Part shown: one piece after another, positions 1 through 37,241 of the stretch | Numbering within the stretch: the first letter of the stretch is position 1 | Layout: each line of letters begins with the position of its first letter | DNA from: Phycisphaera sp. | Lineage (GTDB): Bacteria > Planctomycetota > Phycisphaerae > Phycisphaerales > Zrk34 | Length of the DNA: 37,241 nt | Direction of reading: 5' to 3' | NCBI GenBank assembly: GCA_016125285.1 | Contig: WGMA01000078.1 | Coordinates: 1-37,241, forward strand | Notes under the pieces: generated by a model | The model's input: the letters and a program-made list of their open reading frames with translations, nothing else | The model's database searches: none | What the model was told of the DNA's origin: nothing | Made by a program: the position numbers and the translations under genes

Positions 1-77
1 CGAGCCACCGAAGCAACAGACTCACCGCGTTCGATCGCTTCGAGCATCTTCTGACGGGTCTGAACCGGAATAGGCAT
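1..77 (-). CDS. Helix-turn-helix protein, N-terminal fragment (possibly IS630-type transposase or relative)
   Basis: Only the first 25 or so codons are inside the window. The start is well supported: ATG on the reverse strand at 77 is preceded by AAGGAGGT (about 83-90), an essentially perfect Shine-Dalgarno at good spacing. The peptide begins MPIPVQTRQKMLEAIERGES and continues VASVAR, which looks like the first helices of a homeodomain-like HTH as found at the N-terminus of IS630-family transposases and helper proteins (RQKMLEAIERGES then a VARxF-type recognition helix). The family is inferred from this short stretch only; it could equally be a stand-alone DNA-binding protein. It is divergent from the barrel gene at 140, leaving about 60 bp for both promoters. 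Confidence 0.55.
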   Translation of the reverse strand, partial: MPIPVQTRQKMLEAIERGESVASVA

Positions 78-139
78 GACGCGACCTCCTTGTCGATGCC
101 GTATCATCGCATGTGCAACACGATCGCGCAAGATGCTCT

Positions 140-979
140 ATGCCTCTGTTCGATTCTCCGCGCACCGCGTGCGCTGTCGTATTCATCACCGCACTCACCG
201 CCGCGTTTGCCCTCGCCCACGAGCCCGGGCACGTGTGCGACGACCCCGCCTGCACCAAGTGCTGCGGCCTGCACTTCTCGCACCCCATGTTCACCGAGTC
301 GCCCAGCCCCGACACGAAGGTCCGCCTCGACTACCTCTACCAGGGCTTCGCCCACGACGAGGGACAGGCCCACACCCTCGGCGCTGAACTCGAATGGGCG
401 CCCGCTCGCTGGTTCAGCGTCGAGCTCGGCGTGCCCTACACCTGGCTCGACCCCAAGGAGGAGAAGAACACCAACCACCTCGATACCGTCGACCTCGGCC
501 TCAAGTTCGCGTGCTACGAATTCGAAGACCTCGGCGTACTCGTCGGCGGCGGCATCGAGTTCGGCTTCCCCACCGGCAACGACGACAAGGGCATCGGCTC
601 CGATCACACGCTCGAGGTCGAGCCGTTTATCGACGCCGCGTACAAGCACGGCGACTTCGAGTTCGTCAGCTTCGTGTCGTTCGGCATCCCGACCAATCAG
701 AACCCCGAAGACGGCGAGCTGCCCGAGGCCGACTGGGAACTCGGCTGGAACCTCTCGGCGATGTACCACGTGACCCACAACCTCGCGGGACTGATCGAAC
801 TCTACGGCCAGCACGTGTTCGGCGGTGAAGAGGACGGCCACAACGAGGTCCGCATCGCGCCGGGCGTGAAGGTCGGCCTCGCCGACGGACTCGACGTCGG
901 CGTCGGCGTGTCACTCCCGCTGACCACCGACCGCGAGACCGACGTGCAGGTCCTGTTCTCCGTGTTCTATCACTTCTAA
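140..979 (+). CDS. Predicted outer-membrane beta-barrel protein (transporter-like)
   Basis: 279 residues. I start at ATG 140 (MPLFDSPRTA), not at the upstream in-frame ATG 113, because 140 gives a compact signal peptide: short N-region, hydrophobic core VVFITALTAAFALA, then cleavage before HEPGH. A Cys/His cluster follows the cleavage site (HEPGHVCDDPACTKCCGLH), which may bind metal or form disulfides. The rest consists of alternating amphipathic strands with glycine turns (GAELEWAP, FSVELGVPYTW, LGLKFACYEFE, VLVGGGIEFGFPTGN) and ends in aromatic FYHF, the usual C-terminal signature of outer-membrane barrels recognised by the BAM machinery. Substrate is unknown. It resembles the broad class of transporter-like barrels such as those annotated phenol MetA-type, but I cannot assign a family firmly. 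Transcription ends at the hairpin at 1011. Confidence 0.72.
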   Translation: MPLFDSPRTACAVVFITALTAAFALAHEPGHVCDDPACTKCCGLHFSHPMFTESPSPDTKVRLDYLYQGFAHDEGQAHTLGAELEWAPARWFSVELGVPYTWLDPKEEKNTNHLDTVDLGLKFACYEFEDLGVLVGGGIEFGFPTGNDDKGIGSDHTLEVEPFIDAAYKHGDFEFVSFVSFGIPTNQNPEDGELPEADWELGWNLSAMYHVTHNLAGLIELYGQHVFGGEEDGHNEVRIAPGVKVGLADGLDVGVGVSLPLTTDRETDVQVLFSVFYHF

Positions 980-1010
980 TCGCGTCCGATCCTCGAGTGG
1001 ACGCGCACGA

Positions 1011-1047
1011 GGCCCGGAGGATGGCGACCTCCGGGCCTTTTCTATTT
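1011..1047 (+). terminator. Rho-independent terminator after the barrel gene
   Basis: Perfect 10-bp stem GGCCCGGAGG (1011-1020) and CCTCCGGGCC (1028-1037) with a 7-nt loop, followed directly by TTTTCTATTTT. It lies 32 bp after the stop of the rightward gene and has the T-rich tail on the plus strand. Confidence 0.9.
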
Positions 1048-1126
1048 TCCATTTTCCGTTTTCCGATTGTCATTTGCCATTTCGGATGCGCACCGCGACC
1101 GCCGCGGATTCTGAAATGGAGAATGA
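1041..1126. repeat. Intergenic AT-rich quasi-repeat (ATTTTCC/CATTT units)
   Basis: Between the terminator and the convergent beta-helix gene the sequence is built from near-copies of ATTTTCC, GTTTTCC and CATTTGCCATTT, ending GAAATGGAGAATGAC. It is far more AT-rich than the flanking genes. A sister tract with the same units occurs at 20861-20885. No coding potential. Confidence 0.6.
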
Positions 1127-2992
1127 CTACTTCGTCTGCACGCCCGCCTTGTCCGTCAGCGACTTGTACTTCGTCGCGTCGAACTCCGCCTGCGGCACGA
1201 CCGTGTTGTCGACCTGGTGGATGTTCTCTTCTTTCGTCGAGTTGTAACGGATGTGCGGCACGCCGGGCCTCACGACGAACACGTTGCCCTTGACGAGGTT
1301 CGTCGTCGCCTGGTGGAATCGCAGCGGCGAGCGGTCGACGCCGTGGATCACGTTGCCCTCGATCACCACGTCGGTCGTGCCCTCGTCGAGGAACATGCCG
1401 TTCGACTCGGCCCGGCCCGCGTTCAGCGGCACGTCGTGGATGTGGTTGCCGCTGAGCGTCGAGCCCGGCTGAAGCCCCAGCGTGTAGATCCCGCCGCCGT
1501 CGCTCAGCAACTGCATCACGTGATGGATGTGGTTGAACGACGTGCTGTTGTTCTTCGCGGGCGTCGGCGTGGGGTTCCACATCCACCCGATCGAGATGCC
1601 CGTGTACGGCGTGTAGCGCACCTCGTTGTGCTCCACCTTCGTGTCGCGCGCCAGGCCGACCCACACGCCGACCGCGCCGACGAACTGCGCGCCGACGTGC
1701 TCGATCACGCAGTTCGTCACGCGGTTGTCGCTCGCGGCCTCAGCGTCCGCCGTCTTCGCACGCCACCACGACTGGCCGCCCTCGACGCGACGGCCCGTGT
1801 CCTCGCCGATCATCACGCCGTTGCCCGACGTGTCCGTGATCACGCTGCGCTCGATCGCGCAGCGGTGGCAGCGTGTGCCGAACAGGATGCCCGACCCCCC
1901 GGTGTGCGCGACGCGACCGTTGACGAACGCGCAGTCCTCGGCGATTTCGAACGTCACCGCCGTCGGCACGTACGTGCGGATCTCGTCGCCCTTGACCTCC
2001 GCGGTGTAGCGGTGCTCGTGATAGCACGCCTGGCCCGCCGCGTAGCCGCCCGCCGGCAGCGCCCACGCGCAGTGCTCGAACGCGATGCCCTCGAACCGCA
2101 CGAACCGCACGGGCTTGCCGTCCGCGCCGCGCACCTCCAGCAGCGACGTCGCCAACGGCGCGACGATTTCCGTCTTGTCCGGCGACTCGCCCGGCATCGG
2201 CACGTAACGCAGCACGCCGGTGGTCGTGTCGAGGTACCACTCGCCCGGTGCGTCGAGCAGGGCCGGGTGGTTCTCCAACGCGTAGCGCGGGTGCGGCTCG
2301 TAGTTGTCGATCGCGTAGTGCGGCGCGTGCGGGCCGATCGGCTGAGCGGTCGTCAGCGTGTGCGACGCCGGATCGACCGACGCGACCTTCACACGCGACA
2401 TCGACCAGTCGTGCAGGAACACCAGCTCCAGCGCGCCGCCCGCGTTGTCCGACACGGTCACCTCGCCGTCGTTGAACGTGAAGTTCGTGCGGCGGTCGGC
2501 GCCGGTCTGGTTGACGCGGACCCAGCCCGCGTTGGGATGCCGCGCGCGTTGCCGACGCTCGCCGTTGACGAACAACTCGCGGAAGGGCCACTTGCCGTCC
2601 TTCGCCGCGTCGATCGTCGTCGACCACACGCCGTCGCCGCCGACCGTCCAGCCCGTGATCACGCGCCCGCCGCTGACGACCGGCCGCGTGTCGCCCGCGC
2701 CGCGGACAATCAACGGCGCCTTCTCCGTGCCCGAGTCCGCCGGGCCGAGCGTGATAGGTTTGTCGACGCGATACACGCCGCCATGCACGAGCACGACGAT
2801 CGGCTCGCCGCCGCGCTCGATCTTGCGTGTCGCCTCGACCGCGTGCTGGATCGTCGCGTAAGGCTTGTCCGCCGTGCCGGGGTTCGCGTCGTTGCCGTTC
2901 GGCGCGACGTGGATGTCGACGCCGAACGCGGCGGACGCGATGACAAGAAGAATCGCCGCGGATGAACGCAGAGAATCGCGGATGAACTGCAT
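1127..2992 (-). CDS. Secreted right-handed parallel beta-helix protein
   Basis: 621 residues with a signal peptide (hydrophobic core SSAAILLVIASAAFG, mature start near VDIHVAP). The mature N-terminus, HVAPNGNDANPGTADKPYAT followed by IQHAVEATR, is the typical DUF1565-like opening of secreted pectate-lyase-fold proteins. The C-terminal half has repeated short rungs with asparagine ladders (NRVTNCVIEHVG, TKVEHNEVRYTPYTGISIG, STLSGNHIHDV, VVIEGNVIHGV, NLVKGNVFVV), diagnostic of a right-handed beta-helix. Such proteins bind or cleave polysaccharides in the periplasm or outside the cell; whether this one is a lyase, hydrolase or binding protein cannot be told. Start chosen at ATG 2992 with AGGAG five bases upstream. 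It is convergent with the barrel gene. The DNA encoding the signal peptide contains a repeated unit (see repeat at 2951). Confidence 0.85.
   Translation of the reverse strand: MQFIRDSLRSSAAILLVIASAAFGVDIHVAPNGNDANPGTADKPYATIQHAVEATRKIERGGEPIVVLVHGGVYRVDKPITLGPADSGTEKAPLIVRGAGDTRPVVSGGRVITGWTVGGDGVWSTTIDAAKDGKWPFRELFVNGERRQRARHPNAGWVRVNQTGADRRTNFTFNDGEVTVSDNAGGALELVFLHDWSMSRVKVASVDPASHTLTTAQPIGPHAPHYAIDNYEPHPRYALENHPALLDAPGEWYLDTTTGVLRYVPMPGESPDKTEIVAPLATSLLEVRGADGKPVRFVRFEGIAFEHCAWALPAGGYAAGQACYHEHRYTAEVKGDEIRTYVPTAVTFEIAEDCAFVNGRVAHTGGSGILFGTRCHRCAIERSVITDTSGNGVMIGEDTGRRVEGGQSWWRAKTADAEAASDNRVTNCVIEHVGAQFVGAVGVWVGLARDTKVEHNEVRYTPYTGISIGWMWNPTPTPAKNNSTSFNHIHHVMQLLSDGGGIYTLGLQPGSTLSGNHIHDVPLNAGRAESNGMFLDEGTTDVVIEGNVIHGVDRSPLRFHQATTNLVKGNVFVVRPGVPHIRYNSTKEENIHQVDNTVVPQAEFDATKYKSLTDKAGVQTK
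2951..2987. repeat. Short direct repeat inside the signal-peptide codons
   Basis: AATCGCCGCGGATGAAC at 2951-2967 is followed by AATCGCGGATGAAC at 2974-2987. Tracts of GCGGATGAACGCAGA type are common between genes in several bacterial phyla. Here the tract encodes the N-region and first part of the hydrophobic core of the beta-helix protein. Confidence 0.55.
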
Positions 2993-3008
2993 GGTGGCTC
3001 CTGCGCAG

Positions 3009-3073
3009 GTCAGGCTCAGCCTGACAACTTCGTGGGTTGTTTGCGTGTCGTGCCCTGTCAGGCGAAGCCTGAC
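3009..3073. repeat. Two GTCAGGC inverted-repeat hairpins
   Basis: GTCAGGCT-C-AGCCTGAC occupies 3009-3025 and GTCAGGC-GAA-GCCTGAC occupies 3057-3073. They fill the gap between the methyltransferase stop codon (3074-3076) and the beta-helix gene start. No run of T follows on the minus strand, so they are repeat hairpins rather than classical terminators. They could still protect 3' ends or slow transcription. Confidence 0.65.
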
Positions 3074-4243
3074 CTACAGACGCTGCGTGATCAACGCCCG
3101 CACCTGTTGGCCGAATCGTAGGACGAAGACCGTCAGATGTCGCTCGCCATTTCCACGGAGCTGCGCCGCGGTCTTGTCGGCGTCGACGGCCTTGCCGCGC
3201 GTCTTCACGTCGACGATCCCCGCGTCGAGCTCATGCAGTCGCTGCTTCACCCTGTTCATGCGCCACGGCATCTCGTCGATCAGCTCGAACGGCGTGACCC
3301 ACGGGCTGTCGATCAGCGTGTCGCTGCTGAGCAGCCCGAGCGCCGGGTGCAGCGCCGGGGCGTCGAGCTCGTCGCTCAGCACGCCGATCAGGTCTGCGCG
3401 CTCGACCGCCGGGTCGACCGCGAGCAGATAGCGGCGGGGCGATTCGTCGCACGGCGCGCCACCGGGCTCGCCGTGCAACGACACGTTGTCGGGCAGCCGC
3501 GTGGCGGTGCGCGTGTGTCGCGCGAGTCGGCCTGTCCACAGCACGGCCTGCACGAGCGTGCCGCCGCGGTTGATGATCTCCACCTCGCCGGGCGGCAGCG
3601 CGTCGAAGTCGACGCCCGGCCCGAGCTTGATCGCGCCGTCGGGGCACGCGGCGATCAATCGCTCGATCAAGTCAGGCCCGGGCTGCATGTCTTCGTATCG
3701 CCACAGCCGCCGCGTGTCGTCACGCCGCGACGGATCGATGTGAAACGCGCCGCCGTTGCCGACGAGCGCGCCGAGGTCGAGCGACTCGACGTCGGCCGCG
3801 ACGTCGTTGATCGTGAGGCCGTCACGCCGGGCGACCGCCGCGACGTTGTGATGCGCCATGGCGACCTTGTCGGCGTCCATGTCGACGAGCGCCAGATCGG
3901 TGATCGTGTCGATCCGCGCAAGTCCGATCGCGTCGCCGCCGATGCCGCAGCAGAGGTCGACCACGCGTGCGACGCCCGCCTCGACAAAGCGGCGCGCCTT
4001 GTGCTCCGCGACGTCGACACTGGTGGCCTGCTCCGCGCCGACGATGTCCGCGACCATGCGCGCCGCGTCGTCGCCGAACTTGTCCGCGAGCTTGCGCCGG
4101 GCCTTGGTCAGCTCGATCGCGCCGTGGACCAGATCGGCGTCCCACCGCTTGCGCAGGCGTGTGATCGCCGCGAGGTCGAAGTCCGCGATCGCCATCGCGG
4201 CGTCGAGCAGGCCGGGGTGTTCGAGCAAAATCTGCCAGTGCAT
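3074..4243 (-). CDS. Class I SAM-dependent methyltransferase with THUMP-like C-terminal domain
   Basis: 389 residues. A short helical N-terminal region is followed by a Rossmann methyltransferase domain with motif I VVDLCCGIGGDAIGLA (about residues 92-107), an acidic motif II (LALVDMDADKVAMAHHN) and the characteristic HIDPSRRDDTRR segment where catalytic residues of this family sit. The C-terminal third (SPWVTPFELIDEMPWRMNRV, then KQRLHELDAGIVDVKTRG) matches the small THUMP-like domain that follows such methyltransferases in planctomycetes and actinobacteria. The substrate is not established and is presumably an RNA or small molecule. The ATG at 4243 lacks a good Shine-Dalgarno but only 21 bp separate it from the metallo-beta-lactamase-fold gene upstream, so the two are probably one transcript. 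Confidence 0.82.
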   Translation of the reverse strand: MHWQILLEHPGLLDAAMAIADFDLAAITRLRKRWDADLVHGAIELTKARRKLADKFGDDAARMVADIVGAEQATSVDVAEHKARRFVEAGVARVVDLCCGIGGDAIGLARIDTITDLALVDMDADKVAMAHHNVAAVARRDGLTINDVAADVESLDLGALVGNGGAFHIDPSRRDDTRRLWRYEDMQPGPDLIERLIAACPDGAIKLGPGVDFDALPPGEVEIINRGGTLVQAVLWTGRLARHTRTATRLPDNVSLHGEPGGAPCDESPRRYLLAVDPAVERADLIGVLSDELDAPALHPALGLLSSDTLIDSPWVTPFELIDEMPWRMNRVKQRLHELDAGIVDVKTRGKAVDADKTAAQLRGNGERHLTVFVLRFGQQVRALITQRL

Positions 4244-4264
4244 GCGCTACGCCGTGGGCGGCAC

Positions 4265-4936
4265 TCAGAACGGTGCACGTGTGGGATTGGGGACGAGGTT
4301 GTCGTGGCCGGGCACGATGAAGTCGGCGATCTCGAGGGCTTCCTTAAAGCTCTCCATCGCCTGCTCGACGTCGTAGCCGCCCTGGAGGACCTGGCCGTGC
4401 AGGAGGTGTTCGACGGTGGGCACGGCGTCGGAGGCGATGAGGACGGTGGACTGGGCGAGCGGGATGAGCAGGCCGCACGTGCCGGGCGTGTAGCCGGGCA
4501 GCGGGAACAGGTCGACGCGCTCGGCGAGTTGATCGGGCGCGGCCTTGAAGCGCTGCAGCAGCGCGATCTCCTGCTGCAGCAGGTCGCGGATCTGCTCGTC
4601 GGACTCGGCGTCGAATCGGCCGACGAGTTGGAGACCGATCGACTCGCGCTCGGCCTCGCTGATCCACCACCGCGCGTGCTCGAACGCGCCGATGCCGGCA
4701 CGGTGCGCGGGGCGGAAGTTCGTGAGGAACACGTCGGTCACGTCGCCGGGCGACAGTCCCGCGCGCTCGTGGAGGTGCGCCGCGACGGCCTGCGGCGGCA
4801 GGCCCGGGTCGACGAGGATCGTGCGGTCGCCGCTGCGGATGAGCGTCGTCGTGGCGTGCGGCGTGCGCACCGCGCCACGCTCGCCCCACAGCGGGTGATG
4901 GCTCAGCGTGCCGATACTGATGATGCGGATGTCCAT
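4265..4936 (-). CDS. Metallo-beta-lactamase-fold protein with degenerate metal site
   Basis: 223 residues. The fold is recognisable: beta strands with TTTLIRSGDRTILVDPGLPP, a central VTDVFLTN strand, FPLPGYTPGTCGLLIP, LIASDAVPT and a terminal VPGHD. In active members the central motif reads THxHxDH and the later strand reads GHTPG. Here the first is TNFRPAH (Asn73, Arg75, Ala77, with only His78 kept) and the second is GYTPG, so most ligands of the two-metal site are missing while the Asp of SDA and the His of PGHD remain. I infer a non-catalytic or altered protein, not a sequencing error, because the reading frame and neighbouring residues are intact. It probably shares a transcript with the methyltransferase downstream. 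Its leader is made of the GGTCAG repeat. Confidence 0.8.
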   Translation of the reverse strand: MDIRIISIGTLSHHPLWGERGAVRTPHATTTLIRSGDRTILVDPGLPPQAVAAHLHERAGLSPGDVTDVFLTNFRPAHRAGIGAFEHARWWISEAERESIGLQLVGRFDAESDEQIRDLLQQEIALLQRFKAAPDQLAERVDLFPLPGYTPGTCGLLIPLAQSTVLIASDAVPTVEHLLHGQVLQGGYDVEQAMESFKEALEIADFIVPGHDNLVPNPTRAPF

Positions 4937-5013
4937 TTCAGTGGTCAGTGGTCAGGAATCAGTGGTCAGGTGGATTCTACTGGCTCCTGACTCCTGACAC
5001 CTGACTACTGGAT
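4937..5013. repeat. Intergenic GTCAGG/CCTGAC repeat with inverted symmetry
   Basis: The whole gap between coaD and the metallo-beta-lactamase-fold gene consists of near-copies of CAGTGGTCAG and TCAGGAATCAGTGG on the left and of CTCCTGACTCCTGACACC on the right, so the two halves can pair. The tract would also be the leader of the gene starting at 4936. No conventional terminator T-run or Shine-Dalgarno is visible in it. Confidence 0.65.
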
Positions 5014-5565
5014 CTAATCCTTGTGATGATCGCTCGCGCGGGCGAGTTCGCGGAGGCGGTCCAGCTTCGTGCGCATCTTGTCGATGACGAGCTTGGGCAG
5101 CAGCGGCGACAGGCGGTCGAGGTCGCCGCCCGAGGCGATCTGCTTGATGAGCGACGAGCTGGTGAAGCCGAAGATCTCGCCGGACATGATGAACACGGTC
5201 TCGATGTCGGCGATGGCGCGGTTGGTCAGCGCGAGCTGGAACTCGAAGTTCAGGTCGCTGACGTTGCGGAGCCCGCGGAGGATGACGGTGGCGCCGCGCT
5301 GACGTGCGAAGTCGACGGTCAGGCCGGTGTAGGTCTCAACGGTCGCATCGATGCCCTCGTCGGCGAGGATCTTGCGGATCATCGTCTCGCGCTCGTCCAT
5401 GGTGAACAGCTCGGACTTGGCGGGGTTGCGGCCGATGGCGATGACAAGCTCGTCGAACAGACCCTGCGCGCGGCGGACGACGTCGAGGTGACCGTTGGTG
5501 ATCGGGTCGAACGTGCCGGGGAACAGCGCGACGCGTGATGTTTGTGCGTTGGGCATGGCGGACAT
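5014..5565 (-). CDS. coaD: Phosphopantetheine adenylyltransferase
   Basis: 183 residues; transfers an adenylyl group from ATP to 4'-phosphopantetheine, the penultimate step of coenzyme A synthesis, in the cytoplasm. Diagnostic motifs are the nucleotidyltransferase (T/H)xGH box in FPGTFDPITNGHLDVV, the RNPAKSELFT segment, the substrate-binding RGLRNVSDLNFEFQLALTNR region and the SSSLIKQIA motif near the C-terminus. The start is uncertain: ATG 5565 (MSAMPNAQ) or ATG 5556 (MPNAQ). Neither has a good Shine-Dalgarno, and the open frame upstream runs through non-coding repeat DNA. Family members are usually about 160 residues; the extra length here is split between the N-terminus and a charged tail (RLRELARASDHHKD). 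Confidence 0.96.
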   Translation of the reverse strand: MSAMPNAQTSRVALFPGTFDPITNGHLDVVRRAQGLFDELVIAIGRNPAKSELFTMDERETMIRKILADEGIDATVETYTGLTVDFARQRGATVILRGLRNVSDLNFEFQLALTNRAIADIETVFIMSGEIFGFTSSSLIKQIASGGDLDRLSPLLPKLVIDKMRTKLDRLRELARASDHHKD

Positions 5566-5579
5566 GATAGCAAAGGCTG

Positions 5580-5625
5580 AGACGATTTCGGACTGGCGAT
5601 TTCGGATTGCGGATTTGACGCCGCG
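5580..5625. repeat. Intergenic GATTTCGGA(C/T)TG repeat
   Basis: CGATTTCGGACTGG, CGATTTCGGATTG and CGGATTTG follow one another upstream of coaD. On the reverse strand this reads as repeats of CAATCCGAAATCG, a common type of intergenic tract in this phylum. It separates coaD from the membrane-anchored gene upstream. Confidence 0.6.
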
Positions 5626-5630
5626 GCGCG

Positions 5631-6389
5631 TCAGCGTGTGGGGTTGGCTGTGCCATCGGTGAAGTGCGTGAGCACGTCTTCGATGTCGGGGCTGTGCAGT
5701 TCGCTGAGGGGCAGCCGCGTGCGCAGGTACGCGACGGCGGCGTCGGGCACGGGGCGGCCGCGTTTCAGCTGCCAGCGGACGAGCTGCACGGCGAGGTAGT
5801 CCTCGGCGTTGGCGATCTGTCGCTGGACCGGGTCGTAGATGTCGTAGCTCGCGGCGGCGATGCGAGCGAGCGTGCGGTCGACCCACGCGTCGACATCCGG
5901 CTCGTTGGTCGTTTCGGGCGACGCGGTCGCGGTGAGCTGCTCGAGGGCGCGGGCGGCGTCGTAGGTGTCGACGGCGGCGGGGTTGTAGAACGCGTCGCCC
6001 TGGCCGAGCACCTGGCGGGCGATGATCAGGGCCTTGGCTTCGCGGCCGTTGCTCGCGAGCCGACCGGCGCGTTCGTTGAGCACGAGGATCAGCCCGATCG
6101 CTTCGTCCTCGCCGTACTTGTCGCGATACGCGGCGGTGAGTCGGCCCCAGCTCTTCGCGTCGTCGTGTGTGAGCAGTTCGGTCGTGACGTAGTACGCCGC
6201 GGCGTCGTGCGTGTAGCGAGGCAGAGCGGTGAAGCGCGGCGCGGATGCGGGATCGGCCGCGGTGTGCGTGCGCGCCGGTGGGGCGTTGAGCGCGTAGGTG
6301 ACGATGATCACGCCGGCGATGACCACGACAAGGCCGGAGTATCGGTAGTAGTGGCGGAAGTTCAGGCGGTTGGTCGTGTCCCAGGGCAT
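5631..6389 (-). CDS. Membrane-anchored protein of unknown function
   Basis: 252 residues; not recognised. I start at ATG 6389 (MPWDTTNRLNFRHYYRYSG) because everything upstream in this frame is shadow sequence of the malic enzyme gene; AGGCGA lies just upstream. A single transmembrane helix (about residues 19-34, LVVVIAGVIIVTYAL) follows a short N-terminus rich in Arg and Tyr, so the remaining roughly 215 residues probably face the periplasm. That part is helical and alternates short amphipathic segments (AYYVTTELLTHDDAKSWG, EAKALIIARQVLGQG, AEDYLAVQLVRWQLKRG), which would fit a tetratricopeptide-like or scaffold fold. It lies 20 bp downstream of malic enzyme, so co-transcription is likely. 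Confidence 0.7.
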   Translation of the reverse strand: MPWDTTNRLNFRHYYRYSGLVVVIAGVIIVTYALNAPPARTHTAADPASAPRFTALPRYTHDAAAYYVTTELLTHDDAKSWGRLTAAYRDKYGEDEAIGLILVLNERAGRLASNGREAKALIIARQVLGQGDAFYNPAAVDTYDAARALEQLTATASPETTNEPDVDAWVDRTLARIAAASYDIYDPVQRQIANAEDYLAVQLVRWQLKRGRPVPDAAVAYLRTRLPLSELHSPDIEDVLTHFTDGTANPTR

Positions 6390-6409
6390 GGGCTCGCCTT
6401 TGCTGCGTG

Positions 6410-7582
6410 TCAGCCTTGCGCGGCGTGCGAGACGGCGGCGGCGATGCGCGGGGCGACGGTGCGGTCGAGCGGGTCGGGCAGGATGCGGTCGGCGGTGGGG
6501 CGGTCGACCGCCGCGGCCAGGGCGTGTGCGGCGGCGAGCTTCATCTTCGGCGTGATCTGCGGCGCGTTGGCCTCGAGCGCGCCGCGGAAGATCCCCGGGA
6601 ACGCCAGCACGTTGTTGACCTGGTTCGGGAAGTCGCTGCGCCCCGTGCCGACCACCGCGGCGCCCGCGCCGATCGCCACGTCCGGCATGATCTCCGGCAC
6701 GGGGTTCGCCATCGCGAGGATCACCGCGTCGTTCGCCATGCGCTTCACGTCGTCCGGGCCGATCAGGTTGCCCCTGCTGACGCCGATGAACACGTCCGCG
6801 CCGTCGAGCACGTGGTGCAGGTCGCCGGAGGTGTCGGAGCGGTTGGTGTACTTGAGCAGTTCCTGCTTCTGCGGCGACAGGCCGTCGCGCCCGCGGTGGA
6901 TCGCGCCCTTCGAGTCGCACACAATGACCTCCGCGGCGGGGATGCACACGTCGGGATCCTGCCCGACACAGCGGAGGATGCGGGCGATCGCCGTGCCCGC
7001 CGCGCCCGCGCCGTTGATGACGATGCGCATCGACGCGACGTCCTTGCCGATGACCTTCGCGGCGTTGAGCAGCGCGGCCAGCAGCACGATCGCGGTGCCG
7101 TGCTGGTCGTCGTGCATCACGGGGATGCCGAGGTCCTGCAGGCGTTCTTCGATGTCGAAGCAGCGCGGCGCGGAGATGTCTTCGAGGTTGATGCCGCCGA
7201 ACGTCGGCGCGATGAGCTGCACGGCGCGGACGATCTCGTCGGCGTCCTGCGAGTCGAGGCAGATGGGCCAGGCGTCGATGTCGGCGAACTGTTTGAACAG
7301 CAGCGCCTTGCCCTCCATGACGGGCAGGGCGGCGAGCGGGCCGATGTTGCCGAGCCCGAGCACGGCCGAGCCGTCGGTGACGACCGCGACGCTGTTGCGT
7401 TTGATCGTCAGGCTTCGGGCGCGCGACGGGTCGGCGGCGATGACCTCGCACGGGCGGGCGACGCCGGGCGTGTACGCGATGGACAGGTCTTCGCGTGTGC
7501 TGACGGGCATGTTGGGCGTGACGCTGATCTTGCCGCGCAGCTGCTCGTGCACGATCAGCGAGCGTTCGTAGATGTCGGACAT
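6410..7582 (-). CDS. NAD(P)-dependent malic enzyme (oxaloacetate-decarboxylating)
   Basis: 390 residues. Converts malate to pyruvate and CO2 with reduction of NAD(P). The malic N-terminal domain shows LSIAYTPGVARPCEVI, a catalytic-lysine region and the signature GSAVLGLGNIGPLAALPVME followed by KQFADIDAWPI. The metal/catalytic segment NLEDISAPRCFDIEE and the HDDQHGTAIVLLAALLNA motif follow, then the Rossmann nucleotide-binding loop INGAGAAGTAIARIL. The length matches the short form without the C-terminal phosphotransacetylase-like domain carried by MaeB of enterobacteria. Start ATG 7582 has CGAGGTC about six bases upstream. The pyruvate produced could feed the PDH complex encoded at 23144; that link is inference. 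Confidence 0.95.
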   Translation of the reverse strand: MSDIYERSLIVHEQLRGKISVTPNMPVSTREDLSIAYTPGVARPCEVIAADPSRARSLTIKRNSVAVVTDGSAVLGLGNIGPLAALPVMEGKALLFKQFADIDAWPICLDSQDADEIVRAVQLIAPTFGGINLEDISAPRCFDIEERLQDLGIPVMHDDQHGTAIVLLAALLNAAKVIGKDVASMRIVINGAGAAGTAIARILRCVGQDPDVCIPAAEVIVCDSKGAIHRGRDGLSPQKQELLKYTNRSDTSGDLHHVLDGADVFIGVSRGNLIGPDDVKRMANDAVILAMANPVPEIMPDVAIGAGAAVVGTGRSDFPNQVNNVLAFPGIFRGALEANAPQITPKMKLAAAHALAAAVDRPTADRILPDPLDRTVAPRIAAAVSHAAQG

Positions 7583-7654
7583 GCTCGGACCTCGGAGCGT
7601 TGCGGGATGTGTGTGCCACGGGCGCGGCCGCGCGAGCGACGACGCCGGGCGCGA

Positions 7655-8296
7655 TTAACCGTCGGAGTCCGCGGCGTAGTCATCGACTTCCTGCTGCGTG
7701 AACCCCAGCCACTCCATCATATGGATGTCGTATGCCTGCTGGTGGTGTTCCTGCGAAAGGTCGAGCCGCAGCTCGTTGATGACCTTGGTGCCCTGGCCGA
7801 TCCACTCGCGCCAGGTTGGGGCGGAGTAGTGGTCGTAGATAAACTTGCCGATCGCGCCCTTCAGCGGCGGGCTCGGCAGGCGCGGGCCGGGCTGAGCGGT
7901 CCGGCGGTCCATCACCTCGCCCTCGCCGACCGGCAGTTCCTTCTTGTCGGAGGCGACCTCCGGCAGCGGCTTGCCGAGGTTCTCCAGCAACGAGCCCATC
8001 GCCTTCATCGGCATCACGTCGCCGCGCTCGGCCGCGATCGTGTAACCCTTTGTCAGCACCTCCGCGGCCTGCTCGGCGGCGTCCTGCTTGATCAGCAATC
8101 CGCCCAGCAGCTGATACGCCCGGCTGAGGCCTTCGTCGAGCTCGATCGCCTTGCGGAAGCAGCGGGCCGCTTCCTCCGGGCGTTCGCCTTCCTTATAAGC
8201 GCCGCCCAGGCTGAACCACCCCATGGCGTTGTCGGGGTCGTCCTGGGTCATCTTCTCCCACTGGGCGATACGCTGTTGCAGCAGTTGTGAGTCCAT
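7655..8296 (-). CDS. TPR protein fused to a YggX-like Fe(2+)-trafficking domain
   Basis: 213 residues. Residues about 22-90 form tetratricopeptide repeats (NAMGWFSLGGAYKEGERPEE, AARCFRKAIELDEGLSRAY, QLLGGLLIKQDAAEQAAEVL). A linker leads to residues 142-200 (PPLKGAIGKFIYDHYSAPTW, REWIGQGTKVINELRLDLSQ, EHHQQAYDIHMMEWLGF), which align by eye with the body of YggX: GELGKRIY, WAQWQHKQTMLINE and the final helix before FLF. YggX protects Fe-S proteins from oxidative damage and is normally a stand-alone protein of about 90 residues with a conserved N-terminal cysteine; here that cysteine-bearing segment is replaced by the TPR part and the linker has no cysteine. Start ATG 8296 is chosen because upstream codons are repeat DNA. 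Confidence 0.85.
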   Translation of the reverse strand: MDSQLLQQRIAQWEKMTQDDPDNAMGWFSLGGAYKEGERPEEAARCFRKAIELDEGLSRAYQLLGGLLIKQDAAEQAAEVLTKGYTIAAERGDVMPMKAMGSLLENLGKPLPEVASDKKELPVGEGEVMDRRTAQPGPRLPSPPLKGAIGKFIYDHYSAPTWREWIGQGTKVINELRLDLSQEHHQQAYDIHMMEWLGFTQQEVDDYAADSDG

Positions 8297-8339
8297 GGCG
8301 TAGAGGATAGTGGGCGAACGGCTCGTGTCCAAGCGGGGG

Positions 8340-8377
8340 CGGGAGACAGGGGGCAGGAGACAGTAGTCGGGAGACGG
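8340..8377. repeat. Intergenic GGGAGACAG repeat
   Basis: CGGGAGACAGG, GGCAGGAGACAG and TCGGGAGACGG stand in tandem between the CNNM gene stop and the TPR-YggX start. The units are related in style to the GTCAGG tract at 4937. No gene or terminator seen. Confidence 0.5.
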
Positions 8378-8408
8378 CGAGGTCATGGGATCGCCCTGAC
8401 CCCTGGAA

Positions 8409-9404
8409 CTACCACACGTCGAGTTCGCCGACGATGGGCTCGACGAGTTCCTTGGTGGTGACCAGGCCGATCGGCGCGTCGTGGCTGACGACGAGTCCGA
8501 TCGACACGCGGTGTTCCTGCAGCTTGCCGAGCGCCGAGCGGAGGTTGACGGTGCCGGGGATGCGCGGGATCGGCTTGGCGAGCTCGGTCAGCGGCGGGCA
8601 CGTGTCGGGGTCGCGCTGCAGCAGCTCCTGCACGTCGATGACGCCGACGACCTTGCCGTCGGGGTCGACCAGCGGGAGGCGCGCGTAGGTCACGCGGTCG
8701 GCCATCGCCCACACGGCCTCGGGCGGCTGGGTCGTGCGGAGCACCGCGGCCTCGGACCACGGCACCATCACGTCGCGCACCTTCAGGTGGCCCATCTCCA
8801 GCACGCGGTCGATCATGTTCGACTGGTACGGGCTGATCACGCCGTGGCCCACGCCCTCGCGGATCAGCTGCGTGACGACGCGGCGGGGGTGCAGCATGTG
8901 CATCGGCACCTCGCGCGAGCCGAGGCGGCGGCGGAGCAACGCGCTCATCAGGCCGATCATCGGCAGCATGCCCGTGTACGTCAGCACGAACTGCAGCGCC
9001 CGCAGCGGCCGGGCGAACGGCACGGTCAGGTGGTCGGCGTGCGAGCGGAACAGGTCCTTCGGCAGCACCTCGCCGAACACGAACAGCAGCGGCGTGAGCA
9101 CCGCGGCGTTGATCGCGACCTGCTTCCAGCCCTCGTAACCGGCGTCGATCAGCAGCGCGCCGATCGCCAGCGACGCGACGTAGTTGGCGATGTTGTTGCC
9201 GATCAGCAGCGTGCCGAGCAGCCGGTTCGGCCGGAGGATCATCCGCTCGAGCAGCGCCGCGCCGGACCGCGAGTCGTGCGCCAGCACGTGCAGCCGCACA
9301 CGGTTGAGCGTGTACGCGCCGGTCTCCAGTCCGCTGAACATCGCCGAGCCCAGCATGCCGAGCACCGCCGCGGACCACCAGATGACCAGCTCGAGCGTGC
9401 TCAT
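8409..9404 (-). CDS. CNNM-type transmembrane protein with CBS pair (second of two)
   Basis: 331 residues. The N-terminal DUF21/CNNM transmembrane domain (about 1-150) has the hallmark SAMFSGLETGAYTLNRVRL near the start, then TLLIGNNIANYVASLAIGAL and FVFGEVLPKDLF. A cytoplasmic CBS pair follows (VMVPWSEAAVLRTTQPPEAV, ADRVTYARLPLVDPDGKVVG, and IGLVVSHDAPIGLVTTKELV). Family members are implicated in Mg2+ or Co2+ homeostasis and efflux, and the CBS domains usually sense adenine nucleotides. Unlike its partner it ends right after the CBS domains and lacks the C-terminal CorC/HlyC domain. Its ATG (9404) overlaps the stop of the upstream gene in ATGA, indicating translational coupling and perhaps a heteromeric complex. 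Confidence 0.9.
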   Translation of the reverse strand: MSTLELVIWWSAAVLGMLGSAMFSGLETGAYTLNRVRLHVLAHDSRSGAALLERMILRPNRLLGTLLIGNNIANYVASLAIGALLIDAGYEGWKQVAINAAVLTPLLFVFGEVLPKDLFRSHADHLTVPFARPLRALQFVLTYTGMLPMIGLMSALLRRRLGSREVPMHMLHPRRVVTQLIREGVGHGVISPYQSNMIDRVLEMGHLKVRDVMVPWSEAAVLRTTQPPEAVWAMADRVTYARLPLVDPDGKVVGVIDVQELLQRDPDTCPPLTELAKPIPRIPGTVNLRSALGKLQEHRVSIGLVVSHDAPIGLVTTKELVEPIVGELDVW

Positions 9405-10747
9405 GACCGATCCTCCGCGGCCTGCTCGGCGGCCTCGTCGTCCATCGCGTTGACCGCCGCGGCGAGGTCGCCGTCGCCCACCAGGTGCAGCAGCACCGAG
9501 TCGATCCGCCCGCCGTCCATCCGCTCGATCTGCATCTCGAGGTTCGCGATCCGCACCGTGTCGCCCTCGTTGGGCACGCGGCCGAGCAGTGCCATGATCA
9601 GGCCCGCCACGGTCGACACGCGCGGCGGGATGCTCTCGGCGGCGAAGGTCTGGTCCCAGTCGTGCACGCTGAGCCGGCCGTGGACGCGGAACACGCCCGG
9701 ACGCACCTCCTCGGCGTGCGACTCGGGCGATTCGCCGGGCGCCTCGTCCATGTCGAGGTCGCCGACGAGCCGCTCGACGACGTCCTTGACCGTCACGAGC
9801 CCGACCGTGCCGCCGTACTCGTCGACGGCGATCACGACCTTCGTCGCGGTGCGGCGGAAGTCCTCCAGCAGCTGATCGACACGCTGCAGCTCGGGCACGA
9901 AGCGCACGTTGCGGACGAGGTTGGCGATGCGGACGTTGGGGCGGAGGCGCGACGCGAGCAGGAACTGGCGTGCGTACACGACGCCGAGCACGTGGTCGAG
10001 GTCGCCGTCGTACGCCACGACCTTGCTCAGGCCGGTCTCCTGGAACAGCTCGCGCAGCTTGACGGGCGAGGCGTGCACGTCGATGGCGATGATGTCGACC
10101 CGCGGCACCACGACGTCGCGCACCTTCATCTCGCTGAGCTTGAGCACCTCGCGCAGCATGCGCTGCTCGTCGAAGCCGATCACGCCGCGCCGCTCGCTGG
10201 TCTCCAGCAGCACGTGCAGCTCGTCGCCGCTGAGCGCCTCGGCGCTCTGCGACGGCGCGAGCAGCCGGCCGAGCGGCTGGATGATGCCGTGGCCGACGAC
10301 GAACCCGATCGGCTTGGCGGCGCGATGGATCACCACCAGCGGCACGACCGTCACCCGCACCCACCCGACCCGCGCCACGTTCGCGACCATCTTCGGCATC
10401 ACCTCGCCCGCGAGGATGATCATCACGAGCGGCGCAACGGTCATCACGGCGATCCACGCGGGGTTGACCTCGTGCGGGTCGAGCTTCAGCAGCAGCGCGG
10501 AGCTGACCACGAAGTACAGCACGTTGACCGTCATGTTGCCGAGCATCAGCGTCACCAGCAGCGTGCGCTGGTCGTCGAGCAGGGCGCTGAGCGCCCGGGC
10601 GACGGCGGACTCGCCGGTCGTCAGCTTCAGCCGCTGGTGCGCGCTGAGCCCGAACAACGCCGTCTCCGACCCGCTGAAAAACGCCGAGGCGATCAGCAGG
10701 ATCGGCAGCGCGATGAGGAACGGCAGGTCGGTCGCGGCGTACGGCAT
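9401..10747 (-). CDS. CNNM/CorC-type transmembrane protein with CBS and C-terminal CorC domain (first of two)
   Basis: 448 residues. The DUF21/CNNM membrane domain opens with LLIASAFFSGSETALFGLSA and includes LMLGNMTVNVLYFVVSSALL and IILAGEVMPKMVA. A CBS pair follows (VVVPRVDIIAIDVHASPVKL, LSKVVAYDGDLDHVLGVVYA, TKVVIAVDEYGGTVGLVTVK with the DEYGG motif typical of the second CBS). The C-terminal CorC_HlyC domain is visible as FRVHGRLSVHDWDQTF through VRIANLEMQIERMDGGRIDS. Such proteins sit in the inner membrane and are linked to divalent cation transport. The name hemolysin, often given to them, is historical. The start is ATG 10747 (MPYAATDLPFL). It is the first gene of a two-gene overlap with the truncated paralogue downstream. 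Confidence 0.92.
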   Translation of the reverse strand: MPYAATDLPFLIALPILLIASAFFSGSETALFGLSAHQRLKLTTGESAVARALSALLDDQRTLLVTLMLGNMTVNVLYFVVSSALLLKLDPHEVNPAWIAVMTVAPLVMIILAGEVMPKMVANVARVGWVRVTVVPLVVIHRAAKPIGFVVGHGIIQPLGRLLAPSQSAEALSGDELHVLLETSERRGVIGFDEQRMLREVLKLSEMKVRDVVVPRVDIIAIDVHASPVKLRELFQETGLSKVVAYDGDLDHVLGVVYARQFLLASRLRPNVRIANLVRNVRFVPELQRVDQLLEDFRRTATKVVIAVDEYGGTVGLVTVKDVVERLVGDLDMDEAPGESPESHAEEVRPGVFRVHGRLSVHDWDQTFAAESIPPRVSTVAGLIMALLGRVPNEGDTVRIANLEMQIERMDGGRIDSVLLHLVGDGDLAAAVNAMDDEAAEQAAEDRS

Positions 10748-10811
10748 GACGTGATTCTACTACGTCGGCGATCCGTCCGTGCGGCGCGTGTCGGCGTGAC
10801 CGAGGCGCATG

Positions 10812-10853
10812 AAAAAAGGGTGTCACGACTCCCTCCACGAAGTCGTGACACCC
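10812..10853 (-). terminator. Rho-independent terminator of the four-helix membrane protein gene
   Basis: A 13-bp inverted repeat, GGGTGTCACGACT (10818-10830) and AGTCGTGACACCC (10841-10853), with a 10-nt loop. On the minus strand the stem is followed by TTTTTTC (10817-10811), so it terminates leftward transcription from the gene ending at 10893. It lies 64 bp before the CNNM start, so the CNNM pair probably has its own promoter in 10748-10811. Confidence 0.93.
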
Positions 10854-10892
10854 CAGGGACTGCACGCGAACGCGTGCGCAGAGGACTAGCGG

Positions 10893-11618
10893 TTATCCGA
10901 TCATCGCGAGCCCCTCGGACGTGAGGATGCTCAGCAGGGCCGTGGCTGACCACAGCAGCAGCGACCGCCGCACGCGCCACGCGCTCTCCCCCCACGCGTA
11001 ACGTGTCAGCGTTGTTGCGATCGCCGCCGCCGCGGTCAGTACTACGGCGAAGTTGACGAATCCCGAGACGCTCGCCAACGTGTACATGCTCTGTTCGTAG
11101 AGCTGCCCGACCGTGCCGTAGGCGTTGCTCGCCGTCGCCAGGACGTACAGCGGCAGCAGCGCCAGGCTGGCGATCGCGGCGATGGCCCATCCGATCATCG
11201 CCCGACGCCAGTGACGCGAACGCAGGTGGCGGCGATTGACGACCGCCTTGACCGCCTGCCACTCCGCGATGATCAGCGTGACGAACGCCAACGCCGGCAG
11301 CATCAGCCCGGCCAGGACGAAGCTCACGATCACCGCGGCCGTCAGCTCCGTGCGCCGCTCCCAGTGATCCGTGCCCGCCACGGACGCGTCGACGTCGCCG
11401 GACGGCGGCGTCAGGCCGATGGTGTCCGGCCGCCTTGCCTGCTCGACGTCCGGCGTCCAAAGCGGCTCGTCGATCGGACGATCGGCCCGGGCCTCCCTGG
11501 CGGAATGACGCGTCCGGCCGTTCCCCTGCGGGTGGTGCGGCGGTGTGGTCGGATGGACCTGGTCGAGCGTTGTCGCGTTCAGCGGCGTCGGAATCAGGTT
11601 GGTCGTGAGTGTCATCAT
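10893..11618 (-). CDS. Polytopic membrane protein of unknown function
   Basis: 241 residues; not recognised. A proline/threonine-rich cytoplasmic N-terminus of about 95 residues is followed by four predicted membrane segments (VIVSFVLAGLMLPALAFVTL, GWAIAAIASLALLPLYVLAT, NFAVVLTAAAAIATTL, LLLWSATALLSIL). The basic loop VNRRHLRSRHWRRAM between helices 1 and 2 should lie in the cytoplasm. Start ATG 11618 is supported by GGAGGAG about nine bases upstream; a second ATG follows directly. It is a single-gene unit: a strong terminator follows at 10812-10853 and the next gene upstream (ECF sigma) is divergent, sharing a 225-bp regulatory interval. Confidence 0.75.
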   Translation of the reverse strand: MMTLTTNLIPTPLNATTLDQVHPTTPPHHPQGNGRTRHSAREARADRPIDEPLWTPDVEQARRPDTIGLTPPSGDVDASVAGTDHWERRTELTAAVIVSFVLAGLMLPALAFVTLIIAEWQAVKAVVNRRHLRSRHWRRAMIGWAIAAIASLALLPLYVLATASNAYGTVGQLYEQSMYTLASVSGFVNFAVVLTAAAAIATTLTRYAWGESAWRVRRSLLLWSATALLSILTSEGLAMIG

Positions 11619-11669
11619 GGCTGTGTCTCCTCCGGAACGGTTTCAGCCTTCTTCGTTAACCGGCTGAGC

Positions 11670-11700
11670 CCTGCCGGGCGATTTCGATCGTCCCGGCAGG
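11670..11700. promoter_or_regulatory. Inverted repeat in the divergent interval before the ECF sigma gene
   Basis: CCTGCCGGGCGA and TCGTCCCGGCAGG flank a 6-nt centre; the arms pair over 12 positions with one bulged base. It lies 52 bp upstream of the leftward membrane-protein start and 144 bp upstream of the sigma factor start. There is no T-run on either side, so it is more likely an operator or 5'-UTR hairpin than a terminator. Function not established. Confidence 0.4.
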
Positions 11701-11843
11701 ACTCGGGCCGTGGAGTCGTCCGCGTTCAACCAAGTTGATGTAGCACCGGATCGCTTTTCGTAAGTCTTGAAGAAAAAAGTTCGCCGACCGCCCGAAACGG
11801 CCCCGGCGCGTCGGTTTCCCGTCCTGCGTGATAGAATGGCCGC

Positions 11844-12680
11844 ATGAGTTTTCCCGAGACCCACTACAGCCTGATCGACCGGCTGGTCCGCGAGGGCGCC
11901 GAACGCGACTGGGGCAAGTTCCTCGAGGCGTACTGGACGCCGCTGTGCGCCTTCGCCCGACGCCGCGCGGGCCTCAGCGTCGACGACGCCGAGGACGTCG
12001 CCGCGATGACCGTCGAGGTCCTGCTGCGCAACAAGCTGCTGGACCGCTGGGCGACGGATCGCTCCGCGAAGCTGCGCACGCTGCTGTGCACCGTCGTGCG
12101 TCGCGTGATGGCCAACCGGCTGCGCGTGCAGTCGGGCCGCCGCGAGCTGCTCGAAGAGCTCGGCCGCGAGCTGACCGAGCGTGACGACCTGCCGACGCTC
12201 AAGGCCGACGACGCCACCGAGGCCGACGTCGACGTGCTGTACGCCGCGTGGGTCGAGCAGCTGCTGCGTGACGCGGTGGGCCGCGTGGTCACCGAGCTGC
12301 GCGCCGACGGCAAGGAGCACTACGTGGCGGTCCTGCGGGCGCGCGTCTGCGACGGACTGACGATCAGGGACACCGCCGAACGCGTCGGGATCACCACCGC
12401 GTCGGTCGACAACCACTACCGCAGCATGCAGAAGCGCCTGCGCGACGCGCTGCAGACCGTGATGCACGAGCACGTCCGCCCCAACACCCCAGCGCGCTAC
12501 ATCGACACCGAGCTGTTCCGCGAATGGGCGGCCCTGGCCGAGTACCTCGAATCGCACGGCGGACTCGAAGACGCCATCGCCACCGCGTGCGCCGATGTCG
12601 CCCCCGCCGAGAACCCGCTGTCCGACACGCCGCCCGATTCCCCGCCCGACGCGACAGACCCCCCGGCGTCGGCGTCGTGA
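11844..12680 (+). CDS. ECF-type RNA polymerase sigma factor
   Basis: 278 residues. The sigma-70 region 2 domain spans about residues 20-95 (WGKFLEAYWTPLCAFARRRA, VDDAEDVAAMTVEVLL, LRTLLCTVVRRVMANRLR). Region 4 spans about 150-200, with the helix-turn-helix DGLTIRDTAERVGITTASVD followed by NHYRSMQKRLRDAL. A C-terminal extension of about 70 residues ends in an Asp/Pro/Ser-rich tail. Extended ECF factors beside Ser/Thr kinase genes are a known feature of planctomycetes, and the next gene here is such a kinase, so kinase control of sigma activity is a reasonable inference. No anti-sigma factor gene is visible. A weak promoter-like pair (TTGATG 11735, TCGTAA 11758) precedes it; I do not rely on it. 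Start ATG 11844 is the first sensible one; no strong Shine-Dalgarno. Confidence 0.88.
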   Translation: MSFPETHYSLIDRLVREGAERDWGKFLEAYWTPLCAFARRRAGLSVDDAEDVAAMTVEVLLRNKLLDRWATDRSAKLRTLLCTVVRRVMANRLRVQSGRRELLEELGRELTERDDLPTLKADDATEADVDVLYAAWVEQLLRDAVGRVVTELRADGKEHYVAVLRARVCDGLTIRDTAERVGITTASVDNHYRSMQKRLRDALQTVMHEHVRPNTPARYIDTELFREWAALAEYLESHGGLEDAIATACADVAPAENPLSDTPPDSPPDATDPPASAS

Positions 12681-12817
12681 ACGCCTCCACCGTCAGCCCC
12701 TGGTTTCCGACCGCCACGCGCCCGGCTTTGGTCCGCGCGATCGGTGGCAGGTAGAATGTGCCGAGTCTGGCACGTCCGGTGAGTATTCCGTCCGTCGTTC
12801 CCGGAGTAAAACGCGGC

Positions 12818-14863
12818 ATGAGCTTCGTCGTCGAAAAGGTCAAGCAGATGACCTGCGAGCAGTGCGGGCAGCCGGTCGACCATGCGTCGGTCCAGCCGCT
12901 GATGCACATCGTCTGCCCCTCCTGCGGCCACGAGCAGCGCGTCCCCGCCCAGTTCGACAACTACCTCGTCTACGAGCTGCTCGGCAAGGGCAACTTCGGC
13001 TTCGTGTTCCGCGCCAAGGACAAGGGCCTCGGACGCGACTTCGCGATCAAGATCTTCAGCGCGCGAGGCCAGGAGGCCGACGTCGTCGCCGAGACCGCGC
13101 TGCAGGAAGCCAGGGCCCTCGCGAAGCTCAACCACCACAACGTCGTCCGCGTGCACACGCTCGGCGAGTACCACGACAGCCGCTACATCGTCATGGAGCT
13201 GCTCGACGGCGGCTCGGCGCGCAACTTCACCGAGCCCGGCAATCAGCCCAGCGAGCTCGACGCGATCGTCCTCGGCATGTGCATCGCCAAGGGCCTGCGC
13301 ATGGCGCAGCGCGTCGGCCTCGTGCACATGGACGTCAAGCCCGGCAACATGCTCTACGACCGCGAGGGACACCCCAAGCTCATCGACTTCGGCATGTCCG
13401 CGCACGCCAAGCCCGGCGGCGACCTCGGCGTCGTCGGCACGCCGTACTACATCGCCCCCGAGACCGCCCTCGGCCGCGAGCCCGACTTCCGCGCCGACAT
13501 GTACAGCCTCGGCGCGTCGCTGTTCCACATCATCACCGGCCGGCCGCCCTTTGACGCCGAGGACACCCGCACGACCATCGGCCTGCGCCTCAAGCACGAC
13601 GCGCCGCTCGTCAGCGCATTCCGCGAAGGCCTGCACGACAAGACCATCGCGCTCATCGCCCGCATGCTCCGCCGCGAGCCCGACGAGCGTTACGCCAGCT
13701 ACGACGAACTGATCGAGGCGTTCCAGGAAGCGAAGCTGCAGGTGGAGTTCGGCGAGGAGCCGGACGACACGACGCCCGCCGCGCCGGCTGTTGATGTCGC
13801 CGCGCCACCTGTTGATGCCGCCGCGCCCGTCGCGCCCGTCGCGCCGGCGCCGACCGCGCGACCGAGTCACGTCCACGCGCCGCACGCCGCATCGATCGAT
13901 CGCGCCGCGGTGCAGGCCGAGGCCGCGGGCGCGTCCGCCGTCGTCTGGCTCGCCGCGGCGGTGCTGCTGCTGGCGATGGGCATCGTCGGGTGGGTCGTGT
14001 TCGGCGGGTCGACGATCGAGCCGGCGCCGCAGCGCCCGCCCGTCGTGCCGCGCCGGTCGAACACCACCGCGTCGCCGTCGGACCCCGCGCCCGTCGAGCC
14101 GTCGACCAACACCAACGCGGCATCCAATACGACCGAACCCAACGCCACGCCGCCCGACGCGCCGCCCGCGCCCGCCGACGTGTCGCCCGACGCCGACCTC
14201 GACAACATCCCCGGCCTGATCGCGCACTGGAAGCTCGACGGCGAGTCCGGCGGGTCCGTCGCCGACGTGCTCGGACACGCCAAGCCCGGCCTGTTCCTCG
14301 GCGAGGCCGACTGGCTCAAGCCCGGCCGCGTCGGCGCCGCCGCCGCGCGCTTCGACGGCAGCAGCTACATCGCCATCGACGACGCCATGCCCCGCGACGC
14401 CTACACCAAGTCCGCCTGGGTCCAACGCTACCACGGCGACCTGATGCACCCCGTCTTCTGCGGCGCCACCGGCCACGCGCTGATGATCTCCTACCTCAAC
14501 AGCTTCCGTCCGTCCGCCGGACACAACGGCCACTGGGACCTCGTCGTCGGCCCCACGCCCGTGCCGCCCTTCCGCTGGCAGCACCTCGCCGTCACCTACG
14601 ACCCCGCCGTCGCCGACGGCACGCTGACGCTCTACGTCAACGGCGACCCCGTCGGCAGCGCGACCGGCGTGCCGCGCCCCAACCCCGAGACCGAAATGTT
14701 CATCGGCACCCTCGGCCGCGCCTCGCGATTCAAGGGCCTCATCGACGACGTCCGCCTCTACGACCGCGCCCTGACACCCGACGAAATCCGTCGCCTCGCC
14801 GGCAACGCCATCACCGCCCCCGCGCCCGTCATCACCACCACGCCCGACGCACCGACGCAGTAG
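12818..14863 (+). CDS. Transmembrane Ser/Thr protein kinase with zinc ribbon and LamG-like ectodomain
   Basis: 681 residues from ATG 12818. GTG 12758 and ATG 12848 are alternatives; CCCGGAG lies about 12 bases before 12818. A zinc ribbon (Cys13/16 and Cys33/36) is followed by a Hanks-type kinase: GKGNFGFVF loop (57-64), Lys78 in AIKIF, catalytic loop HMDVKPGNML (His170, Asp172), DFG at 190, APE at 213-215, and FRADMYSLGASLFHIITGRP. The usual HRD arginine is Met, so it is a non-RD kinase and may not need activation-loop phosphorylation. An Ala/Pro/Asp-rich linker leads to a transmembrane helix (about 372-396), a Thr/Pro/Asn-rich stalk, and a LamG/concanavalin-like domain (about 464-672; IPGLIAHWKLDG, WQHLAVTYDP, FKGLIDDVRLYDRAL) outside the membrane. 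It likely senses a sugar or wall ligand and may signal to the adjacent sigma factor. Confidence 0.93.
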   Translation: MSFVVEKVKQMTCEQCGQPVDHASVQPLMHIVCPSCGHEQRVPAQFDNYLVYELLGKGNFGFVFRAKDKGLGRDFAIKIFSARGQEADVVAETALQEARALAKLNHHNVVRVHTLGEYHDSRYIVMELLDGGSARNFTEPGNQPSELDAIVLGMCIAKGLRMAQRVGLVHMDVKPGNMLYDREGHPKLIDFGMSAHAKPGGDLGVVGTPYYIAPETALGREPDFRADMYSLGASLFHIITGRPPFDAEDTRTTIGLRLKHDAPLVSAFREGLHDKTIALIARMLRREPDERYASYDELIEAFQEAKLQVEFGEEPDDTTPAAPAVDVAAPPVDAAAPVAPVAPAPTARPSHVHAPHAASIDRAAVQAEAAGASAVVWLAAAVLLLAMGIVGWVVFGGSTIEPAPQRPPVVPRRSNTTASPSDPAPVEPSTNTNAASNTTEPNATPPDAPPAPADVSPDADLDNIPGLIAHWKLDGESGGSVADVLGHAKPGLFLGEADWLKPGRVGAAAARFDGSSYIAIDDAMPRDAYTKSAWVQRYHGDLMHPVFCGATGHALMISYLNSFRPSAGHNGHWDLVVGPTPVPPFRWQHLAVTYDPAVADGTLTLYVNGDPVGSATGVPRPNPETEMFIGTLGRASRFKGLIDDVRLYDRALTPDEIRRLAGNAITAPAPVITTTPDAPTQ

Positions 14864-14929
14864 CCGATTCAACGCCGCACGCGCGAACCCCATAGTGGTT
14901 TGTACGTCCAACATCGAAGGGGTCAACGC

Positions 14930-16117
14930 ATGCGGAAGCACGTCACGCTCACCATCGCCGTCACCGTCGCGCTGCTCACCGGCGGCGCGACGCACGCCTG
15001 CCTCTGGGACAGCGACACGTTGGCGACCGAGGCGAAAGGTCTGCCCGGCGTCGTCGACATCATCGTCGGTCGCTTCGAGCGGAACCCGCCGCTGTACTAC
15101 GAGATGCGGCTCGAACGTGCGACGAAGGACATCGACACGAACCCCGCCGACCTCAACGCCTACGACGACGCGGCCACGTCCTGCGACCACCTCAACCGCG
15201 ACGACGATGCCATCGACTGGATGGCGCGCAAGAAGGCGCAACTCGACGACCTGACGCTGCCGCTCAAGCCCGACGATCGCAATGACCACACGTACCGCTA
15301 CTACGCGAACCTCGGCACGTTCTTCGCCCACCGCTGGGTCAAGGGCGGCGCGCACCGCGACAACCTCGACGACCTCCGCGAAGCCCAGCGCCTGATCGCC
15401 GCCGCGATCGAGATCAACCCCGACGCCCACTTCGGCCGCGAGAAGTTCCAGCTGATGGCGATCGAGTGGCTGATCGATCCGGCTGTCGGTCCGGAAGAGA
15501 TTCGGGAAGACGAACCGGCGTTGGCGAATCCTCCGATCGTGCAGATGATTCCGGTGACCAGCGATATCGATTCGACCGAAGCCATCAAGGGTATGACGGG
15601 CTTGATCGCGTTGGGCGCCGCGTGGCAGAGCGTTGACATCTTCGAGTCGCTCGGCAGTCACCTGCGGCATGCCGGTCATGCATCGCTGTCCTACGTCGCA
15701 CAGCTCCGTGCCGAAGAGTTGAAAGCTGCGGGTCGCGCCAGCCTGCATCCGGGCCGTAAGCAGTATGGCGGCGTGTACGGCGCATGGATCATCGACGAGT
15801 ACATGGAACAGATCGAGTCCTATTACCCGCTCGCCCGCGCCGCGGCGGACCAGTGGCTCGATCGTCGCACCGCGTACGTGCTCGAACGCCTCAAAGCCGG
15901 GCGTCACCCCGACACCGATCCGACATTCTGGGACGCGTGGGACGACGAACCGAAGCTGCCCGAGATGCCGGGGCTGCGGTCGAAGCTTGTCGCGTCGGTT
16001 CGACACGACCCGACCACGCTCACCGGGTCGCTGATGATTGCGGGACTGGTCGCATTGCTTGGCGGACTTTACCTGCGTCGCCGTCGGCGTCAGCGCAGCG
16101 CAAGCGTCGCGGCGTGA
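14930..16117 (+). CDS. Secreted, C-terminally anchored CLWD protein with TPR-like helices
   Basis: 395 residues. Start at ATG 14930 with AAGGGGT seven bases upstream, not the in-frame TTG 14900. The signal peptide MRKHVTLTIAVTVALLTGG ends at ATHA, leaving a mature N-terminus CLWDSDTLATEAKGLPGVVD. The CLWD start, followed by a stretch on residues leading to YEMRLERATK, recurs in planctomycete hypothetical proteins as I recall it; this needs a search to confirm. The central part is helical with TPR-like pairs (NAYDDAATSCDHLNRDDDAI, LREAQRLIAAAIEINPDAHF). A hydrophobic segment near the C-terminus (LTGSLMIAGLVALLGGLYL) followed by RRRRRQR looks like a sorting-type or simple membrane anchor. The gene follows the kinase by 66 bp in the same direction, so it may belong to the same transcript. 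Confidence 0.75.
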   Translation: MRKHVTLTIAVTVALLTGGATHACLWDSDTLATEAKGLPGVVDIIVGRFERNPPLYYEMRLERATKDIDTNPADLNAYDDAATSCDHLNRDDDAIDWMARKKAQLDDLTLPLKPDDRNDHTYRYYANLGTFFAHRWVKGGAHRDNLDDLREAQRLIAAAIEINPDAHFGREKFQLMAIEWLIDPAVGPEEIREDEPALANPPIVQMIPVTSDIDSTEAIKGMTGLIALGAAWQSVDIFESLGSHLRHAGHASLSYVAQLRAEELKAAGRASLHPGRKQYGGVYGAWIIDEYMEQIESYYPLARAAADQWLDRRTAYVLERLKAGRHPDTDPTFWDAWDDEPKLPEMPGLRSKLVASVRHDPTTLTGSLMIAGLVALLGGLYLRRRRRQRSASVAA

Positions 16118-16165
16118 TCGTTCTCCCCAATACATTTCGCGTGTCCCCCGAATCTTCGCCTGGTG

Positions 16166-17200
16166 TTATCCGTTTGTAATCTCAACGAGTTTGTCGAGCG
16201 CGGTCCTCGCCGCGCCGGTGTCGATGGCTTGCTCCGCGGTGACGAGGCCGGCGGTCAGGTCGTCGGCGAGGCCGGCGACGACGAGCGCGGCGGCGGCGTT
16301 GAGTGCGGCGATCGCGCGCGCGGGGCCGAGGTCGCCGTCGAGCACCGCGCGCACCATCGCGGCCGACTGCTCGACGCCGTCGACGTGCAGCGCCGACAGG
16401 TCGCTCTTCGCCAGGCCCACGTCGCCCGGCTCCAGCACGGACGTCGACACGCCGCCGTCGCGCACGGTGGTGATCCGCGTCGGCCCGGCGGTGGAGATCT
16501 CGTCGATGCCGCCGAGCTCCGACGTGCCGTGCACCACCATCGCGTGCGCCGCGCCGAGATTGGCCAGCACGTGCGCGATCGGCTCGGTCAGCGCCGGGTC
16601 GAACACGCCCATGACCTGCCGCGTCGCGCCGGCGGGGTTCGTCAGCGGGCCGAGCACGTTGAAGATCGTGCGGAAGCCGAGCTGCTGGCGGACGGGCACC
16701 GCGTGCTTCATCGCCGGGTGATGCGCCGGCGCGAAGCAGAAGCAGATGCGCGCCTCGGCGAGGCACCGCGTGAGCGTCGAGCCGTCGGCCTGCAGGTTGA
16801 CGCCGAGCGCTTCGAGCACCTGCGACGAGCCGGACTTCGACGTGACGGAGCGGTTGCCGTGCTTGGCGACGTGCGCGCCGGCGCCCGCGGCGATGAGCGC
16901 GGCGGTGGTGGAGATGTTGAACGTGCCCGACGCGTCGCCGCCCGTGCCGCACGTGTCGATCACCGTCACGCCCGCCGGCGCGTCGACCTTCGTGGCGTGC
17001 GCCCGCATGACGCGCGCCGCGCCGGTGATCTCGTCGACGCTCGGCCCGCCGGGCCGCACCGCCAGCGCCGTCAGCAGCGCCGCGATCTGCGCCTCGGTCG
17101 CGCCGCCGGTCATCACGATCTCAAACGCCGCGGTCGCCTGCTCGGCCGTAAGCGCCTGCCCCGACGCGACGTGCTTCAGTAATGGTTTGATGTCATCCAT
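16166..17200 (-). CDS. trpD: Anthranilate phosphoribosyltransferase
   Basis: 344 residues, full length for the family. Joins anthranilate to phosphoribosyl pyrophosphate in the second step of tryptophan synthesis. The signature DTCGTGGDASGTFNIST binds the pyrophosphate and Mg2+; VAKHGNRSVTSKSGSSQVLE is the second active-site segment; FAPAHHPAMKHAVPVRQQLG and FNVLGPLTNPAGATRQVMGV are also diagnostic; KSDL near residue 264 is typical. It is not fused to a glutaminase domain and no other trp gene is in the window, so the pathway genes are scattered. It is convergent with the CLWD gene (49 bp apart) and divergent from the DUF6882 gene. No leader peptide rich in Trp codons is visible upstream. Confidence 0.97.
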   Translation of the reverse strand: MDDIKPLLKHVASGQALTAEQATAAFEIVMTGGATEAQIAALLTALAVRPGGPSVDEITGAARVMRAHATKVDAPAGVTVIDTCGTGGDASGTFNISTTAALIAAGAGAHVAKHGNRSVTSKSGSSQVLEALGVNLQADGSTLTRCLAEARICFCFAPAHHPAMKHAVPVRQQLGFRTIFNVLGPLTNPAGATRQVMGVFDPALTEPIAHVLANLGAAHAMVVHGTSELGGIDEISTAGPTRITTVRDGGVSTSVLEPGDVGLAKSDLSALHVDGVEQSAAMVRAVLDGDLGPARAIAALNAAAALVVAGLADDLTAGLVTAEQAIDTGAARTALDKLVEITNG

Positions 17201-17232
17201 AGGTGTGAAAGTTTACACGATTCATGCAGACA

Positions 17233-17250
17233 ATCCCGCGTCTGCGGGAT
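17233..17250. promoter_or_regulatory. Perfect 7-bp inverted repeat between trpD and the DUF6882 gene
   Basis: ATCCCGC-N4-GCGGGAT lies in the 118-bp divergent interval, 33 bp upstream of the trpD start. A weaker inverted repeat, GTGTGAAA-GTTTACAC (17203-17218), lies between it and trpD. Either could be an operator or leader hairpin; nothing ties it to a known regulator. Confidence 0.4.
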
Positions 17251-17318
17251 AGGTCGGCGCGGCGGGGCGCGGTAAAATCGCCGCACCGGGATGCGTTGGA
17301 GCTCGGGGAGGATCCCAC

Positions 17319-18062
17319 ATGTCTACGGGTATGGACCTGCTGTTTGAGCGGTATGCGCTGGGCGTGATGGACAAGCAGCGCCGCCTCGCGTCGATCGTCG
17401 GCGACGACGTCGGGCGGCTCGATCTGGACGGCGGCGTCGTGCGCTTCGACGGGGCGGGCGTCGCGCTGCCGATGCAGTGGGTCGGCAGCGAGTCGTCGAA
17501 CGGCGAGACGTGGGTCTGGGCGTGGGCGCAGCACGACCCGGGCGTGCCGACGCGCCTGCTGCGTGCGGCCGAGACGCTGCACCGCCACGGCCAGAGGCAC
17601 CGCGTCGCCGAGCTGATCGCCGCCGAACTGCCCCTCGCGGACGTCGATACGCAGCGGCTGGCGGTGGTCGCCACGGGCGTTGTCGGCGCCAGCGCCCACT
17701 GTCGCTGCGTGCGGCCGCACGGCGCGGCGCACACGCTGCTCGTCGACGCGACGATCGACGCGCAGCCCGGGTTCACCGCGGTCACCTTCGCGACCGATCT
17801 GGCCGACCTCATCGGCCGTTGCCCCTTCAATCACCGTCACGCCATCGACGCGTACCTCGCGGCGCGTCGTGTCACGCCGCGTGTCGGCGGCGGCGATCCG
17901 CACGCCGGTGAGTGCGTGTTCCAGCTCGCGCCCGGCGACGACGAGGTGCGCCTGGTCTACGGCGGCGACGACCGCGTGACCGATATGTACTGCCAGCCGC
18001 CCGGCGCGTGCCGCGAGCTGATCGGCGCGGCGTCGGGCCGTCCGTGGTGGAAGTTCTGGTGA
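17319..18062 (+). CDS. DUF6882-like protein
   Basis: 247 residues with no signal peptide and no membrane segment, so probably cytoplasmic. Start ATG 17319 is supported by GGGGAGGA about six bases upstream. The segment LPMQWVGSESSNGETWVWAW followed by AQHDPGVP is the recognisable core of the DUF6882 family (a short beta sheet then a GTWLWAWAN-like strand and a helix), whose function is unknown. The C-terminal 70 residues contain Cys pairs and His (CVRPHGAAH, CPFNHRH, CQPPGACRELIG) and end in an aromatic/basic tail RPWWKFW. The family name rests on my memory of the WxWAW motif and should be confirmed by a profile search. Confidence 0.7.
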   Translation: MSTGMDLLFERYALGVMDKQRRLASIVGDDVGRLDLDGGVVRFDGAGVALPMQWVGSESSNGETWVWAWAQHDPGVPTRLLRAAETLHRHGQRHRVAELIAAELPLADVDTQRLAVVATGVVGASAHCRCVRPHGAAHTLLVDATIDAQPGFTAVTFATDLADLIGRCPFNHRHAIDAYLAARRVTPRVGGGDPHAGECVFQLAPGDDEVRLVYGGDDRVTDMYCQPPGACRELIGAASGRPWWKFW

Positions 18063-18168
18063 TCGGTGCATCTTTCGTGTCCCCCCGTGACCCCGCGTGA
18101 CCCGCCGCGTCTCCGTCGTGTCCCCCGTGGCGCCCCTCGCGCCCGTGTTGCGCTCGGCGCGCGCCCCG

Positions 18169-18975
18169 TCAGCTGTCCGCGAAGCCACCGTCGACGAGGA
18201 TCGTCTGCCGCGTGATCGGCGCCGAGGCCCGCGACGCGAGAAACAGGAACGTCGGCGCAATCATCTCCGGCGTCAGCAGCACCGGCAGCGCCTGCCACTC
18301 GTCCAGCAGCTTACGCTTCGTCTCCTCCGTGACCATGTCGCGCAGCTGCCGCTCGGTCATCACCCACCCCGGCGCCACGGCGTTGACGCGGATGCCGTCG
18401 CGGCCGACCTCGTTGGCCAGCGACTTGGTGAACCCCATCACCGCGCCCTTCGTCGCGGTGTAGCACGCCATGCGCTGCGGGCTGACCCACCAGCAGACCG
18501 ACGCGACGTTGATGATGCTGCCCCCTCCGCGTGCGCGCATGCCAGGGATCGCGCGGCGTGCGGTGAGGAACGCGGCGCGCACGTTGAGGGCGAACAGGTC
18601 GTCCCACTGCGTGGCGGTCATCTCGGTCAGGTCGTAGCGCGGGTCCCAACCGGCGTTGTTGATCAGCACGTCGACGGGGCCGGTGTCGTTGAGCACGCGG
18701 TCGAGCGTCGCGTCGAGGGCGGCCTCGTCGGTGAGGTCGACGGCGTGAAAGGCGACGCGGTGGGGCGCGTGGCGGCCGGTCGCTTCGTCGGTGTCGGCGT
18801 CGGTGTTGAGCTGCGTGGCGAGCGCCGCGCCGGCGTTGGCGTCGCGGTCGAGCACGGTGACGAACGCACGCTGCTCGACGAAGGCGTGCACGAGGGCGCG
18901 GCCGATGCCGTGTGCGCCGCCGGTGATCAGCACGTGCCGGTCGGCGAGGTCGTCGAACGTGGCGCCGGTGGTCAT
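18169..18975 (-). CDS. Short-chain dehydrogenase/reductase (SDR)
   Basis: 268 residues, classical SDR length. NAD(P)-binding GGAHGIGRA (TGxxxGxG) follows HVLITGG near residue 17. The next motifs are FHAVDLTDEAALDATLD, then VLINNAGWDP (NNAG), then the catalytic Ser159, Tyr172 and Lys176 in INVASVCWWVSPQRMACYTA followed by TKG. The segment GIRVNAVAPGWVMTE and the C-terminal ITRQTILVDGGFADS are typical of the oxidoreductases that act on sugars or acyl carriers. Substrate cannot be read from the sequence; the Trp pair after the catalytic Ser is unusual and would line the pocket. ATG 18975 overlaps the preceding stop as TAATG, so it is translationally coupled to the zinc-ribbon membrane protein gene. 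Confidence 0.92.
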   Translation of the reverse strand: MTTGATFDDLADRHVLITGGAHGIGRALVHAFVEQRAFVTVLDRDANAGAALATQLNTDADTDEATGRHAPHRVAFHAVDLTDEAALDATLDRVLNDTGPVDVLINNAGWDPRYDLTEMTATQWDDLFALNVRAAFLTARRAIPGMRARGGGSIINVASVCWWVSPQRMACYTATKGAVMGFTKSLANEVGRDGIRVNAVAPGWVMTERQLRDMVTEETKRKLLDEWQALPVLLTPEMIAPTFLFLASRASAPITRQTILVDGGFADS

Positions 18976-20732
18976 TACTTGCCGATCTCGATGTGTCCGT
19001 CGAGGTAGAGGACCGAGCCGTCGGGGTCGCGTTTGCCGCCGCGCGACTCGTAGAGGATCGCCGTGCGTGCGGGGTTGGCGTGGGCCTGCGCGGCGTCGGG
19101 CTTGACGTAGATGTAGCCGGGCCGCTCGCCGGTGCGCTGGTTCTGCAGGACGGCGCCGGACTTGTCGAGGTAGGGCAGCAGGTCCTGCAGGCCGTCGGGC
19201 AGATCGCCGTTGTGGTCGTTGCCGTAGAACATGATCGCCAGGCCGATCTGCCGCATGTTGGACCCGGAGGTGATGGAGCTGGCGCGGCTCTTGGCGTCGG
19301 CCAGCAGCTTGAAGTAGGTGCCCATGCCGGTGGGGTCGGGCGTGCGCCGCGGGGTGGGTGCGGAGGCGACGGGCTGGCGGTGCGCCTTCTCGGGATCGAC
19401 GGCGCTGGCGACGGTGTAGTCGATGTGCGACGTGCCGGCGGGCAGGCGGCCGAGCGCCTCGTCTTCGAGCCACAGCGTGTCGAACGTCGGATCGGTCGGC
19501 CGCTCGAACAGCAGCAGCACCTCGTACTTCGACGTCGGCGAGATCCGCTCGGCGCGGTCGTCCGATCCCTTGACGCACCAGCCGACGGCGCCGTCGTTCC
19601 AGGTGAGCTCGAGGGTCGGCCCGCCGTAGTTGTACGACACGGCCAGCTCGTCGTGCGCGAGCGTGAGCTTGCCCTCGGCGTTGATCCCGCCGGGGCCCAG
19701 CACCGTCGTGGGCATCTTCTGGTAGATCAGCGCGCCGTCGACGCGCTTCGTGCCGTCGTACGTCAGCGTGCCCTCCATCACCTTGTGGGGCAGCTGCTTG
19801 ACCTCGTTCGTGGCCGGCTCGACGTCGGGCGGCAGCATCGGGTCGACGTTGGGCATGCTGGAGTTCATCAGGTCGACGTACATGCTGTCGTAGGCGTCTT
19901 CGAGCAGCATCGCGGGGATGCCCTGGCCGGTGCCGTCGGCGTTGTTGAGCTTGAACTTCGTGGCGATGAGCTTGATCGAGTTGGCGCGCGACATTTTCAT
20001 GTCGACCATCAGCTTCTGCGACACGGCGACCTTGACGATCAGGTGGTCGCCCTTGCCGCCGGGCTTGATGACGTAGAACGACGTGCCGCCGCCGAGCGTG
20101 AACGGCGACATCGGCCCGCCGCCCGAGCTGCCCCCGCCCGCGGACATCGCGCCGCCGATCGACGTGACGTTCGATCCGCCCTTGCCGATCGTGTTGAGGA
20201 CCATCACCGCTTGGACGGGCTCGACGGCGAGGATCTGCGCCCGCGCGCCCGGCCCCATGAACCACCACGCGACGCCCAGCCCAACGATGCAGAGCATCGC
20301 GGCGAGCATCATGGTCTTGGCCATGGTGAAGTCTTCGCCGAACGCCGAGAAGACGATCTTCTCTTCGCGCTCGACGGCGGCGCCGTCCTTGACCACGGAG
20401 CTGAGCCGCCGGCCGGTCTTCATGCTGTAGCCGCAGTTCGTGCAGAGCACCGCCTCGGGCGACATCGGCGCGTCGCACCGCGTGCACTTCATCTGCACGC
20501 CCTGCGGTCCGGTCGGCTCGGCGAACGGGTCGAACGGCTGATCGGGCAGGCTGGCGGTGCCCGGCGTGATGATCTGCGGGGCGTTGAGCTCGGGGTCCTT
20601 CGCCGGGTCATACGTCGACGTGGCCGGCACCTTCAGCTTCGTGCCGCAGTTGGTGCAGCGAATCTTCTTGCCGATGTGCTCCTCGGGCACATGCAGCACC
20701 TTCCCGCAATCGCATTGCATCGATATCGCCAC
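18975..20732 (-). CDS. Zinc-ribbon membrane protein with DUF1559-like pilin C-terminal part
   Basis: 585 residues. I choose GTG 20732 (reads MAISMQCDCGKVLHVPEEHI) because GGGAG sits eight bases upstream; ATG 20720 is the alternative. Two zinc ribbons come first: CDCG...CTNCG, then CTRCDAPMSPEAVLCTNCGY. A transmembrane helix follows (MAKTMMLAAMLCIVGLGVAW). The large outer part has Gly/Ser-rich linkers and a central domain with no match I recognise. The C-terminal section (GSNMRQIGLAIMFYGNDHNG, DLPDGLQDLLPYL, ILYESRGGKRDPDGSVLYLD followed by GHIEI) matches the globular region of the pilin-like DUF1559 proteins abundant in planctomycetes. Unlike those it lacks an N-terminal prepilin helix, the ribbons and internal helix replacing it. 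It overlaps the SDR gene by one base. Confidence 0.82.
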   Translation of the reverse strand: MAISMQCDCGKVLHVPEEHIGKKIRCTNCGTKLKVPATSTYDPAKDPELNAPQIITPGTASLPDQPFDPFAEPTGPQGVQMKCTRCDAPMSPEAVLCTNCGYSMKTGRRLSSVVKDGAAVEREEKIVFSAFGEDFTMAKTMMLAAMLCIVGLGVAWWFMGPGARAQILAVEPVQAVMVLNTIGKGGSNVTSIGGAMSAGGGSSGGGPMSPFTLGGGTSFYVIKPGGKGDHLIVKVAVSQKLMVDMKMSRANSIKLIATKFKLNNADGTGQGIPAMLLEDAYDSMYVDLMNSSMPNVDPMLPPDVEPATNEVKQLPHKVMEGTLTYDGTKRVDGALIYQKMPTTVLGPGGINAEGKLTLAHDELAVSYNYGGPTLELTWNDGAVGWCVKGSDDRAERISPTSKYEVLLLFERPTDPTFDTLWLEDEALGRLPAGTSHIDYTVASAVDPEKAHRQPVASAPTPRRTPDPTGMGTYFKLLADAKSRASSITSGSNMRQIGLAIMFYGNDHNGDLPDGLQDLLPYLDKSGAVLQNQRTGERPGYIYVKPDAAQAHANPARTAILYESRGGKRDPDGSVLYLDGHIEIGK

Positions 20733-20828
20733 GGCGTGTCTCCCGGCTCGTGGAAATGAGTCCTGCGTCATTGTACGTGCCTGCGGCGGTTGTCGCACGA
20801 CGCGGCGGGTCGGTTCGTGCACGAAATC

Positions 20829-20848
20829 TGTGTGTGTGTGTGTGTGTG
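20829..20848. repeat. (TG)10 dinucleotide microsatellite
   Basis: Ten uninterrupted TG units followed by GGGG. It lies 97-116 bp upstream of the GTG start of the leftward zinc-ribbon gene, within promoter distance. Confidence 0.95.
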
Positions 20849-20860
20849 GGGGCCATTGAT

Positions 20861-20885
20861 CATTTTCCATTTGTCATTTTCCATT
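20861..20885. repeat. CATTTTCC/CATTTGTCATTTTCC repeat
   Basis: CATTTTCCATTT, then GTCATTTTCCATT: same units as the tract at 1041-1126. AT-rich patch in the upstream region of the zinc-ribbon gene. Confidence 0.6.
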
Positions 20886-20902
20886 GGGGGGGGGAGGGGG
20901 GG
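20886..20902. repeat. Homopolymer G9-A-G7 tract
   Basis: Nine G, one A, seven G. Long G runs slip in replication, and also tend to cause assembly errors, so the exact length should be treated with care. Confidence 0.9.
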
Positions 20903-21162
20903 TACGTCGATGGTTGTTGATCCCACGGCGTCTGGCGGGGCACGCGCGTGGGGCGTGATCGGCGCGTACCTCGGGTGTGGTGAATGGCGTTCATGTCGCG
21001 ATATCCCTCCCTATAAAAGGACGCGGCGACGCGCAGGTGCGCACGGTGGTGTCGCGGCGCGTGGGGCGCGCACGAATAAGGTGTGGCGTGTGGGGTGTTT
21101 GACTTTTTGGTGACGAAATCGCGCTGAGGTGGTTTTCGCGGTCACGCGGTGCGCGCGGGGTG

Positions 21163-22467
21163 TCAGTCGCCGAGCAGGCCGGACTCGCCCTCGGGCTTGC
21201 CGGGGTTTTTGAGCAGTCCCTCGATGACCTGGAGGCCCTTGCAGATGTCCTTGGCGGTCTTGAAGGGCGGGTTGTCGGGGTCGCGGGGGCGGAAGATCTT
21301 TTCGGTGAGCTTGTGGATGAGGGCCGCCTCGCGCGAGTCCTTGTCGTACTCGATGAGGTTGGCGAAGTCGGGGTTCTTCAGCGGCTTGTTCATCTGGAGG
21401 GCGACGAAGAACAGGTCGACGGCCTTGTCGACCTTGCGGTATCCGCTGCGGAGGATGCGGCTGGTGACGCGTCCGGACTGGCTCATCTTGCCGAGGGTCT
21501 TCTGGATCTGCGAGGTGGTCATGACCTGCTCGAACATCTGCATGAGCAGCTCGGACTTGGACAGGTCCTCGCCGACGCGGACGGCGGAGCCGAAGTCGAT
21601 GAACCCGACGCCCTTTTCGCAGACGACGAAGTTGTCGAGGCGGAGGTCGAGGTGGATGACGCGTGCCTCGTCGTGCAGGGCGCGCATCAGGTCGCAGGAC
21701 TGCCTGGCGAACTCGAACTGCGTGAGGTTGCGGCCGTGCGGTCGGGCGTTGCGGAGCAGCGTCATGTAGAGCTGCGTGACGTGGCCCTTCTCGTTCTGCT
21801 TGAGGTCGACGATCTTGGGCACGCGGCCCTCGTATTCCTCGGGCAGGTACTTCTCGAGGACGCGCATGATGCCGGCCTCACGCGTCAGGAAGATCGGGAA
21901 GATCGTGCCGACGAACATCTTGGCGCGCTTGCGGATGTCGGCCTCGGTGAGGTCGGGGTGTCGCGTGGCCAGGCGTTTTTCGACGACGTCGATGCGCGGC
22001 AGCTCCTTGCGGACGACGTATTCGTTGTTGTACTTGGGGTGCCGCTGGAGCTCGACGTGGAACGTGAATCGTTCGGAGAAGTCGCCGATGGGCACGATCA
22101 TGACCTTGCGGATGATCGCGTAGTAGATCTTTGTTTTGCCGAACCACAGGAACTTGGGCGGCCCGAGGGTATTGGCCATCTTGGTCTCGACGACCCATTC
22201 GCGTGTGGCGTAGCCGGAGACGGTTTTTTCGACCTCCGCGGCGTCGGGCGAGAAGAAGATCAGCTGCCCGCCCCAGCGGAGGCGTTTGAAGATGTCGTCG
22301 GGTTTGGCGTTGTCGTCGGGCCCGGCGAAGATGAAGTCGACGCCGCCCTCGGCGATGTTCTCGGACGTGGAGTAGTTGAACTGTCTCCACTCGTCACTGG
22401 CGGCCAGGCCGTGACGCGTGACGGCTTCGATGAAGTCGGACCTTTGCTTGGGGCTGAGCTTCGCCAT
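21163..22467 (-). CDS. Methyltransferase-like region fused to a BUD32/APH-type kinase-like domain
   Basis: 434 residues. ATG 22467 has AAGGTT six bases upstream. Residues about 25-120 resemble the later half of a Rossmann methyltransferase (GGVDFIFAGPDD, then FKRLRWGGQLIFFSPD like the L-x-x-GG-x-L-x-F segment), but no glycine-rich SAM motif I is present. Residues about 130-400 are kinase-like: YVVRKELP with a candidate ATP-binding Lys, ALHDEARVIHLDLRLDNFVV (His272, Asp274, Asn279) and VGFIDFGSAVRVGEDL (Asp291 of DFG). This pattern is closest to atypical lipopolysaccharide or BUD32/aminoglycoside-type kinases. The tail (DKAVDLFFVALQMNKPLKNP) is helical. All catalytic residues are present, so it is probably active; its substrate may be a lipid, sugar or protein. 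Confidence 0.75.
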   Translation of the reverse strand: MAKLSPKQRSDFIEAVTRHGLAASDEWRQFNYSTSENIAEGGVDFIFAGPDDNAKPDDIFKRLRWGGQLIFFSPDAAEVEKTVSGYATREWVVETKMANTLGPPKFLWFGKTKIYYAIIRKVMIVPIGDFSERFTFHVELQRHPKYNNEYVVRKELPRIDVVEKRLATRHPDLTEADIRKRAKMFVGTIFPIFLTREAGIMRVLEKYLPEEYEGRVPKIVDLKQNEKGHVTQLYMTLLRNARPHGRNLTQFEFARQSCDLMRALHDEARVIHLDLRLDNFVVCEKGVGFIDFGSAVRVGEDLSKSELLMQMFEQVMTTSQIQKTLGKMSQSGRVTSRILRSGYRKVDKAVDLFFVALQMNKPLKNPDFANLIEYDKDSREAALIHKLTEKIFRPRDPDNPPFKTAKDICKGLQVIEGLLKNPGKPEGESGLLGD

Positions 22468-22770
22468 CAAAAACCTTCAGAGATCGCGCGGGGGCGTGAT
22501 ACGACGTCCCAACCTCACGGTGTCGCCTAACGGCAATGATCGGACATACCCACCACCACACATTAACTCGGACATCGTTCCGGCGGGCGAAAGACTGCTG
22601 CACGGCCCGCCCTGGCCGCGGCGCCTCCGCATCTGACATGATCGGAAAAGAGGCGTCCGGCGGCTGTCGGTCGGATTCGAGCATATCAACGACGGGTGCC
22701 GGTAGCAACGTGCGTCGGCGGGCTCTGTCGGTGTAAGACGGGTTACGGTCGGTCGTTGGGGAGTTGAGAA
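22468..22770. other. 303-bp interval, no gene seen
   Basis: Upstream region of the leftward methyltransferase-kinase gene and downstream of tRNA-Thr. It contains no convincing open frame, no strong inverted repeat with a T-run and no recognisable RNA. Small open frames on both strands have shadow-like composition. Confidence 0.55.
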
Positions 22771-22843
22771 AGCCACCTGCCGGACTCGAACCGGCGACCT
22801 GCTGTTTACAAGACAGCTGCTCTACCAACTGAGCTAAGGTGGC
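22771..22843 (-). tRNA. tRNA-Thr (anticodon TGT)
   Basis: 73 nt on the minus strand. Acceptor stem GCCACCT/AGGTGGC, D arm AGCTCAGTTGGTAGAGC, anticodon stem GCTGT/ACAGC with loop CTTGTAA (anticodon TGT, reads ACA), and T arm GCCGGTTCGAGTCCGGC. Discriminator base is T. The 3' CCA is not encoded, so a CCA-adding enzyme is needed. Confidence 0.97.
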
Positions 22844-23020
22844 AGGAACGGTAAACATTATCATCGATCGGCCGCGGGGACTACCGGGGCGAAATTGGAT
22901 TTTCGAATTTTGATTTCGGAATTGCCGCGGCGCGCCGCGCTTGAAGGGGGTTAGCGCCTTGGAGCGTGTGGCCGCAGCCGCTAAGATTGGGTGTAGGCAC
23001 AGCAGTTGCACGGTCAGTGG

Positions 23021-23045
23021 CCTCGATCGGGCGTACCGATCGAGG
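23021..23045 (+). promoter_or_regulatory. Perfect 10-bp inverted repeat abutting the aceE -35 box
   Basis: CCTCGATCGG-N5-CCGATCGAGG, perfect over ten pairs. It ends one base before the predicted -35 hexamer (23047). The dyad spacing fits a dimeric DNA-binding regulator; the position just upstream of -35 fits an activator or a repressor. It does not match the E. coli PdhR box (ATTGGT-N4-ACCAAT form), so the regulator is unknown. Confidence 0.6.
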
Positions 23046-23046
23046 T

Positions 23047-23075
23047 GTGACACCCGTGTCCCGCAACGCTATATT
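23047..23075 (+). promoter_or_regulatory. Predicted sigma70-type promoter of the aceE-aceF-lpd operon
   Basis: GTGACA (23047-23052, five of six to TTGACA) and TATATT (23070-23075, five of six to TATAAT) are separated by 17 bp. The expected transcription start near 23082 leaves a 5'-UTR of about 60 nt. The -35 box overlaps a small palindrome, GGTGT-G-ACACC (about 23044-23054). Confidence 0.6.
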
Positions 23076-23085
23076 GTGAGCCTTT

Positions 23086-23117
23086 GCGGGCGGGGTCGCC
23101 GTGTGTCTACCGCCCGC
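23086..23117 (+). promoter_or_regulatory. Leader hairpin in the aceE 5'-UTR
   Basis: GCGGGCGG (23086-23093) pairs perfectly with CCGCCCGC (23110-23117) around a 16-nt loop, 26 bp before the aceE start. There is no T-run, so not a terminator; it may stabilise the mRNA or affect translation. Confidence 0.45.
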
Positions 23118-23143
23118 TTGGAACGCCTGGATAAGAGCCCGAC

Positions 23144-25843
<2,700 letters not shown>

Positions 25844-25898
25844 ACCCCGGAAGCTCAGAACAACCGGAAGCGGGGGTCACTCATGGAAGGACTGGAAG

Positions 25899-27497
25899 AT
25901 GGCTGTTGAGTTCAAGCTGCCCGAGCTGGGCGAAGGCATCAAGGAGGCCGACGTCGTCGAGGTGCTCGTGTCCGAGGGCGACGTGATCGCCGCGAAGCAG
26001 GACGTGTTCGAGGCCGAGACGGAGAAGGCGTCGATGCCGATCCCGTCGAGCGTCGGCGGCAAGATCACCAAGATCCACATCAAGCCGGGCGACACGGTGA
26101 AGATCGGCCAGACGATCCTCACGATCGACGAGTCCGCGTCGCAGGACAACGGCAAGACGGCGAAGAAGGCCGCGCCGGCGTCCGAGGCGAAGGCGGAGTC
26201 GAAGCCGGCTGAGCAGGCCGTGCCCGCGTCGAGCGGAGGTGGTGGCGGTGCGACCGTCGACTTCAAGCTGCCCGAGTTGGGCGAGGGCGTGAAGGAAGCC
26301 GACGTCGTCGAGCTGCTCGTCGCCGAGGGCGCGACGGTCAAGAAGAACCAGGAAGTGATCGACGTCGAGGCCGAGAAGGGCTCGTTCGCCGTGCCGATCA
26401 ACGTTGGGGGGACGATCCGGAAGTTCCACGTCGCCAAGGGCGACACGGTCAAGCCGGGGCAGGTGATCCTGACGATCGAGACGAGCGGAAGCGCGGCGGC
26501 AGGCGCTGCGGCGAAGAGGCAAGCACCCGCGGCGCAGGAAGCGTCCGCATCGCCCGCCGCACCGACACCCGCGCCCGCCACGTCGAACCCCGCGCCGACC
26601 GGTCAGCCCGCCGGTGAACCCGCGCCGATCGCCGCCGCGCCCTCCGTGCGACACTTCGCCCGCGAGATCGGCGTCGACATCTACGACGTGACCGGCTCCG
26701 GCCCCGGCGGACGCATCACCGAAGAAGACGTGAAGGTCTACGCCCGCACCCGCGCCAAGTCCGGCGGGGGCGCGCCCGCGTCGGCCGCGCCGGACCGCGT
26801 CGTCCGCGAGCCGATGAGCAAGATCCGCAAGGTGACCGCGCGTCACATGGCCAAGTGCTGGGCCGAGATCCCGCACGTGACCCTGCACCACAAGGCCGAC
26901 GTGACCGAGCTCGAAGAGACGCGTCAGCAGTACAAGAAGTTCGTCGAGAAGAAGGGCGGCCGCCTGACGATCACGCCGATCTTCGTGAAGCTCGTCGCGT
27001 CGGGCCTGAAGGTCTTCCGCAACCTCAACGCATCGATCGACGTCGAGAAGGGCGAGGTCGAGTACCACAACTACGTCAACATCGGCGTGGCGGTGGACAC
27101 GCCGAAGGGCCTGGTCGTGCCGGTGGTTCGCGACGCGGACCGCAAGAGCATCATCGAGATCGCCATCGAGCTCGGCGAGATCTCCGAGAAGGCGCGCATC
27201 GGCAAGCTGACGCTGGAGGACATGTCCGGCGGTACGTTCACGATCACGAACCTCGGGTCGATCGGCACGGGTTTCTTCACGCCGATCGTCAACAGCCCGG
27301 AGGTCGCGATCCTCGGCATGGGCCGCGGCCACCGCGAGCCGGTGTGGAGCGAGGAGCGTCGCGACTTCGTGCCGCGTGACATGGCGCCGCTGTCGCTGAG
27401 CTTCGACCACCGTCTCGTGGACGGCGCGGACGGGGCGCGTTTCCTGCAGTGGATCGTCGAGGCGGTGGAGAAGCCGCTCGTGATCGCGATGATGTGA
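25899..27497 (+). CDS. aceF: Dihydrolipoyl acetyltransferase, PDH E2 component
   Basis: 532 residues. Forms the PDH core and moves the acetyl group from lipoyl arm to CoA. Two N-terminal lipoyl domains are present, with lipoylated lysines predicted at Lys43 (ETEKAS) and Lys160 (EAEKGS); both are preceded by nearly identical FKLPELGEG starts, so one duplicated the other. Ala/Pro-rich linkers follow each. The peripheral subunit-binding domain spans about 250-284 (VRHFAREIGVDIYDVTGSGP then GGRITEEDV). The catalytic domain ends with the active-site motif FDHRLVDGADG (His504, Asp508). It begins 55 bp after aceE, in the same operon. TTATCG-type promoters are not evident in that gap. Confidence 0.97.
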   Translation: MAVEFKLPELGEGIKEADVVEVLVSEGDVIAAKQDVFEAETEKASMPIPSSVGGKITKIHIKPGDTVKIGQTILTIDESASQDNGKTAKKAAPASEAKAESKPAEQAVPASSGGGGGATVDFKLPELGEGVKEADVVELLVAEGATVKKNQEVIDVEAEKGSFAVPINVGGTIRKFHVAKGDTVKPGQVILTIETSGSAAAGAAAKRQAPAAQEASASPAAPTPAPATSNPAPTGQPAGEPAPIAAAPSVRHFAREIGVDIYDVTGSGPGGRITEEDVKVYARTRAKSGGGAPASAAPDRVVREPMSKIRKVTARHMAKCWAEIPHVTLHHKADVTELEETRQQYKKFVEKKGGRLTITPIFVKLVASGLKVFRNLNASIDVEKGEVEYHNYVNIGVAVDTPKGLVVPVVRDADRKSIIEIAIELGEISEKARIGKLTLEDMSGGTFTITNLGSIGTGFFTPIVNSPEVAILGMGRGHREPVWSEERRDFVPRDMAPLSLSFDHRLVDGADGARFLQWIVEAVEKPLVIAMM

Positions 27498-27511
27498 TCC
27501 CGCGTTTAGCG

Positions 27512-27528
27512 ACGCCCCGCAGGGGCGT
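27512..27528 (+). promoter_or_regulatory. Intercistronic hairpin between aceF and lpd
   Basis: ACGCCCC-GCA-GGGGCGT, a perfect 7-bp stem with a 3-nt loop in the 58-bp gap, followed by GCTTTCC. The short T-run makes strong termination unlikely; it may set the lpd:aceF ratio by partial termination or by protecting the upstream mRNA from 3' decay. Confidence 0.5.
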
Positions 27529-27555
27529 GCTTTCCGACTTAGAAGGGTGTTCCCC

Positions 27556-28983
27556 GTGAGTGACTCCAACGGTAAACGTATCGCCGTCATCGGCGCTGGC
27601 CCCGGTGGGTATCCCGCCGCGTTCGAGGCCGCGCATCTCGGCTTCGATGTGACGCTGATCGACACGCGCGAGAACCCCGGCGGCGTGTGCCTGTACGTCG
27701 GGTGCATCCCGTCGAAGGCGCTGCTGCACGTGGCGAAGCTCGTCAACGAGGCGGCCGAGGCGAAGGCGTGGGGCGTCGACTTCGGCGAGCCGAAGATCGA
27801 CATCGACAAGGTCCGCGCGTTCAAGGACAAGGTCGTCAAGAAGATGACCGGCGGGCTGGGGCAGATGTCCAAGGCGCACAAGATCACCTTCGTGAAGGGC
27901 CGCGCCGCGTTCAACGACGCGAACTCCGTCACGGTGACCGACAACGACGGCAAGACGTCCACCGTCGCCTTCGACTACGCGATCATCGCCACGGGCTCGC
28001 GCCCGGCGATGCCGAAGATGTTCGACGTCGGCTCCGACCGCGTGATGGACTCGACCGGCGCGCTCGAGTTGCCGGACATCCCACAGAGCCTGCTCGTCGT
28101 CGGCGGCGGGTACATCGGCATGGAGATGGGCAGCGTGTACGCGGCGCTCGGGTCGAAGGTCACCGTCGTCGAGATGATGAAGCAGATCCTGCCCGGCGCG
28201 GACCCCGATCTCGCCGAGGCGCTGCACAAGCACGCGAAGAAGAAGTTCGAGGCGATCCTCACCGACACGCGCGTCACAGAGATGTCGAAGGACAAGAAGG
28301 GCATCAAGGTCAAGCTGCTCGGCCTCGACATCAACAACGAGGAACGCGTCTACGACCGCGTGATCGTGTCCGTCGGCCGCATCCCCAACTCGCAGAACCT
28401 CGGCCTGGAGAACGTGCCGGGCGTGAAGGTCGGCGAGCGCGGGTTCATCGAGGTCGACGCGCAGCGCCGCACCGGCGCGGACAACATCTACGCGATCGGC
28501 GACGTCGCCGGTGAGCCGGGCCTGGCGCACAAGGCGACGCACGAAGGCCTGACCGCCGCGAAGGCTATCGCCGGTGAGCCCGTCGCGTTCGACCCCGCGT
28601 GCATCCCCGCCGTGGTCTTCACCGACCCCGAGGTCGCGTGGGTCGGCCTGACCGAAACCGAGTGCCTCAACCGCAACATCCCGCACAGCGTGTCGACGTT
28701 CCCGTGGGCCGCGTCCGGCCGCGCCGCGACGCTCGGACGATCCGACGGCCTGACCAAGCTGATCTTCAGCCCGCTCGGCGATCGCCTGCTCGGCATGGGC
28801 CTCGTGGGTGTCGGCGCCGGCGACCTCATCGCCGAGGGCGCCCTCGCCATCGAGATGGGCGCGACCGCGATCGACCTCGCCCACACGATCCATCCCCACC
28901 CGACGACGAGCGAGACAATCATGGAAGCGGCCGACCTGCACCTCGGCTTCTCGGCGCACTACATTCCGCGTAAGAAACGGTGA
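27556..28983 (+). CDS. lpd: Dihydrolipoamide dehydrogenase (E3)
   Basis: 475 residues. FAD-dependent reoxidation of dihydrolipoamide with NAD+, shared by PDH and possibly other 2-oxoacid complexes. I start at GTG 27556 (VSDSNGKRIAVIGAGPGG), since AGAAGGG lies eight bases upstream; the GTG at 27547 would fall inside that signal. Visible are the FAD-binding GAGPGG, redox-active Cys45 and Cys50 in GGVCLYVGCIPSKALL, the NAD-binding VVGGGYIGMEMGSVYAALGS, the second FAD motif RTGADNIYAIGDVAG and the dimer-interface catalytic dyad His448/Glu453 in HPHPTTSE. The family norm at the redox loop is CLNVGC; Tyr replaces Asn here. Last gene of the PDH operon, convergent with the DUF1080 gene. Confidence 0.97.
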   Translation: MSDSNGKRIAVIGAGPGGYPAAFEAAHLGFDVTLIDTRENPGGVCLYVGCIPSKALLHVAKLVNEAAEAKAWGVDFGEPKIDIDKVRAFKDKVVKKMTGGLGQMSKAHKITFVKGRAAFNDANSVTVTDNDGKTSTVAFDYAIIATGSRPAMPKMFDVGSDRVMDSTGALELPDIPQSLLVVGGGYIGMEMGSVYAALGSKVTVVEMMKQILPGADPDLAEALHKHAKKKFEAILTDTRVTEMSKDKKGIKVKLLGLDINNEERVYDRVIVSVGRIPNSQNLGLENVPGVKVGERGFIEVDAQRRTGADNIYAIGDVAGEPGLAHKATHEGLTAAKAIAGEPVAFDPACIPAVVFTDPEVAWVGLTETECLNRNIPHSVSTFPWAASGRAATLGRSDGLTKLIFSPLGDRLLGMGLVGVGAGDLIAEGALAIEMGATAIDLAHTIHPHPTTSETIMEAADLHLGFSAHYIPRKKR

Positions 28984-29000
28984 CCCGCGTCTGCGCCGCG

Positions 29001-29109
29001 GGAATGACGAAATCCGAATGACGAATCAATACCCAATGTTCCAAATCCCAATTCGGACATTGGTGATTGGGATTTGATTTGTCATTCGAGTTTCGTCATT
29101 CGTCATTTC
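29001..29109. repeat. 109-bp nested inverted repeat between convergent genes
   Basis: The left side has GAATGACGAAATCCGAATG and GACGAATCAA; the right side has TTGATTTGTCATTCGAG and TTTCGTCATTCGTCATTTC, so the arms pair. Inside it, CAAATCCCAAT and ATTGGGATTTG pair again around ACATTGG. The tract is AT-rich in a GC-rich window and lies exactly between the ends of lpd (rightward) and the DUF1080 gene (leftward), where it could fold in both transcripts as a bidirectional 3'-end structure. Confidence 0.75.
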
Positions 29110-29113
29110 CCCA

Positions 29114-29773
29114 CTACTTGATCTCCCGCACGCGGATGTTGCGGAAGTGGACCTCGCCGCCGTGGCCGTGGTGCTGGATGCCGAAGTAGCCTTCGAGCTG
29201 CTTGTCGCTGGTGATGTCGCTGACGGGCTGGCCGTTGAGCCACGTCTGGATGCGCGGCCCGACGCACTTCAGGCGGATCTGGTTCCACTCGTTGGGGCGG
29301 AACAGCTGCTTGGTCTTCTCGTAAAACTCCTTCTCGTCCGCCTTCGCGGGGTAAAGCCAGCCGCCGAGGCCGATGCCGTAGATCCCGCCGGACTTGTTGT
29401 CCTTCGCGTTCTCGATCTCGACCTGGTAGCCCTTCGGCTTGCCCGTCGCGCCCTGGCAGCGGAACGCCAGGCCGGAGTTGAAGTCCGCCTCCTCCGGCGT
29501 GAGCACCTGCAGCTCCGCCTCGAAGTCCTTCATCTTCACGTCCGTCGTCACCCACACGTTCGCCTTCGTCAGCAGCACAAGCTCCGCGGCTTCGACGTCG
29601 AACTTCTCGACCTTGCCGCGCGGCGTCCAGCCGTTGGTCGTCTTGCCGTCGAACAGGTTGACCCATTCACCGGCCTCCTCGGCGGCGAGCGCGGTCGGCG
29701 CGGCGTGGGGCGACAGCGTGAGCAGCGCGAGCGTGGCGATCACGGCGGTGACGGCGAGCGTGCGTTTGAACAT
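29114..29773 (-). CDS. Secreted DUF1080 (3-keto-disaccharide hydrolase-like) protein
   Basis: 219 residues. ATG 29773 is supported by CGAGGT about five bases upstream. The signal peptide MFKRTLAVTAVIATLALLTL ends near AAPTALAAEE. The mature protein is one DUF1080 jelly-roll: WVNLFDGKTTNGWTPRG at its start, DFEAELQVLTPEEADFNSGL, YQVEIENAKDNKSGGIYGIG, EWNQIRLKCVGPRIQTWLNG and EGYFGIQHHGHGGEVHFRNI near the end. All match the concanavalin-like fold of this family, some of whose members hydrolyse 3-keto-glycosides. Such proteins are very numerous in planctomycetes. It is divergent from the secreted esterase at 29922, so both may share a 148-bp control region; that pairing suggests joint use on a polysaccharide, by inference only. 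Confidence 0.93.
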   Translation of the reverse strand: MFKRTLAVTAVIATLALLTLSPHAAPTALAAEEAGEWVNLFDGKTTNGWTPRGKVEKFDVEAAELVLLTKANVWVTTDVKMKDFEAELQVLTPEEADFNSGLAFRCQGATGKPKGYQVEIENAKDNKSGGIYGIGLGGWLYPAKADEKEFYEKTKQLFRPNEWNQIRLKCVGPRIQTWLNGQPVSDITSDKQLEGYFGIQHHGHGGEVHFRNIRVREIK

Positions 29774-29921
29774 GTGGACCTCGTTGGGGTGAGCGGGGCG
29801 GGCGTCGACACGCCGTCGTGCCGAAGGCTGCGTATTGTACGCGCCTCGAACCGCCGGGCGCGGGCGACGTATGATGTGGACGAATCGACTCCGCCCACCC
29901 TCAACCCAACGGACAAGCCTC

Positions 29922-30902
29922 ATGCGTATTGCCTGCCGGACCGTGCTGTGCCTTCTCCTGATCGCGTTCGCGGGGACCCGTCCCGCGGCGCGCGCCGCGG
30001 ACGCCGACAGCGACGGCAAGCTGGTCCGCCATCCCTCCGGCGCGACGATCAGGTGGGTGACGCCCGACTCGGACAAGTACCCGCTGCCGACGGGCGTGCA
30101 GCACCTGACGTTCGACAGCAAGGCCGCGGGCTGCCCGGTGGGCTACACGATCTACCTCCCGCCGGACTACGACCAGCACCCCGACCAGCGGTACCCGGTG
30201 ATCTACAGCCTCCACGGCAACGGCGGCAACGAGATCAAGGGCCTCGAGTCGATGGCGGTGCTGCACGAGGGCATCACGAAGGGTTGGTGGCCGCCGATGA
30301 TCATGGTCCGGCCGAACGGCGGTTACAGCACCTTCTATAAGGACTCGGCCGACGGTTTGCTGCCGATCGAAACGATGTTCATCAAGGAGTTCATCCCGTA
30401 CATCGACGCGACGTACCGCACGGTCGCCGCGTCGTACGGCCGGTGCATCGAGGGCTTCTCGATGGGCGGCCGCGGCTCGACACGCCTGGCGATCAAGTAC
30501 CCCGAGCTGTTCTGCTCGCTGTTCTGCCAGGCGGGCAACGTCCCGCACATCAGCGAGATGTACGACCCGTCCAAGCCCGACGAGTACCCCAACAACTACC
30601 TCGGCCCCGACAAGCAGAACTACCTCGACAACGACGTCTTCGTCCTGCTCGAAAAGAACCTCGACAAGATCAAGGGCCACCTCCGCATCATGATCGCCTG
30701 CGGCACACAGGACGGCGGGCACCTGCCGACCGTCCGCGACTTCCACAACGCGCTGCCGGCGCACGGCGTGGATCACACTTACCTCGAGATCGAATCGATG
30801 GCGCACCAGCGGACGAGGATGATCGCGCTGCTCAAGCCGATCCTGTTCGATTACCACGTCGAATCGATGCGCCTGGCGCGCAAGGCGGCGGGCGTGAAGT
30901 GA
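29922..30902 (+). CDS. Secreted alpha/beta-hydrolase of the esterase D type
   Basis: 326 residues from ATG 29922 (MRIACRTVLCLLLIAFAGTR), which begins a signal peptide ending near AARAAD; the upstream in-frame ATG at 29835 would disrupt it. The mature protein is an esterase-D/feruloyl-esterase-like alpha/beta hydrolase: VGYTIYLPPDYDQHPDQRYP then VIYSLHGNGGNE (oxyanion strand), MIMVRPNGGYSTFYKDSADG, FIKEFIPYIDATYRTVA and the nucleophile elbow IEGFSMGGRGSTRLA with Ser180. The likely catalytic His is 295 in SMAHQRT, where the family more often has GGHxW, and GTQDGGHLPTVRDFH gives the acid region. It probably removes acyl or feruloyl groups from plant or algal polysaccharide. Exact substrate unknown. 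Confidence 0.9.
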   Translation: MRIACRTVLCLLLIAFAGTRPAARAADADSDGKLVRHPSGATIRWVTPDSDKYPLPTGVQHLTFDSKAAGCPVGYTIYLPPDYDQHPDQRYPVIYSLHGNGGNEIKGLESMAVLHEGITKGWWPPMIMVRPNGGYSTFYKDSADGLLPIETMFIKEFIPYIDATYRTVAASYGRCIEGFSMGGRGSTRLAIKYPELFCSLFCQAGNVPHISEMYDPSKPDEYPNNYLGPDKQNYLDNDVFVLLEKNLDKIKGHLRIMIACGTQDGGHLPTVRDFHNALPAHGVDHTYLEIESMAHQRTRMIALLKPILFDYHVESMRLARKAAGVK

Positions 30903-30970
30903 CGTGTTGGCAGCGGCGGTTTCAGTTCCTATCCTTATGACGCTGTCCGCACCGGTGGCGAACGGCAAAC

Positions 30971-31044
30971 GGGCGTTTAGCTCAGCTGGCTAGAGCGCCT
31001 CCCTTACAAGGAGGAAGTCGCGGGTTCGAGTCCTGCAACGCCCA
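30971..31044 (+). tRNA. tRNA-Val (anticodon TAC)
   Basis: 74 nt. Acceptor stem GGGCGTT/AACGCCC, D arm AGCTCAGCTGGCTAGAGC, anticodon stem CCTCC/GGAGG with loop CTTACAA (anticodon TAC, reads GTA), T arm GCGGGTTCGAGTCCTGC, discriminator A. No encoded CCA. It sits 68 bp after the esterase stop. Confidence 0.97.
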
Positions 31045-31325
31045 TTTCGGTGGTCCCTCGGCCCGGGGTAATGTTCACATTATGTACGGTGCGATTTTTT
31101 GTTCGGCGAGGACGCGTTCGCGGAGTTTTGTTATGCTGCTGGCCGCTGGGGCAACAGCGGGTATGCGCCCATGGCCCATTCACTTGGGTCGGCGGCAGGG
31201 TGCATCAGGCTTGATTGGAAGACACAAGGCACGTGGATGAGTCGGAGCGTGTTCGAGCGGTCGCGTCGCTCGGGCAGTTGTGCCATAGGACATCTCAGTG
31301 GGAATAAAGGGATAAGGGCTCGCAT
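31045..31325. other. 281-bp leader of the giant surface-protein gene, no separate gene
   Basis: Between tRNA-Val and the giant gene. The open frame at 31099-31407 overlaps the real start and has no Shine-Dalgarno, so I do not call it. A possible extended -10 (TGTTATGCT, 31129-31137) has no matching -35. The segment 31060-31100 is comparatively AT-rich and includes a run of six T (31095-31100), which could end the tRNA transcript. Confidence 0.5.
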
Positions 31326-34300
31326 ATGTGGAATCTCCTCAACGGACGTGCGCCTTGGGATCGTCGTTACCGTCGTGTACTGCAGAAGCGTAAGGCGCGT
31401 GACCTGAGCCGGCGACGGGCCCGTCGCGACGCGGCCGTGGTGATGGAGGCGCTCGAGCCGCGCGTGCTGCTGTCGAGCACGCCGCTGGTGTTCCAGATCG
31501 ACATCGATTCGAGCACGGGCGGCGCGATCACGACGCAGGCCGGCTGGACGTCTCTCGACGCGACCGAGCCGAGCGAGGGCGACAACGTGTCGGTGATGGT
31601 CGGCGGCGTCAACTTCACCGCGACGGTGTTCAGCTCCGATGGCTCGCGCCAGCGCAATGCTCCGAACGACCTGACCAGTGACTTCATCTACGACGATGGC
31701 AGCGGCCAGGCGGTCGGCCTGATTGTCAGTGGCCTGCCCGCGGGGACGTACGTTGCTGAAGTCTGGGCGTGGGACAACGACTTCCCGGCGATCGGGCCTC
31801 AGATCGTAGGATGGATCGAGGGCGCTGGGGCCGAGCACATCGTGACCACGAGCGCGGTCCTTGACCCCGATAGTCCGACGTCGGCCTTCACGTTCGAGGC
31901 CAACGGCACAGACGACTACAAGATCTTTACTCGAGAGAACAATACTCAGAACGCTTCTCGTTTCAACGCGCTGCGTCTGACACGCGTGGTCGACGAGGCG
32001 GAGACGAACGAGGGCGATCCGGCGTTCGACATCGACGTGATCGGGGCGCCCGATGACCCGCAGTCGCTGCGCATCGCGGATTACGCTGACGCGATCCTGG
32101 CCGACGACCCGCTGTTCTATTGGCAGCTCAACGACGCCGACAAGAGCGACGGGGCGACCGCGGTCAACAGCGCGACCGGTCCGAGCAGCCTCGGCGCGGC
32201 CGGCGATGGTACGTATCTGGATGTGGTCGGCGATGTAACCGACGTGGCGATCGTCAGCACGAGCGGGGCGAGCGGCGCGGCGAGCATGGGCACGACGACG
32301 GCGACAACGGCGGGGGTCGGCGATGGCGTACTCGTTCCTCTGGCGGGCACGTTCCCTGGGGCCGCAGTGACTGCCGAAGGCTGGTTCCGTGGCGACGCAG
32401 CGCTCAACGCCGAGCCAACGTTCTTTTCCTATGCCATCTCGAGCATGAGCAGCAACAACTTCCTGTCCATCGTCCAAACCGACTTGGGCATCTTCATCGA
32501 TGGCACACGCTATTCGACGGGACTAAACGAGGCTGCTTTTCTAGACAATCAGTGGCATCATCTGGCGATTGCATGGGACAATGTTTCAGGCGACCTGAAT
32601 CTCTATCTGGACGGCGTGCAGCGGTATCACCGTGCGAATACAGAGATCGGCACCGTAATCGCCTCGACAGGGTCGTTCATGATCGGTCAGGAGCAGGATA
32701 GCCCCGGTGGCAAATTCGACAACACCCAGAAATTCCGCGGCGATGTCGACGACGTCGCGTTGTACGACAAGCAACTGACCGCCGACCAGGTCCTCGCGCA
32801 CTACAACGCGGCGAAGTCGGGCTTCGTCGATGTGACCGGCCTGGTGGGCGACCTGACGCTCAATCCCGACAGCTCGTTCACTTATGACCCCAGCGGCGCC
32901 GACGTGAACTTCGCGACGCCGGCGTTTGACGTGATCGACTACACGATCGTGACCGCCGTGGGCACGATCAGCGAGTCGGCCGTTGTGACCGTGCATGATC
33001 TGGACGCGACGACGGACGAAGACACGCCGGTAACGACGACGCCGTTGTATGTGGAAGCGGTCAACGAAGACGACCCGCTGGTCTACCTGCGGCTCGGCGA
33101 CGCGGACAAGTCCACCGGGGCGACTGCGGTGAACAGCGCGACCGGGCCCAGCAGTCTCGGCGCCGCGGGCGACGGCTCTTACCTCGGCGCCGTTGGTCAG
33201 GTCGCAGACGCGCAGATCCCGGGTGACTCGGCGGCGAGCATCGGCACAACCAACGCCGACGGCGTGCGTGTCGACTTCACGAATTCCTTCCCCTCGACCG
33301 CGCTGACCGCTGAGATGTGGGTGCGCGGCACGACCGCCAACAACACCGGCCAGCCCTCGTTCTTCTCCTACGCGGTCTCGGGCAGCGACAACGAGTTCCT
33401 GACATTCATCAACGGAACCGTCGCGATCTGGATTGACGGCTTGCAGATGACGACGAGCCTTTCCAAGGCGGCCGTGCTCGACGGCGACTGGCACCAGTTG
33501 GCGGTCACGTGGGCCAGCGCTACGGGCGTCGCCACGCTGTATTTTGACGGAGCGGTCGCCGACACGATTACGGGCTTCAAGACGGGCGCATCGCTGACCC
33601 AAACCGGTACGTTTATCGTCGGCCAGGAGCAGGACAGCGTCGGCGGCGGATTCAGCAGTACACAGAAGTTTCGGGGCGACGTTGATGAATTGGCAATCTA
33701 CGACCATGTGCTGTCTGATGACCGGATCCTTCAGCACTTCCTCGCCACCTCGCCGGAGTTCATTAACTTCATCAATGGCGACGCGGTGAGTGTCGGCGCC
33801 ACCGTGACGCTTGCCTCGGGCGCGGAGGTGACGTTGAACACCGACGGCACCTTCACCTACGACCCGACAGTTTCGTCAACGCTGGACGCGATGGAAACCG
33901 GTGATACGTTCATCGAATCGTTCCGCTACGCTGCCAGCGCCACCGACTACCGGGCCACGGTTCTCGCGCTCAACCCGGTCGCGTACTACACCTTCGATAC
34001 CGACAACATCTCCGGCAGCACCGTCGAGAACCTCGGTTCGCTCACGTCGAACACCGCCACGCTGAACGGCGCGTCGTTCACCGGCGCGACCGGCGGCCTG
34101 TTCGGCGGCGGCCTGTCGGTTGACGATGACGGCTCGGTGAACGAACTGCGGGTCGACAACGGCAACATCGACCTGGGCACGAATTGGACGATCTCGGCCT
34201 GGTTCCAGGACCTGCACGACACGAACAACTGGCGGACGCTGGCTCGCGGCGAAGGCGGCGACCACCAGATCATCGTCCAGAACGGCGCCAACAACCTCGG

Positions 34301-37241
34301 CATGTATGACAACGGTGGCGGCGCCTTCCGCGACAGCGGCTACGACCTGTTCCCCGGCGACACGACGTGGCACCACATCGCGGCCGTGGGCACCGGCGGC
34401 GACTCGGGACAGACCGACTTCTACATCGACGGCGTGTTCGTCGGCCGGTCCGATTCGGGCAGCATGACCGACATCGATTTCATCGGCAGTTACTCGAATC
34501 AGGTCTTTGCGCAGACGATCGACGAGTTCGCCGTCTTTGACCGAGCGCTGTCAACGGCTGAAATCTCGGCCCTGCTCGGCGCGCGGGCGGAGATTGTGGT
34601 CGAGGGCGTCAACGACGACCCGGTCGCCAATGCCGATGCGTTCGAGATCGACGAGAACTCGGTGCTCAACGTCGGGTACACGCTGCAGGACCTCAGCGGG
34701 CTGAGCAGCGGCAACTACGCGTTCGCCGCGGGTGGCGAGACCTTCGACGCCTACGTGGACAACGACGGCGCCAACGGCTGGCTGCTGGTCGGTCGCGGCC
34801 GCGAGGGCTGGGAGTTTGACACTGACGGTCAGGGTTCGGTCGACGCCGTGAACGACAACCTGGGCACCTCCGCGGCGTTCAATCCCGCGGCGTACAGCGA
34901 GGACCTCATCAACGACCTGCTGACCCAGGCGGGGATCGACCTGTCCAGTGTCGAGATCCGAATCCGGCGAGCGGCCGACCCCCTCGGCATCACCTGGCAG
35001 GAGGCCGTCTGGCGTCCTACAAGTCAGACGACCTGGACCTGGGAGTTCTCGACCAACACACTGAACAACAGCACGACCGGCGGCTACGACGTGGATTACG
35101 AGGTCCTCTCCGGCCCCGGCGCTGGTTTCCACGACACGACCAGCAACACGCTCGACGCGCTGGGGACGGTGGGATCAGACTCGGGCAACGACGCGACGCG
35201 AGTCTTCACCTGGTCTTGGAGCGGTCACGCCGGCGTGCGCGGATTCAGCTACGGCTCATCCGTGAACAACGGCGCGAACAACGCGACGTCGTTCTTCTGG
35301 GAAAGCGCCAACGAAGATCACGCCATCCCCTACGCCGAGATCTACATCCGGCCCACGGCGTCCGGCATGGTCGCCAGTCAGTTGGGTCTGCTCGCCAACG
35401 ACACCGACGCTGAGAGTCAGGCGCTGACCGTCGTCGGCGCCGCGGTCACGTCGCCCACGAACACCGGCGCGCCCATCACGTTCACGACGGCGATCGGCGC
35501 GACCGTCATCGTCAACGGCGACGGCACGTTCTCCTACGACCCGACGACATCCGCCACGGCGGGGGCGCTACTGGCCGGCGAGAGTCTCGTTGACACGTTC
35601 GAGTACCTCGTCGAAGACACGCAGGGCGGCTTGGCGACAGCGGTGGTGTCCGTGACGGTCAACGGCGTCAGCGATCCGGTCGACGATGCGTACTTGACCG
35701 ACGAAGATACAGCGCTTGTCTTCCCGACGCCCAACCTGCTGGACAACGACGCGCTGCCCACGGTGCTCGGAACCACCATCGGCTACTTCACCGGCTCCGA
35801 CCCGGGCGAGGGCCTCGATCTGTCCGGCGACTTCGTCTACGCGGTCAACGCCCGCGGTCCGGCCGTGGGTATGATCGGCGATGCGAACTTCACCGCCGAC
35901 ACCGCGCCGGGTGTGAACCTTTCGTCCAACCGAGAGATCCTCAACTGGGCCGCGCCCAACTACGACGGCGGTGATGGCGGTTCCGGCGGCGGCGCCGAGG
36001 GACCGCTCGAAACGATCATGCAATCCATCCGCTGGTCAACGGATCCGACGGATGTTGTTGTCGACTTGAACATGGACGTTGTGGCTGGCACGGAGTACAA
36101 GCTGCAGCTGCTCTTCGCCGACCTCTCAAACAATCGTGGCTTTGACATCTACGTCGATGGCGCTCTGGTCGTGGATAATTTCAGTTCCTCGGCTTACAGC
36201 GGTTCCTCGTCGACACCGACGGCTTCGACGGTGGTGACTCACACCTTCATCGCCACTTCGAACTCGCTCCAGATCGTGCTCGACGGCACGGGTGCTCCGT
36301 TTGCCGACCGCAACCCGATCCTCGACGGCTTCACGCTCGAGCGGGGGACGCCCGGCGGTGATCCGTTCGTCTCCGAGGTCGACGGCGATCCCGCGTACGT
36401 GAATACCCCGATCGTTCTGCCGTCAGGCGCTCTGCTGTTTGTCCTCGACAACGGCGACTTCATCTACGATCCGAACGGCGCCTTCGAAAGCCTCGACGCC
36501 GGCGACACCGCGACGGATACGTTCAACTATACCGCGTCGAACATCCTGAACAGCGGCTCCGCGGACGTCACCGTGACGATCGCCGGCGTCAACGACGCGC
36601 CGGACCTCGGCATCGACAACGCGACCGTGACGGTCGTCGAGACCGCCACCGCGCTCAACACCGGCACGTTCTTCGACGTGGAGGGGCAGAACACGACCAT
36701 CTCCGCTTCGCTCGGCACGATCACCTTCCAGACCGTCGGCAGCACCGGCACCTGGACCTGGACCTACACCACCGCGGACGGGCCGGCCGATTCGCAGACC
36801 GTGACGATCACCGCCGACGATGGCAACGGCGGCATGACGATGGAAACCTTTGATCTTGTCGTCACCAATGTCGCGCCGACGCTGAGCGTCACCAACGCCG
36901 AGGTCGAGGTTAACGAAGGCGACACGGCGATGAACACCGGGTCGTTCTCCGACATCAGCGCGCTCGACACCGTCACCATCACCGCCTCGATCGGTGACAT
37001 CGTGCAGGTCGGCACGAACCCGGGCACGTACACGTGGTCGTTCGATTCCACCAACGGCCCTGACGAGACGCAGACCGTCACTATCACTGCCACCGACAAG
37101 GACGGCGGCACGATGGAGGTCACCTTCGACCTGATCGTCAACAACGTCCCGCCGGATCTGACGATTGATGGGACGCCGATCATCGTGAACGAGGGTGACA
37201 CGGCGATGAACACCGGCACGTACACCGATCCGGGTCCGGGC
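31326..37241 (+). CDS. Giant LEPRVLLS surface protein with nested lectin modules (partial, open at right edge)
   Basis: 1972 codons with no stop to the window edge; ATG 31326 has AAGGG eight bases upstream. The N-terminus is highly basic and ends in MEALEPRVLLSS (LEPRVLLS, residues 43-50), a planctomycete surface-protein hallmark. Order by rough residue: 52-221 jelly-roll-like module; 261-496 LamG 1; 509-560 VCBS/cadherin-type strands (LNPDSSFTYDPS); 583-808 LamG 2; 837-870 VCBS strands (LNTDGTFTYDP); 880-1089 LamG 3; 1094-1115 GVNDDPVANADAFEIDENSV; 1120-1343 unidentified module with FDAYVDNDGANGWLLVGRGR; 1355-1460 VCBS (LLANDTDAESQ, VNGDGTFSYDP); 1483-1675 malectin-like; 1700-1760 VCBS end (DNGDFIYDPNGAF, VTIAGVNDAP); then 92-residue repeats with TAMNTG. 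It has little Cys and many Asp/Asn/Gly, typical of Ca2+-binding extracellular adhesins. It is probably exported and binds glycans. The gene end, C-terminal anchor and full length are outside the window. Confidence 0.9.
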   Translation, partial: MWNLLNGRAPWDRRYRRVLQKRKARDLSRRRARRDAAVVMEALEPRVLLSSTPLVFQIDIDSSTGGAITTQAGWTSLDATEPSEGDNVSVMVGGVNFTATVFSSDGSRQRNAPNDLTSDFIYDDGSGQAVGLIVSGLPAGTYVAEVWAWDNDFPAIGPQIVGWIEGAGAEHIVTTSAVLDPDSPTSAFTFEANGTDDYKIFTRENNTQNASRFNALRLTRVVDEAETNEGDPAFDIDVIGAPDDPQSLRIADYADAILADDPLFYWQLNDADKSDGATAVNSATGPSSLGAAGDGTYLDVVGDVTDVAIVSTSGASGAASMGTTTATTAGVGDGVLVPLAGTFPGAAVTAEGWFRGDAALNAEPTFFSYAISSMSSNNFLSIVQTDLGIFIDGTRYSTGLNEAAFLDNQWHHLAIAWDNVSGDLNLYLDGVQRYHRANTEIGTVIASTGSFMIGQEQDSPGGKFDNTQKFRGDVDDVALYDKQLTADQVLAHYNAAKSGFVDVTGLVGDLTLNPDSSFTYDPSGADVNFATPAFDVIDYTIVTAVGTISESAVVTVHDLDATTDEDTPVTTTPLYVEAVNEDDPLVYLRLGDADKSTGATAVNSATGPSSLGAAGDGSYLGAVGQVADAQIPGDSAASIGTTNADGVRVDFTNSFPSTALTAEMWVRGTTANNTGQPSFFSYAVSGSDNEFLTFINGTVAIWIDGLQMTTSLSKAAVLDGDWHQLAVTWASATGVATLYFDGAVADTITGFKTGASLTQTGTFIVGQEQDSVGGGFSSTQKFRGDVDELAIYDHVLSDDRILQHFLATSPEFINFINGDAVSVGATVTLASGAEVTLNTDGTFTYDPTVSSTLDAMETGDTFIESFRYAASATDYRATVLALNPVAYYTFDTDNISGSTVENLGSLTSNTATLNGASFTGATGGLFGGGLSVDDDGSVNELRVDNGNIDLGTNWTISAWFQDLHDTNNWRTLARGEGGDHQIIVQNGANNLGMYDNGGGAFRDSGYDLFPGDTTWHHIAAVGTGGDSGQTDFYIDGVFVGRSDSGSMTDIDFIGSYSNQVFAQTIDEFAVFDRALSTAEISALLGARAEIVVEGVNDDPVANADAFEIDENSVLNVGYTLQDLSGLSSGNYAFAAGGETFDAYVDNDGANGWLLVGRGREGWEFDTDGQGSVDAVNDNLGTSAAFNPAAYSEDLINDLLTQAGIDLSSVEIRIRRAADPLGITWQEAVWRPTSQTTWTWEFSTNTLNNSTTGGYDVDYEVLSGPGAGFHDTTSNTLDALGTVGSDSGNDATRVFTWSWSGHAGVRGFSYGSSVNNGANNATSFFWESANEDHAIPYAEIYIRPTASGMVASQLGLLANDTDAESQALTVVGAAVTSPTNTGAPITFTTAIGATVIVNGDGTFSYDPTTSATAGALLAGESLVDTFEYLVEDTQGGLATAVVSVTVNGVSDPVDDAYLTDEDTALVFPTPNLLDNDALPTVLGTTIGYFTGSDPGEGLDLSGDFVYAVNARGPAVGMIGDANFTADTAPGVNLSSNREILNWAAPNYDGGDGGSGGGAEGPLETIMQSIRWSTDPTDVVVDLNMDVVAGTEYKLQLLFADLSNNRGFDIYVDGALVVDNFSSSAYSGSSSTPTASTVVTHTFIATSNSLQIVLDGTGAPFADRNPILDGFTLERGTPGGDPFVSEVDGDPAYVNTPIVLPSGALLFVLDNGDFIYDPNGAFESLDAGDTATDTFNYTASNILNSGSADVTVTIAGVNDAPDLGIDNATVTVVETATALNTGTFFDVEGQNTTISASLGTITFQTVGSTGTWTWTYTTADGPADSQTVTITADDGNGGMTMETFDLVVTNVAPTLSVTNAEVEVNEGDTAMNTGSFSDISALDTVTITASIGDIVQVGTNPGTYTWSFDSTNGPDETQTVTITATDKDGGTMEVTFDLIVNNVPPDLTIDGTPIIVNEGDTAMNTGTYTDPGPG
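36603..37241 (+). repeat. 92-residue (276-bp) tandem repeats in the giant gene
   Basis: The motif TALNTGTF/TAMNTGSF/TAMNTGTY has its Asn at residues 1778, 1870 and 1962, exactly 92 apart. Each unit is an Ig/PKD-like fold with ETQTVTITATDKDGG-type strands. The third unit is cut by the window edge, so more copies may follow. Confidence 0.88.

Follow-up and report, generated by a model that had tools for sequence, protein, structure and literature searches.

Layout of the giant gene

The window, which is the whole stretch of 37,241 nucleotides analysed and constitutes an entire contig (C33) of its assembly, ends in a giant reading frame on the plus strand. Upstream of this frame lie three consecutive genes at 23144-28983 (+), carrying pyruvate dehydrogenase E1, 2-oxoacid acyltransferase (E2), and pyridine nucleotide-disulphide oxidoreductase (E3-like) domains, along with a tRNA-Thr gene at 22771-22843 (-), a tRNA-Val gene at 30971-31044 (+), about 280 bases ahead of the giant gene, and a frame of 1212 amino acids at 12497-16135 (-) without any Pfam match at an E-value of 1e-4. 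The features of the giant gene are listed below with residues counted along the frame; scaffold-profile positions refer to a profile of 101 positions whose 44 seeds are intact domains taken from 19 proteins other than this one.

31326-37241, plus strand: giant frame, 1972 codons, no stop, open at the 3' end
31440-31490, plus strand: LEPR-XLL motif region (LEPRVLLS), residues 39-55; NCBIfam LEPR-8K, 21.1 bits (cut-off 17)
31479-31991, plus strand: N-terminal domain, residues 52-222; weak NF038127 match, 17.1 bits (cut-off 29)
31989-32072, plus strand: possible N-half of scaffold unit A, residues 222-249
32076-32819, plus strand: LamG 1, pentraxin-like, residues about 251-498; Pfam Pentaxin/Laminin_G_3
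32823-33011, plus strand: possible C-half of unit A, residues 500-562; partial scaffold-profile match of 3.8 bits only
32997-33056, plus strand: N-half of unit B, residues 558-577, TTDEDTPVTTTP
33057-33749, plus strand: LamG 2, pentraxin-like, residues about 578-808, near the NDxDxDG loop; Pfam Pentaxin at 672-808
33756-33938, plus strand: middle piece of unit B, residues 811-871; scaffold profile 30-81, 17.6 bits
33939-34583, plus strand: LamG 3, at the last hairpin loop, residues about 872-1086; between FRYAAS and EIVVEGVND, in a frame with three Laminin_G_3 stretches
34584-34619, plus strand: C-terminal strand of unit B, residues 1087-1098
34617-34676, plus strand: N-half of unit C (DENSVLN), residues 1098-1117
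34677-35357, plus strand: fibrinogen-like module, residues about 1118-1344
35358-35681, plus strand: C-part of unit C, residues 1345-1452; Big_9, 39.3 bits alone, profile 22-89
35679-35756, plus strand: N-half of unit D, residues 1452-1477, DEDTALVFPTPNLLDND
35757-36365, plus strand: malectin-like module, residues about 1478-1680
36366-36599, plus strand: C-half of unit D, residues 1681-1758; scaffold profile 43-101, 35.7 bits
36603-37241, plus strand: C-terminal repeats, residues 1760-1972, cut by the contig end

The window shares its last 141 bases without a mismatch with the end of contig C31, and its last 100 bases recur on contig C5 in an identical stretch that stops 41 bases short of the contig end, indicating that the assembler met a shared repeat at the contig end and that the giant gene was cut there. 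Three giant genes, the present one (37101-37241) and its paralogues L019 on C5 and L020 on C31, share this C-terminal repeat over 100-141 identical bases and are cut in or near it. The paralogue on C5 has a C-terminus 55% identical to residues 1740-1972. The LEPR-XLL motif region near the N-terminus exceeds the LEPR-8K cut-off, which assigns the product to the LEPR-XLL proteins, and no Pfam family passes its cut-off in residues 52-222.

Against Pfam, the whole frame matches Pentaxin (1.3e-47), Laminin_G_3 (4.2e-45, three stretches), Big_9 (2.6e-9), Cadherin_4 (1e-8), and Malectin (5.9e-4), with Big_9 (38.3 bits) and Cadherin_4 (36 bits) exceeding their curated cut-offs. The initial annotation had read the frame as cadherin-like elements in their normal order, each interrupted by a module at a named place. 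The motif starts bear out this order, with DEDTPVTTTP at residue 564, GTFTYDP at 841, FRYAAS at 866, and EIVVEG at 1089 in the first half, and DENSVLN at 1109, LLANDTD at 1355, LLDNDAL at 1471, and FVSEVDGD at 1681 in the second. Together with the Pfam matches they confirm that ligand-binding modules interrupt cadherin/Big_9-like folds where the initial annotation placed them. Of the families it proposed to search, LamG and the cadherin-like scaffold (Big_9, Cadherin_4) pass their cut-offs, whereas Malectin stays below its own.

LamG 1 and LamG 2 are pentraxin-type as judged by sequence, with the Pfam Pentaxin profile recovering both in two stretches at 162.5 bits (cut-off 25). LamG 2 matches PDB pentraxins, including neuronal pentraxins and C-reactive protein (CRP), by sequence with a best E-value of 8.2e-18, and its model matches human CRP by fold at 3.8e-12. 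The GQEQD stretch of LamG 2 is common to the three top-listed PDB pentraxins, and residues such as these bind calcium in CRP. Between LamG 1 and LamG 2, only the latter keeps the D-N pair. Both modules thus resemble CRP and the neuronal pentraxins in matching Pfam Pentaxin, and LamG 2 also in its GQEQD; they differ in lying inside a bacterial rod protein. The module at residues about 1478-1680 is assigned as malectin-like only, its Pfam Malectin score of 20.3 bits lying under the cut-off of 23. It has matches of 42-46% identity in one genome of the same family, and its model yields CBM-type structural matches in the VIA comparison (Z 5.4-6.1).

The module at residues about 1118-1344, left unassigned by the initial annotation, passes the cut-off of no Pfam or NCBIfam family, Fibrinogen_C included. 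Three proteins on viral contigs of IMG/VR (L201-L203) match it at 27-28% identity over query residues 7-229 of 239, share its NDATRxFTWSWSGH motif, and pass Fibrinogen_C at 24.4-25.1 bits (cut-off 22) over profile positions 15 to 66-69 of 221. On the strength of these relatives the module is called fibrinogen-like, a designation kept short of Fibrinogen_C membership. No relatives besides itself were found in 392 genomes of the phylum or in the plasmids searched, and a PDB sequence search returned chance lipase matches only. The likeness to the viral-contig proteins extends over nearly the whole module, with the difference that the domain ends a 298-aa protein in L201, whereas here it interrupts a scaffold fold. 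The L201 protein (2779-3675 of its contig) appears fibre-like by eye in its N-terminus. Truncated cadherin-like matches beside an unassigned stretch may mark ligand-binding modules; here this clue led to the fibrinogen-like module missed by Pfam and NCBIfam.

Probable split scaffold units and their joins

In the splicing test, each module was cut out in silico, and the spliced unit and its C-side fragment were scored against Pfam. The best Big_9 stretch of the whole frame begins at profile position 21 (residue 1353), in the C-part of unit C; splicing raises this unit from 39.3 bits (22-89) to 50.7 bits (1-89) with Big_9 and from 28.3 to 50.4 bits with Cadherin_4. Unit B rises from 17.1 to 25.5 bits with Cadherin_4 and from 19.8 to 24.1 bits with Big_9, passing both cut-offs, and its middle piece with short flanks lies below both. 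Spliced unit D scores 27.3 bits with Cadherin_4, the 15.3 bits of its C-half fragment coming from the start of the next repeat; with Big_9 the fragment reaches 20.9 bits, but no match is listed for the spliced form. Unit A gives no Pfam match, alone or spliced. Splicing thus increases the Cadherin_4 score in three of the four units (B, C, and D) and the Big_9 score in B and C.

Against the scaffold profile, the pieces of units B, C, and D follow one another in order and complement each other at adjacent positions: unit B joins at 27|28 and 81|82, unit C at 17|19, and unit D at 23|24. A free search of the joins placed that of LamG 1 inside the lectin and let the C-half after LamG 3 begin at residue 1072, within the tail of that module. 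No nested pair emerges in this protein when plain hmmsearch hits are paired.

Chance was gauged in two ways. The small half and its insert were shuffled 1000 times, a procedure with low power for short halves, and the joined score was reached by 1 shuffle for unit C, 24 for unit D, 59 for LamG 2 (N-half of unit B) and 95 for LamG 3 (C-terminal strand of unit B), both marginal, and 570 for LamG 1, so that the possible N-half of unit A is not supported there. A background test, added after the shuffle test, fixed the position of the small half and scored 6000 windows from 6945 stretches without scaffold hits; the score of the small half was reached by no window for units C and D, by 13 for LamG 2, by 28 for LamG 3, and by 90 for LamG 1. 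The two tests together mark units C and D as clear, unit B as likely, and unit A as doubtful.

By these sequence criteria, the fibrinogen-like and malectin-like modules appear clearly nested in units C and D, nesting of LamG 2 and LamG 3 in unit B is moderately supported, and that of LamG 1 in unit A is doubtful. LamG 1 is not upheld as a clear case; unit A shows no splicing gain, 570 shuffles, and a join inside the lectin. Residues 558-1098 seem to form one fold interrupted twice, first by LamG 2 and then by LamG 3. The tests of units C and D, and moderately those of unit B, agree with the earlier suggestion that insertions fall at more than one loop.

Paralogues and other genomes

An uninterrupted domain in L019 is 54% identical to spliced unit C (64/119). 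The same paralogue holds five PA14-type modules (five Pfam stretches), each between a DTFTYT-like strand and the last strand of its unit, and its five C-halves are reached by 1, 50, 5, 0, and 0 of 6000 background windows and by 0, 244, 12, 0, and 0 of 1000 shuffles. The second C-half (50/6000 and 244/1000), which fails the shuffle test, is therefore weak. L020 holds two interrupted units with 0/1000 shuffles each, whose joins at 48|50 and 53|54 point to a further loop (positions 48-54), though their plain hits overlap in the profile. Two observations by eye concern the paralogous giants, namely a PKD-like domain at residues about 1440-1790 of L020, apparently broken up by a LamG module ahead of its last strand, and RTX-like GGDGDDRI repeats at the end of L021, a minus-strand frame.

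Relatives elsewhere were collected by a genome scan with a three-row LamG alignment, used in place of a mixed LamG alignment too divergent for the purpose, and the best 80 of 171 relatives formed the set of loci. In these best 80 of 171, 78 proteins contain 165 LamG hits; 121 have no scaffold hit near, 21 of the 165 stand beside a full-length scaffold domain (8 of the 21 between two), and 2 are nested, one (L115) from Chlorobium and the other (L118) from an Oceanospirillaceae bin. In both, the module sits at the NDxDxDG loop by reading, with N-halves reached by 0/6000 windows. Pairing of plain hmmsearch hits among 86 proteins gives 6 pairs, one each in L115 and L118 and four in L019, of which one skips a neighbouring domain.

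A survey within the same order covered 38 frames from 40 regions, six from this genome, and found 131 of 150 scaffold hits at full length and 16 truncated at one end, a number that falls to 8 when more than 60 unassigned residues are required. Of these 8, the three in L174 and those in L186, L190, and L182 were read, the others belonging to L162 and L195; on reading, the modules of L174, L186, and L190 look nested. L174, a protein of the same family of bacteria, carries three at the site used in unit C (22, 0, and 1 of 6000 windows), and the last hairpin carries LamG-like modules in L186 (4 of 6000) and L190 (5 of 6000). The truncated hit in L182 is not convincing as nesting on reading. In a distant planctomycete giant (G352), C-type-lectin-like and LamG modules seem to be nested as well, by eye. 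Judged by sequence, nesting recurs at the same loops in the paralogue and other genomes, yet it is a minority arrangement.

The identities of modules and of the scaffolds around them do not always run together. LamG 1 and LamG 2 are 53% identical, with scaffolds at 30%; in L019, units 1 and 3 agree at 59% in scaffold and 35% in module, and units 1 and 5 at 63% in module and 41% in scaffold. Some exchange of modules independent of the scaffold would be the simplest reading, and different rates of change could contribute. The idea, put forward from the motif order, that modules were taken up independently fits these comparisons, but units 1-2 and 3-4 of L019 agree in both scaffold and module (57/63% and 58/65%), as a joint duplication would give.

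Models, mechanism, and known systems

AlphaFold models cover residues 553-1102 and 1094-1766, with a mean pLDDT of 64.8 and 53.4, respectively. The first was fed a lectin-only alignment, other alignments having been dropped as MAFFT laid scaffold rows on the modules, and its scaffold was consequently left without support; the core of LamG 2 is confident, and the scaffold of unit B lies largely below pLDDT 50. In the second, parts of the scaffold C-parts are confident and the inserts mostly are not. Unit C reaches about 88-94 for residues 1384-1443, with lower values before and an N-half largely below 50. The C-half of unit D reaches about 80-92 for residues 1694-1753 and is below 50 for most of 1674-1692, with its N-half at about 35-70 and within the span superposing on Ig-like folds.

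Foldseek against the PDB ranks RTX-adhesin structures (9ybq, 6x5v, and 5k8g) at positions 1, 2, 3, and 6 for the 1094-1766 model, none of its matches reaching an E-value of 0.001 (9ybq, 6.4e-3). The title of 9ybq names the FrhA peptide-binding domain with an adjacent split domain, and 6x5v and 5k8g are the peptide-binding domain of M. primoryensis. In the VIA comparison, 9ybq_A aligns at Z 7.7 over 93 residues and 3.2 A with model residues 359-666, that is 1452-1759, spanning both halves of unit D, the range giving the first and last aligned residues only. Chains aligning over a compact range of their own, such as 8s80 (16-110, 77 residues, 2.6 A), cover the same span. Rows within 1 of Z 7.7 are tied, including a phage neck protein at Z 6.9, and a Z below 8 may reflect a common arrangement. 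For unit C, the rows begin at model residue 248-250, excluding the N-half. Homology was built into the unit D model, since its alignment came from intact tandem domains that MAFFT stretched across the malectin gap. The model lends low-confidence support to both halves of unit D superposing on one fold. Of the structure prediction proposed for residues 550-1760, this is the part that speaks for nesting; confidence in the scaffold is low in unit B and the N-half of unit C.

The explanation we consider probable is a giant rod adhesin with several split cadherin/Big_9-like sandwiches, each carrying an inserted ligand-binding module. It builds on the order and complementarity of the pieces, the splicing gains, the uninterrupted paralogue of unit C, and the recurrence at the same loops, and it extends to a folded state that would correspond to the low-confidence model of unit D. 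The chain would form the first strand or strands of a sandwich and exit through a loop, where a complete module (pentraxin-like, LamG, fibrinogen-like, or malectin-like) would fold before the chain returns to finish the sandwich. With both ends in one loop, the module would project sideways from the rod, its binding face outward. Such a multivalent rod could attach to sugars or other ligands, perhaps with calcium. The product is probably a cell-surface or secreted adhesin, and adhesion to polysaccharide or other cells is likely for such modules; its surface location, ligands, and adhesive role are all inferred.

The initial annotation named an alternative, which appears unlikely, in which the modules are strung between scaffold domains and the flanking pieces are degenerate cadherin-like remnants no longer folding together. 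Remnants need not complement each other, whereas units B, C, and D consist of pieces that meet at adjacent positions of the profile. None of the 6000 background windows reaches the small-half scores of units C and D, other genomes use the same loops, and in the unit D model the span across the module superposes on a single fold. What keeps this alternative in consideration is that a place beside whole domains is commoner (21 of the 44 LamG hits near a scaffold against 2 nested, among the best 80 of 171 relatives), that unit A shows no splicing gain and a weak N-half, and that, away from the C-parts of units C and D, the models have little confidence in the scaffold.

Split Ig-like domains have been described in the RTX adhesins FrhA (Vibrio cholerae), AhLap (Aeromonas hydrophila), and MpIBP (Marinomonas primoryensis), in which a first strand is followed by a ligand-binding domain and then by the bulk of the Ig-like fold, PA14-type binders occur among the modules, and sideways budding of the module from the rod is the explanation given (PMC12077191, PMC10865825). 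If a split Ig-like domain is a fold discontinuous around another domain, units C and D qualify by sequence, unit B moderately so, and the model speaks for unit D; the discontinuity proposed in the initial annotation is supported to this extent, but not clearly for LamG 1 in unit A. The likeness to RTX adhesins lies in a sandwich discontinuous around a ligand-binding domain, with such structures heading, among ties, the PDB rows for the low-confidence unit D model. The difference lies in the protein itself, a LEPR-XLL giant of a planctomycete, in its inserts (pentraxin-, LamG-, malectin-, and fibrinogen-like), in the use of three loops, and in one fold apparently split twice. Planctomycetes are not mentioned in the available part of PMC12077191, and no description of split Ig-like domains in planctomycetes was found among the open-access titles and abstracts listed. 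Planctomycete giants such as that of Stieleria varia have predicted cadherin-like adhesion, calcium-binding, and carbohydrate-binding domains (PMC7717043), and planctomycete giants or fibrillar adhesins are described without nesting in the parts seen of PMC7717043 and PMC8286594. These cadherin-like and tandem-95 giants share the giant size and the kinds of domain, the difference being that the domains are listed there without nesting. The split-domain design itself is already known from RTX adhesins; what differs here is the LEPR-XLL planctomycete giant, the other modules, and the additional loops.

That the protein is simply a planctomycete RTX adhesin, fully covered by the published description, is quite unlikely. 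The design principle is the same, and the paralogous giant L021 ends in RTX-like repeats by eye; RTX adhesins of the named genera carry RTX repeats and a type I signal (PMC12077191), whereas this protein starts with a LEPR-XLL motif, and the C-terminus where such repeats and a type I secretion signal would sit is missing at the contig end. It is most improbable that each N-half strand completes the preceding or following domain by strand exchange, since split as well as continuous Ig-like folds match residues 1452-1759 of the unit D model by superposition, even though the N-half, a short stretch of about 17-27 profile positions, comes immediately after the preceding domain and has no partner visible in the model.

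Under the split-sandwich explanation, the design would be extended from RTX adhesins to planctomycete giants, where family searches show only fragments. A more tentative proposal, which we regard as a serious possibility somewhat short of probable, is that the planctomycete LEPR giants form a general cassette system, in which the link before LLANDTD, the NDxDxDG loop, and the last hairpin serve as a few fixed loops of one repeated sandwich for interchangeable ligand-binding modules. Exchange of these modules would not depend on the scaffold, and one sandwich could take up two of them on two loops. If modules swap into fixed loops, these giants would record how adhesins change specificity. In L046 (G200:C50), LamG and PA14-like modules alternate by eye with repetitive beta-helix-like stretches. 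Genome G200 was set aside as a case of nesting, its modules standing on a different, repetitive scaffold, and L046 perhaps follows the same budding principle on that other scaffold.
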